This document shows positions 1 to 64,000 of a stretch of 64,000 bases of DNA, piece after piece. A model generated the notes under the pieces. That model had not been told where the DNA came from. It saw only the letters and a list, made by a program, of their open reading frames with translations, and did no database searches. The translations under genes and the position numbers were made by a program. The DNA comes from Planctomycetaceae bacterium (GTDB lineage: Bacteria > Planctomycetota > Planctomycetia > Planctomycetales > Planctomycetaceae): NCBI GenBank assembly GCA_021732845.1, contig JAKFUF010000001.1, positions 1-64,000 of the forward strand, in the 5' to 3' direction. How positions within the stretch are numbered: position 1 is the first letter of the stretch; each line of letters opens with the position of its first letter.

Positions 1-69
1 ATCTTGACATCCGCACTGGACATTCGTATCGTGCAGTGATGTGAACTGTGGTATATTATTGCATTGGGG

Positions 70-1308
70 ATGAACATGGGCGTTTCCACATTGGGCGGTG
101 GGGCGGGGGTGGCGCGTGAGGTGACAGCCAGTCGGCGGGCTGGAGGTCGCGGTTCGGTGACAGAGAACCAGTTGTTTGAGGCGCTGTGTCAGAATTTTGG
201 CGTGCTGGCCTGCGCCGCCCTCTCTGTCGGGCTGACCCTGGCATCGTTGGTGCAACGAGTGGCCCGCTCGAAGCGTTTGCGGGCGGGGCGGGATGGCGCG
301 CGGAGCGTGATGATCGGCTATGCCAATGAGCGGCTGCAAGGGGCGGTGTCGGCCGGGGAGGCGTGGGCATTGCAGTTTCAAGCGCGGGCCGGCGTGATGA
401 CCGGTGTGTCGGCAGACGCGGGAAGGCCGTTGGAATCGCCGCCGCTTCCCTCACATCGCGTGGCTCAACCGGTTGGGCAGGGTGAGCCACGGCCGGATTT
501 GGCCGAAGCGCTGAGCAGGCGGTTGGTCGTCGCGCTGGACCGCGGCGAGCCGTGGGCGGTGATGTATTGCCTGAGCCACCTGGATCCCGATGGCCCGTTC
601 TTCGCCAAGTGCCGCCGCGGCTGGCAACACGACTTGTGGGCAGAGCAGCTTGCGGCCGCTCCGATGGTCACGAAGAGCGCGGCAAAACCTGGTGATCGCG
701 AGGTTGCGGACGCAAAGAAGGTGTTGGAGGGGCGTGGTGATGCCGAGCCACGGTTGATGGTTGACGCTCATGAGGGTGTGGATGGTGTAATGGCAGCGCC
801 GCCTGTCCGCGCCCGTAGTGTGGACTTCAGTCCACAACCAAGTTGCCGGCTCGTCATGGCCGTGTCGGCTCAAGCCGACGCTACGGAAGCAGCCTGTCTC
901 GCGCCCCCTGTCTGTGGCGGCTGGTTCCAACGTCGGCTGCGCCTTCCCGCCGGTGGATCAGGGGTCGGTTCCGGCGAAGCGCCGCCTGTCCGCGCCCGTA
1001 GTGTGGACTTCAGTCCACAACCAAGTTGCCGGCTCGTCATGGCCGCGTCGGCTCAAGCCGACGCTACGGAAGCAGCCTGTCTCGCGCCCCCTATCTGTGG
1101 CGACTGGTTCGAACGCCGGCTGCGCCTGCCCGCCGGTGGATCGGGAATCGGGCGATTCCAGGGAAGCGCCGCCTGTCTGCGGGCGATGGAGCGAACTTCG
1201 ATCAGAGGCCTTGCGCCGCCCTGCGCCCCTCTTGGAAGTCGCTGGCAGGATCGCAGTCATTTCATTCAACGTGGCGGACCTGATTCGGGTTCGCGATGCG
1301 ATGGTTAA
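70..1308 (+). CDS. Terminase-small-subunit-like HTH protein with in-frame repeat expansion
   Basis: The first ~170 residues align by eye with the protein at 19555-21069: an HTH-like segment (about residues 33-75), a 'GEAWALQFQ' stretch where the other has 'KKPWAILFV', then a second unit 'GEPWAVMYCL' matching 'GAPWAIKYCL'. This HTH plus G-x-PWAI-x-F layout is familiar from phage terminase small subunits and related planctomycete proteins. From residue 243 onward the protein is translated from two 183 bp DNA repeats, then low-complexity sequence to the stop, so the C-terminal 40% is probably not a native domain. ATG codons at 70 and 76 and TTG at 64 are all possible starts; no clear ribosome site decides. 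No large terminase or capsid gene is nearby, so a phage packaging role is not supported. It may be a decaying gene. Confidence 0.55.
   Translation: MNMGVSTLGGGAGVAREVTASRRAGGRGSVTENQLFEALCQNFGVLACAALSVGLTLASLVQRVARSKRLRAGRDGARSVMIGYANERLQGAVSAGEAWALQFQARAGVMTGVSADAGRPLESPPLPSHRVAQPVGQGEPRPDLAEALSRRLVVALDRGEPWAVMYCLSHLDPDGPFFAKCRRGWQHDLWAEQLAAAPMVTKSAAKPGDREVADAKKVLEGRGDAEPRLMVDAHEGVDGVMAAPPVRARSVDFSPQPSCRLVMAVSAQADATEAACLAPPVCGGWFQRRLRLPAGGSGVGSGEAPPVRARSVDFSPQPSCRLVMAASAQADATEAACLAPPICGDWFERRLRLPAGGSGIGRFQGSAACLRAMERTSIRGLAPPCAPLGSRWQDRSHFIQRGGPDSGSRCDG
796..1165. repeat. Two direct 183 bp hairpin-rich repeats inside a coding region
   Basis: Copies begin at 796 and 979, differ at only a few positions, and are exactly 61 codons apart, so the reading frame is kept. 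A third partial start occurs at 1166. Each copy holds two perfect short hairpins, TGTGGACT-TC-AGTCCACA and GTCGGCT-CA-AGCCGAC, enclosed by CGTAG...CTACG. This looks like a dispersed intergenic hairpin element that has entered and duplicated within a gene. Confidence 0.85.
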
Positions 1309-1803
1309 GGCAAAGTTTGTCCGGATCAGTCCGGAAACCAGACGAGTGAGGAAAAGCCCTCCGGGGACATCACGACCACCCCGTGGGATGGCGACAACCG
1401 GAACACGGCGGTCGAGCTTCCCAACGGCGACCGGGTGACGATGCTCTACACCGCCGCCGGCCAGCGCGTGCGGCGGGAGTCGTTCGACGAGACGAAGGTG
1501 TTTCTGTTCGACGCCCAGAACATTCTGGCCGAGTACGACGAGGCCGGGTTCCCGCAGGCCGCCTTCACGCTTGAGCCACGCGAGTTTGGGAATGTCATCT
1601 CGCAGCACCGCCAGGAGGGCGCGCTGTGGGCCGCGGCCTACTACCACTTCGACGCCCTGGGCAGCACCGACAGCCTGACGGATTCCATCGAGGTCGTCAC
1701 CGACAGCTACCAGTACACCGCCTACGGCGACCTGAAATCCAGCAGCGGCACCAGCATCAACCTCTTCACCTGGGTGGGCGAACTGGGCATACGCTTGTTT
1801 TAG
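1309..1803 (+). pseudogene. RHS-repeat protein fragment
   Basis: Translation in the frame of the upstream gene, after its stop, reads SGDITTTPWDGDNRN, then VELPNGDRVTMLY, then the RHS core signature YYHFDALGSTDSLTD and YQYTAYGDL, ending FTWVGELG before a stop. RHS/YD proteins normally continue with GYYFDxxxxLYYVRARYYDP and a toxin or other C-terminal domain; all of that is missing, as is the long N-terminal part. No start codon is convincing. This is a ~160-codon relic of a large RHS protein fused by rearrangement to the end of the repeat-bearing gene. Confidence 0.8.
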
Positions 1804-1855
1804 GTCTGGCAGGCCGCGAACTTGTGAGGGAATGAAACGGACGGGACACGGATAC

Positions 1856-4204
1856 TCACCTGAGCTGCTCCAGAAGCCAGGCCGCAGCAGAGGAACGCGA
1901 ATCGGTGATGGTGAATGCTTGAGGCGTGGCTGAGTAATTCGCCGTCGCGGGGGCGTACGTTTTCTCCATTTCGACGACCGATACGGGGCGATTCAAGTGA
2001 TCGACGAGCGACTCCAGACGCAGCGGTCGCGGTGCCAGACCGCCAGCCAAGTCCGCAAGGTCGCCGACAGTCAATGCTCCGGGTATCGAAGTCCCGTGCG
2101 GGATCAGAACTGCGAAGTGAGTCAGAACACTTTGATAATCGAGCAGGCCTCCCGCCACGTAGATGGCACGGATATCATCCTCGAACAACGCACCGAACAG
2201 CGCGAGCAGTCCGCCCAGCGGATCCGGCCCCTGAGGCCAGCCATCGACGCCGTGCGGCACTTTGTAATTGGCCTCGGCCGAGTTCGGGACAGTGAGCGAA
2301 TCGCCCCACAACGCCAGCCGATTGACATCGACGTCTTTCCGCTCGCGCAGATAGGCGATTACCGATCGCAGGTCCCGCAGCCGTTCGCCAAACAGGGTTT
2401 CGCCGAAGAGTTGCAGATTGGCGGAAATGTCGGTGTCACCGGATCGCGACTCGCCCGTGCCACGGACATCCGCAAGCACTACGACCGCACCGCCGTCGAC
2501 AAGCTTCTGCACTTCGGCCGCCCGTTCTTTCAAGAATCCGGCCTTCCCTTTCTGAGCCACGCCGATGATGGCTGGTGCCCGGCCGTTGACTTTGACCGGA
2601 ACCAGCACCACGACCGGCACCACGATCCCCGCCTCCACCTCCAGAACGACGCGTTCGACCTTCGCTCCGGCGACCGGCTGATCATCGCTGGATTGTGAGT
2701 TGACGACGGGTGAACTGGCCGGTGCCACGGGACCGAGCAGCCTGCTCCAGTCGTCACGGAGAAGTTGCCGGCGCTCGGTCGGTGACTTGGCGGCCAGTCG
2801 TTTCCGTGCGGCACTGATCCGATCCTGGGCCACGGCGCTCATCAGTTCGTTCAGGCTTTTTGGCTTCAGTTCCTGCCGAGCCTTGTCGGTCATGCAGATC
2901 AGTTCTTCGGACTTGCGCGGCGCGCTATATTCGTCGTTCTCCGAGACCTTGATCCCAAACCAGCGTTCGAACAGCGGATGGATTTTGCGACGGTGGAACG
3001 CGCCGATGTTGTTGCAGTGGGACGCCTCGGGGGGCCGACCACTGAGCAGCCCCTTGCCATGAGTGAAGCCGATGTCATCGGGTGCCTTGTAGAACACCCC
3101 CCAAATTTTCTGATAGCGTTTCCAGACCGGGTCGCGTTCCTGGTCCCACGAAAATTCGTGGGCATGAATGACGTGTCGCGGTGCCATGCTGCCCACGATG
3201 ACCCAGTGCAGAAAATCGTCGCGCCCGCCGAGACGCAGACCACGGGTGGACTCCCAGTAGGCGCCACCCAAATAGTTGAAACTGGTTTCGGCATCTTCGG
3301 GAAGCGGGTAGCGGGTCTCTGGTTGCGGGCCGCCGAAGTTGAACGGCACACAGCAGGCGATACGGGGATCGAGGGCGGCTGTCACTGCTGCCGGATCGCC
3401 TCCCCCCGCCACCGCGCCGAGAATGATGATTCGCTGCGGATCGATGCCCTCTTTTGCCAACAGCAGATCGACGCCGCGCATCAGGTCCCACGCCATCCAG
3501 CCCATCAGGCTGTCGCCCAGCAGATGAAGCTGCATGCCGGTGTCCTGACGGAAGTAGTAATCCTGTCGACCCGCTCGGTACGGCTTGGGATAATCCGTCT
3601 CCCGGTGGAACGGGTGTGACCTGCGTTCACCGTAACCTACCTGGTCAATAACGAGAACCACGCAACCGCTCCGAGCCCATGTCATCCCCATGTCTTGCAA
3701 TTCGCTGTCGCGTTTGCCGCCGTGATGAGTATGCGCGATCAGGATCCCCGGCATCGACTTGGTTGGTTGGGCGGGTACGTAAAGATTGCCCGTGACCCAC
3801 TCCCCAGGACGGCTTTCATACAGCGTGTTTTCGATCCTGAAGCCGTCTCCCTCGACGGTGGTCGTCACTTGCATATTGAGCCTGGACGGAGGCAACGGAT
3901 ACTCGCCGAGCGAACGACGCAAACGCTCGATCCGTTCGTTGCGAAACGTCTCCCACTCCCGGCGAGTGGTGATCTTGCCCCATTCCGCGCGATTGCGTGC
4001 ATTCACATCGGCCGAATGTTTGGCGATCTGGCGTTCCATCATCCCCTCCGCTTCGCCGCGCTGTTCCCTGGTCAAGACGTCAGGCGAAAGTTGTTCAAGT
4101 TCTCCGGCAACAATGGCGGTCGCCCGTGGAACAAAAACCAGCAGCAAGACGGCAACGCGGAGCATGGCTTGTTGGTGCATCCGATTTGGCTCCAGAGGAT
4201 TCAT
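1856..4204 (-). CDS. Secreted alpha/beta hydrolase, acetyl-xylan-esterase-like
   Basis: 782 residues. The N-terminus has a hydrophobic segment MLRVAVLLLVFVPRATA typical of a signal peptide, so the protein should be periplasmic or outside. There are two hydrolase-like halves: the first around residues 95-330 (VTGNLYVP, GILIAHTHHGG, VLVIDQVGYGERR), the second around 530-720 (VVVLADVRGTGESR, LALWGDSLT). This matches the large planctomycete esterase proteins related to the acetyl xylan esterase and dipeptidyl-peptidase folds. GDSLT in the second half could be the nucleophile elbow; the first half has GAVAGG where GxSxG would be expected, so it may be inactive. It stands alone on the minus strand with no partner. 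Substrate is unknown; a polysaccharide ester is the usual guess. Confidence 0.7.
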   Translation of the reverse strand: MNPLEPNRMHQQAMLRVAVLLLVFVPRATAIVAGELEQLSPDVLTREQRGEAEGMMERQIAKHSADVNARNRAEWGKITTRREWETFRNERIERLRRSLGEYPLPPSRLNMQVTTTVEGDGFRIENTLYESRPGEWVTGNLYVPAQPTKSMPGILIAHTHHGGKRDSELQDMGMTWARSGCVVLVIDQVGYGERRSHPFHRETDYPKPYRAGRQDYYFRQDTGMQLHLLGDSLMGWMAWDLMRGVDLLLAKEGIDPQRIIILGAVAGGGDPAAVTAALDPRIACCVPFNFGGPQPETRYPLPEDAETSFNYLGGAYWESTRGLRLGGRDDFLHWVIVGSMAPRHVIHAHEFSWDQERDPVWKRYQKIWGVFYKAPDDIGFTHGKGLLSGRPPEASHCNNIGAFHRRKIHPLFERWFGIKVSENDEYSAPRKSEELICMTDKARQELKPKSLNELMSAVAQDRISAARKRLAAKSPTERRQLLRDDWSRLLGPVAPASSPVVNSQSSDDQPVAGAKVERVVLEVEAGIVVPVVVLVPVKVNGRAPAIIGVAQKGKAGFLKERAAEVQKLVDGGAVVVLADVRGTGESRSGDTDISANLQLFGETLFGERLRDLRSVIAYLRERKDVDVNRLALWGDSLTVPNSAEANYKVPHGVDGWPQGPDPLGGLLALFGALFEDDIRAIYVAGGLLDYQSVLTHFAVLIPHGTSIPGALTVGDLADLAGGLAPRPLRLESLVDHLNRPVSVVEMEKTYAPATANYSATPQAFTITDSRSSAAAWLLEQLR

Positions 4205-4578
4205 GGGGCAAGACTGTCATCCGTGTCACGCCGCCCACCTTTTCGCAGGCAACAATAAGCTGGGATCTTGCCATCTGATTTGAGGTACGGCAATGGAGCC
4301 GCTCCCGTGACGCCTCCCAGTTCCAGGTCGAGCTTCCGAATTGCCAGCCACCCTTCAAAATCGATCGTGCCCCCGTGCCCGCAGGTAAGTGTTCTGTTAT
4401 CAATCACTTAGATGCGACAGGATGTTCTTCAGGATGTTCTTTCATTCCCAATTGGTGCGCAATCCGGGTTTGAGGGAACGCCCTCGAAGTCGCCGTCGCC
4501 GCTCATTGACGAACGCCATCGAATGGTGTACGCTCTCACACATCAATGACCCCTGATGCATGAACAAGAGGGCATTCG
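4205..4578. other. Divergent intergenic region, no gene supported
   Basis: 374 bp between the minus-strand hydrolase and the plus-strand DUF1549 gene, so promoters for both should lie here. A 68-codon minus-strand frame with a GTG start (4407 to 4201) overlaps the hydrolase start by ATGA, but I recognise nothing in it and do not call it. An AAGAGGG ribosome site precedes the ATG at 4579. Confidence 0.5.
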
Positions 4579-6216
4579 ATGGAGACGTTCGCTCGCCACA
4601 GAGTGCTCTTGGCAATAACGGTCGTCCTGCTGCTTTTCTCGGCCGTACCAGCTTGGGCCGATCCCCCGCTACGCGAGGCGATCGATGCACAAATGACGAT
4701 TGTTTGGGAGCGGGAGAAAGTCGCTCCCGCCCCAGCCGCGGATGATGCCGCGTTCTTGCGCCGCGTCTGGCTTGATCTGTGTGGAATTGTTCCCACGCAT
4801 GAGGTCGCCCGGCAGTTTCTCGATGACGCCGATCCGCAGAAGCGAGCCAAACTCATCGATCGGTTGCTGGACGATCCGCGATATGCGCAGCATCAGGCCG
4901 ACATCTGGGACATGGTCCTGTTCGGACGCAATCCGCCGGGGTATGACGCTCCGAAACGGGTTGGTTGCCAGACGTGGATGCGGAACTCGTTTGCGGCGAA
5001 CATGCCGTACGACCAGTTTGTCCGGCACCTGTTGCGGGCTGAGGGCAACACGGCCGAGCAGGGGGCGCCGATGTACCTCGTCCAGTACTCCCGCCAGCCC
5101 GAAGACGCGGCGATGGCAGTCAGCCAGACGCTGCTGGGGGTGCAGTTGCAGTGCGCCCGCTGCCACGATCATCCCTACGAAGCCTGGACGCAGCGCGATT
5201 TCTACGGCATGGCGGCGTTCTTCTCACGGTTGTCCGCCGTCCGCAACGGCCAGGTCAATTCGCTTGACAAGGTCTACCTGGCCGAGATGAATACGGGGGA
5301 GATCAAATTCGTCGGCCCCGCGAAGGACGCCGTCCCCGGCAAGCAGGGCGAGCCGATCAAGCCGAAGTTTCTGCTGGGCGACGCCATTGAAGAGCCCGAT
5401 CTCACCGCCGAATTCAAGGATGAAAAGCATCCCGGCGACGGCAAGCCACCCGTCCCGCCCAAGTTTTCACGCAAGGACAAGCTGGCGGACTGGGTCACGG
5501 CCCCGACGAATCCGTACTTCGCCCGGGCGGCGGTGAACCGGGTCTGGTCACAGTTCATGGGGCGCGGGCTGGTCCACCCGGTGGACAACATGAGCCCCTC
5601 GAATCCACCCAGCCATCCAGAGTTGCTCGACGTTCTGGCGAAAGAGTTCGTGGCACAGCGGTTCGACATGAAGAAACTGATCCGCGAGATCTGCAACAGC
5701 AGGGCGTATCAACTGGCGTCGACCGGTGAGGTGGCCGAGCCGTTTCCGCAGTGGTTTGAACGGGCGCGGACCCGGCCGCTGTCGGCGGAAGAACTGCTCG
5801 AGTCCTGGCGGGTCGCCACCGGCCATGACGAAGTCACGGCCCGTTCAGGTAAAAAAGTCGAAGGCCGATTTCATGGCGTAACATTTGACTACCTGCGTCA
5901 ATTCTTTGGTGAGCCGACGAACGGCGTCGGCGACTTTCAGGGTGGACTGCAGGAGCACCTGTACCTGAACAACGGCGAGCTTCCCCGGTTGCTGACGGCG
6001 GAAGAAGGAAGCCTGCTCGACGCGGTGATCACGTCGACCGATCCCCCCGAGTCTCGGATCGACCGCATGTTCGTCTCAGTGTTGACGCGGTTACCCGATC
6101 CAGACGAGCGGGCGAAGTTCGTCGAGTTCGTCATGGTGAAAGAGAACACCCAGGAACGGTGGAGAGAAGCCGTCTGGGTGCTGATGTCCTGCAGCGAGTT
6201 TCGGTTCAACCATTAA
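4579..6216 (+). CDS. DUF1549/DUF1553 secreted cytochrome-like protein (cassette 1)
   Basis: 545 residues with a clear signal peptide (cleavage after about residue 27, AWA). The N-terminal domain (about 30-240) is DUF1549, marked by AAFLRRVWLDLCGIVPT and the CARCHDHP motif at residues 192-199. The C-terminal domain (about 295-540) is DUF1553, marked by FARAAVNRVWSQFMGRGLV and a terminal SCSEFRFNH. These planctomycete proteins are thought to act with DUF1501 proteins outside the cytoplasm, but no reaction is established; the CxxCH motif could bind haem or metal. The DUF1501 gene follows 113 bp later and a WD40 gene after that, the order repeated in the next cassette. The ATG at 4579 is supported by an AAGAGGG ribosome site and by the signal peptide. 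Confidence 0.93.
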   Translation: METFARHRVLLAITVVLLLFSAVPAWADPPLREAIDAQMTIVWEREKVAPAPAADDAAFLRRVWLDLCGIVPTHEVARQFLDDADPQKRAKLIDRLLDDPRYAQHQADIWDMVLFGRNPPGYDAPKRVGCQTWMRNSFAANMPYDQFVRHLLRAEGNTAEQGAPMYLVQYSRQPEDAAMAVSQTLLGVQLQCARCHDHPYEAWTQRDFYGMAAFFSRLSAVRNGQVNSLDKVYLAEMNTGEIKFVGPAKDAVPGKQGEPIKPKFLLGDAIEEPDLTAEFKDEKHPGDGKPPVPPKFSRKDKLADWVTAPTNPYFARAAVNRVWSQFMGRGLVHPVDNMSPSNPPSHPELLDVLAKEFVAQRFDMKKLIREICNSRAYQLASTGEVAEPFPQWFERARTRPLSAEELLESWRVATGHDEVTARSGKKVEGRFHGVTFDYLRQFFGEPTNGVGDFQGGLQEHLYLNNGELPRLLTAEEGSLLDAVITSTDPPESRIDRMFVSVLTRLPDPDERAKFVEFVMVKENTQERWREAVWVLMSCSEFRFNH

Positions 6217-6329
6217 CAACCCTTCCGCACCAGTCAGGCGAGCCGAGTGGCGTCAGCCCTCGGACCTGATTAACGGTGACGCATCCTACGTCTTTCCAAT
6301 CCTTTCGGATTGAACCGCGCGAGCCGTCC

Positions 6330-7601
6330 ATGAACCCGCACAATCCGACCGTTGATCATCTGTCGCGCCGCGCCCTGCTGAAAGGCTGCGTCGGCACCGC
6401 CGCCGGCGGCATGGTGATGAACTGGGGTTCGCTGGTCTCGTCGGCACACGCGGCGGAAGCGGCCTCCAAAAAGCAGAAGCGGTGCATCCTCCTCTGGATG
6501 AACGGCGGGGCCAGCCAGTTTGAAACCTTCGACATGAAGGTGGGCCGACCGGCCGGCGGATTGTTCCGCCCGATCAGCACGAACGTGGCCGGGACGCAGG
6601 TGTGCGAACTGCTGCCCAACATGGCGAAATTGATGGACAAGCTGGCGGTCGTCCGGTCGATGCACACTTCGCAGATCGACCACCCTGGCGGCATTCACTT
6701 GATGCACACCGCTTACTCCGAAGCGGCGAACATCCGGTTTCCGGAACTGGGCGCGGTCATCGCGAAGTACATCGGCCGAGAGCAGTCGGCCCTGCCGCAG
6801 TTCATCAAGATCGCCACGAACGGCCACTCCGGCTCCGGGTTTCTTGGGCCGAGGTTCGCGCCGTTCAACATGGGCCACGACGGCAACCTGCCGCCATTCT
6901 CCAAGTCGTACATCGACCCTCAAGCCGAGAACCGGCGGCACGAGCTGCGCGACTTCATGGAGAACCACAACGCCCGGATTCACAAGGTTGAAACCGCCCG
7001 CATGCACCGCGAGTCGTACGCCGCCGCGCGCCGCCTGCAAAACGTGCTGGAAACGTTCAAGATCGACTCCGAGTGGATCAAGTACGGGCCGCTCTACGGC
7101 GACAGTTGGTTTGGTCGCAACTGCCTATTGGCCCGGCGGCTGATCGAAGCGGACGTGCCGTTCGTCGAGGTCGGCCACGGCAGCTACGACACCCACGGCG
7201 ACAACTTCACTGGTCACAAGTCGCTGACCGCGCCGATGGACCAAGCCTGGTCGGCCCTCCTCAACGATCTCGCGGAGCGCGGCCTTCTGGAGAACACGCT
7301 GGTCGTCTGGATGGGCGAAATCGGCCGGACGCCGCAGATCAACAACCGCGCGGGCCGAGATCACTACGTCCGCGCCTGGAGCACCGCCCTGGCTGGCTGC
7401 GGCGTGAGAGGCGGCTACGTCCACGGCGCCACCGACATCGACGGCCACGACGTCGTCTCCGGCGAAGTCACCGAAGGAGACTTTTTCGCCACGATCTATG
7501 CCGCCCTGGGGATCGACCCGAAGAAAGAGAACTTCGCCGGCTCCCGTCCCGTCCCGCTCGCGCCCTTCGGCTCGAAAGTGGTCAGAGAGTTGCTCGTTTG
7601 A
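6330..7601 (+). CDS. DUF1501 protein, Tat-exported (cassette 1)
   Basis: 423 residues from the ATG at 6330; the frame is open 18 codons further but the Tat-type leader SRRALLKGCVG sits just after this ATG, so it is the better start. DUF1501 proteins have an alkaline-phosphatase/sulfatase-like fold. Seen here: ILLWMNGGASQFETFD near the N-terminus, GHGSYDTHGDNF, TLVVWMGEIGRTPQIN and GRDHYVRAWS, which are the expected metal-site and core motifs of the family. It is probably cotranscribed with the upstream DUF1549/DUF1553 gene. Enzymatic activity and substrate are not known for the family. Confidence 0.93.
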   Translation: MNPHNPTVDHLSRRALLKGCVGTAAGGMVMNWGSLVSSAHAAEAASKKQKRCILLWMNGGASQFETFDMKVGRPAGGLFRPISTNVAGTQVCELLPNMAKLMDKLAVVRSMHTSQIDHPGGIHLMHTAYSEAANIRFPELGAVIAKYIGREQSALPQFIKIATNGHSGSGFLGPRFAPFNMGHDGNLPPFSKSYIDPQAENRRHELRDFMENHNARIHKVETARMHRESYAAARRLQNVLETFKIDSEWIKYGPLYGDSWFGRNCLLARRLIEADVPFVEVGHGSYDTHGDNFTGHKSLTAPMDQAWSALLNDLAERGLLENTLVVWMGEIGRTPQINNRAGRDHYVRAWSTALAGCGVRGGYVHGATDIDGHDVVSGEVTEGDFFATIYAALGIDPKKENFAGSRPVPLAPFGSKVVRELLV

Positions 7602-7757
7602 ACTGGGCGATGTGCGGAGTTGCCGGTCGAATCAACGCAAACAACAAACGCAATTGAGATGAGTGCCGATCAGCGTGGATTAGTGTTCGTTAATCTGGGG
7701 AGTACTCAGCGTCGCCAATCTGCACTAATGCCCTGCCTTTCGATGAGTCGACCGACA

Positions 7758-8082
7758 AGGATCGCCGCAACAATCACTGTGACATTTGTCTCCCTCTCCA
7801 GCCGCGAACGCCGTCAAGGATAACGAATGAAGTTGTTGGTGAAGTCGACAGGCCTGGCAAAACGGCGCGGGAGTCGTACGGTCATAACTTAACCACGAAT
7901 TTTCACGAATCTTACGAATTTCACGAATGATCAACCGGCATGGCTTCGCGGGTGATGGGATCCTGCGCGTTGTTATTCGTGACATTCGTCTTATTCGGGA
8001 AGATTCGTGGGTCCCCGTTCTCGTTGCGTAAGACCGGCCTTCGGTCAGCAACTTGAAGCGTGCTTTATTCTTTGTCCGGTCC
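7758..8082 (+). repeat. Left arm of ~320 bp inverted repeat flanking a WD40 gene
   Basis: About 325 bp that recur, inverted and roughly 90% identical by eye, at 9441-9762. The arm contains clustered CACGAAT/ATTCGTG heptamers that themselves form an internal inverted repeat around 7894-8009. It lies between the DUF1501 gene and the WD40 gene. The 156 bp before it (7602-7757) hold no gene. Confidence 0.9.
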
Positions 8083-8094
8083 TAAAGGTTTAAC

Positions 8095-9339
8095 ATGGCC
8101 GAGATTAAGCCTGAAAGCGTTCATCCCGCGTGGCAGTTGCTGTTTCAGGGGGCGTGGCCGATGTCGGCGGTGTTCCTCGGTTCACACCGCCGGCTGGCCG
8201 GGGCGAACCAGGACGGCACGATCTTGATCTGGGATCTTCCGGAAAAGCCGGTGGCCGGAAAGATCAAGGACGATCAAGGAAAAGAGATCGACGGCATTGA
8301 AGCCCCCGGTCCGGTGCGGAAGCTGGAAGGCCATTCGAACGCCGTCACCCGCATGCTCGCCTCGGCCGATGGCAAGACGCTGGTCTCGGCCAGCCTCGAC
8401 CGCACCGTCCGCATTTGGGACCTCACTGCGGCAGCGGCCGGCAAGGGCGAGATCGTGCTGGATCAACGCCGGCGCGAGAATGAGTCCCGGCGGGTCGAGA
8501 AGGAGAAGCGCGACACGCTTTTGAATGCTCCCGGCGTGCCTGTCGAGACGCAACCCGCACTGGCCACGCTGCCCCATCGCGATTGGATTAATGCCCTTGG
8601 ACAAAGCGCGGACGGCAAGCGGTTCATCAGCGGGGACGATTCCGGTTTGGCGATTGTGTGGGATCTGACCGAGCGCAAGGAGATCAACCGCTGGCAGTGT
8701 GAAGGGATCGCGTGGATTGTGGCCGCGGCACTTTCGCCCGACGGTGAAACGGCACTCGTGTCGCAGTATCGCAATCACGGTGGCGAATACAACAACTACC
8801 CGGCGGGCTTGAGGCTCTACAACGTGGCCGATGGTTCGGTGAAGCTCGACATCCTGAAGACGCTGTATCCCAAGGAAAAGAACCCCAAATACCAGTACCA
8901 GTATGAATATCACCAGTTCGTGGCCGCCGGTTTGATCGCCGCGGCGTTCTCGCCCGATGGCAAGACGCTGGCGCTCGGTCAGGGGGGAGAATCGGGCGAA
9001 GGCAAGCTGCACTTCCTGGAGGTTGAGACGGGCAAGGTCATTCGAACTGTCCCTGGGCATCAGAACGGCGTGACCGATCTGGCGTACTCGCGCGACGGCA
9101 CCTGTCTGTTTTCGTCGGGCCGAGACACGCTCATTCGCGTCACAAAGGTCGAAGACGGTAAGGAGATCGCCAAGATCGGCAAATCGCGTGGCGGCCAGTT
9201 CAGCGACTGGACCAGCAGCCTCACCCTGTCGCCCGATGAGCACTGGCTCGCCACCAGCGACATCTCCGGCCTGATCCAGGTCTGGGAACTCGGAGAACCG
9301 ATTGATGTCTCAAGAATGACAGCAATGACACCTTCGTAA
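8095..9339 (+). CDS. WD40-repeat protein (cassette 1)
   Basis: 414 residues with at least five recognisable WD40 blades: GTILIWDL, RTVRIWDL, SGLAIVWDL, a divergent central blade, TLIRVTKVEDG and a final SGLIQVWEL. Recurrent SPDGKTLA-type turns separate them. No signal peptide is visible, so a cytoplasmic scaffold is likely, unlike its exported cassette partners. The start ATG is only 12 bp after the left inverted-repeat arm, so the gene's own promoter and ribosome site lie inside or beside the repeat; no strong Shine-Dalgarno is seen. The homologue in cassette 2 at 12909 is shorter and directly coupled to its DUF1501 gene. Confidence 0.9.
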   Translation: MAEIKPESVHPAWQLLFQGAWPMSAVFLGSHRRLAGANQDGTILIWDLPEKPVAGKIKDDQGKEIDGIEAPGPVRKLEGHSNAVTRMLASADGKTLVSASLDRTVRIWDLTAAAAGKGEIVLDQRRRENESRRVEKEKRDTLLNAPGVPVETQPALATLPHRDWINALGQSADGKRFISGDDSGLAIVWDLTERKEINRWQCEGIAWIVAAALSPDGETALVSQYRNHGGEYNNYPAGLRLYNVADGSVKLDILKTLYPKEKNPKYQYQYEYHQFVAAGLIAAAFSPDGKTLALGQGGESGEGKLHFLEVETGKVIRTVPGHQNGVTDLAYSRDGTCLFSSGRDTLIRVTKVEDGKEIAKIGKSRGGQFSDWTSSLTLSPDEHWLATSDISGLIQVWELGEPIDVSRMTAMTPS

Positions 9340-9440
9340 CCTGAGACGCCTCGCGTCGACCAGAAATCTATTGGCGTTCAGATGCGGTCCTTCAGTCATC
9401 TTTTTTGTGGCCGCCAATAAATGCTAATGAACACTAAGTA

Positions 9441-9762
9441 CCGGACAAGGAATAAAGCACGCTTCAAGGTGCTAACCGAAGGCCGGTCTTAGGCAACGAG
9501 AAGGGGGAACCACGAATTTTCACGAATAAGACGAATGTCACGAATAACAACGAGCAGGATTCCGTCACCCGCGAAGCCATGCCGGTTGATCATTCGTGAA
9601 ATTCGTAAGATTCGTGAGAATTCGTGGTTAATTTATGACCGTACGATTCCCGCACCGTCTTGCCAGGTCTGTCGACTACACCACCAACTTCATTCGTTGT
9701 CCTTGATGGCGTTCGCTGCTGGATAGGGAGACAAATGTCACAGTTATTGTTGCTGCGATCCT
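9441..9762 (-). repeat. Right arm of ~320 bp inverted repeat
   Basis: The reverse complement matches 7758-8082 along its whole length with scattered substitutions. The arm ends 42 bp before the chosen start of the next DUF1549 gene and fills most of the 465 bp gap after the WD40 gene. Short TTAGTGTTCATTAGC-like sequence just outside each arm (7681 and 9424) suggests that the related sequence extends slightly further in degenerate form. Confidence 0.9.
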
Positions 9763-9804
9763 AATATGCAATATCACCTTTGGTTCATTCGGCATCGGTG
9801 CGAG

Positions 9805-11436
9805 ATGTGTGCGGGACAACTCAGAAACGGATTTGCGGTCCTTGTCCCGCTGATTCTTGGTTGTCTGCACTCTCTGATTTGTTCAAACAGTCTCCATGCC
9901 GCGGACGGGGCTCCTGTCGAGGACCTTGCACCGGTTGTTCAAGCTGTGGACCGGTTGCTGGAGGCGCACTGGCAGGGGCAGAAGGTAACCCCTGCGGCAC
10001 CGGCTGATGATGCCACGCTGTTGCGTCGGGTGATGCTCGATCTGGCGGGGCGGATTCCCACGGTTCGCTCTGCCCGCGCGTTCGCCGCCGACAAGTCTCC
10101 TGAAAAGTTCGCCCGCGTCGTTCAGCAACTGGCCGAGGAGCCGGAGTTCGATCTGCACTTCGCCACGGTGCTGGATGAAGCGGTGCAGGGCCGGCACGCG
10201 GGCCACGCGGAGTTCGTCGATTATCTGCGGCGCTCCCTCCGGCAGCGGACTTCGTGGGACGCGCTGTTTCGCGAGTTGCTGGTGGGACCCTGGGACGGGG
10301 CCGAGCGGAAGGTCGCCAGCCGGTTTCTCAGTCAGCGGGCCAAGCAGCTCGACGTCCTGGCGGTCGATACGTCGCGGGCGTTTTTCGGCGTCGATATTTC
10401 CTGCGCGAAGTGCCACGACCATCCCCTGGCTCCCGATTGGACGCAGGACCATTTCTACGGGATGGTGGCGTTCCTCAATCGCACCACCAGCGGCGATGGC
10501 AAGGTTGGCGAGAAATCGGATGGCGAGGTCAAGTTTCTGGCGCGCGACGGCAAAGAGCGCACCGCCCCGATGATGTTCCTTTCCGGTCAGAAGGTTGATG
10601 AACCGGCGCTCGACAAATCAAAGCCCGCCCCGGCGTCTCCGTTCAGCCGGCGCGGCCAACTCGTTCAGGTCGCTCTCGAACAGAAGGCGTTTTTCCGAAA
10701 GTCGTTCGTCAACCGCGTCTGGGAGTATTTGTTCGGCAGGGGCCTGGTGCATCCCGTGGACCAGATGCATTCGGCCAATCCCGCGGCCGTTCCTGAGTTG
10801 CTCGATTTTCTGGCGCAAGACTTCGGCGAACACGGCTACGACATCCGCCGGCTGGTGACTGTACTCGTCTTGAGCCGGGAGTATCGCCTCGCCAGCGAAT
10901 GGCCGAGTGAGTCCCCCGCCCCGCCACCGGAACAGTTCGCCGTGGCCCGGTTGCGGCCGCTATCGCCGCGGCAGTTGGCGTTCTCGCTGCTCATCGCGCT
11001 GGGGGACGAAACACCCGATCGCGCTGCGGGTGAGCAGACACGCGTCGAACGGGTTCTGGGCGTCAGCGGCATCGCCCGCATTGAGTGGTACCTGGCGCTC
11101 GAACAGCAATCGGCCGAGCTGATTCCGGAACTCGATCCCCGGACGTCCGATTTCCAGACCAGCGTGCGTGAAGCGCTGTTCGTCTCAAACGCGCCGAACT
11201 TAAACCGGCTGGCAACAGCCACGGAAGCAAACCTGGCGGGGCGATTGTCCAAGATCAGCGAACCCGCACCGTTGATCGAGGCCGCATTCCAGGCGGTGCT
11301 GAGTCGTCCGCCGACGGCGGAGGAGATCACCATCACCACCACCTGGCTGGCCGAACAGGGGGCGGACCGCAAGCAGGCCTGTAAACAGCTCGTCTGGTCT
11401 CTCGCGACCTCCGCCGAATTCCGCTTCAACCACTGA
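9805..11436 (+). CDS. DUF1549/DUF1553 secreted protein (cassette 2)
   Basis: 543 residues from the ATG at 9805, chosen because a signal peptide (GFAVLVPLILGCLHSLI, cleavage near LHA) follows it directly; an ATG at 9766 in frame would add 13 polar residues and begin only a few bases after the inverted repeat. DUF1549 spans about residues 35-225 with ATLLRRVMLDLAGRIPT and ISCAKCHDHP. DUF1553 follows with FRKSFVNRVWEYLFGRGLVHP and ends SAEFRFNH. It is a diverged paralogue of the 4579 gene and is followed by DUF1501 and WD40 genes in the same order. Confidence 0.92.
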   Translation: MCAGQLRNGFAVLVPLILGCLHSLICSNSLHAADGAPVEDLAPVVQAVDRLLEAHWQGQKVTPAAPADDATLLRRVMLDLAGRIPTVRSARAFAADKSPEKFARVVQQLAEEPEFDLHFATVLDEAVQGRHAGHAEFVDYLRRSLRQRTSWDALFRELLVGPWDGAERKVASRFLSQRAKQLDVLAVDTSRAFFGVDISCAKCHDHPLAPDWTQDHFYGMVAFLNRTTSGDGKVGEKSDGEVKFLARDGKERTAPMMFLSGQKVDEPALDKSKPAPASPFSRRGQLVQVALEQKAFFRKSFVNRVWEYLFGRGLVHPVDQMHSANPAAVPELLDFLAQDFGEHGYDIRRLVTVLVLSREYRLASEWPSESPAPPPEQFAVARLRPLSPRQLAFSLLIALGDETPDRAAGEQTRVERVLGVSGIARIEWYLALEQQSAELIPELDPRTSDFQTSVREALFVSNAPNLNRLATATEANLAGRLSKISEPAPLIEAAFQAVLSRPPTAEEITITTTWLAEQGADRKQACKQLVWSLATSAEFRFNH

Positions 11437-11585
11437 CGGCCCCCAACGGTTCGATAGAACTCGTAACTCGTTTTCAAAACGATTGCCGTGGTGGTGATTT
11501 TGAGCGAGCAAACTTTAAGATTGGCAATTGGCTTGATGGATCGAGCAGTTTTGCCAGGAATCAAACGTTTCTTCTCATACCCCTG

Positions 11586-11605
11586 CCCCCCTTCTAAAAG
11601 GGGGG
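11586..11605. repeat. Short perfect hairpin upstream of the cassette 2 DUF1501 gene
   Basis: CCCCCCTT-CTAA-AAGGGGGG, an 8 bp perfect stem with a four-base loop, lies in the 192 bp gap 24 bp before the DUF1501 start. It could weaken readthrough or act on translation; there is no T-run after it, so a simple terminator is not indicated. Confidence 0.6.
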
Positions 11606-11628
11606 AGGTTGTTGATCGGGAGTTTTCC

Positions 11629-12912
11629 ATGTGGTCGAACGCATTAGATCCATTGCTGAGACGCAGGGCGTTCCTTCGCGGAACGCTGGCAGGCGCGGCG
11701 GCCCTGGGGTCGGCGGGGGTGAGTGTTGCCTTCGACGAACCCGCTGCCAAACCGTTGGCTGGGCCGACGAAGAATGTGTTGTTCATCTGGCTGGCGGGTG
11801 GGGCCAGCCAGTTTGAGATGTGGGATCCCAAGCCGGGGCGCGAAACTGGTGGGCCGTTTCGGACGATTCAGACCAGTATTCCCGGCTATCACATTGGCGA
11901 ACTGATGCCCAAGACAGCCGCGATGCTGCAACACGTGGCGGTAGTGCGGTCGCTCAATACCGAGATCAGCGAACACGAGCAGGCGGCCGACCTGATAAGT
12001 TCCGGCCGACCTGCGGAAGCGGGGCTGGAGTACCCGGAGATCGGCGTCCTGCTGGCGAAGGAACTGACCGTCCGCGAGACGCTGCTGCCCGACTATGTGT
12101 CGTGCTTCACCACGACCGAAGGCCGTCGCCGTCCGCGCGTCGGCTTCCTGAACGCGAAACACTCGCCGCTGCTCCTGGAGAAATCTCTACGGCCAGAGCA
12201 CCTGGACCTGCCGGCGGGTTTGAACGAGTCGCAGCACACATCGCGTGAAAGACTGCGGGAGCAGCTCAGTTCCCGGTTCGCCGCGCGGCGAGCCGGGGCC
12301 GAGCTGGCGAACGGTTACAACAGTGCCTTCGCGAAGGTGCGCGGGCTGATGCAGTCGGACACGCTGTTCAACCTCGAGAAGGAACCTGAAGCCGTTCGGC
12401 TGCGATATGGCAAGACTCCCTTCGGCGAGCAGTGTCTTCTGGCGCGTCGGCTGATCGAAGCGGGGGTGGGGGTGGTCAAAGTCGCGCGTGGGTTCTGGGA
12501 CAGCCACCACGACAATTTTGAAAGCCACCGCGAACTGGTCCCCGACTTCGATCACGTCTACAGCACGTTGCTCGCCGATCTCCACGAGCGCGGCCTCTTG
12601 AAGTCGACGCTGGTGATTGTGCTGTCGGAGTTCGGGCGCACCCCGGTGATCAACCAGGACGTCGGGCGCGATCACTACGCCACGGCCTGGTCGGTCGCCC
12701 TGGCCGGCAGCGGCGTCCGCGGCGGAACCGTGTACGGCAAGACCGACCCGGACGGCAAGACGGTGGTTGAAGGTCAGGCAAACGCCAGCGACCTGGCCGC
12801 GACGATCTACAAGGCCGCGGGCCTCGATCTGCACAAGGAATATCAGGCTGGCCTGCGACCGGTGCCGCTGGCGAAGGAAGATGCCCAGCCGATCGAGGGG
12901 ATCCTCGCATGA
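11629..12912 (+). CDS. DUF1501 protein, Tat-exported (cassette 2)
   Basis: 427 residues from the ATG at 11629. The frame is open further upstream, but this ATG is preceded by GGGAG and followed by a leader LLRRRAFLRGTLAGAAALG that fits a Tat signal. Core motifs: VLFIWLAGGASQFEMWD, GFWDSHHDNF, TLVIVLSEFGRTPVIN, GRDHYATAWS. The stop overlaps the WD40 start as ATGA (12909-12912), so translation of the two is probably coupled. It pairs with the DUF1549/DUF1553 protein just upstream. Confidence 0.93.
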   Translation: MWSNALDPLLRRRAFLRGTLAGAAALGSAGVSVAFDEPAAKPLAGPTKNVLFIWLAGGASQFEMWDPKPGRETGGPFRTIQTSIPGYHIGELMPKTAAMLQHVAVVRSLNTEISEHEQAADLISSGRPAEAGLEYPEIGVLLAKELTVRETLLPDYVSCFTTTEGRRRPRVGFLNAKHSPLLLEKSLRPEHLDLPAGLNESQHTSRERLREQLSSRFAARRAGAELANGYNSAFAKVRGLMQSDTLFNLEKEPEAVRLRYGKTPFGEQCLLARRLIEAGVGVVKVARGFWDSHHDNFESHRELVPDFDHVYSTLLADLHERGLLKSTLVIVLSEFGRTPVINQDVGRDHYATAWSVALAGSGVRGGTVYGKTDPDGKTVVEGQANASDLAATIYKAAGLDLHKEYQAGLRPVPLAKEDAQPIEGILA

Positions 12913-13970
12913 ACGCTGATCCCGCTGCCGTCGACCCGTCCAAGGTTGAACCTGCGAAGGTCAATCCATCCGCCTTCGATCCCACGCAGGCGAAGCTCGT
13001 TTCAAGCTGCAAAGCGCCGGGCACGTTGTATTGCCAGTGGTTCGACGAAGCTGGCAACAAACTCTACGGCGCGGGTTCCGACGGGGCATTGCATGTCGTC
13101 GACCTCTCGGCCGTGACGGAAGCGGCCACGAAGAAATGGCCGTTGCATGAGAACTATGTCACGGGGTTGGTGAAGCGCGAGGCGGTGTTCATCTCGAGCA
13201 GCTACGACCGCACGCTGGCGTGGACGGACGCCGAAACGGGCGTGCTCATCCGCCGCGTCCCCGCGCATGCTGGCTGGATCCGCGAGCTGGTCATGTCCGC
13301 AGACGGCCAGCGAGTCGTCACCGTCGGCGACGACATGCAGGTGAAAGTCTGGAACGCCCAGTCCGGCGAAGCGCTTTCGACTCTGTCTGGGCATGCCTCG
13401 CAGACCCCCGAAGGCTACGCCTCGGCCCTGTACGCCGTTGCCGTCAGCCCGAACGGCAGGCACATCGCCAGCGGAGACCGGGCTGGGGAAGTCCGCGTCT
13501 GGGACGTAGAGGCGGGCAAGCCAGCGGCGTCGTTTCGCGTCAGCGAGTTTTATACGTTCGACGCGCAGAAACGCGCCCGGGCGATTGGCGGCATTCGCGG
13601 CCTGGCGTTCTCGGCTGACGGGGCGCGCCTTGCCATCTCCGGCATCGGGCAGGTGACCAACGTCGACGGATTCGTCGGCCCCTGCCGCGTCGAAGTTTGG
13701 GACTGGCAAGGGGGCAAGCCAATCTTCGCGGGGAACGACAAGCATCAGGCCGTGCTCAACCACGTTGTGTTCTGCCAGACTGCCCCATGGATGATCGCGG
13801 CGGGTGGTGGTGACGGTGGCGGAGTCATCGCGTTCTGGAACCAGTCGTCCCCCATGCCGCAACATCTGGCCAACCCGAAGGGACACGTGCAGAGTTTCTG
13901 CCTGGACTCCGACAGCCGCCGCCTCTTCACGGCGGGACACGAAGGGTTTCAGATCTGGCAACTCGGATAG
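12909..13970 (+). CDS. WD40-repeat protein (cassette 2)
   Basis: 353 residues. Blades are visible as GALHVVDLS, RTLAWTDAETG, MQVKVWNAQSG, GEVRVWDVEAG, CRVEVWDWQGG, GVIAFWNQ and a final FQIWQLG, so six or seven blades close the propeller. The ATG overlaps the DUF1501 stop (ATGA). The first ~30 residues are Pro/Asp/Val-rich (PAAVDPSKVEP) and carry no signal peptide. With two exported partners and one cytoplasmic propeller, how the three products meet is unclear. Confidence 0.9.
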   Translation: MNADPAAVDPSKVEPAKVNPSAFDPTQAKLVSSCKAPGTLYCQWFDEAGNKLYGAGSDGALHVVDLSAVTEAATKKWPLHENYVTGLVKREAVFISSSYDRTLAWTDAETGVLIRRVPAHAGWIRELVMSADGQRVVTVGDDMQVKVWNAQSGEALSTLSGHASQTPEGYASALYAVAVSPNGRHIASGDRAGEVRVWDVEAGKPAASFRVSEFYTFDAQKRARAIGGIRGLAFSADGARLAISGIGQVTNVDGFVGPCRVEVWDWQGGKPIFAGNDKHQAVLNHVVFCQTAPWMIAAGGGDGGGVIAFWNQSSPMPQHLANPKGHVQSFCLDSDSRRLFTAGHEGFQIWQLG

Positions 13971-14228
13971 CGACGGCGCTCTCAAAACGCCGAAGGCAGC
14001 CAATGGAACGGTTCTTTCGTGTGTTTCGTGGTTGATGCTTCCGACAGTCCGTCAGGACTGTCACTACTGCTCCCGCCAATTCTCGACGCTTGGAGCGGGA
14101 AACAAATTCCGTACGATCCACAGACATTTGGTGGCTGGGCCGAAGCTGCGAATCAGGCAGATCACGATGGCGTTCATGGGAAGGTTGATTCCTCCCAGGC
14201 CGCCGTCACGTCCCCTGGTTTATCTCAT

Positions 14229-16826
14229 CTACGATTTTGGTTTTTCCACAGTCAGTTTGCGGCGGTGGATCTTCGTGCCATGAGCGATGTAGAGAGTGCT
14301 GAAATCGGGACCGGCGAGGATGCAGGTGGTGAGGGGCTGATCCTTGTCGGGCTTGGGAAGGACTCCGCACGGGCGGCCGGTTGGGTCGAAAACTTGCACG
14401 CCGAGTTCGCTTGTCACGTAAAAGCGGCCCACCTTGTCGACCGCCATGCCGTCACCTTTTGAGTTTTGGATGTATGGCGGTGGCTCGTTGAATTTGAACT
14501 CGCCGTTGGGGTCGATTGGCAGACGCATGGGCATCGTCGGCATCTTGGCGTCGAGCACTCCGCCCGCATTGACTCGAAACGTCCATGTGTGAGTCCCGCC
14601 GTAATCCGAGACCGTGAGTGTGCCGCCGTCGGGCGAGAGCGCGATGCCATTCGGTTTGTTGATGCCCTTGTCGGCGGCCGTGACTTCACCAGTGTTGGGA
14701 TTGATCCGAGTGACCTGTTGCGCTCCAGTCTCCGTGATGAGAATGAAGCCGTCGTTGGTGACCGCGAGGTCGTTTGGTTTCACGCCTTCCGCGACGGCCT
14801 TCACTTCGCCTGTGCTTGGGTTGATGGAAATCACGCGGTTCTTTGTTCCCTGACAGCCATAAAGCAGCGAGCCATCGGGATTGAATTCGAGGCCACTCAC
14901 GGACTCCCTGCAGATTTCCTGGCGAGTCCCATCGGTTGCGATGCGGATGATGGACGGAGCCTTCATATCGCAGAAGTAGAGGTTGCCGGCTTTGTCCGTG
15001 CACAGAGCATCCGCGAAGCCAAGCCCATCCGCGACCAATTCCCACGTCTCGCCCTGAATCAGCAGGTTGAGCAGCGTCAGGTCACCGCCGAGATCGCCGC
15101 GGGTGTCCAGCACCGGAGTGTGAGACTCCTTCCGCCAGAGCCACTTCATCGCCTCCGGGAATTTCGCGCCACCGAAATCGGCGTTGTGTGCATAGCCTTC
15201 GGCCCAGTCGAACCGAATGTCGTAACCCATGTATTTCAAAGCCGACGCCATCTGCTGATTGGCCCACGGCCAGCTTCCAAAGGCGTTGTCGACATCTCCG
15301 CTCGTGTCAGCCATGTACACGCGGATTGGTTTCGGTTCGGTCTTGCGAACCAGTGAGGGATAGACGTCACCGCCCCGCAGATTCGTGAAGCTGCCAACGC
15401 TCGAATAGACCTTGCGGAAAAAGTCGGTTCGCTCCCAGGCGGCGGTAAAGGCGCAGATCGCGCCGGAACTGGAGCCACCAATCGCGTGCATTTCCGGATC
15501 GTCCGAAATGGAATACTTCTTGCGCACCTCGGGGATGATCTCTTCCAGCAGGAACCGGACGTAGCGATCGCCGAGACCGTCGTACTCCAGGCTGCGATTC
15601 GAGTGCCGGCCCTGTTGGCGTGGCTTGTCTTTCTCGTGACCCGGATTGACAAAGATCGCGATCGTGGTGGGCATGTCGCCGCGCGCGATCAAGTTGTCGA
15701 ACACCGTCGTCACACGCCAGCGCCCGTTGACGTTTTTCATGCCCTCGCCATCTTGAAACACCATCAACGCCGCGGGCTTGTCGGCCTGGTATTGTGCCGG
15801 CACATACACCGACCAATCGCGGATTGTGTTGGCGAAGACTTTTGATTCCCAAGCGGGCATTTGCTCGACCGTCCCCTTGGGGACGCCGTCCTGCGCGACA
15901 GCATCCGGGTGCGGTTCCCAGGCGGGTTTCGTTTCGACGATCGGGAGGTTCGTGCTTTCGGCATTGTCATCCCACAGCCACTTCAAGGCTTCGGGCAACC
16001 CCTCACCGCCCCATTTGCCGCTGTGTCCCCCGTCGGTCATTTCCAGCTTGTACTTGTAGCCCGCGAATTGCAGCGCCGCGGCGAGTTCCTGATTCCCCAG
16101 TGGCCAGTTTCCATGCAAGTTGTTGAGGTCTTCGCGGCCATCTTGAAGGTAGACCTTGATCGCTTTCGGCTTGTCTTTCGTCTTGCGGACCAGCCCCGGA
16201 TAGGCCCAGCCACCGCGAATGTTGGTGAAGCTGCCGATGTGGCTCAGAACCTTGCCGAAGTGCTCCGGCTTTTCCCAGGCCACCGTGAAGGCGCAGATGC
16301 CGCTGGAAGAAATCCCACAGACCGCCCGTTTGGCAGGGTCGCTCGAAACATTCAGCCCCTTCAGCGCGACCGGCAGGAATTCGTCGATCATGAAGCTGGC
16401 GTAGCGATCTCCCATGGAGTCGTATTCGAACGACCGATTGCTGCGATCCTTCGCTCCCGTTACCGTCGGCGCGACGTTGCCCGGATTTACGAACACCGCG
16501 ACTGTGACCGGCATTTTCTTCTGATGAATGAGGTTGTCGAACACGACAGGTACGCGAAACCCGCCCGTCACATTCGAGTAACCGCCCCCATCCATGAACA
16601 CCATCAATGCGGCCGGTTCGTCGTCCTTGTATTGAGCCGGCACATAGACGCTGTAATCGCGCTTCGTCCCAGGAAAGGCCTGGCTGTCGCTGAACTGCCC
16701 TGAGGTCACTTTCCCCTGCGGCACGCCGGCCTGCACAACGCGATCCGGATGCTCCTGTGCCTCTGCTCGAACAACGAGGGCGACCAGGAAACACAGACAG
16801 ATCAAACCTTGCTTGAGATGCTTCAT
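14229..16826 (-). CDS. Secreted double esterase fused to an SMP-30/gluconolactonase-like propeller
   Basis: 865 residues from the ATG at 16826, chosen for the signal peptide LKQGLICLCFLVALVVRAEA just after it. Residues ~34-284 and ~309-564 are two tandem esterase-D-type (PF00756-like) domains, each with DRDYSVYVPAQY-type strands and a nucleophile elbow: GISSSG at 171-176 and GGSSSG at 450-455. Residues ~594-859 form an SMP-30-like beta-propeller (NLYFCDMKAPSIIRI, RINPNTGEV, LSPDGGTLTVSDYG). All three parts are usually separate proteins or pairs; a sugar ester or lactone substrate would fit, but is inference. It stands alone on the minus strand. Confidence 0.85.
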   Translation of the reverse strand: MKHLKQGLICLCFLVALVVRAEAQEHPDRVVQAGVPQGKVTSGQFSDSQAFPGTKRDYSVYVPAQYKDDEPAALMVFMDGGGYSNVTGGFRVPVVFDNLIHQKKMPVTVAVFVNPGNVAPTVTGAKDRSNRSFEYDSMGDRYASFMIDEFLPVALKGLNVSSDPAKRAVCGISSSGICAFTVAWEKPEHFGKVLSHIGSFTNIRGGWAYPGLVRKTKDKPKAIKVYLQDGREDLNNLHGNWPLGNQELAAALQFAGYKYKLEMTDGGHSGKWGGEGLPEALKWLWDDNAESTNLPIVETKPAWEPHPDAVAQDGVPKGTVEQMPAWESKVFANTIRDWSVYVPAQYQADKPAALMVFQDGEGMKNVNGRWRVTTVFDNLIARGDMPTTIAIFVNPGHEKDKPRQQGRHSNRSLEYDGLGDRYVRFLLEEIIPEVRKKYSISDDPEMHAIGGSSSGAICAFTAAWERTDFFRKVYSSVGSFTNLRGGDVYPSLVRKTEPKPIRVYMADTSGDVDNAFGSWPWANQQMASALKYMGYDIRFDWAEGYAHNADFGGAKFPEAMKWLWRKESHTPVLDTRGDLGGDLTLLNLLIQGETWELVADGLGFADALCTDKAGNLYFCDMKAPSIIRIATDGTRQEICRESVSGLEFNPDGSLLYGCQGTKNRVISINPSTGEVKAVAEGVKPNDLAVTNDGFILITETGAQQVTRINPNTGEVTAADKGINKPNGIALSPDGGTLTVSDYGGTHTWTFRVNAGGVLDAKMPTMPMRLPIDPNGEFKFNEPPPYIQNSKGDGMAVDKVGRFYVTSELGVQVFDPTGRPCGVLPKPDKDQPLTTCILAGPDFSTLYIAHGTKIHRRKLTVEKPKS

Positions 16827-17157
16827 CACCGGATTCCAATTTGTTGGCTGATGACGGCTGTGAACTGTTCCAGTTGACCATTCGGCTCTCCCTCCGAACC
16901 CAAAGGGAGCGGGCACAATTGATCCGCACCGAGACGAGCGCTTCGCGGGGATTCTAACGCAGGCCCGCACAAGACCGCCAATGTGGGGTCTAGCGGTTGA
17001 GTTTGGGATCAGCCACGCCACCATTGACGATGGCGGGCGGGAAGTCGCCCGGCAATGCTGGACGGTGGCTCGGCAAGGCGGACTTTGGGGAGGACGCCTA
17101 CGGCAGCCCCGCGATCGTGAGGGTGGATCTACCTGCGCACCAACGGCCCCCTGTCAA
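16827..17157. other. Gene-free stretch before the repeat tract
   Basis: 331 bp upstream of the double esterase. It should contain that gene's promoter. Long open frames here and through 19.3 kb arise from GC-rich repeats and show no conserved protein features. Confidence 0.5.
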
Positions 17158-18175
17158 CTCGCCGTCGTTGCTCTTCGGCGGGTGTGCCACCACGACCGCC
17201 GCCGCTTCGGCTAAAGCCAAAGCCACGTGGCATCGGCTTCAGCCGATGCGGCGCGTGTGGCACTGGAGAGATCGACCACGCAGTTGTGTGCCACGGGCTT
17301 TGCCGGCTTTGCCAGTGCGAGGGTCTGCCGACGTGCGTCTCCTAGAACTTCTAGTTGTCAGGTCGGGCGTGTGGCACTCGCGGACAAGGACGGACAGGCC
17401 AGAGCGGGGTGCCACTGGCCAGCCTGCTGCCCGCGAGCGCGTAACCCCGACAGCGGATGAAGAAGGCGGCGCAAGCCACCCATCCGCGCCAGGGGTTCCG
17501 CAGCGAGCAAGACTGACCCGCGAGCGAGGAACCCCGACAGCGGATGAGGAAGGTGGCGCAAGCCGCCCATCCGCGCCAGGGGTTCCGGAGCGAGCAAGAC
17601 TGACCCGCGAGCGAGTAACCCCGACAGCGGATGAGGAAGGCGGCGCAAGCCACCCATCCGCGCCAGGGGTTCCGCAGCGAGCAAGACTGACCCGCGGGCG
17701 AGGAACCCCGACAGAGGATGAGGAAGGCGGCGCAAGCCACCCATCCGCGCCAGGGGTTCCGCAGCGAGTACGACTGACCAGTGCGAACCTCTGGCGATGC
17801 CCCATTCGGAAAAATCCATCCTCAGATTGGCGAAGTCGGTCCCCGTTCCCACTGGCAGCCAAGCTGACCAGTGGCACACCACTCCGACAGCCCTTTTTGC
17901 CAATGCCACACCCGGCGAAAGCCACGTGGCATCGGCTTGAGCCTGTAAGGCTCATTCTGTCAGCCCAGGGCAAAGCCGGCAGTGCCGGCGACGCCCTGGG
18001 TCTGGGGGAGATGCCCGGCATTGACCCTGTAGGGGTCGTTCAATGTTCCAATCACCGGACATCCGGTTGCTCACAGAGCATACCGTCGGTGAACGGCCCC
18101 GACAGGGCCGGCGGTTCACCGGGCGACCGTTTCCCAGGCCATCGGCGGCGATGCCACCTCTGGCCTGGGCTGACA
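17158..18175. repeat. Copy 1 of a ~1 kb tandem duplication
   Basis: Matches 18209-19217 almost base for base with an offset of 1051 falling to 1045 after a 6 bp length change. It contains, in order: a hairpin CATCGGCT-TC-AGCCGATG, the palindrome CTAGAACTTCTAG, four 87 bp hairpin units, and a series of short hairpins with CTGT loops (GAGC-CTGTAAG-GCTC, GACC-CTGTAGG-GGTC, GGCC-CCGACAG-GGCC). No gene is supported inside. Confidence 0.9.
17443..17760. repeat. Four tandem 87 bp hairpin units (block 1)
   Basis: Units start at 17443, 17530, 17617 and 17704, exactly 87 bp apart. Each folds as AACCCC...CGGATG outer arms against CATCCG...GGGGTT, with an inner stem GGYGGC-GCAA-GCCRCC closed by a GNRA-type GCAA loop. 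The spacing sequence GCGAGCAAGACTGACCCGCG joins units. There are no unique spacers. Confidence 0.9.
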
Positions 18176-18208
18176 GAAACGGCCCTTCAGGCCGGAGACC
18201 CCTGTCAG

Positions 18209-19217
18209 CTCGCCGTCGTTGCTCTTCGGCGGGTGTGCCACCACGACCGCCGCCGCTTCGGCTAAAGCCAAAGCCACGTGGCATCGGCTTCAGCCGATGC
18301 GGCGCGTGTGGCACTGGAGAGATCGACCACGCAGTTGTGTGCCACGGGCTTTGCCGGCTTTGCCAGTGCGAGGGTCTGCCGACGTGCGTCTCCTAGAACT
18401 TCTAGTTGTCAGGTCGGGCGTGTGGCACTCGCGGACAAGGACGGACAGGCCAGAGCGGGGTGCCACTGGCCAGCCTGCTGCCCGCGAGCGCGTAACCCCG
18501 ACAGCGGATGAGGAAGGTGGCGCAAGCCGCCCATCCGCGCCAGGGGTTCCGGAGCGAGCAAGACTGACCCGCGAGCGCGTAACCCCGACAGCGGATGAAG
18601 AAGGCGGCGCAAGCCACCCATCCGCGCCAGGGGTTCCGCAGCGAGCAAGACTTACCAGAGGAACCCCGACAGCGGATGAAGCAGGCGGCGCAAGCCGCCC
18701 ATCCGCGCCAGGGGTTCCGGAGCGAGCACGACTGACCCGCGAGCGAGGAACCCCGACAGCGGATGAGGAAGGTGGCGCAAGCCACCCATCCGCGCCAGGG
18801 GTTCCAGAGCGAGCAAAGCTGCCCAGGGCGAAACTCTGGCGATGCCCCATTCAGAAAATCCATCGTCAGATTGGCGAAGTCGGTCCCCGTTCCCACTGGC
18901 AGCCAAGCTGACCAGTGGCACACCACTCCGACAGCCCTTTTTGCCAATGCCACACCCGGCGAAAGCCACGTGGCATCGGCTTGAGCCTGTAAGGCTCATT
19001 CTGCCAGCCCAGGGCAAAGCCGGCTTTGCCGGCGACGCCCTGGGTCTGGGGGGAGATGCCCGGCATCGACCCTGTAGGGGTCGTTCAACGTTCCAATCAC
19101 CGGAGATCCGGTCGCCCACAGGGCATGCCGTCGCTGAACGGCCCCGACAGGGCCGGGGGTTCACCGGGCGACCGTTTCCCAGGCCATCGGCGGCGATGCC
19201 ACCTCTGGCCTGGGCTG
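18209..19217. repeat. Copy 2 of the ~1 kb tandem duplication
   Basis: Begins in the same CTCGCCGTCG sequence as copy 1 and ends at TGGCCTGGGCTG. Differences are single bases, mostly in the second half. A shorter third piece of the family (GCTTCGGCTGAAGCCAAAGC) recurs near 19396. Between 19331 and 19359 a weak GC hairpin followed by TTTTTT could be a terminator in the plus direction. Confidence 0.9.
18494..18805. repeat. Four 87 bp hairpin units (block 2)
   Basis: Units start at 18494, 18581, 18662 and 18749; the third follows a shortened linker (81 bp). Inner stems vary as GGTGGC/GCCGCC, GGCGGC/GCCACC, GGCGGC/GCCGCC and GGTGGC/GCCACC, so some changes keep pairing (T-A or G-T) and some do not. 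Units in blocks 1 and 2 also alternate between the two variants, suggesting exchange between units. Confidence 0.9.
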
Positions 19218-19554
19218 CAGGCCGAAGACCCATATAAGTCCGGAATCCAACCAGGCGAGCGGGGTGACGTCCCCCGATCCGTTGCCGACAGTTCGGCGTC
19301 GGATGGGAAGCCACGAATCCCGGGGCTCACGCCGCCGGGCTCGGCTGCGGCGATTTTTTATGACGCGCAACTTCACTCCCGGCACTTATGACGCGCTTCG
19401 GCTGAAGCCAAAGCCACGGCCGGATCGTGGTATCCGCAATATTTTGAACAAAAATAAGAATAAACAGAGATTTTCTCTTGGATCGACACCTCCTCGCACG
19501 TCAAATGAGATGTGTACGTGTGTATCATGTCGGGGGCGGTTTGGAGGGTGCATC

Positions 19555-21069
19555 ATGATTCGGCAGGTCAAGGCGCGGCGGTTGAAGGTGACGGATACGG
19601 AGATTGGCGATGCGCTCTGGAAGTGCCGCGGGATCGTGAAGGAGGCGGCGGACAGGCTGGGGGTCACCCGGGTGCTGGTGTTCGATCGGATCAAGAAGAA
19701 TCCGCAGTTGCAGTACATTCGCGACTCGTCCCGGCGGATGTGCATGGGCTACGCCGAGGCGGGGCTGGACGACGCGCTGGCAGAAAAGAAGCCCTGGGCC
19801 ATTCTGTTTGTCCTGCAGACGTTGGGGCGGACGGATGGGCTGTTTGACCCGGAGCCGTGGCCGGTTGAGCCACCGGTGGTGGAGGGTGTGGCACCGCATG
19901 GGATGGGGGCGGCCGGTGAGCGAGGAACCCCGATAGCGGATGGAGAAGGCGGCGCAAGCCGCCCATCCGCGCCAGGGGTTCCGGAGCGAGCAAAACTTAC
20001 CGGTGAGCGAGGAACCCCGATAGCGGATGGAGAAGGCGGCGCAAGCCGCCCATCCGCGCCAGGGGTTCTGGAGCGAGCAAAACTTACCGGTGAATGCTCT
20101 GGCGGTCAGGAGGCGCAAGGTGGAACGGGCGGAGCCACGGGGACGGCGAAGGCCAAACGGAAAAAACAAGCCGTGGCTCCGGTCGAACTCGATGAGGACT
20201 GTGGCCGGCGGCTGGACGGTGGGCACCGCAGCTTCCTGGACGCCTTGGAAGACGGCGCGCCCTGGGCGATCAAGTACTGTCTGAAGACGTTTGGCAAGTC
20301 CAAAGGGTATGCGCCGCCCAAGGAGCATGCTGGTACTCCGACCTTCCCCAAGGAACTCATGCTGGATCCGATTCTGCGGACACCGGAGACGACCACCTAT
20401 TACGACGTCACGGAGTACAACGAACTGTGGGTGGCCGGGGATGGTCGGACCATTGATGACAGTACTCTGGGCGATCTGGTGATGCAGATCGAGTACCCCT
20501 ACGCGGTTGATCGATCGGCGGGTGAAGAGGCGACCGTTGATCAACCCGCAGCGAGCGCCGTCGATCCGCAGACCGTTGAAGCGCACGCAGCCGGTGCCTC
20601 GCTTGGAAGTGAACTGTCGCAGGCGATGAATGGTTACAAGGAGGTAGAGGGGGCGCAAAGTCAGGTGGTGGAGGGGGCGCAAAGTTTGGGCCGGGCGAAG
20701 AACGGATCGGCGGAGGTGGAGATCCGCGTCATCAAGGATGTGCAACCGCTGACTGCACAGAAAACCACATCGAAGGGGGCGCAAAGTTTGGCTTCGAGGG
20801 GGGCGCAAAGTCAGCGAGAATCGAACCGGAACGACCGGCGCGGTGCGATGCATCAAACCGCCGTTGTCGAAGACGACCAGTCGGTCGCCGACAACAACCC
20901 CCGTGGCTCAGACCCAACCGGCCCGCACCGCGCCCCGCTGCGGCTGGAATGGGCGGGGAATGAGGTCGCCAAATCGCTCGATCCGGATGTGGAACGGTCA
21001 CAGATCGACGCGGAACCTCAACGTGCCGAACAGCAAGGAGACCTCGCGGGAGGGCGAAGCTCCTGCTGA
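19555..21069 (+). CDS. Terminase-small-subunit-like HTH protein with in-frame hairpin repeats
   Basis: 504 residues from the ATG at 19555, set by a GGAGGG ribosome site 8-12 bp before it. Residues ~1-95 form an HTH unit (IGDALWKCRGIVKEAADRLG, then KPWAILFVLQTLG); residues ~190-250 hold a second FLDALEDGAPWAIKYCLKTFGKSKGY unit followed by a proline-rich segment, the layout of phage terminase-small-subunit relatives. Residues ~125-172 are two 29-codon copies of the 87 bp hairpin repeat, read as ERGTPIADGEGGASRPSAP-type peptides. The C-terminal third has four GAQS repeats from a separate DNA motif. It is homologous to the first gene of the window. No other phage genes are near; the function is unknown. 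Confidence 0.65.
   Translation: MIRQVKARRLKVTDTEIGDALWKCRGIVKEAADRLGVTRVLVFDRIKKNPQLQYIRDSSRRMCMGYAEAGLDDALAEKKPWAILFVLQTLGRTDGLFDPEPWPVEPPVVEGVAPHGMGAAGERGTPIADGEGGASRPSAPGVPERAKLTGERGTPIADGEGGASRPSAPGVLERAKLTGECSGGQEAQGGTGGATGTAKAKRKKQAVAPVELDEDCGRRLDGGHRSFLDALEDGAPWAIKYCLKTFGKSKGYAPPKEHAGTPTFPKELMLDPILRTPETTTYYDVTEYNELWVAGDGRTIDDSTLGDLVMQIEYPYAVDRSAGEEATVDQPAASAVDPQTVEAHAAGASLGSELSQAMNGYKEVEGAQSQVVEGAQSLGRAKNGSAEVEIRVIKDVQPLTAQKTTSKGAQSLASRGAQSQRESNRNDRRGAMHQTAVVEDDQSVADNNPRGSDPTGPHRAPLRLEWAGNEVAKSLDPDVERSQIDAEPQRAEQQGDLAGGRSSC
19926..20069. repeat. Two 87 bp hairpin units inside a gene (block 3)
   Basis: Units at 19926 and 20013, 87 bp apart, both with the perfect inner stem GGCGGC-GCAA-GCCGCC. 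Since 87 is divisible by three, both insertions keep the frame of the surrounding gene. Confidence 0.92.
20648..20811. repeat. Four short GGGGGCGCAAAGT repeats in a coding region
   Basis: The motif AGGGGGCGCAAAGTYWG occurs near 20648, 20672, 20774 and 20797, each read as G-A-Q-S in the protein. Spacing is irregular, so this is not a simple tandem expansion. Confidence 0.8.
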
Positions 21070-21401
21070 GCCACGGTGACCGGTTGGCGCTGCTTCCTCG
21101 TACCATTTTCGGGTGAGGTTGTGGTCGCTTGTCGGCGTGGATTCAGGCCTCTGCAATCTTTGATGAGGAACTCCGCCAAATGACGGAAAAGAGTCAAAAG
21201 AATGCTGCGCCGCCTGTCTCTGATCACGCTTTCCCGACGGCGGAAGAACGACCGCACCCGAAAACGGCGCGGCCGGCCCGTCTCGAAGAAACGCAGCCGC
21301 GTGCCCAGGTCACATTCGCCCATCGGGTGACCGCGGGCATTTTCGCTTTCTTTTGCGAAGAGGCTGTGATGATTGGCCCCCCACCCCGCTGTTCCGCGAG
21401 G
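21070..21401. other. Convergent intergenic region, no gene seen
   Basis: 332 bp between two convergent genes. Open frames cross it on both strands but none shows a ribosome site or a familiar protein pattern. No strong terminator hairpin is visible. Confidence 0.5.
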
Positions 21402-22751
21402 CTAACGCACAAGCCGACGGAAGGCATCCTGCTGGACCGCGCATTCCAATCGTTGTTCGACGGTGTGCGTTTCCAGGGCATCGCGAATAATGGTGAAGGT
21501 CTCGCGAGCGGCGTCCACCGTCTGCTGGAGTTCGGCCGGCCCCTGCGCGGCGTTCAGGTAAAAGGACGCATAGCCGTGGCAGCCACGCTTGGCCATTTCC
21601 TGGATGTACAGCGTGCTGACCTGGCTTTTGAGGGCGGGGTCGGAAACGGCAAACTGCAGGTGCGGATGGACGTCGATCCCGGCACACTGCACGCCAAGGC
21701 CGACTTCCTGAGCCACGGCGTTCAGGCTGCTTTTGAGTTGAGCGCCGGTCTTCCACAGTTGGGCGGGCACATCACGGCGACGGACCTCTCGCAGTGTCGT
21801 GAGTGCCGCGCGCAGGCCAATGGTGTCGCTCCAGTAGGTACTCGAGATAAACATCTGGGCGGCGGGCTCCATGACGGCCCGCGTGCCCACCACGGCCCCC
21901 ATGGCGTAGCCGTTGGACATCGACTTGGCGAACACCGCCATGTCGGGCGTCACCCCCAGGTATTGCTGCGAGCCACCAGTGCTGAACCGCAGGCCCGCCG
22001 ACACTTCGTCGAGAATGAACACCGCACCGTGCTCGCGTGCCAGCTTGCCCACGTCTGTCAGGTAACCTGCCGGCGGGATCTCGGAGCGCAGTGGCTCCAT
22101 GATGACGGCTGCCACCTCGCCCTTGTGCTTGTCCAGCAGCTCGCCGAGCGCAGCAAGGTCGCCGTAGGGAAACGGCAGCGCGGTGCCCGCCAAGGCGCGG
22201 GGCACGCCGATCGGCTCAATTCCCGGAAACAGGTGTCCGTTCAGGCTGGCTTCCTCGGCCAGGTTGGCGGCGAGGTACCAGTCATGCCAGCCGTGGTAGC
22301 CACAAAACAGGACTTTGTCGCGTCCGGTCGTGCCCCGCGCGATCCTTACGGCAATGGCACAGGCTTCACCGCCGCACTTGGCATAGCGGACCATCTCCGC
22401 GCAGGGAATGGCCGAGCACAGCTCCTCGGCGAGTTCGATTTCGAGTTCGTGGTTGACGGCATAGACCGTCCCCAAAGCCATCTGTTCCCGCACCGCGTCA
22501 TCAACGACCGGGTCGGCATAACCCAGGATGATCGAGCCGATGCCGCTGATCCAGTCGATGTACTCGAACCCGTCCACATCCCAGAACCGCGCCCCCTTCG
22601 CCCGCTGGGCATACACGGGCGAGACACCATAGGCGACCCGGTTGGGACGCCGGCTGATGAGCTGCGTGGCTCCCGGAATGAGTTCCATGGCCCGCTCGTA
22701 CAGGGCCATGGACTTGGGAACACGGGTGGGTTTGGACGGCTTGCTCGACAT
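21402..22751 (-). CDS. Class III aminotransferase, glutamate-1-semialdehyde-aminomutase-like
   Basis: 449 residues from the ATG at 22751 (a TTG seven codons earlier is less likely). Fold-type I, class III PLP enzyme: substrate and cofactor motifs include KCGGEACAIAVRIAR, YHGWHDWY, FILDEVSAGLRF, and the PLP lysine in FAKSMSNGYAMGAVVG (Lys276). The closest look is to glutamate-1-semialdehyde 2,1-aminomutase and related amine or sugar aminotransferases. It is not next to other haem-synthesis genes, so hemL is not assigned. The dioxygenase gene upstream on the same strand, 239 bp away, may belong to the same unit. Confidence 0.88.
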   Translation of the reverse strand: MSSKPSKPTRVPKSMALYERAMELIPGATQLISRRPNRVAYGVSPVYAQRAKGARFWDVDGFEYIDWISGIGSIILGYADPVVDDAVREQMALGTVYAVNHELEIELAEELCSAIPCAEMVRYAKCGGEACAIAVRIARGTTGRDKVLFCGYHGWHDWYLAANLAEEASLNGHLFPGIEPIGVPRALAGTALPFPYGDLAALGELLDKHKGEVAAVIMEPLRSEIPPAGYLTDVGKLAREHGAVFILDEVSAGLRFSTGGSQQYLGVTPDMAVFAKSMSNGYAMGAVVGTRAVMEPAAQMFISSTYWSDTIGLRAALTTLREVRRRDVPAQLWKTGAQLKSSLNAVAQEVGLGVQCAGIDVHPHLQFAVSDPALKSQVSTLYIQEMAKRGCHGYASFYLNAAQGPAELQQTVDAARETFTIIRDALETHTVEQRLECAVQQDAFRRLVR

Positions 22752-22990
22752 GGTGGCTCGATGAATAGGCAATGCGCTACGACGCCCTGTCCGAAAAAAG
22801 CTGCTTTTGTTTCAGTGGAATTCAGACAGGATTGAAAGGATGAAAGAGGATGAGAAAGGATGTTGCCATTGAAAGCTGGCCGAAACAGATCCTGTCCAAA
22901 CTTCCGGCAAATCTCCCGTCAACCTGACACTCGCTCCCCAAAATCCGTGGCGCTTAACCGCCCGTGGTGTGTTGCGCTGCGCTAAACACC

Positions 22991-23803
22991 CTACGTTTTG
23001 AGGCCCATTTCCTGATGCTGGGCCTTCGAGGAGGCCGAGTATCGCTGGAAGGCGGCTTCGTCGCGGGTGCAGCTCTCGCCCTTGAACACCATGCCGAAAC
23101 TGCGGCGGTGGCGGGTGGCGGAGCGGTTGGGGTCGGCCCGGTGGATGGTGTTGCCGTGGTGAATCAGCACGTCGCCCGGCTGTGCGGGGATGGGAAGTTC
23201 ACGTTCCCGGTCGCTGTCGCTGTAGTCTGAAATCCCCTGCGAAAAGCCGAGGGTCTTCGTCCGATTGTGCGGCCGCAGGGGGACGAGATGTGAGCCACGC
23301 ACGTAGCGGAGACAGCCGTTTTCCTCGTCAACGACATCCAGCGCGAGCCACATGGTGAGCACCTGTGGCGGGTTCAGGCAGAAGTAGTAGTTGTCCTGAT
23401 GCGGCGGCGTGGGGTGATTGGTCCGCGGTGGCTTGTTGAACCACTCGCCCCCCTCGGCCTGGGCCGGTTCGCCGAGCAGCTTTTCCGCGGCGGTGTTCCA
23501 CAGCGGATGGCGGATGTACTCGGCGAAAAATGGATCCTGCGCGATCCGATTCAACTGCTTGAGCGTCTCGGGCCGCGACTTGTCGTCGTAAAACGCGTCC
23601 CCGTCTGGCAGTCCGGGAACGACCTCGCGGATGTAGCGGTCGAGATTGTCCTGCAGCAGCCGCAGTTCGTCGGGCGGGAGGAACCCGCGGATGACGACGA
23701 ATCCATCGCGGTTGTACGTCTGTCGAAGTTCGGGCCAGTTCAAGATGACACAAGCTCCGGGGGGATGAGAGAATTGTCTTCTCGATGGAATCTCAAATTT
23801 CAT
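22991..23803 (-). CDS. Phytanoyl-CoA dioxygenase (PhyH) family protein
   Basis: 270 residues if the ATG at 23803 is used; a TTG at 23743 with an upstream GGAG may be the real start, because residues before it are not family-like. Fe(II)/2-oxoglutarate-dependent oxygenase core: the HxD iron ligands appear in TPPHQDNYYFCLNPP, the distal histidine in IHHGNTIHRADPN, and a 2-oxoglutarate-binding Arg probably in the RRSFGMVF segment. PhyH proteins hydroxylate varied small molecules, so the substrate is open. It may be functionally linked to the aminotransferase downstream on the same strand. Confidence 0.88.
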   Translation of the reverse strand: MKFEIPSRRQFSHPPGACVILNWPELRQTYNRDGFVVIRGFLPPDELRLLQDNLDRYIREVVPGLPDGDAFYDDKSRPETLKQLNRIAQDPFFAEYIRHPLWNTAAEKLLGEPAQAEGGEWFNKPPRTNHPTPPHQDNYYFCLNPPQVLTMWLALDVVDEENGCLRYVRGSHLVPLRPHNRTKTLGFSQGISDYSDSDRERELPIPAQPGDVLIHHGNTIHRADPNRSATRHRRSFGMVFKGESCTRDEAAFQRYSASSKAQHQEMGLKT

Positions 23804-24047
23804 ATTTAAAATTTGACAGTAACATGTCTTTCATGGTCTTCACGTGCGGAGAACATACCAGTTCGATGTGGAGTGGTTTTAATGAAGATGGAAAAAAGGG
23901 AGGAAGGATTTGTTCCGGCCGCCTACCAGCAAAAACATCTCATTTCATCCTTTCGATCCTTTTCATCCTGTCCAAATTTCTGCCGCCTGCATCTGCCCTG
24001 CCAAGGATCGGGGCTTGCAGTCGCGGCTTGATGGTTCTCGCCTGCGG

Positions 24048-24800
24048 CTACTTCGCCTTCAACTCCCGTGCTGCCGCTTCGTCCACGAGCCACGTGAGGA
24101 CGCCCTGTCCGGCGAGCGAGCGCTGGCTGGGCAGGCGGTTGCCATCGGCGGGACCTTCCAGAACTTCCACGAGCGGGATGGCTTTGTCGGCTCCGGCGAC
24201 GCAGAACAGGACGTTCGAGGCCCGGTTGAGCATCGGCACGGTGAAGGTCAGGCGGAAGGTTTGCAGTTTCTCGACACGGTTGGCCACGACCCAGCGGGTG
24301 GATTCCGACAGGGCGGCCGTGTGCGGGAACAGCGACAGCGTATGGCCATCGCCGCCCATCCCGACCAGAATCAGGTCGAAAGCTGGTGGCTGCCCATTGG
24401 AATAGACCCCAAACACGCGGGCGATCTCCGCCTGGTAGTCCTCGGCCGCCTGATCGCGATCCTCCCGTTCCGCCTGCATCCGGTGGATTTGCGGGCTGCA
24501 GATCGGCAGCGATTGCAGAAAGGCCTCGTTGGCCATGCGGAAATTCGAATCGGCATGCGTCGAGGGCACACAGCGCTCGTCGCCCCAGAAGAACTCGACG
24601 CGTGCCCAGTTGACCCGCTCCTTGTAACCAGCGCTGCCCAGCAACTGGTACATCCGCTTTGGCGTCGAGCCACCGGCCAGGGCCACGGTGAATTTCCCGC
24701 GGGCACTGATGCATTCGGCGGCCAGCCGGATGAACTCTTCGGCGGCAGCCTGGCTCACGCTCTCGGGATCGGGGAGGCGGCGGATGATGGGAGTGCTCAT
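24048..24800 (-). CDS. pgl: 6-phosphogluconolactonase
   Basis: 250 residues from the ATG at 24800; the frame is open 25 codons further, but the family N-terminus begins at IIRRLPDPESVSQAAAEEF. It hydrolyses 6-phosphogluconolactone to 6-phosphogluconate in the oxidative pentose phosphate pathway, in the cytoplasm. Diagnostic motifs: FTVALAGGSTPKRMYQLL, VEFFWGDERCVP, FDLILVGMGGDGHTLSLFP. Length fits the DevB/NagB-type family. No zwf or gnd gene is adjacent. Confidence 0.95.
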   Translation of the reverse strand: MSTPIIRRLPDPESVSQAAAEEFIRLAAECISARGKFTVALAGGSTPKRMYQLLGSAGYKERVNWARVEFFWGDERCVPSTHADSNFRMANEAFLQSLPICSPQIHRMQAEREDRDQAAEDYQAEIARVFGVYSNGQPPAFDLILVGMGGDGHTLSLFPHTAALSESTRWVVANRVEKLQTFRLTFTVPMLNRASNVLFCVAGADKAIPLVEVLEGPADGNRLPSQRSLAGQGVLTWLVDEAAARELKAK

Positions 24801-24881
24801 GTGGTTCAGCCACGGAAAGGGGATTGTGTCAGTCCGGATCAGCCCCGGCATGCTAAAGGACTCTGCGCCAGGCACTCAACA

Positions 24882-25097
24882 TCAAAAAAACACCCAAAAA
24901 ATCCTGAACCCCACAAATCCAAGCAACAGCAACCCGGCACCGCCAACTGCCAGCAGGCCAATCGCGATGAGCGTCCCCGTCGAAACGGACCCGCTGCCTC
25001 CCGTCCCACCGGATTCATGGTGCAGGCTGATTCCACAGCGCGGACAGCTCATATCATCGGGTGTGACCGCACTCTCACAGGCCGGACATTTGATCAT
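24882..25097 (-). CDS. Small zinc-ribbon membrane protein
   Basis: 71 residues. An N-terminal zinc ribbon (CPAC at 4-7, CPRC at 18-21) is followed by a Gly/Ser linker and one hydrophobic helix (about 44-70, LIAIGLLAVGGAGLLLLG) running to the C-terminus. It probably anchors a zinc ribbon at the inner membrane. It lies 81 bp upstream of pgl on the same strand and could be cotranscribed. No function can be assigned. Confidence 0.7.
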   Translation of the reverse strand: MIKCPACESAVTPDDMSCPRCGISLHHESGGTGGSGSVSTGTLIAIGLLAVGGAGLLLLGFVGFRIFWVFF

Positions 25098-25350
25098 GTG
25101 GCTCTTGAATCCAAGGTACGGTGATCGAAACCAGTTCCGTTGGTGCCGATGCGGGAAAGTCTAATGACTCCCGCCAACTTTCCCAAGCACGCTCGCAACG
25201 ACGACCGCTACATCTGGACATTGGCTGAAGCGCACGCACCGCGCCAACCCACATCCGCGCCGGGTGACACAACCTTGACCCACCCGGGGACGATAACTAG
25301 AATAACATATTCACAATCGTTGAACTGTTCGTTTTGACGGGAGGTTGGGC

Positions 25351-26700
25351 ATGCTCTCCATCTACGGCTCCGCGCAGCGGCTTTGTGATGGCGTTTCCCG
25401 CCGCAGTTTCCTGAAGATTGGCGGCTTGGCAATGGGTGCCGCCGGTGGCATCGGACTGCCGCAACTGCTTCGTGCTGAAGCCCTTGCCGGCAAGACGCCG
25501 TCCCACAAGGCGATCATCAACATCTTCCTGGGTGGCGGACCGCCGCATCAGGATATGTGGGAAATCAAGACGGAAGCACCGAAGGAGATCCGGGGCGAAT
25601 TCAACCCGATCGACACGCAGGTTCCTGGCATTCAGATTTGCGAGGTGTTCAAGAACATCGCCGCGATGATGAGCAAATTCGTTGTCATCCGCACGGTCGT
25701 CGGCAATTCTGGCGGACATGACGCCCACCAGTGCCTCAGTGGCTGGGAACGCGGCAATCTGCAGTCAGTGGGCGGCCGGCCCAGTATCGGCTCTGTGCTT
25801 TCGAAGCTTCGCGGACCCGTTAATCGGGGGGTGCCTCCCACGGTCGCCTTGGCGGAGAAGACCCAGCATGTGCCCTGGTCGGAACCGGGCGGACCTGGTT
25901 TTCTCGGCGCGGCGTACACCCCCTTCAAGCCTCAGGGCGAAGGGATGGCGGATCTCAAGCTGCAAAACGTGACTTTCGACCGCCTGCAGGATCGTCAGGC
26001 GCTGCTCAAGGGTCTCGACAATTTGAAGCGAGAGGCGGACGCCAATGGATCGATTCACGGAATGGACGCCTTCAGTGAGGCTGCGTTCGGCGTGTTGACT
26101 TCGTCCAAGCTGGTCGATGCCCTCGATCTCAGCAAAGAGGATCCCTCGGTCCGGGCGCGGTATGGCGACGGCAAACCATACAAATTTCAGTATGACGGTG
26201 CCCCAACCTGCAACGAACATGTGCTGATGGCTCGGCGGCTGGTCGAGGCTGGGGTCCGCTCGGTCTCGTTGTCTTACGGCCGCTGGGATAGCCACGGAGA
26301 CAATTTCGGTTTGGTCCGCGATCACGGTGCGAAACTCGATCAGTGCGTGAGCGCGCTCGTTCAGGATCTGGACGAACGTGGCATGCTGAACGATGTGACC
26401 GTCTGTGTCTGGGGCGAGTTCGGCCGCACGCCGCGCGTCAACAACGGCGCGGGCCGCGACCACTGGCCGCAAGTCAGTTGTGCGCTGATGGCCGGCGGCG
26501 GGATGCGCACTGGGCAGGCGATTGGCGAAACCAACCGCCTGGGCGAGTATGCCCTCAAACGGCCGGTCCACTTCCAGGAAGTCACCTCCACGATCTACCA
26601 CAACCTGGGCATCGACACCATGTCGACGGCGATCCCCGACCCGACGGGACGCCCGCAGTTTCTCGTTGACGTTCGCGACCCGATTCGCGAAATTGTGTGA
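25351..26700 (+). CDS. DUF1501 protein, Tat-exported
   Basis: 449 residues from the ATG at 25351, preceded by a GGGAGG ribosome site at about 25339-25345. Tat leader VSRRSFLKIGGLAMGAAGG. Family motifs: IINIFLGGGPPHQDMWEIK, YGRWDSHGDNFG, VCVWGEFGRTPRVNN, GRDHWPQVSCALMAGGG. It differs from the two cassette members in having PPHQDMW instead of ASQFE and no DUF1549 or WD40 partner. A secreted HMA protein gene follows 57 bp later. Confidence 0.93.
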   Translation: MLSIYGSAQRLCDGVSRRSFLKIGGLAMGAAGGIGLPQLLRAEALAGKTPSHKAIINIFLGGGPPHQDMWEIKTEAPKEIRGEFNPIDTQVPGIQICEVFKNIAAMMSKFVVIRTVVGNSGGHDAHQCLSGWERGNLQSVGGRPSIGSVLSKLRGPVNRGVPPTVALAEKTQHVPWSEPGGPGFLGAAYTPFKPQGEGMADLKLQNVTFDRLQDRQALLKGLDNLKREADANGSIHGMDAFSEAAFGVLTSSKLVDALDLSKEDPSVRARYGDGKPYKFQYDGAPTCNEHVLMARRLVEAGVRSVSLSYGRWDSHGDNFGLVRDHGAKLDQCVSALVQDLDERGMLNDVTVCVWGEFGRTPRVNNGAGRDHWPQVSCALMAGGGMRTGQAIGETNRLGEYALKRPVHFQEVTSTIYHNLGIDTMSTAIPDPTGRPQFLVDVRDPIREIV

Positions 26701-26757
26701 TCTGTTGAACCTGCATCCGGTCGAGACCGCATTGTCCACCTTTCGCGAGACATTCTC

Positions 26758-27297
26758 ATGCGCACATTCTGCCTCTCCGTCGCCGTCCTGTGTACCCTCT
26801 CAGCCCAGGCGATGGCTGTCGATGTGAGCGTCAAGGGCGTCCACCTCTGTTGTGGCTCATGCGTCTCAGGCGTCGAGGAAGCCCTGAAGGATGTCGACGG
26901 GGTGAGCGACGTCGCCGCCGACCAGAACACCAAGGCGATCAGCTTCAAGGCGAAGGACGAGAAGAGCGTCGAGAAGGGTCTCAAGGCCCTGGCCGATGGT
27001 GGCTTCCACGGCACGGCGACCGCCGATAAGAAAGCAGTCAACTTCCCGACTGTGAAGGTGAAGAAGGGCGAAAAAGCCAACACGATCACCCTGACCGGCC
27101 TGCACCTGTGCTGCGGGGCCTGCAAGACCGGCGTGAAGGAAGCCCTCTCCAAGGTTGCTGCAGTCGACAAACTGGAGATCGATCAAGAGGCTCAGACTGC
27201 CGTCGCCACGGGCAAGGACATCAGCGTTGAAGACCTGATCGCCGCCCTCAACAAGGCCGGCTTCCACGGTGAATTGAAGAAGGAAGAGAAGAAGTAG
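26758..27297 (+). CDS. Secreted protein with two heavy-metal-associated-like domains
   Basis: 179 residues: signal peptide (cleavage after AMA, residue 20), then two HMA-like ferredoxin-fold domains with the unusual metal motif HLCCGSC at 29-35 and HLCCGAC at 116-122. Classic HMA domains have GMxCxxC; here the preceding His and an extra Cys suggest altered metal preference. A Lys/Glu-rich tail ends the protein. It should lie in the periplasm. The spacing after the DUF1501 gene suggests one transcript, linking it to exported proteins rather than to the metal island 20 kb away. Confidence 0.85.
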   Translation: MRTFCLSVAVLCTLSAQAMAVDVSVKGVHLCCGSCVSGVEEALKDVDGVSDVAADQNTKAISFKAKDEKSVEKGLKALADGGFHGTATADKKAVNFPTVKVKKGEKANTITLTGLHLCCGACKTGVKEALSKVAAVDKLEIDQEAQTAVATGKDISVEDLIAALNKAGFHGELKKEEKK

Positions 27298-27482
27298 ACC
27301 GCACAATTCCCTCTCCAACAAATCTGCCAAAAAGCGTCAGCAAACCAATCCAAGGGAAACTGCGCTGTTTTCCACGGCTCGTACTCAGTCTTCGGCTGGC
27401 TGAAGTCCTGGAAGCGGTTTCAGACATTGACTCTGAATGTGGCACGACATTGATTGACACAGTGGACACAATTTAAATATAT

Positions 27483-27951
27483 GTCCGTTCGGAACTGAAA
27501 ACAATTTCACAGGGTGAAATCGCCTGGAACCTGCTCCTGGACGGACTGATGATCTGCCAGGTTGCCGATCGCCTCGGCGTCTCCAAGAGCCGGGCCACAG
27601 CGATCCTGAATGCAGCCGCCAGTGAACGAGGTGAACGCCGTGTGGATGGCCGCGCGCCGATCGACGCTTAGGAAGAAAGCCATAATGCCCTGCCTCAGGT
27701 CGCAGATCCAAGATGAGGCCATGCGACTCTGGAACGAGGGACATCTGATTGTTCAAATCGCCGACCAGTTGCATTTTGACCGGGCGACCGCCAAAAACGC
27801 CATCAACATCTGGTATCAGGACCATGCCGTTTCAGTCCTCGACGGGCGAACGCGTCGGAAAAGACTCGCCCTGAAACAGAGACACTTCAATGGCAGCACC
27901 GGACAAGTGGACGGTCAGCCACCTGATGACGGTGAATGTCATCCTCATTGA
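27483..27951 (+). pseudogene. Decayed C-terminal tail of a recombinase-like protein
   Basis: Two frames hold consecutive HTH-like pieces. Frame 1 (27483-27671) reads ISQGEIAWNLLLDGLM then QVADRLGVSKSRATAILNAA and stops. A frame shift later, from about 27676, come LRSQIQDEAMRLWNEGHLI then VQIADQLHFDRATAKNAINI. The pattern resembles the terminal HTH of the serine recombinase at 29162 (LRESGLTERAAADQLGITKT). Its catalytic part is absent. Confidence 0.5.
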
Positions 27952-28136
27952 CCCATGAGAAACTGGCCAGCGGAGTGTGGCACCGCGGTTTCGACGACTG
28001 CTCGACCTCCACAAGTCGCTTGATGAAGGTGGGACGATATTTTGAACGGAGCATGCACCGGAGATGTCGCATCGGCGACAAATCAACCGCCTGCCTGGGA
28101 CGCTATGGCACAACCAAGACCATGGATTCGGAAGGA

Positions 28137-28176
28137 CTGTGAGGCCGCCGCTTTTGGCGGCCTCACAGTCTTTTTT
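28137..28176 (+). terminator. Strong rho-independent terminator
   Basis: Perfect 13 bp stem CTGTGAGGCCGCC / GGCGGCCTCACAG with loop GCTTTT, followed by TCTTTTTTT. No intact gene ends just before it; it probably served the lost recombinase-region transcript. Confidence 0.9.
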
Positions 28177-28177
28177 T

Positions 28178-28911
28178 AGCTATTGGGGCCAAGCCCGATG
28201 ATCGCCATGTACGAATGCCATCAACAGCGCTGCGCCTCGACGTGACTGTTGCGTCCGGAAGTTACGATCCAGCCATGGAATGTCACCGTGGTGCTGGCTT
28301 GGAGATGGGCGGCAGCGGAAATTTCTAAGGTGTTTCCGCGCTGGGAGCGGCGGCAGTTCACATTCCCCATACAGCACTGCTGCGTAGATGGATTGAGGAT
28401 GTGTCGGACGGAACCTTCGGCAACCGGCTTCACCTCAATCCGCAGTTCGGCGTGCTGGCAAAAAAATGAAATGATAGCCGCCTGACTCGGCGTCCAACTT
28501 GTCAAAGAAGTGCGAACCGCGTTGGTCCTCCACGAATCTTTGATTCGACCCTGTCCCTACCGCCCCCCATTGTTCACCCCCATTGCTGGGCTGTCAGCGG
28601 TCTGGTTGGGCTGGCGACCGTGGCAACCTGGCAGCGCTGCTGACGCCAATCGCCATCTCGGTGTCGGAACTGGTGCCCCAGTCGAGCCCAAATTCGATCG
28701 AGTCGGGACGGTTCCCAAACTGCCGACTAGAACGCCCGATTCAGACGATCGAGAAGAGCGATGACGATACGGGTTACAAAAGCGCTGTGAAACCGTCGCG
28801 CGGGCGGATGCGTGTTCGTGCCAGCCCCGCAGTGCGATCCAGCTCACCCTGCTGTCAGGATTTCTTCAGCACAGTTTTCAGCACACTTCGGTGTACCGCG
28901 CTTATCGCGCT
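28178..28911. other. Gene-free accessory stretch
   Basis: About 730 bp with no frame that shows a ribosome site and a familiar protein pattern on either strand. Together with 27952-28136 it looks like degraded DNA left of the tRNA-end site. Confidence 0.5.
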
Positions 28912-28913
28912 CG

Positions 28914-28952
28914 CGCAAAACCAAAGCCGCCATCAGGTTCTGATGGCGGCTT
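28914..28952 (-). terminator. Terminator on the minus strand, downstream of the tRNA fragment
   Basis: Perfect stem AAGCCGCCATCAG / CTGATGGCGGCTT with a three-base loop; read on the minus strand it is followed by TGGTTTT. It lies 8 bp past the tRNA-Ser-like 3' end, where a tRNA terminator belongs. Confidence 0.75.
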
Positions 28953-28960
28953 GTGGTGAA

Positions 28961-28980
28961 GGCGGAGAGGCAGGGACTCT
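28961..28980 (-). other. 3' end of a tRNA-Ser gene, candidate attachment site
   Basis: On the minus strand this reads AGAGTCCCTGCCTCTCCGCC, the expected 3' T-stem, acceptor strand and discriminator of bacterial tRNA-Ser. Upstream on that strand the sequence stops matching a tRNA (no TTC loop half or anticodon arm). A recombinase gene begins 180 bp away. This is what remains at one end when an element integrates into the 3' end of a tRNA gene. Confidence 0.6.
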
Positions 28981-29161
28981 TGGGATGCATGTTTCCAATC
29001 CAATGAGGCGCAACAGGTTATGCGCTTAACCGGTTTCGCTAATTGGCATTGCAAGTATTCATCCTTGGTCAGAGTTGGTCAGGGATTCTCAGCCTTTCGA
29101 TCGTGGATTGGCACACTGTGCCAATGATCAGATCTGGCAACTTCGGTTGGAGGTACCGAAG

Positions 29162-31096
29162 ATGTCAGTAAACTTGCAGCCGCCGCTCCGGCCGAAATTC
29201 GGTCTGATGTTGTTGGTGGTGATCATCGTCCGCATCAGCACCGTCCACCAGGATCTGCGGAGTCTGGCCGATCAGGAAGCGAAGTGTCGTGAGTATCTTC
29301 GACTGCACTACGGGGAAAATGTCGAGGTAATCCTCTTGTCCAGCCAGGGAAGCGGTGAGCATCTGGACCGTGAGGAACTGAATCAACTCGAATCTCTCAT
29401 CGAAGCCGGCAAGATCGATCTGGTGCTGGCAGAAGATCTAGCTCGTATCTGTCGCCGACAGCGGGCCTATGACTTCTGTGAGATGTGTTTGGACCATGGG
29501 GTGCGGCTGATCGCAATCAACGATCGTATCGACACGAGCGTCGAAAACTGGCAGGACAGTGCGTTTCTCGCCACCTGGCACCACGAAAGATCGAATCGTG
29601 ATACATCCAGTCGGATCAAAAGATCGCTCAACTCGCGTTTCGACCGGGGAGAGCTAATCCAGTCACTGCCCTACGGATACCTCAAGCCCGCGAATGCAAA
29701 AACCGACTCGGATATCGAAAAGGATCCCGCCGCGGAACCGGTCCTGAAAGAGATTTTCCGACGCCTGGAGGGCGGTGCCAACTATTCTGAAATCGCCGAC
29801 TGGTTGAAGGAGGCCAAGGTGCCCCCGGGTCCGAACTGTCGCTCCGATATCTGGAAGTGCAAAATGGTGTCGCGGCTGGTTCACAATCCGATCCTCAAAG
29901 GCGTCCGCGTGCGGAATCGCATGGTCACCAAGCGGGTGAACAAAACGGGACGCCACCGCTCGGTCAAGGGAACTCCCGATCAGTTGCGCAAGCGAGAATG
30001 TCCGCATCTCGCCTTCTTCGATCCGGCGTACTACGACCACATCATCCGGCAACTCGACGAACGGAATGCAATGTTCGTTCGCGCGAAGCCGGGTGCCGTA
30101 GATTCGCGCAAGGGAACCCCGCGAAAGCAGACCCGCTGGCCTGGTCAACATGCGCGCTGCGGAATCTGTGGGCGGCTGATGTATTGGACCAGGGATGGCA
30201 AGGCTCCGGCCATGATCTGCTCTGGAGCCCAGGATTATCGCTGTTGGAACTCCCAGATCATTCCTGGCGACCGGTACATGTCCAAACTCGTCACTGCAAT
30301 CCTCGCGTCCTTCCAAACTTTGCCTGGCTTTGATCCTGTGATCTTGCGGCAAGTGCAGGAGCGGATTCAGTCGGCGGGAAATGAAAGAGGAAGTCACATC
30401 GAAGCTACGGAGCAGCAGTTGAATGCGGTCACAAGGAAGCTCAGGTCGATTGTCGATGCTGTCGAGACGCAGTCGGGGAGTCGCTCGCTTCTCGAACGAC
30501 TGGGTCAGCTGGAATCTGAGCAGTCCGAATTGGAGTACAAACTCCAGCAACTGCGCAAACGACCGGCCACCAATATCATCGTGCCATCCCAAGAGGAACT
30601 GCTGAGCACCACCACGAGCCTTTTTGAACGCGTCGCGACCGAAGACCAAGAAGCCGGTCGCCTGCTGAGGCAACTGATCCCAGACTTCTTTGTCGTGCCA
30701 TGTCGAACCTGTGACGATGGTGCCATCGTCTCACGGGCACATCTGACACTCCATCTCTGCAGCCTGTTGCCAGCAGAGGCACGACAGCCAGAAACCGATG
30801 AGATCCTCATCCGGCCGCTCATCGTCGACCTGTTCGACCCGCCACAGCGGATCGCCTTTCGTGAACGTGTGCTGACCCTTCGCGAATCGGGTCTGACAGA
30901 GCGCGCCGCAGCGGACCAACTGGGAATCACGAAAACAGCAGCACAGCATGCGATGCGACTGCACCGAAAAATGCAAGAAGACGGCCTGACGGACCCCTAC
31001 CTTCGACTGCACGAAGTTCCAGAAAAGTCGAAATTCACCAGGCACCTGCATCCTCGCTTTTGCTTCGAGCCGCTCCCGGGGTTTCCACTGTCCTGA
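29162..31096 (+). CDS. Large serine recombinase
   Basis: 644 residues from the ATG at 29162, preceded by GGAGG about 10 bp upstream. The resolvase domain starts at VRISTVHQDLRSLADQEAKC with the nucleophile serine at residue 26. The recombinase domain follows (LPYGYLKP, then LEGGANYSEIADWLKEAKVP), next a zinc-ribbon (CGICGRLMYW with later cysteines), a coiled coil around 400-490, and a C-terminal HTH (LRESGLTERAAADQLGITKT). Large serine recombinases integrate and excise elements at att sites. Odd: the N-terminus has ~20 extra hydrophobic residues before the catalytic strand. A terminator follows 33 bp after the stop. Confidence 0.92.
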   Translation: MSVNLQPPLRPKFGLMLLVVIIVRISTVHQDLRSLADQEAKCREYLRLHYGENVEVILLSSQGSGEHLDREELNQLESLIEAGKIDLVLAEDLARICRRQRAYDFCEMCLDHGVRLIAINDRIDTSVENWQDSAFLATWHHERSNRDTSSRIKRSLNSRFDRGELIQSLPYGYLKPANAKTDSDIEKDPAAEPVLKEIFRRLEGGANYSEIADWLKEAKVPPGPNCRSDIWKCKMVSRLVHNPILKGVRVRNRMVTKRVNKTGRHRSVKGTPDQLRKRECPHLAFFDPAYYDHIIRQLDERNAMFVRAKPGAVDSRKGTPRKQTRWPGQHARCGICGRLMYWTRDGKAPAMICSGAQDYRCWNSQIIPGDRYMSKLVTAILASFQTLPGFDPVILRQVQERIQSAGNERGSHIEATEQQLNAVTRKLRSIVDAVETQSGSRSLLERLGQLESEQSELEYKLQQLRKRPATNIIVPSQEELLSTTTSLFERVATEDQEAGRLLRQLIPDFFVVPCRTCDDGAIVSRAHLTLHLCSLLPAEARQPETDEILIRPLIVDLFDPPQRIAFRERVLTLRESGLTERAAADQLGITKTAAQHAMRLHRKMQEDGLTDPYLRLHEVPEKSKFTRHLHPRFCFEPLPGFPLS

Positions 31097-31128
31097 AGTT
31101 CTGACAATCTGACAGCTGAATCGATTCG

Positions 31129-31162
31129 ATGCCTTCCACGCCCGTTCGTGGAAGGCATTTTT
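31129..31162 (+). terminator. Rho-independent terminator after the recombinase
   Basis: Perfect 12 bp stem ATGCCTTCCACG / CGTGGAAGGCAT with loop CCCGTT and TTTT tail. It separates the recombinase from the following genes. Confidence 0.88.
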
Positions 31163-31202
31163 CATTTGCTAAATGGCCCATTGCCCTTTAAGTGGACACG
31201 AA

Positions 31203-31478
31203 ATGGATCCAAATGCCTCACCGTCATCGCCGGTCGAAACGCAGCGGAAACGCCTTCTTCGTCTGCTGCAGTTGCTGGCTGACAATATTGCTTCCCATAT
31301 AATTCGCCAACACGCGCGACCGCAGATACCGAAAAACACAGCGGCAGACCTGCCGCCATCGGAACCCCTCTGCCTCTGTGAGCGGTGCGGGCACCAGTTG
31401 CAGATTCCCGAGGTGGCTGCCGAACTCGCCACCTGTGGCAGCTGCGGACACAAATTCATCCGGCCTGCACGAACCTGA
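31203..31478 (+). CDS. Small zinc-ribbon protein
   Basis: 91 residues from the ATG at 31203 (an in-frame ATG at 31173 is too close to the terminator). An N-terminal helix (RKRLLRLLQLLADNIASHII) is followed by a C-terminal zinc ribbon CERCGHQLQIPEVAAE...CGSCGHKF. It might regulate or assist the recombinase, as small genes beside recombinases often do, but nothing direct shows this. The ribosome site is weak. Confidence 0.55.
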   Translation: MDPNASPSSPVETQRKRLLRLLQLLADNIASHIIRQHARPQIPKNTAADLPPSEPLCLCERCGHQLQIPEVAAELATCGSCGHKFIRPART

Positions 31479-31709
31479 GTCGCACACGGGTGCGTCGTCG
31501 CGCAAGCCTGACCTGGATCGCTCGTCCTCTGAATCCATTCAACCAACCTCAACGCCTTGCAGCCGTTGTTGCCGGGGATTCGGTATGACGAAACCGACCT
31601 CGATCATGTGCGACGACCACCTTTTTCAATGACGCCGCGCAGAAGTCACCGACCGAAGGCCGGTCCTGCCCGTGACACACTCAACCGTTCGGAATTCACC
31701 GGAGACTCC

Positions 31710-32189
31710 ATGGCGAACAATTACCTGACATTCAAGGTCCATCTGCCGGAAGGCACCGACACTGCCGACAAACTGCTGGAACTCCGCCAACAGTTTGTTC
31801 GGCAGGTGGAACTCGCCGGCGGCAAAGTCACCGTCAACGAAGTTTTGCCCGCCTTCGAAGATCTGGGCATCGCTCGCTGGATCGTGGATGACTGCGAAAC
31901 GGAAGCCGCCAGTGGCCGTGAACTGCTGATGTCCCTGGGCAATGTTGCCGCCGATGCCGACAGCATCTTTGGCAACATGGTTTTCGAGGATGAGCATGGC
32001 GCGCTGCACAGGGTGATCACAACCTGGGAGATCTACGAACTTGTTGACCCCGAAGACAGGGCCGAACTGCTTGCCCAATTCCATGCTGCCGATGTTCAAG
32101 CCACGACAGGTGGCTCGGAATGGCGATGTCGCCGAGGACCATCAGCAGAGTCACGATGCTCAGAAAAAACAGAGGAGCAATGCAAGTGA
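31710..32189 (+). CDS. Hypothetical element protein
   Basis: 159 residues from the ATG at 31710. I do not recognise a family. The acidic C-terminal half includes the motif NMVFEDEHGALHRVITTWEI, which recurs in degenerate form at 32994-33126, so the gene was once duplicated. The end overlaps the start of the next gene by 10 bp, suggesting translational coupling. Confidence 0.7.
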   Translation: MANNYLTFKVHLPEGTDTADKLLELRQQFVRQVELAGGKVTVNEVLPAFEDLGIARWIVDDCETEAASGRELLMSLGNVAADADSIFGNMVFEDEHGALHRVITTWEIYELVDPEDRAELLAQFHAADVQATTGGSEWRCRRGPSAESRCSEKTEEQCK

Positions 32190-33028
32190 ACTCGCATTCA
32201 AAGACAGAAACAGCCTACGAACGGGCAGTCGGAGAAACGGCGGTCAGCGTCATTCAGGAACTCACCGACGAAGGCGGAGACGACGAGGAAGCCTACCGGC
32301 AGGCCGGCGAAGACTTCGCCGATGCCGTGGCGTCGAAGTGCTCGGAGATGCGGGGCATTGCCACGCCTCCGGCGTTCAAACGGAAACACTCCCGCGTCAT
32401 CGCGGTCGGCACCGACAACCACGGCGCCTCGCCGATCGTGGAACTGCGGACACGCCTGAGGGACGTGGAGTGCCCGCAGCAGGAGACTCCCGGCTGGCTC
32501 GACGTGTCGCTCATTCCCGGCAATGACTCCATCAGCATCACCGCTGCCGGGTATGGCGTCGACGACAACGACGTGATCGCGTCCCTCGAACTTTCCGGTG
32601 GGGATCTCAGGGTGGTGCGTTACGGCGACTTCGCCAGCGACGAACCGCGGATCGTCAGTCTGAACGGTGCCAAACGGGGAGCGGAACAACCAAACGTGGC
32701 TGCTCCGGGGACCACCGCCTGGTCTCGCGAAGACGCCGAGGCAGCCCAGGGCCAAGGCTCGGATCTGTTCGACGAGGGCGACCAGCTCAGCATCGAGCGG
32801 ATCGACGAGACGGAAGTCTTCAGGGACGACGCGGAGGCTCTGGAGTTCGTCCGAAAACAGGCGGCGGCCGGGGACGAGACGGCGATGAAGGCCCTCAGGC
32901 AGCACCTGGGGCCTGTGACTTCAGTCTCTGAGGGCCGAACCGTCGTCGACTCTCAAGGGCAGGTCGTCTGGGTCGCACCACCTCCCACGACGGATTCTCA
33001 ACAGCACCTTCCGCAACATGGACCTTGA
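32180..33028 (+). CDS. Hypothetical acidic element protein
   Basis: 282 residues from the ATG at 32180, set by an AGAGGAGC ribosome site just before it. No family recognised. The protein is rich in Asp/Glu with a low-complexity middle (DEGGDDEEAYRQAGEDFADA). Its last ~12 codons run over the beginning of a decayed copy of the previous gene in another frame, so the C-terminus may have been replaced by rearrangement. Confidence 0.65.
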   Translation: MQVNSHSKTETAYERAVGETAVSVIQELTDEGGDDEEAYRQAGEDFADAVASKCSEMRGIATPPAFKRKHSRVIAVGTDNHGASPIVELRTRLRDVECPQQETPGWLDVSLIPGNDSISITAAGYGVDDNDVIASLELSGGDLRVVRYGDFASDEPRIVSLNGAKRGAEQPNVAAPGTTAWSREDAEAAQGQGSDLFDEGDQLSIERIDETEVFRDDAEALEFVRKQAAAGDETAMKALRQHLGPVTSVSEGRTVVDSQGQVVWVAPPPTTDSQQHLPQHGP

Positions 33029-33126
33029 GGACGAGCACGGCATGATTCACAGGATCATCACCACTGAGAGACCCTGCAGGTCACCGACCCCGAGGAAACG
33101 GCCGACCTGCCTTCAAAGCTTTTCCC
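32994..33126 (+). pseudogene. Degenerate second copy of the 31710 gene's C-terminal part
   Basis: Translation gives NSTFRNMDLEDEHGMIHRI-ITT, then after a frame shift ETLQVTDPEETADLPSKLF. The intact gene reads DSIFGNMVFEDEHGALHRV-ITT and then EIYELVDPEDRAELLAQF. The two parts are in different frames and there is no start. Confidence 0.75.
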
Positions 33127-33158
33127 TCACGCAGACACCCGGAAAGGAGCCAACCTGA

Positions 33159-33806
33159 TTGATCCAAACCACAGTCCGCTGCCGGACGAACGATCCGGCG
33201 ATTCCCCGACCGCTGCTGGTCGTGGTCGAAGGCGCCAACGATGTCGAATTCCTGGTCCGCCTGTCCCGGCGGCTGTCCCAGGCCGACGACTCGATCCCCG
33301 GCCTCCAGCCCCTGAAGAACTCCGGACGAATCGTGTTCGTCCCCATTGGCGGCGGCAACCTCACGACCTGGACCGACCGCTTTGAACCGCTCGGGTGTCC
33401 CGAGTTTCACCTCTACGACCGCGAGACGCTGCCGGAAACCGAGCGGCGGCAGGCGGCGGTCGCGTACGTCGCCTCCCGTCCCGGCTGCCGGGCGTTCATG
33501 ACGGGCAAGCGGGCCCTGGAAAACTACCTGCACCCGCAGGCCATCGCCGCGGCCGGCGGCGGTGAGATCACTTTCGGCAACGACGACTGCGTCACATCCG
33601 TTCTGGCCCGCGCCTGGTACGGGCCGGGCCGCAACTGGTGCGAGCTGCCCGGCCGCGTTCGCACCCGCTTCTCGCAGCGGACAAAGCGCTGGCTCAATAC
33701 CGTGGCGGTCGAGCAGATGACGCCGGAACTTCTCAGCCACAGCGATCCCGCCGGTGACATCCAGACATGGCTGCAGACGATTGCCGAGATGGCGTCCGTC
33801 CGTTGA
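33159..33806 (+). CDS. Stand-alone OLD-type TOPRIM protein
   Basis: 215 residues with a TTG start at 33159; the AAAGGAG ribosome site at 33143-33149 decides it, and no ATG fits. TOPRIM signature: VVVEGANDVEFL with Glu24 as the candidate catalytic residue, and FHLYDRE (Asp87) as the metal-binding strand. The family is seen in OLD nucleases, primases and topoisomerases, but the ABC ATPase half of OLD proteins is missing, so any nuclease would need a partner. The C-terminal half contains AFMTGKRALENYLHP, a conserved feature of planctomycete relatives. It precedes the DUF1257 gene by 60 bp and may be part of the same transcript. Confidence 0.75.
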   Translation: MIQTTVRCRTNDPAIPRPLLVVVEGANDVEFLVRLSRRLSQADDSIPGLQPLKNSGRIVFVPIGGGNLTTWTDRFEPLGCPEFHLYDRETLPETERRQAAVAYVASRPGCRAFMTGKRALENYLHPQAIAAAGGGEITFGNDDCVTSVLARAWYGPGRNWCELPGRVRTRFSQRTKRWLNTVAVEQMTPELLSHSDPAGDIQTWLQTIAEMASVR

Positions 33807-33866
33807 GCCCGTCTGCCGAGCGCATCGCCTTCCTACCCATTCTCTTCACTCTCGTTGGAGAACCGC

Positions 33867-34229
33867 ATGTCGCACATTGTGCAGATCCAGACCGAAGTCC
33901 GTGATCCCGCCGCAGTCCGTTCCGCCTGTGAGCGGCTCAGGCTGCCGCTGCCGATGCGGGGCACCTTCAGACTCTACAGCCAGTCGGCCACCGGACTGGG
34001 CGTCCAGCTGGCGGGCTGGAAGTATCCGGTCGTCTGTGACACCACCGCCGGCACCGTGGCCTACGACAACTACAACGGGCACTGGGGACCGCAGCAGCAG
34101 CTGGACGGTTTCCTCCAAATGTATTCAGTGGAAAAAACTCGCATTGAAGCCAGGCGACGGGGACACACCGTCACTGAACAGGCGCTGGCGGACGGATCCA
34201 TCAAGCTCGTCGTACAGGTGGGTGGCTGA
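33867..34229 (+). CDS. DUF1257 (Ycf35-family) protein
   Basis: 120 residues from the ATG at 33867 with GGAG 8 bp upstream. DUF1257 is recognised by MSHIVQIQTEVRDPAAVRSA, the LPMRGTFRLYSQSATGL turn, GWKYPVVCD and ARRRGHTVTEQ. Ycf35 occurs in cyanobacteria and red-algal plastids and has no established function. Here it directly precedes DUF2997 and a Ycf46-like ATPase, which argues that the three act together. Confidence 0.9.
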   Translation: MSHIVQIQTEVRDPAAVRSACERLRLPLPMRGTFRLYSQSATGLGVQLAGWKYPVVCDTTAGTVAYDNYNGHWGPQQQLDGFLQMYSVEKTRIEARRRGHTVTEQALADGSIKLVVQVGG

Positions 34230-34296
34230 TTTCACACAGGCAGAAACGTGGCTGTTCTGAGTTCCAACCTTCAAACACGAGCGGAGTCATTTCTCC

Positions 34297-34488
34297 ATGA
34301 AGACGATCGAGATCATTGTCTCACCCAGCGGAAAGACGCAGGTCGAGACCAAGGGGTTTACAGGCGGCAGCTGCCGCCAGGCCAGCGAGTTCATCGAACT
34401 GGCCCTCGGACAGCGGACCGGAGAGCAGCTGACCAGCGAATTCCACCAGACGGTATCGCAAACGCAGAATGTCCAGCAGGGCACGTGA
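34297..34488 (+). CDS. DUF2997 protein
   Basis: 63 residues. The DUF2997 pattern is clear: MKTIEIIVSPSGKTQVETKG, then FTGGSCRQASEFIELALG. The family commonly travels with DUF1257, as here (67 bp downstream of it). Small soluble protein of unknown function. The 183 bp after it hold no gene. Confidence 0.9.
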   Translation: MKTIEIIVSPSGKTQVETKGFTGGSCRQASEFIELALGQRTGEQLTSEFHQTVSQTQNVQQGT

Positions 34489-34671
34489 CGCCTGAGTCCA
34501 GCCGCTGTAACAACTGAGGATGTTGGCCCGCCGCATGGATTGAAGTGCTCCATCGCGGCTGTGACCGCCCATAAACGTCACCCTTGACGTTCGCTTCTCT
34601 GCCGGCTGGCGGTCAGCTCTGACTGCCTCATCCCGCCGGCCTCTCCAAAACACTCTCACGGAGATCCATCC

Positions 34672-36162
34672 ATGACGCTCATCGAGCGCCTTTCCGAACT
34701 GATTCGCGCCTGCTTCTCCGGCCTGTGGATCGAATCCCATGAACATCAGGACGCCCTGGGTGAAATCACCATGCTGTGCCACAGCGAAGGCTGGCGGCTG
34801 GCCACCTGGGACATCGACCGCGGCCTGGCGATTGTCGGGCAGACTGACACCGCCCAGGCGGGCGGACAGGATCCGCTGGCCGCCATCCGCTCGCTGGAGT
34901 CGATGGCCACCCCGGACGGGACCGCGGTTCTGGTCCTGCAGAATTTCCACCGCTTCCTTCAGTCCGCAGAGATCGTGCAGGCCCTGGTCCGGCAGCTCAC
35001 CACCGGCAAGCAGACCCGCACCTTCGTGATCATTCTGGCACCCGTGGTGCAGATTCCGATCGAGCTCGAAAAACTGTTCGTGGTTCTGGAGCATGAGCTT
35101 CCCGGCCGCGAACAGCTCGCCGAGATCGCCCGTGGCATCGGCACCGAGGAGGGCGATCTGCCGACCGGGGCCGATCTGCAGATGCTTTTGGATGCCGCAT
35201 CAGGACTGACACGCCATGAAGCGGAGGCGGCCTTCAGCCTGTCGCTCATCCGCCACGAAAGGATTACGCCCGATGCCGTCTGGGAGCTGAAGTGCCAGAC
35301 GCTCAAGAAAAGCGGCCTGCTGTCGCTGCATCGCGGTCGGGAATCCTTCAGCAGCCTCGGCGGGATGACAGCGTTGAAGGCGTTCACCAAGCGGGCGCTG
35401 CTGCAGCCCAGCCGGGGCAATCCCTTGAAACGGCCCCGCGGAGTCCTGCTGCTCTCGCCGCCGGGCTGCGGCAAATCACAGTTCTGCAAGACCCTCGGCA
35501 ACGAGGTCGGACGTCCGGTGCTGATGCTGGATGTCGGCCAGTTGATGGGCTCCCTTGTGGGACAAAGCGAGGAGCGAACAAGGCAGGCGTTGCGGATCAT
35601 CGACGCGATGGCCCCCTGCGTGGCAATGATCGACGAGGTGGAAAAGGCCTTCGCCGGTGTCGGCAACGCCAATGACAGCGGTGTCTCGGCCCGGATGTTC
35701 GGAACCTTCCTGTCGTGGCTCAACGACCACGAATCGGATGTGTTCGTCGTCTGCACGGCGAACGATGTCTCCAAGCTGCCGCCGGAGTTCGGGCGGGCAG
35801 AACGGTTTGACGGAATCTTCTTTCTTGATCTGCCGGGTGCCAAAGAGAGGGAGGCAATCTGGAACCTGTATCTCGACCAGTTCCAGATCGACCGCACCCA
35901 GCGGCTGCCGGACGACGCCCAGTGGACGGGGGCGGAGATCCGGGCCTGCTGCCGCCTGTCCGCGCTGCTGGATGTGCCGCTGCAGCAGGCGGCCCAGAAC
36001 GTGGTGCCCGTGGCGGTGACGGCGGCCGAGACTGTGGAACGCCTGCGGACCTGGGCCAGCGGCCGCTGCCTCTCGGCTGACCAGCCGGGAATCTACAGCC
36101 GCGATGTGCAGCCGGCATCAGGTGCCCGCCGTCGCGTCAACCGGGATGCGTCCAGCAACTGA
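34672..36162 (+). CDS. AAA ATPase, Ycf46-like
   Basis: 496 residues. N-terminal ~230 residues are a family-specific domain; the AAA core follows with Walker A SPPGCGKSQ (262-270), Walker B CVAMIDEVEK (316-325), the second region of homology around RAERFDGIFFLDLPG, and a C-terminal lid (WTGAEIRACCRLSALLDVPL). This matches the large AAA proteins related to Ycf46 of cyanobacteria and plastids. With DUF1257 and DUF2997 immediately upstream it forms a recognisable three-gene unit. Role unknown; remodelling a protein or nucleoprotein is the default guess for AAA proteins. An IS has inserted 12 bp after its stop. Confidence 0.9.
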   Translation: MTLIERLSELIRACFSGLWIESHEHQDALGEITMLCHSEGWRLATWDIDRGLAIVGQTDTAQAGGQDPLAAIRSLESMATPDGTAVLVLQNFHRFLQSAEIVQALVRQLTTGKQTRTFVIILAPVVQIPIELEKLFVVLEHELPGREQLAEIARGIGTEEGDLPTGADLQMLLDAASGLTRHEAEAAFSLSLIRHERITPDAVWELKCQTLKKSGLLSLHRGRESFSSLGGMTALKAFTKRALLQPSRGNPLKRPRGVLLLSPPGCGKSQFCKTLGNEVGRPVLMLDVGQLMGSLVGQSEERTRQALRIIDAMAPCVAMIDEVEKAFAGVGNANDSGVSARMFGTFLSWLNDHESDVFVVCTANDVSKLPPEFGRAERFDGIFFLDLPGAKEREAIWNLYLDQFQIDRTQRLPDDAQWTGAEIRACCRLSALLDVPLQQAAQNVVPVAVTAAETVERLRTWASGRCLSADQPGIYSRDVQPASGARRRVNRDASSN

Positions 36163-36165
36163 CCG

Positions 36166-36174
36166 ATTTGCAAT
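36166..36174. repeat. Target-site duplication, left
   Basis: ATTTGCAAT, identical to 37931-37939, directly flanking the IS end. Confidence 0.95.
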
Positions 36175-37930
36175 GGGCGCAACCGGTCTTCCGTGGCGAA
36201 CTGGGGCAAGTGGCGGGGGTTGGCAAAATGACCTCCAGAGCGTTGAATGAGAGGTGTCAAAAACCCCATTCGGTACGCCAAGGAGGTCGTTGCCATCATG
36301 TGTCAGAAACAGGATGAAGGCAAGGTTGAGGTGCAGTTTGCGGAACTGGACGCGGCGGTTGGCGAACTCCGGGGAATGGTCCTCAAGGCCTTCGAAGGCA
36401 AGGAGCCGCTGCATTTGGTGGAGGGTGGCCTTTTCCGCAAAGTGATGCAGATCGGCCTGGCGGCATTGAAGAAGCTGATCGAACTGCACGGCACCGGGGA
36501 TGTGGGGCCGACCTACACGCCTGGCGGGGAACCCGAGCAGTATCGCCAGCCACAGACCAGGCGGCGGGAGTACCAATCGATCTTTGGGACTCTGGAAATC
36601 GAACGCACGGTCTACACGCGTGGCTGCAAGCAGCAGGAATTCGCGCCGTTGGACGCCATTCTGGGCCTGCCCGAGGGGAAGTTCTCGTACTACGTGCAGG
36701 ATGTGGCCCAGATGCTGGGCACGGATCTGGCGTGGGAGAAAGGCCGCCGGGTGCTGAAGCGTTTGCTGGGATGGGACATTCCGGTGGACAGCCTGGAGCG
36801 GATGAACCGCCACATGGCTGAAGCCACGGCGGACTACCAGGCGCAGCGGCCGCTTCCCGCGGCGGGTGAGGAGGGCGGGCTGTTCGTGATCACTGCCGAT
36901 GGCAAGGGGATCCCCATGCGGCGGGAGAAGCCGGAGAAGCCTGCCGAGGAGGCGGCGGACTCGGACCATAAACCGGAGCGTGAGCCGGTGTCGATCCACA
37001 TCCTGCCGTCGGCGCAGCGCGGCCCGCTGCCGGGGCGTAAGCAGATGTCGGTGGTGGGGGCGATCTACAGCGTCGACCGCTTTGAACGCACGCCTGAAGA
37101 GATCCTGCAGGCGTTGTTGCGGGAGACCCCCGCGGAGGGGGAGCAGAAAAAAGCCCGTCCAGAGCCTGTGGGCAAGCATGTCTGGGCGGCACTGGACGAG
37201 GAACTGCCAGTGACGGAAGTCTGCCATCATGACGGCACTCCGCTGACTTTTCCGGCAGTCGATGCGACGTTCAACCAGCTGGCGGAAGAGCACCTGCGGC
37301 GGGATCCGCTGCGAACCCGCCCGCTGGTGCGGGTGATGGACGGCGAAGCCCGCCTGTGGGCCACGGCGGACATCTACCTGCCGCTGGGGCGGCATCCCGA
37401 CGACGCGGATGTTCTCGACATCCTGCATGTCTCGCAGTATTTGTGGAAGGCCGCCGGGGTTCTGGCGCAGGGTCGGCAGGCACAGGAGGCCTTCCTGCGC
37501 GGCAGGCTGGAGCAGGTCCTGAACGGCGAGGTCCACAACGTGATCAAGGGCCTGCGGGCCCTGGCCACGCGTCGGGAACTTCGCGGCCCCGCCCTGCAGA
37601 CGGTGTCCGCGGTCTGTGGCTACTTCTCCCGTCACGCCGACGGGATGCGCTATGACGAATATTTGAAGAAGGGCTACCCGATCGCCAGCGGGGTGATCGA
37701 GGGTGCCTGCCGGCACCTGGTGAAGGACCGGCTGGAACGGACCGGAATGCGCTGGATCCGCGCCGGCGCCCAGGCCATGCTCAACACCCGGAGCCTGTGG
37801 CTCAACGACGAATGGGATGCCTTCCAGACGCACTACACACAACGCGAACTCAACCGCCTCTACCCCGACCGGCACTCATTAATTCAGCAGAATTTCGCCG
37901 TCACAGCCTGACGGAAGACCGGTTGCGCCC
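36175..37930 (+). mobile_element. ISKra4-family insertion sequence, complete
   Basis: 1756 bp with perfect 20 bp terminal inverted repeats: GGGCGCAACCGGTCTTCCGT at 36175-36194 and its reverse complement at 37911-37930. A 9 bp direct duplication ATTTGCAAT flanks it. It contains one transposase gene. The perfect ends and duplication point to a fairly recent insertion. Removing it leaves a ~50 bp gap between the AAA ATPase and the next gene. Confidence 0.97.
36298..37911 (+). CDS. ISKra4-family transposase
   Basis: 537 residues from the ATG at 36298, set by an AAGGAGG ribosome site at 36280-36286. Family features: YQSIFGTLEIERTVYTRG and the C-terminal YPIASGVIEGACRHLVKDRL with LERTGMRWI, where the catalytic Glu is expected. 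Aspartates in FVITADGKGIPM and FPAVDATFNQ or ILHVSQYLWK segments complete the expected DDE region. It catalyses cut-and-paste or copy transposition of the IS. Its stop codon TGA lies inside the right terminal repeat. Confidence 0.95.
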   Translation: MCQKQDEGKVEVQFAELDAAVGELRGMVLKAFEGKEPLHLVEGGLFRKVMQIGLAALKKLIELHGTGDVGPTYTPGGEPEQYRQPQTRRREYQSIFGTLEIERTVYTRGCKQQEFAPLDAILGLPEGKFSYYVQDVAQMLGTDLAWEKGRRVLKRLLGWDIPVDSLERMNRHMAEATADYQAQRPLPAAGEEGGLFVITADGKGIPMRREKPEKPAEEAADSDHKPEREPVSIHILPSAQRGPLPGRKQMSVVGAIYSVDRFERTPEEILQALLRETPAEGEQKKARPEPVGKHVWAALDEELPVTEVCHHDGTPLTFPAVDATFNQLAEEHLRRDPLRTRPLVRVMDGEARLWATADIYLPLGRHPDDADVLDILHVSQYLWKAAGVLAQGRQAQEAFLRGRLEQVLNGEVHNVIKGLRALATRRELRGPALQTVSAVCGYFSRHADGMRYDEYLKKGYPIASGVIEGACRHLVKDRLERTGMRWIRAGAQAMLNTRSLWLNDEWDAFQTHYTQRELNRLYPDRHSLIQQNFAVTA

Positions 37931-37939
37931 ATTTGCAAT
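37931..37939. repeat. Target-site duplication, right
   Basis: ATTTGCAAT, matching 36166-36174. Confidence 0.95.
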
Positions 37940-37960
37940 CCACTTCATCCAGGAGTCTCC

Positions 37961-38371
37961 ATGTCCGAGTCAGCATTCATCAACGTGCCGGTAAATTGCC
38001 TGCCTGTGGTGCTGTCGGCACTGCGCAAGGCCGGCCAGGTTGAAGCGGCTCAGCAGGCCACCGAGGCATCCCGGCACTATCTGGATCCAGATGCCAATGC
38101 CAGCCGGCTGGGATGGCTGAGATGGGCCCGCCAGGAATACGAAGCCGAAGACATCGAGTTCGACGACGATGCCACCGTCAGCGAAACCGACGATGACGGA
38201 GCCTTTGTGCTCGGCTGGGTGTGGGTGACCGCGCCGCGGCATGCCGGCTGCGAATGCTGCCACTGCGATGAAGTGATTGCCGGCGAAGCGGATGGCACCA
38301 GCACACCGCACGGCTCAATGCACCATGAATGCGCGGCAGAGCACGAGGCCGAGCACCCCGACGACTGGTAG
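37961..38371 (+). CDS. Hypothetical element protein, acidic with Cys/His tail
   Basis: 136 residues; GGAG 6 bp before the ATG. N-terminal half is helical (NCLPVVLSALRKAGQVEAAQ), the middle very acidic (EDIEFDDDATVSETDDDG), and the end Cys/His-rich (CECCHCDEV...HHECAAEHEAEH), which may bind zinc. Not recognised. Before the IS inserted it lay ~50 bp after the ATPase gene and was probably in its operon. Confidence 0.7.
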   Translation: MSESAFINVPVNCLPVVLSALRKAGQVEAAQQATEASRHYLDPDANASRLGWLRWARQEYEAEDIEFDDDATVSETDDDGAFVLGWVWVTAPRHAGCECCHCDEVIAGEADGTSTPHGSMHHECAAEHEAEHPDDW

Positions 38372-38550
38372 CGCCCGTCGAAACGTCAGGCGATGCCGGC
38401 ATCCGCCAAGGATGTGCTGCATTGCCGTCCATCCCTCTCCTCCGCTTTCAAAAACTGTTCGCCCGGCTGTGACGCGGCAATTCCTCCAATTGGAGAAGTA
38501 TGTTGTGCCTCCCACAACGAAATCGCTGACCCTCAACCCCTGAGCCACTT

Positions 38551-38769
38551 ATGAGCCGAAGTCGCAAGCAGCCCGAGCCGCGTCTGGCCCTGGCCTCCTT
38601 CACACGACAGGGCAATCTGACACCTCTGCTGATGACTGCCAAGAAATGCGTCACAGAGCCGGTGTATGCGAACTACGAGGGGATGAAGGCGGTGATCCGG
38701 CTGAATCCCCAGATCGAGTTCAGTGTCACGATCCTGGGACACATTCCTGACCCTGCCACTCAACCGTGA
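38551..38769 (+). CDS. Small hypothetical element protein
   Basis: 72 residues, basic N-terminus. No family recognised. The ribosome site is weak and the gene is short, but its position in a run of same-strand genes and ordinary composition support it. The 179 bp before it contain no gene. Confidence 0.45.
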   Translation: MSRSRKQPEPRLALASFTRQGNLTPLLMTAKKCVTEPVYANYEGMKAVIRLNPQIEFSVTILGHIPDPATQP

Positions 38770-38833
38770 TCATCAGATCCCGCACCGACTGACCTGTTTT
38801 TCTTCACTCCCATTTCCCTCTGCGAGCCACTCC

Positions 38834-39775
38834 ATGAATTCACTGCTTGATGCCCCTGCCCGCACCCAGCACAACCCCGCGCAAAGGCTGCGGTCCGTGA
38901 TGGCCGCGATGCGGCTGTCGTTCACCTGGTTCGGCGTCCGCAAGACGCTCTCCCCCGAGCAGAAGGCCCGCGCGGCCGACGCCTTTGGGGCCGAGGGCGA
39001 GTTCCTCTCTGCCGGCAAGAAGCTCATCGACACCCGCGATGCCGACTTCCGGGCAGTCACCTCCGTCCGCAGCCATGCGGTTTCCTATTTCAAGGGGGTG
39101 AGCCTGCCTTATCCCGAGCCCGGCATCCGTCTGGTGCCACAGGGCGAACTGGATGAAATCAACACCCGCATGGCGCGGTTCAAGGACGAACTCGACAGCG
39201 CTGTCGCCACGCTGGACAACCACTTCGATGACCTCAAGGCCGCCGCCCAGTCCCGGCTGGGCCGGCTGTTCAACCCCAGCGACTACCCGCAGTCGCTGAC
39301 CGGCCTGTTCGACCTCACCTGGGACTGGCCCTCGGTCGAGCCACCGGAATATCTGCGGCAACTCTCCCCCGACCTGTACCGCGAAGAGTGCGCGCGGGTC
39401 CAGTCCCGGTTCGACGAGGCGGTGCAGCTTGCCGAGCAGGCGTTCCTGGACGAACTGTCCAAACTGATCTCGCACCTCACCGAACGGCTGTCGGGCACGG
39501 AGGACGGCAGGCCCAAGGTGTTCCGCGACAGCGCCATCGAGAACCTGACCGAGTTCTTCGACCGCTTCCGCAAGCTCAACATCCGCTCCAATGGCCAGCT
39601 CGATGATCTGGTGGGTCAGGCCCAGAGCATCGTGAGCGGCGTGCAGCCCCAGCAGCTGCGGGACAATGCCGCCCTGCGACAGCAGGTGGTGACGCAATTG
39701 GCTGGCACCCAGTCCGTCTTGGACGGTGTCCTCGTCGATCGGCCGCGGCGGGCGATCCTGCGGCGGCCCAAGTAA
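38834..39775 (+). CDS. Hypothetical helical element protein
   Basis: 313 residues from the ATG at 38834. Mostly alpha-helical with likely coiled-coil stretches (RMARFKDELDSAVATLDNHF; FDEAVQLAEQAFLDELSKLI). It resembles conserved proteins found beside the DUF1257/AAA genes in planctomycete accessory regions, but I cannot name a family with certainty. No signal peptide or membrane segment. Sixteen bases separate it from the next gene, so the two are likely cotranscribed. Confidence 0.75.
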   Translation: MNSLLDAPARTQHNPAQRLRSVMAAMRLSFTWFGVRKTLSPEQKARAADAFGAEGEFLSAGKKLIDTRDADFRAVTSVRSHAVSYFKGVSLPYPEPGIRLVPQGELDEINTRMARFKDELDSAVATLDNHFDDLKAAAQSRLGRLFNPSDYPQSLTGLFDLTWDWPSVEPPEYLRQLSPDLYREECARVQSRFDEAVQLAEQAFLDELSKLISHLTERLSGTEDGRPKVFRDSAIENLTEFFDRFRKLNIRSNGQLDDLVGQAQSIVSGVQPQQLRDNAALRQQVVTQLAGTQSVLDGVLVDRPRRAILRRPK

Positions 39776-39790
39776 CCCTCAGGAGACGCC

Positions 39791-40033
39791 ATGCAGCTTT
39801 TGATCGAACCCGGCGGAGCGATCCGCTGCGTGTATGACGAACAGCTGGATCTGCAGAGCCTGGGACGGCTCTCCATCCAGCGGGGCTCGCATGTCGAACC
39901 CACTGACGACGGCCAATGGACGGCCGACCTCTCGCCGGTGCAGGGACCGCTGCTGGGGCCATTCGCCAGCCGCACGGAAGCTTTGGCGGCCGAACGCGAG
40001 TGGCTGGAAACGCACTGGCTGACACCCGCCTGA
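39791..40033 (+). CDS. Small conserved element protein
   Basis: 80 residues with a good CAGGAG ribosome site. Pattern LIEPGGAIRCVYDEQLDL, SHVEPTDDGQWTADLSPVQG, GPFASRTEALAAEREWLETH: I associate this with small unannotated proteins of similar planctomycete elements. Function unknown. Confidence 0.75.
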   Translation: MQLLIEPGGAIRCVYDEQLDLQSLGRLSIQRGSHVEPTDDGQWTADLSPVQGPLLGPFASRTEALAAEREWLETHWLTPA

Positions 40034-40139
40034 TCCGCAGGCGGTTAGGAATCTCAATCGTGCCCCTTGTGGGCGGCTTTCCCTCTTCAGCCGCCCCGAC
40101 TGTGGGGCGGCGTTCTCTCCCTCTCCCAGAGCCAACGCC

Positions 40140-40355
40140 ATGAACCAACGTGAAATCAACCGAGCTGTTGCCCGCGCCACCGGCGAAGACCTCTCCGAAA
40201 TCAGCCGCCGTGGCTTCAGCATCGCTGATCCGGCCGTGATCGGCTTCGACCCGGAGCCCACTGAATTCGATGAAGCGATCGACTGGGACGAACTCGACGG
40301 AGAGCGTGGCGTCTCGGTGCTCCCGCTGCGCCGCAGTGAGCGTCTTGCCGCCTGA
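40140..40355 (+). CDS. Small conserved element protein
   Basis: 71 residues. EINRAVARATGEDLSEISRR suggests a short HTH-like N-terminal segment; the remainder (FDPEPTEFDEAIDWDELDGE) is acidic. Likely a small DNA-related or adaptor protein of the element, but no family is assigned. An ATG at 40140 with CCAGAGCC before it gives only a weak ribosome site. Confidence 0.65.
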   Translation: MNQREINRAVARATGEDLSEISRRGFSIADPAVIGFDPEPTEFDEAIDWDELDGERGVSVLPLRRSERLAA

Positions 40356-40479
40356 ACCCTCATCTGTCCACCGACATTTACAGCTCCGATGTCCGGCCTG
40401 CGGGCCGGGCATCGGGGCTGGTCGTGTTCAGCCCAGTGGCTCACCGGGCTCCCTCATCCCCCACATCAAAGGCACTCTG

Positions 40480-41865
40480 ATGATCACCCTTTCACGCAAG
40501 CTGGTTCGCACCCTGCGGTCCATGTTCCGCCGGGCCGGCGACGGCAGCCGCCATGTTCAGCCTCCGGTTCTGTTTGAAGCCAATGCCAGCGGCCTGACAG
40601 TTCAGTGCCATTCGGGCCGGACCGTGGTCTCCCATCAGCTGCCCGGTCCGCATCCTGACGCCCGGCTCGCTGTGGCGCTCCGCGACATGGCGGAGTTCGA
40701 AGGCGGACGCGACCAGCCGGTGACTCTCCGCGGCGACGGTGATTCCGTCATTGCCGAATGGGTCGAGGCCGGGATCCCCCAGCACCGGACCTTCGACGCC
40801 ATCGACTGCACCGGGCTGTCGGCACCGGTCCTGCCCCCGGACATGGTCCCGCTGGGCGCGGACGCCTTCGCCGAACTGGCGGAGGTTGCCAAATGCTGTG
40901 CAGACGACCGTCTGAAGTACGGACTCGACTGCCTCCAGCTGCGCGGTCGGCAGGGCTTGGCTGCCGCCACCGACACGCGGCATCTCCTGGTGACCAGCGG
41001 CTTTCCCTGGCCCTGGCAGGATAACCTGCTGATCCCCAAGACGGCCCTCTTTGCCAGCAGCGAACTGGCAAATCTCGGCCCCGTCCGCGCGGGCCGCACA
41101 GAGGACCATGTGGTGTTCGCGGCCGGGCCGTGGACGCTGTGGCTGCCGATTGAAAAGGAACTTAGGTTCCCGGAATACGAGTCGATCATTCCGGACATGG
41201 CCTACGCGCCGACAAAGGTGAGCTTCACCACGGATGACAGGCAGTTCCTGCGGCAGACGATCGGCAAGCTGCCTCAAATCGAAGGCACGGAGCATGCCGT
41301 CACGGTCCACTGCAACGGGCACGTGGCGGTCCGCGGCCGCGGAGAGACCGGCCCTGTCACCGAACTGGTGCTCAGCAACTCATCGGTCCAGGGCGAGGAG
41401 GTGCGGGTCAACATGGACCGTGGGTTCCTGCTCCGCGCGGCCCAGTTGGGCCTGTCGCAGATGGGGGTTTGGAAGAACAGCGCCCCCGTCCTCGCCGCCG
41501 ATGACCGGCACCAGTACGTCTGGCAGCCGCTCTGCCCGGACCTCGCCATCGGGCCGGATCCGGAGGCTGTCACCATCCGCTCCCCGGTGGCGACCGTCGC
41601 CAAATCTCAGGAATTGAGCAAGCCCGGGGTGATCGCCGCCACAGCGATGCCTGCTCCACCCCGCATCGCTGAACCGGTCCCCAAGGAAGGGACCACCGAG
41701 AATCCAGCGATCGACCCTCTGGCAGAAGCGGAGGCCCTGCGCGACAAGCTGCGGGAATCCCTGGGGCAGATCAACCGGGTCATCACCGGCCTGAAGCGGC
41801 AGAAACGCCAGCAGCGGTTCGTGCGGACGCTACTCTCGCGGATGCCGATGCGGGAAGTCGCCTGA
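40480..41865 (+). CDS. Possible beta-sliding-clamp-like protein
   Basis: 461 residues from the ATG at 40480. The middle part (about 130-320) has clamp-like strand patterns: YGLDCLQLRGRQGLAAATDT followed by RHLLVTSGF recalls the 'ATDGHRL' strand of DnaN, with later FPEYESIIPD matching the FP-x-Y-x-x-x-IP motif of clamps. The N-terminal basic segment and C-terminal coiled coil (ALRDKLRESLGQINRVITGL) are additional. If the reading is right it would be an element-encoded clamp, tying the element to replication or repair. It could also be an unrelated three-domain protein; structure prediction would settle this. Confidence 0.5.
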   Translation: MITLSRKLVRTLRSMFRRAGDGSRHVQPPVLFEANASGLTVQCHSGRTVVSHQLPGPHPDARLAVALRDMAEFEGGRDQPVTLRGDGDSVIAEWVEAGIPQHRTFDAIDCTGLSAPVLPPDMVPLGADAFAELAEVAKCCADDRLKYGLDCLQLRGRQGLAAATDTRHLLVTSGFPWPWQDNLLIPKTALFASSELANLGPVRAGRTEDHVVFAAGPWTLWLPIEKELRFPEYESIIPDMAYAPTKVSFTTDDRQFLRQTIGKLPQIEGTEHAVTVHCNGHVAVRGRGETGPVTELVLSNSSVQGEEVRVNMDRGFLLRAAQLGLSQMGVWKNSAPVLAADDRHQYVWQPLCPDLAIGPDPEAVTIRSPVATVAKSQELSKPGVIAATAMPAPPRIAEPVPKEGTTENPAIDPLAEAEALRDKLRESLGQINRVITGLKRQKRQQRFVRTLLSRMPMREVA

Positions 41866-41962
41866 CAGGCTGCCTGGATCGCTTCACGCCACTGCGGCTG
41901 CGATGGATTCGTGCGCGTCCGGGTCCAATCCATCTACTCTGACAACCTCTTCGGGAGTCTTC

Positions 41963-42181
41963 ATGAATCGTCAGATCCACATGAATCGTGGAATCAACTG
42001 GTGTGGCGTCATCGGCGCCACAGTGTGCTTCACGGGAATACTGATGCTGGTCTTTCCGGAGCCCCGAAACAGCCCGCTACCACGATCTACACACCCTACA
42101 CAGACGAAGCGCAACGGCCGATCCTCTGAGCCAGTGCCTGTTCCCGACCGCACTCGCAAGATCCAGGCAGTCCGTCGCTGA
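41963..42181 (+). CDS. Small single-pass membrane protein
   Basis: 72 residues from the ATG at 41963 with GGGAG upstream. One membrane segment (WCGVIGATVCFTGILMLVF, about 13-31) and a basic, Pro/Thr-rich tail. No family recognised. Confidence 0.5.
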   Translation: MNRQIHMNRGINWCGVIGATVCFTGILMLVFPEPRNSPLPRSTHPTQTKRNGRSSEPVPVPDRTRKIQAVRR

Positions 42182-42275
42182 AGTGCTGGGTCAGCCAGGC
42201 GAAAAACTGAATCTCGTGAGCCGCCCGTCCCTGAACCGGCGGCTCGGTTCGTTTCATCCCTCTCAGGAATCTGTG

Positions 42276-42767
42276 ATGCCACTGAAACTCAACGTTGGCC
42301 TCAGCCGGAAAATCGGACTGCCGAACTACAGCAGTCTGGGAGCCTCCTGCCATGTCGAACTCGAACTCGACAGTGCGCTCCTGCAAACCGATCGTGAAGC
42401 CTTTCAATGGCAAGTCCGCAACGCCTATGGTGCGTGCCAGCAGGCAGTCCAGGAAGAGCTGTCCCGCCATGAATCGACACCTGGCGATTCCGGACGGGTG
42501 GAATCTGGTCAGATAGGCTCTCCCTTCGCCGGCCGCGCGCCCGGCCCTTACGCCAACCGGCCCCAGGGTCGGATCCGTCCGGCCACCGAGAACCAGGTCC
42601 GGGCGATTCACGTGATTGCCAATCAGCAGCAGGTGGATCTTGCGGAACTGCTGAGACTGCGTTTTGTGGCCCAGGCGGAAGAACTCAGCGTCCGCGATGC
42701 CTCCAGTTTGATTGACGAACTGAATGCGCGGGTTTCGGGACAGCCGCGGCCCCGGATCGCGGGTTGA
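42276..42767 (+). CDS. Conserved element protein
   Basis: 163 residues from the ATG at 42276. The N-terminus MPLKLNVGLSRKIGLPNYSS followed by LGASCHVELELD is a pattern I know from unannotated planctomycete element proteins; there the C-terminal part (here IRPATENQVRAIHVIANQQQ, then a helix) resembles a short DNA- or protein-binding domain. Function unknown. Confidence 0.75.
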   Translation: MPLKLNVGLSRKIGLPNYSSLGASCHVELELDSALLQTDREAFQWQVRNAYGACQQAVQEELSRHESTPGDSGRVESGQIGSPFAGRAPGPYANRPQGRIRPATENQVRAIHVIANQQQVDLAELLRLRFVAQAEELSVRDASSLIDELNARVSGQPRPRIAG

Positions 42768-42834
42768 CAGTACAGCCACAGGCAATGCGTCAATTTTCTC
42801 GCGACGACCAAACCTATCGGAGAACTGCAAATCC

Positions 42835-43092
42835 ATGAACCATTCGAGACGAAGAGTTCGGGCAAACCGCCATGCCTTTCGCAAGCGTCGAGCCTGGTCG
42901 GATGACCCTCACGAAGACTTCGTGTTCAACTGCCTGGCCGTCCTCTATGACGCCGCGGCGAAGTTCACCGGCGGTGTCATTACTGGGCTGTGTTTGCTCG
43001 CAGTGGCGATTGCGCGAGTGCTTTGGTCAATCGCCGCCCAGGTCGGCAGAGCCATCAGCCGAGACGACTCTCGGAATCAAGCCTCAAAGTAA
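42835..43092 (+). CDS. Small basic membrane protein
   Basis: 85 residues from the ATG at 42835. Basic N-terminus (NHSRRRVRANRHAFRKRR), then a membrane helix (VITGLCLLAVAIARVLWSIA). No family recognised. Part of a tail of small membrane proteins at the element's right side. Confidence 0.5.
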   Translation: MNHSRRRVRANRHAFRKRRAWSDDPHEDFVFNCLAVLYDAAAKFTGGVITGLCLLAVAIARVLWSIAAQVGRAISRDDSRNQASK

Positions 43093-43262
43093 CGATTGGC
43101 GCTGCCCGCCAAGGAATCTGGGTGCGTGATTGCCAGGCGTTGAACACCCAAGACGGACACCAGCTTGTCCGTCTTGGTCGGTCGTCCCATTTTCGCGTCT
43201 CAGTGCAGATCTCGGTCCTCACAGGACGCCTGTCGACGAAATCCAAACCGGAGAGAAAAACA

Positions 43263-43439
43263 ATGAATTCGAAAAGCACGACAAGTTCGGCAGTGAACAT
43301 CATGGTCTGTGTCGTGATTGCAGCCGCGGTCATGACGGTGCTCACTGGCGAAGTGATGCAGTGGATTCCCGTTTTGCTGGCCATCGGCGTCGGCGCGATG
43401 GCTATGCGAGCGACAACCAGGGGGAACAGAAGGCGATGA
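43263..43439 (+). CDS. Very small membrane protein
   Basis: 58 residues; GGAGAG 8 bp before the ATG at 43263. Two adjoining hydrophobic segments (IMVCVVIAAAVMTVLTG; WIPVLLAIGVGAMAM) and an Arg-rich end. Last intact plus-strand gene of the accessory block. Confidence 0.5.
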   Translation: MNSKSTTSSAVNIMVCVVIAAAVMTVLTGEVMQWIPVLLAIGVGAMAMRATTRGNRRR

Positions 43440-43703
43440 GAGCGGCTGAATTGCATCACGCAAAATCTCATGCGGAGCGCTTCGCCGCTCCAAGTCGATA
43501 TGGCCTGTGCAGAGTGCCACATGGACATGTCCCTCTTTTTTACCTATCAGGGGGCCGAGGGGCCGAGCCATCACTTTTTTCCAAATTAAATTGAATGGCT
43601 GTCAACGGAATTTGCAAAAGCATGACACTTGCCTGTCATGAACGACCTCCTGGATTCCAGAGGATCATGTAATGCTCTGACAAATACCTGGTCAAGTTGG
43701 ATG

Positions 43704-43950
43704 TTACTCGACGAGCATTGCGTCACGGCAGTGCGACCAGCGGCGGTCCACCAGGGTGATGATCAGGATCGAGGAGCCGGCGACTGGCAGCATGATGCCG
43801 GCGAGGCTGACCAGGACCCAGCTCCAGCTCGGTGCGGGAGACGCGGTATGCCAGCCATCGCGCGGCGATCACACACAGGGACAGCGCCGCGCCGACACCC
43901 AGGGACAAATGTTGCCACCGATGACGAGACTGGGGTTAAGCCCATCGACG
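43704..43950 (-). pseudogene. Frameshifted membrane-protein remnant
   Basis: On the minus strand one frame reads LSLGVGAALSLCVIAARWLA then YRVSRTELELG; the next frame continues WVLVSLAGIMLPVAGSSILI then ITLVDRRWSHCRDAMLVE and a stop. Joined by a single-base shift they form two membrane helices of one protein. No start or full-length form remains. The rest of 43440-44085 (about 640 bp) holds no gene I can support. Confidence 0.45.
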
Positions 43951-44085
43951 ACAGCGACGAATGGCGGAGCTTCACGATCAGCCGCCAAGAATGCAGTTTC
44001 CGTTACCCGCTCGAACTGTGCCGTGAGCAGCTTGCCCGACACAAGGTCCGGACTCCCAAGGTCGCCGCCTTGACCGAGAATGAAT

Positions 44086-46335
44086 TCAGGGCACAATCAA
44101 CACGATTCTGAAGCCCACGTCGAAATGCCGCCGCGAGGGCATTTCTCCCATACGCTTTGCGGAACGACAACTGGGAGAATCGCTTTTGCAGCCTCCGCCT
44201 CGGGATACTCGTCGGATGTCGGCAATTCCCCGCGGATCCTTCCCGCCTGGCAACCGATCGTTAAATCCGTCCAGACACCATTCGTAGACATTTCCGTGCA
44301 TGTCCTTCAATCCCCACCGATTGGGCCGCAGCACGCCCACGGGATGCACAACGCCATCGGCGTTTTTACTGAACCAGCCATGTTCAGGCAGTTCCGCAGC
44401 ATTGGGCCCGAATCCATACGCCGTCGACGTACCGGCGCGGCAGGCATATTCCCATTCCGCTTCGGTGGGAAGGCGATAAGCGCCTTCTGCGGGCAGTCGT
44501 CCCTCTTTTTGCTCCTGCTGCGTCAGTTTCTCGCAGAATTCCACCGCGCTGTCGGGCTCACCGCTATGGCAGACACTGACGGCTGGGAATTTTTCGCCGC
44601 TGCTCACGGACGGTTTCCCCATCCACGGGCTGGTCTGCATCAGCGTCGTCCACTGCGCCTGCGTGACCTCTGTCTGCGACATCCAGAAGCCACGCGTCAG
44701 TGTGACACTGACGGGCTTCTCGTTCTTTCCGCCTTTTTCCGTGGTGGGACTGCCCATGATGAATTCACCCGCCGGGCACCAATGAAAGGTAATCGCGAGA
44801 CTGTCCAGCGTCCATTCGTCGCCGGGATTCATTCCCGCCACCGGCAATTTGCTGACGGGCTCTGCAGGGACAGGGGGCTTCTCCGGAAGGGTTACTGGTG
44901 GAACTGGCTTGGGAACAACAGCAGGTGCGGGTGGCGCGACCGATGGGACGGGTGTGACCATCGGCATTGGTTCGGGAGTCGTGCTTTCGACACGCTCCGG
45001 GTCCGTAGCGCCTTCCGGCTTTTCCGGCATCGGGGTGCCGGCGGCGCCTGTCGTAGAACCGGGATCGACAACGGTGAGGCCGGAATCTGGATCTTCGGTC
45101 TTGGGATGCGACTCAGTGTCCGAAACGCTTGAGCCCTTTTCTTCGGGAACGCTCGGGGGATTCGTCGGCAGGGCGGCAATCGGGTCGGCTTTGCGGTCCT
45201 TCCAATTCTTGAACTGAACGGCAGCAAACGCTCCGGCAACAACTAGCACCATCAAGGCGATCGAAGCCATCAGGCTCCATAACTGCCCGCGTCGAGAACG
45301 GGGTTCCGCGACGGCACTCGGTTTCAATTGATGCGTGCCCCGACTGCTGGCATCAATGGTCTCGGCGGCCGTGGGCCGTTTTCCGTAAAGCGCCGAAGTG
45401 TCTGTGGGAGAATACGGCCGATCCAGCTTCGGCGGGCGCGCTGCATTTTCCTGCGAGATCGCGTAATGATTCAGTGTCCCAAACGAGACTGCTGGTGCCG
45501 CGGTGCGGGCCAGCGTGTCTTCGATTTGCAAGGCCAACGTGCGCGCATCTGGCGTTCGCCGCTCGCGTGTCGGCTCCATCGCCGTGGCGATCAAATCCGA
45601 AACTTCAGGGGGAATGTCGGAGCGGATCGAATCCAGCCGGTCTGCCATCGCGTTGTGGGCCAGCTTCATGATCATCAGATGGACACTCTTGTCCTGAAAC
45701 GGCGGATTCCCGCTCAACAGGCAGTACGCTGTGGCTCCGAGCGAATAAATATCCGTGCGATGATCCAGGCGGTCGCAACGGCACTGCTCGGGGGACATGT
45801 ACGCCGGCGAGCCGACAACCCCGCTGACCGAACTGATCTCCGAGTTCTCCTCCCGGACCAGTCCAAAGTCCATCAGCAGAACGCGGCCAGATGCCGTCAG
45901 CATCAGGTTATGGGGCTTGATGTCGCGGTGGATCAGCCCGTGCGCATGCACTTCGGCAAGTCCATTCGCCGCGTCACGGATCCAAGTCAGCACCTGTCGC
46001 CAGTCCAGAGGCTCGGTTGAACCCTTCAACACCTGCGACAGGTCGTGCCCTTTGACAAACTGCATCACGATGTAGAGCAGGCCGTGCAGGTCGCCCGCGT
46101 CATAAATCGGAATGACATTTGGATGCTCGACCCGTGCCGCCAGCCGGGCTTCCTTCAGGAAGCGGTCGCGGTCGTGCGGTTCATGCTGAAGTCCGATCCG
46201 CGCGGTTTTGACCACCACGGATTTCTGCAGCACCTGGTGCTCGGCGAGATAGACATCGCCCATCCCGCCGCGGCCGATCAATCCGACGATGCGGCAGGCG
46301 CCGAGCACCATGCCCGCTGGCAGATCTCCCGTCAT
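44086..46335 (-). CDS. Membrane Ser/Thr protein kinase fused to an FGE-sulfatase-type domain
   Basis: 749 residues from the ATG at 46335. Kinase domain ~10-275: GRGGMG loop (21-26), HRDIKPHN (136-143), DFG (156-158), SPAYMSPEQ, all intact, so activity is likely. One membrane helix at ~352-374, then a Pro/Ser/Thr-rich stalk to ~500. Residues ~504-749 form a formylglycine-generating-enzyme-like (SUMF1) domain: WCPAGEFIMGSP, FWMSQTEVTQAQW, YRLPTEAEWEYACRAGT, DMHGNVYEWCLDG, RVSRGGGCKSD. Such fusions are typical of planctomycetes; the FGE part, outside the membrane, may bind ligand rather than act on sulfatases. The neighbouring secreted helical gene lies 99 bp upstream on the same strand. Confidence 0.93.
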   Translation of the reverse strand: MTGDLPAGMVLGACRIVGLIGRGGMGDVYLAEHQVLQKSVVVKTARIGLQHEPHDRDRFLKEARLAARVEHPNVIPIYDAGDLHGLLYIVMQFVKGHDLSQVLKGSTEPLDWRQVLTWIRDAANGLAEVHAHGLIHRDIKPHNLMLTASGRVLLMDFGLVREENSEISSVSGVVGSPAYMSPEQCRCDRLDHRTDIYSLGATAYCLLSGNPPFQDKSVHLMIMKLAHNAMADRLDSIRSDIPPEVSDLIATAMEPTRERRTPDARTLALQIEDTLARTAAPAVSFGTLNHYAISQENAARPPKLDRPYSPTDTSALYGKRPTAAETIDASSRGTHQLKPSAVAEPRSRRGQLWSLMASIALMVLVVAGAFAAVQFKNWKDRKADPIAALPTNPPSVPEEKGSSVSDTESHPKTEDPDSGLTVVDPGSTTGAAGTPMPEKPEGATDPERVESTTPEPMPMVTPVPSVAPPAPAVVPKPVPPVTLPEKPPVPAEPVSKLPVAGMNPGDEWTLDSLAITFHWCPAGEFIMGSPTTEKGGKNEKPVSVTLTRGFWMSQTEVTQAQWTTLMQTSPWMGKPSVSSGEKFPAVSVCHSGEPDSAVEFCEKLTQQEQKEGRLPAEGAYRLPTEAEWEYACRAGTSTAYGFGPNAAELPEHGWFSKNADGVVHPVGVLRPNRWGLKDMHGNVYEWCLDGFNDRLPGGKDPRGIADIRRVSRGGGCKSDSPSCRSAKRMGEMPSRRHFDVGFRIVLIVP

Positions 46336-46434
46336 GTTGCATCGCCTGTCTGTACGAATTGCACGCGAGGCCGCCGGATTCAACCGGCCCCCACAGAGTG
46401 AGAACCGTCAATGCGGATATCGCCGTTGTCCGGC

Positions 46435-47781
46435 TCACTCCGCCTTCGGCGCTTTTGACTCTTCAGCCGGCTTCTGCTTGTCCTTCGTCAGCTCCACAAT
46501 TGCGCCGATTGCCTGTTGAATTTCCGTGAATTTTCTTCCCAAGCGGGCGGGACCCAACTTCCGCGGGTCATCATCGGCAGAAAAGGTCTTGATCGACTCC
46601 TTCACCTCTGCGGCTGCCTGGACGAGTGCAGCCAGTTCGTTGCGCGATACCTCTGAGATTCCGCTCGCCAAAATCGTGGCCTGCAGTTCGTTGGAACGCG
46701 TCAGCAGAGCATAAGAATCTGCATAGGCCTTATCATAGCCTGGATTTTTGGTGTAATTGTGCTTCATTGCTTTGCAGAAGGAGTACACTGTTTTGGACAG
46801 CGTCTTCAGGGCCTCCAGCGCCTGCTGAGCCACGGGGTCGGCGGGAGCCTCGTGCTCATGATCTGCTGCGGCAGGCAGGCTGATGTCCAGTTTCACCAGC
46901 ATCCGCAGCAGCGCGTGCTCAACGCCTTCGAAAGTCTTGATCGTCACGTCACTGGCCCGTTTCTGCTCATCGGCCTCCCCGACAAATTCCACCACATGGT
47001 GTTCGACGTGGTGAATCTCGCTGGCAAACCCCTTCAGTTGTTCGATGGCCTCCTTTTGATCAGTGCCCAGCGCTTTGCGGATCTGCTTTGACAGTTGCAG
47101 CAGTTCGTACGCCTCCTGATAGGCTTCGGTAAAATCGGCTTTGTCCTGAAACCGCTTGTGCATCGACCAGCACATTTGGTTCGTGGCGTCCTCTAGCTTC
47201 TCCGCCAGTTGCGCCGGATCCAGATTCGCGACTTCTGCAGCCACCGCTGCCCGCTCCTTTTCGTCGACAGGATGCTCGCCCGTGCCATGCTTGTGGTCAT
47301 GACCATCGTCCCCGTCCTCCGCATGCTTGACCGGAAGGCCCATGATTTTCATCACGCGGTGAAGCGCGGCTTCGACCTCCTCCAACTTGCGGCTGCTTTT
47401 GTCCCCCTTGGGGCCGGCAAACTCCACAACATGGTTTTCGACGTGATGGATCTCGCTGTCGAATTCCTTGAGCGATTCCTCAATCTTCGCCCGCATCACG
47501 CCCGAGGGATCTGCTTTCATCATGGTATTGGCGAGTTGCAGCAGCTCGTAGGCTTCCTGGTACGCCTCCTGGTAGTCCGGCTTGTCGCCGTGCAGATCGT
47601 GCATCGCCCAGCAAAATTCATTGGTGGCGACCTTCAACGCCTTCAGCCCTTCCAGCGTTTCCCGGTTGAGCGGTGCCGGCGACTGGACAAGGAGGACGGG
47701 CACCGATCCATCTCGTGGAGCGTCAGCCACCTGGCCAGCGACGAGAGTCCAAAGAACAAGACACCCGCAATGAAGGATCAT
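46435..47781 (-). CDS. Secreted triple-repeat helical protein with HHVE motifs
   Basis: 448 residues from the ATG at 47781, chosen for the signal peptide (LHCGCLVLWTLVAGQVADA). Three repeats of ~110 residues (about 43-150, 191-302, 319-435), each with a CWAMH/CWSMH/CKAMK segment, an EAYQEAYELL or KAYADSYALL helix and, in the first two, HHVENHVVEF (112-121) or HHVEHHVVEF (257-266). A His/Asp-rich linker sits at 153-170. The repeats look like four-helix bundles with possible metal or haem ligands. I know no named family. The gene precedes the kinase-FGE gene on the same strand and may share its transcript. Confidence 0.75.
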   Translation of the reverse strand: MILHCGCLVLWTLVAGQVADAPRDGSVPVLLVQSPAPLNRETLEGLKALKVATNEFCWAMHDLHGDKPDYQEAYQEAYELLQLANTMMKADPSGVMRAKIEESLKEFDSEIHHVENHVVEFAGPKGDKSSRKLEEVEAALHRVMKIMGLPVKHAEDGDDGHDHKHGTGEHPVDEKERAAVAAEVANLDPAQLAEKLEDATNQMCWSMHKRFQDKADFTEAYQEAYELLQLSKQIRKALGTDQKEAIEQLKGFASEIHHVEHHVVEFVGEADEQKRASDVTIKTFEGVEHALLRMLVKLDISLPAAADHEHEAPADPVAQQALEALKTLSKTVYSFCKAMKHNYTKNPGYDKAYADSYALLTRSNELQATILASGISEVSRNELAALVQAAAEVKESIKTFSADDDPRKLGPARLGRKFTEIQQAIGAIVELTKDKQKPAEESKAPKAE

Positions 47782-48101
47782 GCCATTACCCTGAAGAATC
47801 AACGCCTTACCGACAGCGGTCAATGAACTGCCACTGTCGAAAGTCGCATGGAGAGCGGTGATAGTCGCGCCGGCTTGACAAAGTGGGTACCGCTTGACTG
47901 GTGGAGAGTGGGTGAAATGAGAATACACTCCGCAGTGTGAGAAGTCTAACGGATTGTTGAGCCTGGCAGCTCCGCAAACCCGTGGAGGGCATCATGTTTG
48001 ACAAGGGATGAAGGAATTTCGTCAGCCGCAACGACTCGCGACCGCTCGGTCTGGCGACCTGCTCGGCGTGATATGCCCATTCAGGCACCCCAGTACCGGC
48101 G

Positions 48102-48119
48102 TTTTTGATCGATCAAAAA
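48102..48119. promoter_or_regulatory. 18 bp perfect palindrome upstream of an outer-membrane protein gene
   Basis: TTTTTGATCGATCAAAAA lies 110 bp before the start at 48229, in the 447 bp divergent gap with the helical-protein gene. It is a candidate operator for a dimeric regulator. A perfect palindrome this AT-flanked could also act as a bidirectional terminator. Confidence 0.4.
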
Positions 48120-48228
48120 TATCGATCGCCCATAATCAAAACGCGCCCCCCAGTCGATAATTACAACGTCGCCAGAAGTCACAGCCGGTACATTCAGAAA
48201 TGCCGCGTTCCCTTCCGTCGGAGATGTC

Positions 48229-49116
48229 ATGACCTTTTCGCGGTGCATGGTCATTTTGTTCGCCTGTTTTATTCCCTTCGGTGTGGTCCGAGCGGAAGAG
48301 CCAGCATTCGAACCGGCGAAGGCTGTTGAAAGCCTCTTTGAATGGAACATTGGCAATTCAGACTGGACCTCTCCAGCCGTCGAACGTGATCGAATCGTCA
48401 CGGACCGGCCGCATATCAGCGAGGCCACCAGCACGGTTGGGCTGGGCCGGTTGCAGCTGGAGACCGGGTACACATTCTTCACGGATCAGTCTGGCGGCAT
48501 CCGGACGCAAACTCACTCATTCCCCGAACCGCTGCTGCGCTGGGGCATTTTCGCCGAATGGTTTGAACTCCGCTTGGGATACAATTACCTCGCCGACACT
48601 GAGAAGGCGGCTGGAACGACGATCCACCAATCGGGCAGCGACGATATGCTGCTCGCTGCGAAAGTCGCGCTGGTCAAGCAGCGAGGATGGCTGCCCGATC
48701 TTACCGTATTCCCGCAAATGCGGCTGCCGACAGGTTCGGATGTGTACTCGGCCGACCAGGCTCTTCCGGGCGTCAACATTGCCTATAGCTGGGCCGTCAC
48801 CCGGCTCGTCGAAATCGAATGCAACACCGTATTCAACAGGAAGCGAGACGATCTCGGGCACTTCTACCTTGAAACACTGCAGACTGCGAACATCGAGTAC
48901 GACCTGGGGGACCGCTGGATGGCGTTCACCGAATATCTCGCATTCGTCCCGTCTTCAGCCAGGTCCGGGGATGTGCAGTTCACCCATTATTTCCACTACG
49001 GCGTCCATTACTTCGTCCGGCCGAACCTGCAAGTTGACTTGCATGCGGCCGTGGGGCTCAATGAAGCCGCAGACGATCTGGCATTCAATGGCATCGGCCT
49101 GTCCTGGAAATATTAG
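48229..49116 (+). CDS. Outer-membrane beta-barrel protein (phenol-MetA/transporter-like family)
   Basis: 295 residues with a signal peptide (MVILFACFIPFGVVRA). After a short leader, VTDRPHISEATSTVGLGRLQ is the typical opening of PF13557-type barrels, followed by amphipathic beta strands ending in FNGIGLSWKY with a terminal aromatic. Such proteins are found in Gram-negative outer membranes and often lie near metal or hydrocarbon genes; function is not established. It is the only plus-strand gene of the metal island. Confidence 0.75.
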   Translation: MTFSRCMVILFACFIPFGVVRAEEPAFEPAKAVESLFEWNIGNSDWTSPAVERDRIVTDRPHISEATSTVGLGRLQLETGYTFFTDQSGGIRTQTHSFPEPLLRWGIFAEWFELRLGYNYLADTEKAAGTTIHQSGSDDMLLAAKVALVKQRGWLPDLTVFPQMRLPTGSDVYSADQALPGVNIAYSWAVTRLVEIECNTVFNRKRDDLGHFYLETLQTANIEYDLGDRWMAFTEYLAFVPSSARSGDVQFTHYFHYGVHYFVRPNLQVDLHAAVGLNEAADDLAFNGIGLSWKY

Positions 49117-49233
49117 CGCGAACCAGTGATTCGGGCGATTCGCTCTCCGTCAACCGGCTTTAAATCGCTACCGCTTCTACGACGAACCGCAGCCCTGCAA
49201 GAGTGCGGGACTGCGGTCCACGGAAAACGTCAA

Positions 49234-49530
49234 CTACCATCCATATCCGCCGCGATGATGATGGTGGTGGCCGTAGCCGCCTCCATACCCGGATCCACCG
49301 TGGCCATACCCGCCATGTCCGTAGCCCCCGTTGCCGTATCCACCGTAGCCGCCATGTCCATATCCACCGTGGCCATACCCGCCATGTCCGTACCCACCGT
49401 TGCCGTACCCACCGTTGCCGTACCCACCGTGCCCCCGGTGGTAATGGCCGCCATAGGATTGTGCATTCGCGGTTGTGCCGCCGAATGTCAGTCCGCCGAG
49501 TACCAGCATCAGTATTGCTAAGGTGCGCAT
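49234..49530 (-). CDS. Secreted Gly/Tyr/His-rich repeat protein
   Basis: 98 residues from the ATG at 49530. Signal peptide MRTLAILMLVLGGLTFGGTT, mature part from about residue 24, then about a dozen GGYGH/GGYGN units and a final GHHHHHRGGYG. The His and Tyr content fits a metal-binding or adhesive periplasmic peptide. The matching DNA is a run of CCACCGTANCC repeats prone to slippage. It lies beside the P-ATPases. Confidence 0.75.
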   Translation of the reverse strand: MRTLAILMLVLGGLTFGGTTANAQSYGGHYHRGHGGYGNGGYGNGGYGHGGYGHGGYGHGGYGGYGNGGYGHGGYGHGGSGYGGGYGHHHHHRGGYGW

Positions 49531-49772
49531 GATTAAGCCATCCTCTCGTCTGTGGTTGTTGTTACATGACTGCGACGGACCGACGATAGGGCAACTAACG
49601 TTCCACAAATGCGACATGGCGATGTGAAATGACATATCATTTTTGACTGTAATGGCTTGAGTTTAAAAATTACTGGCGTTGATCGGCTAATCAGCGATGC
49701 CGTTGCTGCGCTTTTGACAACACAGATCAATCGGATTGAAATTACTCGCTTCCGCGGCGGCAGGTCTTCGGA

Positions 49773-50617
49773 TTAAGACCGCGACGATTTTTCTGAGGAC
49801 GGGTATGCGAGCAGGCGAAGTGCATTGAATACGACGAGCAGCGTCGATCCTTCGTGAAGTAGAACCGCGCCTCCCATCCGCAATCCAAGGACCGTCGCAG
49901 GGACGAGAAACGCGATCATTCCGAGACTGCACCACAGGTTTTGACGGATGATGAGCCGCGTCTGGCGGCTCAATCCCACCGCAAATGGCAATTGGCTCAG
50001 ATCGTCCGCCATCAGCGCCACATCTGCCGTTTCGAGGGCGACGTCGGAACCCGCGGCCCCCATCGCGATCCCCACGGTCGCATTGTCCATCGCCGGAGCA
50101 TGATTCACACCATCGCCCACCATTGCGACGCCACCCTGCTGGCTAAATTTCTGGATGGCTCCGACTTTGTCGTCAGGCATCAAATTTCCCAATGCCTCGC
50201 CAATTCCCGCCTCCCTCGCGACGGCGTCCGCCACTTCCTGGCTGTCGCCGGAGAGCATGATCATTCGCTTGATGCCAAGCTCCCGCAAACGTGTGATCGT
50301 GACCTTTGCCGCCGCACGCGGGGTATCCATCAATCCCAGCACGCCGAGATACGCGTCGCCCCGGCGCACGATCATGGTCGTGCGTCCCTCCGCTTTCAGT
50401 TTGTCGACCGATTGGCGAAACACCTGCGGCAACGGCGGGCCTTTGATTTCCGCAAACAGGCTGTCCTTTCCGATATAGACGGCCTGACTGTCAACCGTGG
50501 CTTTGATCCCGCGACCAGTGATGCTTTCCACTTCATGGGGTTCGATGACCGTAGCGCCCTGAAGGCGTTCATTGCCGTCGCAAACATGTGGCAGTTGTTG
50601 AAGGTGGATTCATCCAA
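49773..50617 (-). pseudogene. C-terminal remnant of a second P1B-type ATPase
   Basis: Only the P/N-domain end and last membrane helices remain: QQLPHVCDGNERLQGATVIE, GRGIKATVDSQAVYIGK, GDGVNHAPAMDNATVGIAMG and GLRMGGAVLLHEGSTLLVVF. The HMA, actuator, CPC helix and DKTGT phosphorylation site are absent. GDGVNHAP has His where GDGVNDAP is normal. It ends right where the intact ATPase gene begins downstream, so a tandem pair has probably been partly deleted. Confidence 0.85.
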
Positions 50618-50636
50618 TGGCCTCGAACGGTTTTGA

Positions 50637-52820
50637 TCATGCTCGCAAAAGCCGCAAGCCGTTGGCGATGACCAGAAGCGATGTACCCATGTCGGCACCG
50701 ATTGCCGCCCAGAGCGTCGCATGACCGGTTAAGGTAAGAACGACAAAGATCGCCTTCATGAAAAGAGAGAAGCCAATGTTTTGGCGAATGATTGACAGGG
50801 CGGCCCGCGAATGCCGGATTAGCCAAGGCAATTTGGAAAGGTCATCGGACATCAGGGCAATGTCGGCCGTTTCGATGGCCGCATCACTGCCAGCGGCTCC
50901 CATCGCAATTCCCAATGTCGCCCTACCCATTGCGGGTGCATCGTTGACGCCGTCGCCGATCATGGCGACGCTGACGTAGATGTCGGTCAGATTTTCGACA
51001 GCAGCTACCTTATCGGCAGGAAGCAGTCCGGCGTGGATCGCGTCTATGCCGACTTGTTGTGCGATTCTTTGGGCGGTGCCCTCATTGTCCCCCGTCAACA
51101 TGACAAGATGCTTAATCCCCGCCTCGCGCAATTGCTGAAGCGCAAGCTTGGCGGCAGGGCGGACCTCATCGGTTAGGGCGATGAAGCCGCAAACATGGCT
51201 CTCATTGCCGATGATCACGACGGTGTGGCCAGTTGCCGACAAGGCTTCCAGTCGAAGACGAATCTCGGCAGTCTCCCGACCTAGTTCTTGAAGATAACGA
51301 GGAGATCCGAGCCAGTATTCCCGACCAGTGAAGGTGCCCTTAGCTCCTTTGCCTTGGACGATCTGAAAGTCGTCGGCCGGAACCGCTTCAACACCTCGAC
51401 TTTTGGCAAAGGCAACGATTGCTCGGGCCAACGGGTGATCGCTCCGTGTTTCCAGTGAAGCCGCGCGTTCCAGAAGCTCATTTTCATCATGCCCACTTAG
51501 AGGCACAACTTCGGATACGGCCGGTTCCCCCTTGGTGAGCGTCCCTGTCTTATCGAAGGCAATCGCTTTCAGCGAAGCGAGTGCTTCGATAAAGACCCCG
51601 CCTTTTATCAAGACTCCACCGCGTGATGCTGCGGCCAATGCCGCAACAATAGTCACCGGTGTAGATATGACGAGAGCGCATGGGCAGGCGATGACAAGAA
51701 GAACCAGGGCGTTGTACAGCCAATGATCCCAAGATCCCCCAAACAAAAACGGTGGAACCAGGAGAACTGCCGCCGCCAAACCCATGACTGCGGGCGTGTA
51801 GATACGGGCAAACCGCTCGACCCATTGCTCCGAGGGGGCACGTCGTGACTGGGCCGCTCCTACCATCCGAACGATTTGGGCAAGAGTGGTGTTTTGTGAC
51901 AACTTGGTGCATTCGATTTGCAACGCGCCGTCGCCATTGATTGTTCCCGCATAGACGATATCGCCCACATTTTTAACAACCGGCACGCTTTCACCAGTGA
52001 TCGGAGCCTGGTTCACATAGCTCGTCCCACCTACGACACGACCGTCCAATGGGACCTTCTCTCCAGGTTTAACAATGAAAATCGCACCGATCTCAACCAG
52101 ATCGGGATGAACCTCGCGTTCGCTCCCATCAGCCTGCTTCACGCTGGCAGATGGGGGCGTCAATTCCATCAGAGCAGCAATGGCACGACGCGCGCGACCC
52201 ACGCTCCACGATTCCAGCGCCAGCGAAAGGGCAAAGAGAAAGGACACAGTTGCCGCCTCGAACCACTCGCCGATTGAGACGGCTCCGACAACGGCGATGG
52301 TCATGAGCAAATTCATGTCCGGCCGAAGATTCAACGCTGATCGGCCGGCTTTCGGCAGCACGAACCACACACCGGAAAGGATGCTTAAGCCGTAGAGCAC
52401 CCGGACTCCCCAGGGAACTTCATGTGCGACGCCCAATCCTTCGGAGCCGAGCGCCCCTTGGATTCCTCCGGCGAGAGTTACATGAAGGAGCAACCCCGCG
52501 AGCGCAAGTATTCCGCTCGCCACGGTCAGTATAGTCCGCCCATGCAACTGCCAGAATCCCACGCCTTCGTCCGCCGAGTCCGACGTATCGCGCCAGGGCG
52601 ATGCACGCAGCCCGGCTTTTGCGACGGCATGAACGATCATCTCCGAGGACAGATTTCCATCTACCAGTTCGACGATCATCTTGCCGTTGAGAATGTCGAA
52701 GTCCAGTCGGTGTTCTCCGCCTACGATCGGGCCGAGTCGACTTTTCAATAAGTTGACTTCTTCGGCACAGTCCATCCCGTGGATTTTGAAGGACAAGGGC
52801 GCTTGTTGGCACTGTTTCAT
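50637..52820 (-). CDS. Heavy-metal P1B-type ATPase (ZntA/CadA-like)
   Basis: 727 residues, complete. N-terminal HMA-like domain with GMDCAEE (15-21), only one Cys, typical of a planctomycete/Cad-type subset. Eight membrane segments around the CPC motif (379-381, IACPCALVIS), phosphorylation site DKTGTLT (Asp423), GDGVNDAP in the hinge. It pumps soft or divalent metals (Zn, Cd, Pb or Co by family) out of the cytoplasm at the expense of ATP. The CPC motif does not by itself give the metal. It is downstream of the outer-membrane efflux gene on the same strand with a 199 bp gap, so a separate promoter is possible. Confidence 0.93.
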   Translation of the reverse strand: MKQCQQAPLSFKIHGMDCAEEVNLLKSRLGPIVGGEHRLDFDILNGKMIVELVDGNLSSEMIVHAVAKAGLRASPWRDTSDSADEGVGFWQLHGRTILTVASGILALAGLLLHVTLAGGIQGALGSEGLGVAHEVPWGVRVLYGLSILSGVWFVLPKAGRSALNLRPDMNLLMTIAVVGAVSIGEWFEAATVSFLFALSLALESWSVGRARRAIAALMELTPPSASVKQADGSEREVHPDLVEIGAIFIVKPGEKVPLDGRVVGGTSYVNQAPITGESVPVVKNVGDIVYAGTINGDGALQIECTKLSQNTTLAQIVRMVGAAQSRRAPSEQWVERFARIYTPAVMGLAAAVLLVPPFLFGGSWDHWLYNALVLLVIACPCALVISTPVTIVAALAAASRGGVLIKGGVFIEALASLKAIAFDKTGTLTKGEPAVSEVVPLSGHDENELLERAASLETRSDHPLARAIVAFAKSRGVEAVPADDFQIVQGKGAKGTFTGREYWLGSPRYLQELGRETAEIRLRLEALSATGHTVVIIGNESHVCGFIALTDEVRPAAKLALQQLREAGIKHLVMLTGDNEGTAQRIAQQVGIDAIHAGLLPADKVAAVENLTDIYVSVAMIGDGVNDAPAMGRATLGIAMGAAGSDAAIETADIALMSDDLSKLPWLIRHSRAALSIIRQNIGFSLFMKAIFVVLTLTGHATLWAAIGADMGTSLLVIANGLRLLRA

Positions 52821-53019
52821 GGATTCCCCACATAATCAGTGGCGGAGAGGGAACGCAAACGGAAACTGCTCACCTTCTCAGTAGTCGAGCGGAACTGATA
52901 ATCGTTTTATCGTTTTAGTACCTATTAACTTTCTCTAGAACATGGCGTACAGTCGCGGTCGTGCTCTTGCATTATCGCTTCGCTAGAGTCTCGAAGTTTC
53001 CTGACGCCGTGAGTATCGT

Positions 53020-54615
53020 TTACTGGCCGATTTGGGCGGCGGGCAGCAGTTGTTTGGACGCTCGGTCCCTGACCTCGTTAAGCAGCGCCCGCTGGCGTTG
53101 CGTAGATCCGCCGGGTTGTGACTGAATGGCAGAGCCGATGGCGGCCGGGTTCAGTCCACCGGTCAACTGTAATCCTTCGATTTCGGTGATGACTTTGCGA
53201 AGTTCAGTCAGTGCCTCGATGTAGGCAACTCGACTTTGCGCATAGTCTTGCTGCGCGATCAGCACTTCGCGAAAGGCCACTTCTCCAGCCCCATAGGACT
53301 GCTTCGAGAGTTTCAGGTTTTCCTCCGCATCAGGAAGGATCCGTGAGCCCAATCGCTCCACCTGGACACGGCTCGTTTTGTAGCGCCGAAAGGATTCGGC
53401 CAGTTGGTCACTCAAGACCAGTTGCACACGGCAGATCTCCGCCTGATCGGCCCGGATATCAGCCGTCGATTTTTCGATGTTGCCCTGGTTGCGGTTGAAG
53501 AGCGGAACGGGCAGGGCGACTAGTGTGCTGACCGTGGTCGACTGGGAAAGGCGGTCATAGTCTGCCACTGTTTGTATGGTGAAATTGGGGACCGCCTGGG
53601 CTTGAGCGGAGCGAAGCTCTGCCCATCCATGATCCAGCTCCGCTTCTGATGCCCGCAATTGGGGACTTTCAGCCAGTAATTTTTGCCTGCAAGTCTCCAG
53701 GTCGAGTTGGGGAATGTCGCTGTCCAGCTGCCCCGCAAGCGGTACAGGCTGCATGGACGGAGTGCCGACCATTGTCGCCAATTGTTCCCAGGCAGCCTCA
53801 TAGCGGTGGGCGGCCTCGGCCTGGTTGATTCGCAATGTTTCCAGCAATATTTTTGCCTGCAACACGTCCGCTCGGGCAACATTCTTCGCGTCAAATAGCT
53901 TCTGCGCCGCGGACAGGCTCTCTCCGGCCAGTTGTTCAAGTTCATTGGAGACCGCAACCGCCTTCTGCGCGCCCAGCACTTCGTAATAGCGGATCTTAAG
54001 ATCGTTCAGCACGCGGATGCGCTGCGCCTCCTGATCCCATTGCAGCCGGTTTATCTCCTGCGACGACGAGTCCTGGGCGAGTGCCAGCTTCTTGGCGGTG
54101 ACAAACTCCTGGCTCAGGAATACGCCATTCGATTGCTTTGGGGCGGACTGATTCGCGGTGGAATTGAGATAACCAAGTTGCGGATTCGGGTAGAGTCCAG
54201 ACTGCCGGTAAGCGCCGCGTTCCTGATCCACCGCCGCGCTGGCTTGAGAGAGTGTGGGGTTATTCTGCATGGCGATGGCTTCGAGGTCCGCCAACGTGAG
54301 AGAATCGTGAGCCGTGCTGACGATCTCCTTGTCATCGGAGATTGCATTCTGTACGACGGATTCGTCCGTGGAAGCTACCTGCCCCCTCTCGCTGCTTGCC
54401 AAGCGAACCTTTGGCCCGACAGCGTTCAGCTCCGATTCGTTTCGTTTGACCAATTTAGGAGTGATCCCGGTTCCGAATGTCTTCTCGGCAGTGGATGCAC
54501 GCGCAGGCACTTTGGAAATATCGGCCACTTGGCGGAGCCTGGACTGCGCGCAGCCTGCAACGAGAGTCCCCAGCATCGCAGCCACGATCGTGGCTTGAAC
54601 CATTCTCGCCATCAT
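53020..54615 (-). CDS. TolC/CusC-type outer-membrane efflux lipoprotein
   Basis: 531 residues from the ATG at 54615, preceded by AGGAGACC. The leader ends LGTLVAGC, a lipobox, so the mature protein is lipid-anchored at Cys21 or so. The rest is the outer-membrane efflux-protein fold: repeated long coiled-coil helices (ELEQLAGESLSAAQKLFDAK) and RNQGNIEKSTADIRADQAEI loops. It should form the outer-membrane exit duct for the RND pump encoded upstream on the same strand. Its distance from the adaptor (separated by five genes) is unusual. Confidence 0.9.
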   Translation of the reverse strand: MMARMVQATIVAAMLGTLVAGCAQSRLRQVADISKVPARASTAEKTFGTGITPKLVKRNESELNAVGPKVRLASSERGQVASTDESVVQNAISDDKEIVSTAHDSLTLADLEAIAMQNNPTLSQASAAVDQERGAYRQSGLYPNPQLGYLNSTANQSAPKQSNGVFLSQEFVTAKKLALAQDSSSQEINRLQWDQEAQRIRVLNDLKIRYYEVLGAQKAVAVSNELEQLAGESLSAAQKLFDAKNVARADVLQAKILLETLRINQAEAAHRYEAAWEQLATMVGTPSMQPVPLAGQLDSDIPQLDLETCRQKLLAESPQLRASEAELDHGWAELRSAQAQAVPNFTIQTVADYDRLSQSTTVSTLVALPVPLFNRNQGNIEKSTADIRADQAEICRVQLVLSDQLAESFRRYKTSRVQVERLGSRILPDAEENLKLSKQSYGAGEVAFREVLIAQQDYAQSRVAYIEALTELRKVITEIEGLQLTGGLNPAAIGSAIQSQPGGSTQRQRALLNEVRDRASKQLLPAAQIGQ

Positions 54616-54712
54616 GAGGTCTCCTGTTTTGGAGTCGGAACCATAAACGACCCGGCAAGGTTGCCGTTCGCATCCATACAGCTGCCGTTTATGATTCCTG
54701 TGACCCGCGGAA

Positions 54713-55111
54713 TCATTCCGGTTTCGGAGGCTGCTTTCCGTATTTCGCCGCATACTGCGCCGCAAACTTCGCTTCCAGTTCGGGATGGCACTTGAAGCAC
54801 TGTGAGTCGGGTCGTTCATGCTCCTTGCACCAGTCGCCTTTCTTCTGGAACTCGGCGGCGACTTTGCTGTCGCACTGGGCACAGACGCCCTCGGGGACGC
54901 CGTGTTCATTGCACCACCAGCCCGAATGGTCATGGCCGGCGCTCGTTTTTGCGGCCGTGTCATGCTCGTGTTCATCGCCGTCTTTATGACCAGCATGATC
55001 CGCATGGACCTCGGTGGTCGTCTCTGGTTTTGGGGTGGTCGTCCCACCGCATCCTGTCATGAGCAGGGCGGAGAAGAAGACACAGGACAGCAGTTGCGTC
55101 GTTCGTTGCAT
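54713..55111 (-). CDS. Cys/His-rich metal-binding lipoprotein
   Basis: 132 residues. Lipobox LLMTGC (Cys21). A His/Asp-rich segment (HADHAGHKDGDEHEHD) follows, then two WCxEHxxPxxxCxxC motifs: WCNEHGVPEGVCAQC (66-80) and WCKEHERPDSQCFKC (94-108). The same motif appears in the RND adaptor in this operon, so it is probably a metal-capturing module at the outer membrane or periplasm. No named family known to me. Confidence 0.8.
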   Translation of the reverse strand: MQRTTQLLSCVFFSALLMTGCGGTTTPKPETTTEVHADHAGHKDGDEHEHDTAAKTSAGHDHSGWWCNEHGVPEGVCAQCDSKVAAEFQKKGDWCKEHERPDSQCFKCHPELEAKFAAQYAAKYGKQPPKPE

Positions 55112-55171
55112 CAGAATTCTCCAGGTGAAAAAGTTCGCGGCATTTCCGCAGTCAGAGTGCTTGCTCCGCCG

Positions 55172-55867
55172 TCAGGCGACAGACCGCATGGCAGTAGTTT
55201 CGCCACCATCACGCAGTTCTCCGGCGATTAACTGGACCGTGCGTTCGGCACGTTCCGCGGCGACCGGATCGTGTGTGACCATCACGATCGTCTTTCCCTC
55301 GTGATGGCATTCGCTCAGGGAGTTGAGGACCAGTTCCCGGCTCTCGGGATCGAGATTTCCTGTGGGTTCATCGGCGAGGATCACCGGTGGATTGCTGACG
55401 AGGGTGCGGGCGAGTGCCACACGCTGTTGCTGGCCGACACTCAACTCCCGTGGCTTGTGCAGCAGCCGCTCTTCCATGCCAAACCGGCGGAGCATGGCCG
55501 TGGCCTTGTCGCGCTGCACTTCCGCCGCTTCACCCGCCAGGCACAACGGCACCTGGACATTTTCCAAGGCCGTCAAATAGGGCACCAGGTTGAAGGTTTG
55601 AAACACAAACCCCAGCCATTCCTGCCGGAGCTTGGCACGCTGTTCCACAGACAGATCATAGACCGATTGCTCCCCCAGCCAGATCCTGCCCTGAGTTGGC
55701 GACAGCATCCCGCCCAGGAGGGAAAGCAGGGTGGTTTTGCCACTGCCGCTCGGCCCCAGGATTGCCACGTAGGCACCCGTGGCCACGCTGAGGCTTGAGC
55801 ATTGGAACGCCGTGACGGCCGTGCCGTGGCGCGAGTAAATCTTTTGAACATTTTCGAGACGGAACAT
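55172..55867 (-). CDS. ABC transporter ATP-binding protein (MacB/LolD type)
   Basis: 231 residues. Walker A GPSGSGKT (38-45), signature [15 protein letters not shown] with the Q-loop at FVFQTFNL, Walker B/D-loop ADEPTGNLD (165-173). The size and sequence place it in the MacB/LolD/FtsE-type set that drives FtsX-like permeases without classic membrane transport. The permease gene lies 3 bp upstream on the same strand, so they are one unit. Confidence 0.93.
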
Positions 55868-55870
55868 GCG

Positions 55871-57091
55871 CTATACCTCCTGGAAACAGACGCAGGGATC
55901 GAGTTTTGCCGCCTGCCGGGCCGGCCAGTACGCGGCCGCGATGGCCAGGCCGGAGGCCGCCACGACGGCCAGAATGCTGAGCCCCGGCAGTGGTTGGATG
56001 GCGACTCCCGCCCAGAGCGGTCCGAGACACAGGGCCAGTCCGATCCCAATCAGGGAACCGGCGGTTCCGCATCCCAGTCCGAGCCACAGCGCCTTCAGCA
56101 GGAACATCCGGGACACGAATCGCGGTGTGGCTCCCAGTGCCATGAGTGTGCCGATCTCGCGGCGGCGCTCGCGGACATTGGCCGCGATCGCACCTGCCAC
56201 CGTGGCACAGCCGATCGTGACCAGCACCGCGAGCACGAACCAGGAAGTTTTTCCAATCAGGCGATTGACTCCCACCTGGGTTTGGACCACCTGTGAGATG
56301 GTGACGATTTTCGCTCCCGGCAGCAACTTGCCCAATTGCGGGACAAGATCGCCGGCGGCGTCTTCGCAGCAGCCGACGATCTCGATGGCGTTGACGACTT
56401 CTCCCGTCTTGGCGAGCCTCTGCACCGTGTGCAGATGCGCAAAGACACGTCCGTCATCGACGGTACCGGTGGCCGGCAAGACCGCCAGGACACTGAACAT
56501 CTCACCCAGCAGCGAAGCCTTCCCCCCTGGCTTGAGGCCGGTCCGCTGGGCGATGTCGGCTCCGATGACGACCTCGCTTTTTTGAAGTTGCTCGATGCTG
56601 CGGTTCTTCACCAGCGATTCGGGAGACTGGTCCTCATCGGCGGCTGACTTCACCCGCTGACAGCCGTCGTGCTTCTTGGGAGCAAACAGGGAAACCGACT
56701 GCCACGCCACCTTGGTCTTGAATTCACTCTGGGGCAGAATGCCGGTCAGCGTGACGGCCTGTCCGGAGAGCTTTGCCGGAACGCTCAACTTGGGCGAAAC
56801 TTTCTCGACGCCGGTCAGGCCGGCGAAAAACACTTCGGACACATGCTCTTCCGGCAACGTTTTGCCGCTTTGGTCGGCCGCATAGTAGTCCTGCAAGGAC
56901 GCATCCCGCGGCAGGATCAGGATGTTGGCACCGAGCGTGGCGAGTTGTCGGGAGACTTCGCCTTCCGCATGCACCGTCACATGACGGATCGCCACAATGG
57001 CGGCGACACCAAGCAAGATCGTCAGTCCGCTGGTCAGCATCGCGCTGGGACGTTCGCGGAGTTCCTTCCAGACGAGAGAGGTCAAACGCAT
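55871..57091 (-). CDS. ABC transporter permease (FtsX/MacB type)
   Basis: 406 residues. One N-terminal helix, a ~220-residue periplasmic MacB-like domain with a Cys pair (CCEDAAG), then three C-terminal helices including GTLMALGATPRFVSRMFLLK and WPARQAAKLDP. This is the MacB/FtsX fold that mechanically couples ATP hydrolysis in the cytoplasm to periplasmic partners. The gene starts 2 bp after the thioredoxin-like gene's stop and ends 3 bp before the ATPase. An adaptor could be the RND adaptor or none; no MacA is nearby. Confidence 0.9.
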   Translation of the reverse strand: MRLTSLVWKELRERPSAMLTSGLTILLGVAAIVAIRHVTVHAEGEVSRQLATLGANILILPRDASLQDYYAADQSGKTLPEEHVSEVFFAGLTGVEKVSPKLSVPAKLSGQAVTLTGILPQSEFKTKVAWQSVSLFAPKKHDGCQRVKSAADEDQSPESLVKNRSIEQLQKSEVVIGADIAQRTGLKPGGKASLLGEMFSVLAVLPATGTVDDGRVFAHLHTVQRLAKTGEVVNAIEIVGCCEDAAGDLVPQLGKLLPGAKIVTISQVVQTQVGVNRLIGKTSWFVLAVLVTIGCATVAGAIAANVRERRREIGTLMALGATPRFVSRMFLLKALWLGLGCGTAGSLIGIGLALCLGPLWAGVAIQPLPGLSILAVVAASGLAIAAAYWPARQAAKLDPCVCFQEV

Positions 57092-57093
57092 GA

Positions 57094-57903
57094 TTACTTC
57101 CTCCTTGAAGTGTTGGATTGCGCGGCCGCACCCTGGCCATGCTTGCAGTTCGGGTCATTGCAGCACTTGCCGGCGTCATGCAGTGCGGCGGCGATCTGGG
57201 CCGATGTGGCCGTGGCGGGGTATTTGCCGATCAGCACTCCCGGCGGAGCGAGCAGCACCGCTGTCGTGCCTGTCGTGGTCTGCGGGTTGATCTGCATCTG
57301 GGCCACAAACCGCGTTTCCTCGGGATCGCGCAGCCGCATCGACACCACCGTCACCCGGTCCTTGAATTGCGGATCGGCCTGCATTTCCTTCACCGCCACC
57401 GGAATGAAATTCTTGTCCGAAGTCTGAACGCAGACAAAGACCATCTTGTTTTCTTGCAGCGATTTCATGCAGCGTGTCATGGTGGGGGTGACGATCGATT
57501 GATCGATCTGTTCGGCGGTGATTTCCTTGGGGAAGATCCCCGTCACCGCGCCGTTGGGTGCGACCGCAATGGTCAGGGGCATCGGCGAGCGGCTCACGTC
57601 AAAACGCTCGACAAGGGCGCGTTCGGCAGGGTTGGTAACCTGCACGAACACTATGCCAGCCTTGCCGTCCAGAGTCTCCACGCCTTGCTTGACGTTGCCG
57701 GCCATCGTCCGAAACGCAGCGGCGTCCTCCTTGTAGAAGATGATGAAGGCGAACTTTCCGCTCTCAGCCGCTCCGGCGAGTGCCGCCTGGGCTTTGCTCA
57801 GCTCGGGTGTCCGAGTTGCCGGCCCTTGGGCCGACGCGAGCGTGCCGATGCCCAGAATACCGGCGAGCATTCCGCAAAATGCCAGTCGAGTCAACTTTTG
57901 CAT
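57094..57903 (-). CDS. Secreted thioredoxin-like protein
   Basis: 269 residues from the ATG at 57903, preceded by AAAGGA; in-frame ATGs upstream are less likely. Signal peptide (CGMLAGILGIGTLASAQ). Two thioredoxin-like units by pattern: FAFIIFYKEDAAAFRTMAG with FDVSRSPMPLTIAVAPNG, and MVFVCVQTSDKNFIPVAVKE with TTGTTAVLLAPPG. No CxxC active site is seen, so redox catalysis is doubtful; the C-terminus is Cys/His-rich (CCNDPNCKHG) and could bind metal. It sits between the RND pump and the ABC genes. Confidence 0.75.
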   Translation of the reverse strand: MQKLTRLAFCGMLAGILGIGTLASAQGPATRTPELSKAQAALAGAAESGKFAFIIFYKEDAAAFRTMAGNVKQGVETLDGKAGIVFVQVTNPAERALVERFDVSRSPMPLTIAVAPNGAVTGIFPKEITAEQIDQSIVTPTMTRCMKSLQENKMVFVCVQTSDKNFIPVAVKEMQADPQFKDRVTVVSMRLRDPEETRFVAQMQINPQTTTGTTAVLLAPPGVLIGKYPATATSAQIAAALHDAGKCCNDPNCKHGQGAAAQSNTSRRK

Positions 57904-57964
57904 GACGAATCCTTTCATGAGAGTCATTCCGCTGTTCGCGGCAAACAGATGCCGCGTGGTCTGG

Positions 57965-60900
57965 TCAGGAGACGGAAGTCAGTTCCGGCTCTTCTTCTGG
58001 TTCGGCTGGCAGCGGGCGGCTGGCAGTCGCCTCGGTTGTGTGATTGGCCCCATCGCCCTCAAAGGCTGCATTGAAAATCATGTACAGCACGCGCAGCACG
58101 AGCAGCGACATGATCATCGCCCCGATCACGCCGCCGATGACCACGGTCGCCAGCGGTCGTTGCACCTCGGCCCCCATGCCGTCGCTGAACGCCATCGGCA
58201 GGAACCCGAGGCTGGCAACAAGGGTGGTCATCAGCACAGGGCGCAACCGCGTGATCGCGGCCTGCGTCACCGCCTCGTCCAGCGGAAGCCCCTGCTGGCG
58301 AAGCTGGCGGATGTAGGAGACGAGGATCATGTCATCCAATACGGCCACCCCGGACATGGCAATGAAACCGATGCCCGCGGAGATGGAGAACGGCATGTCT
58401 CTGAGCCACAGGGCGAAGATTCCGCCGACCCAGGCAAAGGGCACACCTGTGAAGACACGCAGTGAATCGATCACGTTGTGATAGGTCATGTACAGCAGAA
58501 TGAAGATCGCCAGGAGCGCGAGCGGCACGACGATCAACAGGCGGGTCTGCGCCCGCTGGAGGTTTTCAAACTGTCCGCCATATTCGACGCGGTAGCGGGC
58601 GGACGGGAGGGACACCGCGGCAATCTTTTGCTGGGCTTCGGCCACAAAACTCCCCAAGTCACGGCCGCGCACATTAGCGGTGATGGTGATTCGCCGCTGG
58701 CCCCACTCGCGGGTGATGGTCGACGGCCCTTCCACAATCTGCACGGACGCCAGCCGCGACAGTGGAATCCGCTCACCTCCAGCTGTTGAAATCAGCATTG
58801 CGCCGATCGTCTCCGGGCTTTCCCGGAACTTTTCCGGTAATCGAATGATGAGTGGAAAGCGAAGCTGGCCCTCCACCACTTCGCCGAGCGGCTTGCTGCC
58901 TAGGGATTCCACCAGATCCAGCACGCTCTGCGCCGAGACACCGTAGCGGGCGACTTGGTCCTGCTTGACCTTGATCTGGAGCATCGGCTGGCCGGTCACC
59001 TGCTCGACGGCGACATCCGCCGCTCCGGCCACCGAATTGAGAATCGCCTCGATCTCCTGGCCTTTCTTGACCAGAACGTCAAAATCGTCGCCAAACAGTT
59101 TCACGCCGAGATCGGCGCGGACGCCCGAGACCATTTCGTTGATTCGCATCTCGATCGGCTGCGAGTAGGCGAGCCGCTGGCCAGGCATGTCCCGCAGCGC
59201 TTTGTCGATCCTCTCGGTGAGTTCCGCCTGCGTCTTGGCTTTCTTCCATCTTTCCCGTGGCTTGAGCGTAATGAACGTGTCCGTCAGTTCCACTCCCATC
59301 GGGTCGGTCGCAATTTCGGCCGTCCCGACCCGGCTCCAGACATTTTCCACCTCGTCGGGAAAGGTCGCGAGAATGACGCGTTCCATTTCCGTGTTGAACC
59401 GTACCGACTCTTCCAGATCGGTGCCTGCCAGCCGCACCACGCCAATCGCAATTGCCCCTTCCGACAACCGGGGGACAAATTCCGAGCCCAGGTTGGGGGC
59501 GATCATTCCGAAGGCGAGAATCAACACGCTGGCGGCAAAGCCCATCACTGCCACCTTGTGGTGCATGGCAAATTGCAGCACTGGATAGTGGATCGCATGC
59601 GCGATTCGCATGAGAAACGGCTCATGCTCCTCGACTTTTTTGGGCAACAACAGACTGGCCAGCACCGGCATCAGCGTGAGCGAGAGCACCATGGAGCCCA
59701 TCAGGGCGAAGATGACCGTGAGCGCCATGGGGCGGAACATTTTGCCTTCGATCCCCTCCAGCGTGAGAATCGGCAAATAGACAATCATGATGATCAGTTC
59801 GCCGAACATCGTCGGCTTGCGGACCTCGACCGCGGCATCGCGGATGATCTCCAGGCGGGTCTTGCCGCTGTTGGAATCATGGGCGAGATGGCGCACGCAG
59901 TTCTCGATCATGACGACCGAACTGTCGACCACCAGACCGAAGTCGATCGCCCCAAGGCTGAGGAGACTGGCGGCGATCCCGAAGCGGTACATGCCGGTAA
60001 AGGCAAACAGCATCGACAGGGGAATCGCCACGGCGACGATCGCCGCCGCCCGCAGGTTTCCCAGGAATGCGAAGAGAACCGCGATGACCAACAGACCGCC
60101 TTCAAACAAGTTCCTTTGGACAGTGTCGATCACCACATTGACCAACTGCGTGCGGTCGTAGACCGGTTTCACCTGCACATTGGGCGGCAGGCTCGCCTCC
60201 AGCGACTTGAGCTTGTCCTTCATGGCCCAGGTGACGACGTGGCTGTTTTCACCCATCAGCATGAAGCCCAGCCCGAGGACGACTTCGCCCTGGCCGTTGG
60301 CGGTCACCGCACCGCGCCGGATCTCGTGCCCGATGACAACGTCGCCGATGTCGGCGACGCGCGTCGGCACACCGTCGGTCGCCGCGACGACGATCTGCCG
60401 CAGTTGGTCGATGTTTGTGGTCCGCCCCAACCCCTGAACGAGCAGCATCCCGCCATTCTGGCGGATATTGCCGCCACCGACGTTGAAATTGTTCTTCTCG
60501 ACCGCCTGCACCACCTGGTCGAATGTGAGCCCGAACTTGATGAGTTTGTCCGGGTCAATGCGGATCTGGTACTGTTTGACGTATCCGCCCCAACTGTTGA
60601 TCTCGGCAGCTCCACGAACAGTTCGCATCGGGGGCTTGACGACCCAGTCATGGATCGTCCGCAGTTCGGTGGGATCGTTCCCCTGGCCGGTCACGATGTA
60701 GTGGAACACCTCGCCCAATCCCGTGGCGACGGGCCCCATCTTCGGTCGTTCGATGCCACGCGCCACTTCCACCGATCCCAGCCGTTCGTTGATCAGTTGC
60801 CGGGCGAAATAGATGTCGATGCCATCCTTGAACACGACGACGACCTGCGACAGCCCGAATTTGGAGATCGAACGCATCTGTTCGAGTCCGGGCAGACCAC

Positions 60901-61126
60901 TGATCGCCTGCTCGATCGGATAAGTAATCTGCCGCTCGACCTCCTCCGGACCCAGCGCCGGCGCGGTGGTGTTGATCTGCACCTGCACCGGTGTTGTGTC
61001 GGGAAACGCGTCGACATCAAGGTTTTGCAGTGCAAAGACGCCACCGACAGCGGCCGCGAAGACTCCCAGCAGAACCAGCACACGGTTGTGCAGCGAGAAA
61101 TCGATCACCCGATTGAGAAAGTCCAT
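57965..61126 (-). CDS. CzcA-type heavy-metal RND efflux pump
   Basis: 1053 residues, full length. It is the inner-membrane proton-driven pump of a tripartite heavy-metal exporter. Features: N-terminal helix then QNLDVDAFPDTTPVQVQI, the HME motif DFGLVVDSSVVMIEN (395-409) in the proton-relay helix 4, and the expected 12-helix layout with two large periplasmic loops. The DFG-x-x-VD form is that of Czc/Cnr pumps (Zn, Co, Ni, Cd) more than Cu/Ag CusA pumps. The adaptor gene is 22 bp upstream on the same strand; the outer-membrane partner is four genes downstream. Confidence 0.93.
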   Translation of the reverse strand: MDFLNRVIDFSLHNRVLVLLGVFAAAVGGVFALQNLDVDAFPDTTPVQVQINTTAPALGPEEVERQITYPIEQAISGLPGLEQMRSISKFGLSQVVVVFKDGIDIYFARQLINERLGSVEVARGIERPKMGPVATGLGEVFHYIVTGQGNDPTELRTIHDWVVKPPMRTVRGAAEINSWGGYVKQYQIRIDPDKLIKFGLTFDQVVQAVEKNNFNVGGGNIRQNGGMLLVQGLGRTTNIDQLRQIVVAATDGVPTRVADIGDVVIGHEIRRGAVTANGQGEVVLGLGFMLMGENSHVVTWAMKDKLKSLEASLPPNVQVKPVYDRTQLVNVVIDTVQRNLFEGGLLVIAVLFAFLGNLRAAAIVAVAIPLSMLFAFTGMYRFGIAASLLSLGAIDFGLVVDSSVVMIENCVRHLAHDSNSGKTRLEIIRDAAVEVRKPTMFGELIIMIVYLPILTLEGIEGKMFRPMALTVIFALMGSMVLSLTLMPVLASLLLPKKVEEHEPFLMRIAHAIHYPVLQFAMHHKVAVMGFAASVLILAFGMIAPNLGSEFVPRLSEGAIAIGVVRLAGTDLEESVRFNTEMERVILATFPDEVENVWSRVGTAEIATDPMGVELTDTFITLKPRERWKKAKTQAELTERIDKALRDMPGQRLAYSQPIEMRINEMVSGVRADLGVKLFGDDFDVLVKKGQEIEAILNSVAGAADVAVEQVTGQPMLQIKVKQDQVARYGVSAQSVLDLVESLGSKPLGEVVEGQLRFPLIIRLPEKFRESPETIGAMLISTAGGERIPLSRLASVQIVEGPSTITREWGQRRITITANVRGRDLGSFVAEAQQKIAAVSLPSARYRVEYGGQFENLQRAQTRLLIVVPLALLAIFILLYMTYHNVIDSLRVFTGVPFAWVGGIFALWLRDMPFSISAGIGFIAMSGVAVLDDMILVSYIRQLRQQGLPLDEAVTQAAITRLRPVLMTTLVASLGFLPMAFSDGMGAEVQRPLATVVIGGVIGAMIMSLLVLRVLYMIFNAAFEGDGANHTTEATASRPLPAEPEEEPELTSVS

Positions 61127-61148
61127 TTCTGCTCACTCCATTCGCGGT

Positions 61149-62774
61149 TTAGTGTTCGTGACAACCACAGCCCGCGCCGAGGTTGCTGCGAAGGAGTTGG
61201 GCCAGAAGGACGGAACTGCCCTTGGTGGCGATCACTTCTCCTGGAAGCACACCTGCCAAAAGTTCCACAAATTCGCCGTCTTTCGCCCCGATGCGGACCT
61301 GCCGGACATGGAAGAATTTCGGGGAGGACTTGTCGAAGTAGTTTTTGTCCCGCACAAACACGAAGTGGGCATCGGGAGTCGACTGTACGGCATCAACCGG
61401 CACGACAATCGCGTTGGCCTCTTCACGGAGGATAATCCTGCCGGTTCCGAAAGTCTTGTCACGCAATTTGCCATCGGCGTTGGCGATCAAAACACGGACC
61501 TTCAGCGTGCGGGTCTGCTCATCCACCGCCGGACTGATCCACGATACTTCGCCGGTGACGGCCTTGCCGCCCTCATCTGTCTGGAATCGCACAGGCAGGC
61601 CGCGGTGGACGTTCCGGGCGTCTTCCTGACGAATGTTCAGGACGAGCCACATCTTTGTAGCGTCAGCGATGGTGAACAGGGCGCGGGAAGATTCGACAAC
61701 TTCCCCGGCAACGATGGACGAGGCAACGATGGATCCCGTATGCGGAGCGCGAATCGGAATCAGGTTCGCAGTCCGAGTTCCGGCCGGCAGAGCCTCGACC
61801 ACCGCCGGTGGAATGCCCAGGAACCGCAAACTGTCCGCCACCTGCGTCGGATTAACGGCATCAAGATCCGCCGGCACCGGAAATCCCAGATTGGCGATGG
61901 CCTGCTGAGCAGAAATGAAGCGGATTTCGACTTCCTGAAGGGCGGCCTCGGCCTCGATCAATGACTTCGCAGCGATCGCGCCGCCCGCGGATGCGGTTTG
62001 CAGCCGCTGCACCGTTTTCTTCCTCAACTGCAACTGGACCAGCGATTCCAGCAATTGAGCCTTCGCCTGACCCACCTGGGCCGCATCAATCAGGGCGAGC
62101 ATTTCGCCGGCCTTAACATCAGCACCCAATCCTTTGAAAACGAAGGCGACCGTGCCGGGAACACGCGTCGTGAGATGAGCCACCCGCGAGGGATCGAACA
62201 TCAATTCGCCATTGGCGGAGATGGCGTCCAGCATGGGACGTTCCTGCACCACATCCACATCAATCCCAGACTTCTCCACGCTTTCCGCGGATGAGAACTG
62301 CACCCGGCTCGTGTGCATCGTGTTGCGGCTGTTGTTCTCCGGGCGGGCAATCAGTGCGATGGCCTGCGTGGTGTCATATTTCGGAAGCTGCGGAGCATCC
62401 TTGACCTGCGCCAGTTCTGGATGGTGGATCACGCATTCGGCCACGCCGTGTTCGCGGCAGAACCCAATCGGCTTGCGTTTCGGCAGCAGATCCTTGACGC
62501 ACTCGATGCATTTTGACTCTGGAACGCCGTGTTCCTCGCACCAATCGTCGGCTGGTACGACCGCGGTGCCCGTCAACTCCGAAAGCTTGGGCAGTTTCCA
62601 GCCGGTGTGATGGCCGAGGTACATCACGCCGCCGAGCAGCGAGAAGACCACTAGATTGGGCAAGGCGTTCAGCATCTTGTTGAGCCACCGCCCGGAAGTC
62701 CCCATTGCCAATCGAGAATCGGGTGAATGGGAGGGGGCGGCCGAGCGCGCAGGCGCAGAAACGGCAGAGGACAT
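61149..62774 (-). CDS. HlyD-type RND adaptor with N-terminal Cys/His module
   Basis: 541 residues. N-terminal membrane helix ~38-55 (LPNLVVFSLLGGVMYLG), then a non-family insert with two metal-like motifs: WCEEHGVPESKCIEC (78-92) and FCREHGVAEC (105-114), related to those of the lipoprotein at 54713. From about residue 140 the adaptor core follows: GVFV/LTTRVPGTVAFVFKGLGA lipoyl part, helical hairpin (LESLVQLQLRKKTVQRLQTA), barrel and C-terminal domain, ending CGCHEH. It links the RND pump to the outer-membrane protein; the added motifs may load metal into the pump. Confidence 0.9.
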   Translation of the reverse strand: MSSAVSAPARSAAPSHSPDSRLAMGTSGRWLNKMLNALPNLVVFSLLGGVMYLGHHTGWKLPKLSELTGTAVVPADDWCEEHGVPESKCIECVKDLLPKRKPIGFCREHGVAECVIHHPELAQVKDAPQLPKYDTTQAIALIARPENNSRNTMHTSRVQFSSAESVEKSGIDVDVVQERPMLDAISANGELMFDPSRVAHLTTRVPGTVAFVFKGLGADVKAGEMLALIDAAQVGQAKAQLLESLVQLQLRKKTVQRLQTASAGGAIAAKSLIEAEAALQEVEIRFISAQQAIANLGFPVPADLDAVNPTQVADSLRFLGIPPAVVEALPAGTRTANLIPIRAPHTGSIVASSIVAGEVVESSRALFTIADATKMWLVLNIRQEDARNVHRGLPVRFQTDEGGKAVTGEVSWISPAVDEQTRTLKVRVLIANADGKLRDKTFGTGRIILREEANAIVVPVDAVQSTPDAHFVFVRDKNYFDKSSPKFFHVRQVRIGAKDGEFVELLAGVLPGEVIATKGSSVLLAQLLRSNLGAGCGCHEH

Positions 62775-62929
62775 GGAGTTGTCTCCGGCAAATCAGTTGG
62801 GAAGGACGCTTGAAGCGTGGCGTCGAATGGCGACAGCGACGCTACGGAGAGTCGGGCGAGAGAACGCGGGCAACGACGATCAATGGAAGACCGTCGAACT
62901 TGGCCGGGAACGCCGAGAAGAAGGCTGCA

Positions 62930-63442
62930 TCAGCAGCGGATATTGACCGTCGACAGCACCATGAGCGCAGCGCTTCGCATCAATGGTGACCTCGGCCACT
63001 CACTTTGAGCTGCATGGCACACTTGGTCATCTGTCGCCAGCAGTGCTGGGACAGACCCCCAGAATTGCAGGGCAGACAACAGATCGTGGCTGACCGTCGA
63101 CCGTCCAACGGAGGCCGTTTGACCGGTTGCCACAAGTTGATGCGTGCATTCACTGGAAATGGAGGCGATTGTCGGGGCTTCGTCCGGTACCGGAGATTGC
63201 GAGTCACCGTCCCCGTCATCACCTTCATGGCCGCATGAGTGCGATCCGCACTTCTCTGGACCATGCCCACAATCTGGATGGGGCGACGGGGGGTGATCGT
63301 CGAGGTGACAGCAGACGCAGGCTTCAGGCCCGGCATCCAGACAGCACATTTCGCCGTCGACCTTGATGCAAAGGTAAACAGCCCTACTGCTTCCGAGAAG
63401 CTGTGTGGCTACCAGCATCAAAATGAACGACAGTTTGAACAT
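62930..63442 (-). CDS. Secreted Cys/His-rich protein
   Basis: 170 residues from the ATG at 63442. Signal peptide (LSFILMLVATQLLGSSRA), then CCLDAGPEACVCCHLDDHPP and HPDCGHGPEKCGSHSCGHEG, dense in Cys and His, followed by an ordinary C-terminal half. Likely a periplasmic metal-binding protein. It is the first gene of the efflux series (155 bp before the adaptor). I know no named family. Confidence 0.7.
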   Translation of the reverse strand: MFKLSFILMLVATQLLGSSRAVYLCIKVDGEMCCLDAGPEACVCCHLDDHPPSPHPDCGHGPEKCGSHSCGHEGDDGDGDSQSPVPDEAPTIASISSECTHQLVATGQTASVGRSTVSHDLLSALQFWGSVPALLATDDQVCHAAQSEWPRSPLMRSAALMVLSTVNIRC

Positions 63443-63550
63443 TACGATCCCAACCTGAATCAACGTCTCGTAATTGTATCGGTCAGTTAGACCCGCTGCA
63501 ATTCGGGAATTTTTCGCAATTTTCCGGTTCCGCGGATTATCCGTACATCT

Positions 63551-63889
63551 TTAACCGCGTGGACTCAGCAGGATCCAGCAGCCAATCGAAACGCCAGCCA
63601 GCATCGCACCCGCAGCCATTGCCGCCCAAAATCCCAAACCGAGCCGTTCAGCAAAGGCCAGTGGGATAAAGAAAGGCAGCCCAAGCGGTACAAGGATCAG
63701 CGTCTCTCGCGCCATGCTCGAAAGGCTCTTGAGATCATGATCGCGAAACCATGCCGCGCCGAATGCCAGAATGCTGACCAAGGGCAGCGTCAAAAGGAAT
63801 GCTCCCAAGCGCGGCGAGCGCCGGGAAACTTCCGACACCGCCAGAATGAGGATGACCGAAATGACAACTCTGAGAATCATCAAGACCAT
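63551..63889 (-). CDS. DUF3147-like membrane protein
   Basis: 112 residues from the ATG at 63889, preceded by AGGGGA. Four hydrophobic segments; SEVSRRSPRLGAFLLTLPLVSILAF matches DUF3147 in pattern (split here: SEVSRRSPRLGAFLLTLPLV, then SILAFGAAW). Small inner-membrane protein of unknown role, often near metal or permease genes. It reads into the efflux genes with a 108 bp gap. Confidence 0.75.
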   Translation of the reverse strand: MVLMILRVVISVILILAVSEVSRRSPRLGAFLLTLPLVSILAFGAAWFRDHDLKSLSSMARETLILVPLGLPFFIPLAFAERLGLGFWAAMAAGAMLAGVSIGCWILLSPRG

Positions 63890-64000
63890 GTCATCCCCTG
63901 CTGAGAGACGTGTTGCGAACAATCACAGCGGCGACCAATACGCCCGTTCCCACGCCGCGTCAACGAATTTGCGCGGTGTGGACGCGGACGGTTTCAGACC

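What the first reader, a model, noticed from the sequence alone, without database searches (positions are those of the whole stretch)
34672..42767. Integrative element built around Ycf35, DUF2997 and Ycf46-like AAA genes
The order TOPRIM - DUF1257 - DUF2997 - AAA (33159-36162), then a set of small conserved genes ending at 42767, sits beside a large serine recombinase. Ycf35 and Ycf46 are of unknown function in cyanobacteria and plastids; finding them clustered in a mobile planctomycete context with a stand-alone TOPRIM and a possible sliding clamp points to a DNA-metabolism module. The family assignments are established knowledge; the shared function is inference.
Basis: partly seen in the sequence, partly recalled or inferred. 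Interest (0 to 1): 0.85.

Follow-up and report, generated by a model that had tools for sequence, protein, structure and literature searches.

The report
Modular Ycf46 operon near defence genes
A cluster of genes of unknown function, shared with cyanobacteria and algal plastids, turns out to be the fixed core of a multi-copy operon in planctomycete bacteria, large phages and plasmids that swaps between a DNA-clamp end and a ubiquitin-like end and often sits beside antiviral genes, which gives these old orphan genes a testable role.

Summary
Window 33159-42767 carries TOPRIM, DUF1257 (Ycf35), DUF2997, a Ycf46-like AAA ATPase, a DUF3150-related helical protein, two small conserved proteins, a genuine beta-sliding-clamp-fold protein and g42183. 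Positions 36165-37940 are an inserted ISKra4 element, not part of the set.

The order recurs in about 100 loci, almost all planctomycete, with up to seven copies per genome. The same core is in large phage contigs, and a rearranged version is on a Nitrospirota plasmid. The core takes one of two 3' modules: clamp + g42183 + PD-(D/E)XK nuclease (this window has the first two), or ubiquitin-like protein + E2-like/zinc protein + JAMM peptidase + E1. The module type changed at least 18 times on the core tree, and a few loci hold both.

Many copies sit beside type I restriction or DISARM genes, more than chance predicts. The serine recombinase recurs beside some copies only. I read it as a Cdc48-class AAA+ remodelling machine in genetic conflict, clamp-tethered here and Ubl-linked elsewhere. 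Anatomy is well supported; function is inferred. It resembles plasmid PRTRC cassettes in layout, but its Ubl, E2 and JAMM proteins are not detectable PRTRC homologues.

The parts
29075..31096 (+). large serine recombinase (resolvase + recombinase domains); recurrent neighbour, not part of the conserved unit
   Evidence: Pfam Resolvase 5e-13, Recombinase 5e-10; homologues beside some modules; absent beside own-genome copies L005 and L006
31710..32189 (+). fast-evolving 5' gene of unknown family, found beside own-genome copies only
   Evidence: 51-55% identical in L005 and L006; dN/dS 0.39
33159..33806 (+). stand-alone TOPRIM protein (OLD/GajA-like); optional accessory, elsewhere mostly between DUF2997 and AAA
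   Evidence: GajA 6e-5; invariant EG..D, DxE, ENY in 14 homologues; position in other loci
33867..34229 (+). DUF1257 / Ycf35 family protein, core
34297..34488 (+). DUF2997 protein, core
   Evidence: Pfam 1e-15
34672..36162 (+). Ycf46-like AAA ATPase, core; Walker A (GxGK) and Walker B (DE) invariant
   Evidence: Pfam AAA 2e-26; alignment A2; nearest solved AAA domains are Cdc48/p97
36165..37940 (+). ISKra4 insertion (transposase 36247-37911) with 30-bp terminal inverted repeats; not part of the system
   Evidence: NCBIfam ISKra4 1e-69; inverted repeats 36165-36194 / 37911-37940; absent in L005
37961..38371 (+). small acidic protein beside the IS; a fragment matches a gene on phage contig L183; probably not core
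38551..38769 (+). short gene shared with own-genome copy L005
   Evidence: 61% identity over 51 aa
38834..39775 (+). DUF3150-related helical protein (g38723), core; most diagnostic gene
   Evidence: hhalign to plasmid DUF3150 proteins E=2e-35; alignment A1; no direct Pfam match at 0.01
39791..40033 (+). small conserved protein g39791 (g397), core, also in phage contigs
   Evidence: follows g38723 in 71 of 72 named loci with room; phage contigs
40140..40355 (+). small conserved protein g40140 (g401), core in planctomycetes
40480..41865 (+). beta-sliding-clamp-fold protein with long C-terminal helix; module A
42276..42767 (+). g42183 (g421), module A, unknown family
   Evidence: no significant family match

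Best explanation
Shown: a fixed core (Ycf35/DUF1257, DUF2997, Ycf46-like AAA with intact Walker motifs, DUF3150-like protein, g397, g401) is carried as one operon-like cluster with exchangeable 3' modules. Module A is a sliding-clamp-fold protein, g421 and a PD-(D/E)XK nuclease. Module B is a ThiS/ubiquitin-like protein, an E2-like protein with a C-terminal zinc cluster, a JAMM peptidase and an E1-like enzyme. Inferred: the AAA protein is a Cdc48-class hexameric remodeller, with Ycf35, DUF2997 and the DUF3150 protein as adaptors. The swappable module sets its address: the clamp tethers it to DNA (as in this window, with TOPRIM and, elsewhere, PD-(D/E)XK as candidate nucleases), or the E1-E2-Ubl-JAMM cascade marks and unmarks proteins for it. 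In planctomycete chromosomes it most likely acts in genetic conflict, that is, defence against phages or plasmids, or competition between mobile elements. My probabilities: module and module swap 0.95; AAA remodelling acting on nucleoprotein or tagged protein 0.6; defence or conflict role of chromosomal copies 0.5.
For: Conserved order; at least 18 A/B changes on the DUF3150 tree; A and B together in a few loci. Clamp fold. E1 ThiF 1e-24, Ubl ThiS 2e-5, JAB weak by family but with a complete invariant JAMM motif. E2-like: nearly all of the 50 best structural matches are E2 enzymes (E 0.1-0.9, so suggestive only), with an invariant Cys in HPHV..LCEG. AAA nearest to Cdc48/p97. Defence context: 4 of 8 strong DrmD genes in 20 genomes lie near a module, P=3e-6; HsdR 4 of 20, P=3e-4; type I RM and DISARM/Hma-like neighbours confirmed. 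Up to 7 copies per genome, clustered in some genomes and scattered on the tree in others. Clamp and 5' gene evolve several times faster in protein than AAA at similar dS.
Against: No functional test exists. Defence genes cluster with any mobile DNA, so the neighbourhood does not prove defence; the P values treat genes as independently placed, and the distance windows were set after the neighbours were seen. The core is also on phages and plasmids, as expected of a mobile-element housekeeping module. The AAA matches PADLOC only as a generic AAA (IetA). Faster clamp evolution is still purifying (dN/dS 0.36). That the AAA acts on Ubl-tagged proteins is analogy.
Confidence: 0.5

Rival explanations
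1. It is the DNA-maintenance or replication module of a mobile element (phage, plasmid or integrative element), with chromosomal copies being integrated or domesticated elements; clamp, nucleases and AAA serve the element's own replication, partition or transfer.
For: Core in large phage contigs, one with baseplate and tail genes; Manganitrophus plasmid with ParB and PRTRC; Burkholderiales plasmids with DUF3150-VWA next to PRTRC and T4SS; serine recombinases beside some copies.
Against: I recognised no replication initiator or partition gene in the chromosomal flanks I looked at (not searched systematically); many copies have no recombinase in the flanks held; seven clamp copies in one 5.5-Mb genome, most with the whole gene set, would be unusual for replication modules.
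Confidence: 0.33
2. A cellular chaperone or redox-linked AAA system, as might be suspected from cyanobacteria (DUF2997-ycf35-ferredoxin cluster), with no role in conflict.
For: Cyanobacterial cluster g = duf2997-ycf35-fed7 (PMC4284462); distant chromosomal AAA-DUF2997 loci in L082, L083, L090; 4Fe-4S protein near the AAA on a Paenibacillus plasmid.
Against: Multi-copy, patchy, module-swapping distribution on phages and plasmids and beside restriction/DISARM genes does not fit housekeeping.
Confidence: 0.1
3. Two unrelated systems (Ubl conjugation; clamp-nuclease) have landed by chance downstream of a common operon in mobile islands.
For: A and B differ entirely in gene content; the core tree shows many switches.
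Against: Same strand, mostly the same insertion point after g401, tight spacing, and a few loci with both modules argue for functional coupling.
Confidence: 0.07

Closest known systems
PRTRC cassette (ParB-related, ThiF-related cassette) of plasmids
   Same: Several small genes including a ThiF/E1 and a JAMM-like protein A in one operon (that C and B are Ubl- and E2-like is from memory, not tested), near an AAA ATPase and a DUF3150 gene; DUF3150 proteins are homologous
   Different: Planctomycete Ubl, E2-like and JAMM proteins show no significant profile match to PRTRC C, B, A (only three PRTRC sequences each); no PRTRC ParB/E/F seen; the AAA is Ycf46-like with Ycf35 and DUF2997 instead of a separate ATP-binding protein with VWA on Burkholderiales plasmids
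Bil, Bub, CBASS type II and 6A-MBL ubiquitin-like conjugation systems
   Same: E1, E2-like, Ubl and/or JAMM in a bacterial operon linked to immunity (PMC10097602, PMC13373217)
   Different: No CD-NTase or other known effector seen; separate small E1; E2-like protein carries many CxxC zinc ligands; joined to a Ycf46 core
Cyanobacterial and plastid ycf35 / ycf46 / DUF2997 genes
   Same: Same protein families; DUF2997-ycf35 adjacency known (PMC4284462)
   Different: There with ferredoxin; no DUF3150, clamp or Ubl genes reported in the papers found; function unknown
ATPase - DUF3150 - VWA triad of plasmids
   Same: AAA/ATP-binding protein plus DUF3150 pair
   Different: AAA type and partner (VWA) differ; no Ycf35 or DUF2997

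Membership tests
DUF1257 (Ycf35) | match to PF06868 | tested here: met
   window protein alone 17.4 bits, below cut-off 22.2; 21 of 23 aligned homologues match at E<=0.01, best 2e-15
DUF2997 | match to PF11211 above cut-off | tested here: met
   57.6 bits, cut-off 24.1
Ycf46-like AAA | AAA domain with intact Walker A/B plus conserved N-terminal region shared with AAA proteins that neighbour DUF1257/DUF2997 | tested here: met
   direct comparison with a plastid Ycf46 sequence itself was not made
DnaN beta sliding clamp | three-domain clamp fold | tested here: met
   Foldseek to DnaN E 2e-20, TM 0.75 by target; profile 7e-8
DnaN beta sliding clamp | ring dimer that slides on DNA and binds clamp-binding motifs | not testable with these tools
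   needs complex prediction or biochemistry
PRTRC system | homologues of PRTRC proteins A, B, C, E, F, ParB, ThiF | tested here: not met
   no significant profile match for A, B, C; ThiF matches TIGR03736 at 2e-8, far below its cut-off and weaker than other ThiF families
Bacterial Ubl conjugation pathway (type B loci, not this window) | E1, E2-like, Ubl, JAMM peptidase with catalytic motifs | tested here: inconclusive
   ThiF 1e-24 and ThiS 2e-5 met, full JAMM motif met; E2 fold only suggestive; conjugation itself not testable here
Bil/Bub/CBASS | system-specific genes and order | tested here: inconclusive
Integrative element | recombinase inside the transferred unit with att boundaries | tested here: inconclusive
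   unit shared with own-genome copies excludes the recombinase; no long flanking direct repeat, but serine-integrase att cores can be very short; empty sites not searched
Anti-phage defence system | protection against phage | not testable with these tools
   only genomic context available

The most novel reading that the evidence does not exclude
A previously undescribed class of bacterial conflict machine: a Cdc48-like AAA+ remodeller with Ycf35, DUF2997 and DUF3150 adaptors that is aimed either at DNA through its own sliding clamp or at proteins through its own ubiquitin-like tag, shared by planctomycetes, jumbo phages and plasmids; the plastid genes ycf35 and ycf46 would be relics of this machinery.
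Probability: 0.3. Interest if true: 0.95.

Novelty: new variant of a known kind. Interest (0 to 1): 0.78.

Why it matters
Ycf35 and Ycf46 are conserved in cyanobacteria and many algal plastids, and I found no established function for them in the held papers. Here they are the fixed part of a mobile, multi-copy operon with defined partners, so their role becomes testable: which partner the AAA binds, whether it remodels clamp-bound nucleoprotein or Ubl-tagged proteins, and whether it restricts phages. It also joins a bacterial ubiquitin-like pathway and a private sliding clamp to one AAA core, a pairing for which I found no paper (open-licence library only).

Tried and rejected
Type B as a PRTRC member: rejected, profile comparisons not significant, although the layout is similar. 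g38723 as Pfam DUF3150 directly: no usable match; only profile-profile comparison with plasmid DUF3150 proteins works. ISKra4 gene as part of the system: rejected. A swapped-in clamp in the window copy as the reason for its divergence: rejected, dS is even along the operon, so the diverged clamp reflects faster protein evolution. TOPRIM tied to type B: not supported in the named set. Long direct repeats bounding an element: none convincing. Terminase_6N as proof that contigs are viral: only one of 12 records; baseplate/tail families used instead for one contig. PDB sequence search with the DUF3150 alignment: nothing meaningful. Papers on Bub (PMC12885553) and prokaryotic RING/E2 operons were not held.

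Full report
What is in the window. On the + strand, 31710-42767 holds a fast-evolving 5' gene, an overlapping ORF (32180-33028), a TOPRIM protein, DUF1257, DUF2997, a Ycf46-like AAA ATPase, an ISKra4 insertion, two small genes, a DUF3150-related protein, two small conserved proteins, a sliding-clamp-fold protein and g42183. Walker A and B residues of the AAA are invariant in 21 homologues.

It is a unit. The window's genome has four DUF2997 places, one of them in a degenerate copy (L007), and five clamp places, four of them full-length. Some contigs break inside the repeats, so halves of one locus may be on different contigs. Between the window and the other copies, AAA is 92-96% and DUF3150 88-93% identical in protein, clamp 51-58%. 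dS is 0.77-1.19 across the operon, dN/dS 0.02-0.05 for AAA and 0.36-0.39 for clamp and 5' gene: the operon diverged together, under purifying selection, with clamp and 5' gene changing fastest.

It is widespread. 44 of 294 planctomycete genomes have DUF2997; not every hit is this operon. In about 30 loci the order is DUF1257-DUF2997-[TOPRIM]-AAA-DUF3150-g397-g401. A scan of 84,980 species genomes with the DUF3150 alignment gave 210 relatives; the 80 kept are nearly all labelled Planctomycetota and show the same order as far as their contigs reach. One genome has seven DUF2997 places, another seven clamp places.

Two interchangeable ends. ORF clustering and tblastn show module A (clamp, g421, PD-(D/E)XK nuclease) or module B (Ubl, E2-like with zinc ligands, JAMM, E1), usually after g401. 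Among 39 named loci with room, 13 had A, 16 B, 5 both, 5 neither. The A/B state needs at least 18 changes on the DUF3150 tree. Copies in the window's genome and in G298 form single clusters, those in G238 do not, so both amplification and separate acquisition occur (quick tree, some long branches). JAMM residues are invariant, the Ubl ends in a conserved KIEG[AG], the E2-like protein has an invariant Cys and its best structural matches are nearly all E2 enzymes, at weak E-values.

Mobile relatives. 24 IMG/VR loci encode DUF3150 relatives, and most show DUF1257-DUF2997-AAA-DUF3150-g397 with one extra gene. One 205-kb contig encodes tail fibres and a baseplate wedge protein; the others were not checked in this way. 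A Candidatus Manganitrophus plasmid has AAA-DUF1257-DUF2997-DUF3150 about 8 kb from ParB and PRTRC genes. Burkholderiales plasmids have PRTRC near an ATP-binding protein, DUF3150 and VWA; a Rhodovastum plasmid has AAA-DUF3150-VWA without PRTRC in the stretch. DUF1257 and/or DUF2997 neighbour the AAA on Thermovibrio, Geminocystis and Paenibacillus plasmids.

Neighbourhood. In 20 genomes, 4 of 8 strong DrmD genes and 4 of 20 HsdR genes lie near a module, against about 0.12 and 0.33 expected (P=3e-6 and 3e-4). The distance windows (10 and 15 kb) were chosen after seeing the neighbours, so these P values are indicative. Type I methylases, specificity and restriction subunits and DISARM/Hma-like helicases are confirmed beside several copies. 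The window itself has no such neighbour among the genes I scanned; it has a kinase-FGE protein at 44086-46383.

Recombinase. The window's serine recombinase has homologues beside about 12 loci, in L177 next to a second one and a phage-integrase-like ORF. It is absent beside L005 and L006, and DNA similarity between own copies ends before it. So mobility is plausible for some copies, but the recombinase is a frequent companion rather than part of the unit.

Mechanism. Shown: families, order, intact motifs, module exchange, defence-rich context. Established knowledge: AAA proteins of the Cdc48 class remodel proteins; sliding clamps tether partners to DNA; E1-E2-Ubl-JAMM cascades tag and untag proteins. 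Inference: the core AAA is directed by the clamp in type A and by tagging in type B, and serves genetic conflict. A mobile-element maintenance role is the main rival.

Comparison. PRTRC is the closest in layout but fails as family. Ubl immune systems (Bil, Bub, CBASS) share enzyme classes only. Cyanobacteria have duf2997-ycf35-fed7 (PMC4284462). In the held library three papers name DUF1257 or DUF2997, and none names DUF3150. The library is open-licence only, so prior description elsewhere cannot be excluded.

Noticed in passing
window 33018-33158: Remnant similar to the end of the 31710 gene just upstream of the TOPRIM gene, suggesting a partial duplication or an insertion there; seen by eye, not measured.
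   Followed up: partly
window 44086-46383 (-): Ser/Thr kinase fused to an FGE-sulfatase domain downstream of the cluster; large kinase-like ORFs also flank copies L005, L006, L007 and L077.
   Followed up: partly
window 49773-62774 (-): By eye, a heavy-metal P-type ATPase and RND efflux (CusA-like) cluster; not scanned.
   Followed up: no
L007 9147-10448: Degenerate copy of the operon (broken, reordered pieces of DUF1257, DUF2997, DUF3150, g397) in the window's own genome.
   Followed up: partly
L082, L083, L090: Distant AAA (33-34%) with DUF2997 in a different conserved neighbourhood that includes a PilT-looking ATPase (by eye); likely a separate chromosomal Ycf46 cluster.
   Followed up: no
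L177 152-6011: A phage-integrase-like ORF followed by two large serine recombinases immediately upstream of a type B operon, on a contig that also has a terminase match.
   Followed up: partly
L188 10897-11904, L194 10897-12108: Phage versions carry a left-handed beta-helix-looking protein (PHROGs of unknown function) between DUF3150 and g397.
   Followed up: partly
L205 (Mycobacterium phage Ryadel): Ycf46-like AAA (31%) lies near ParB-like and Ku-like genes in a Corndogvirus.
   Followed up: no
window 37961-38371: Gene beside the ISKra4 element has a short match to a gene on phage contig L183 (17230-17349).
   Followed up: no
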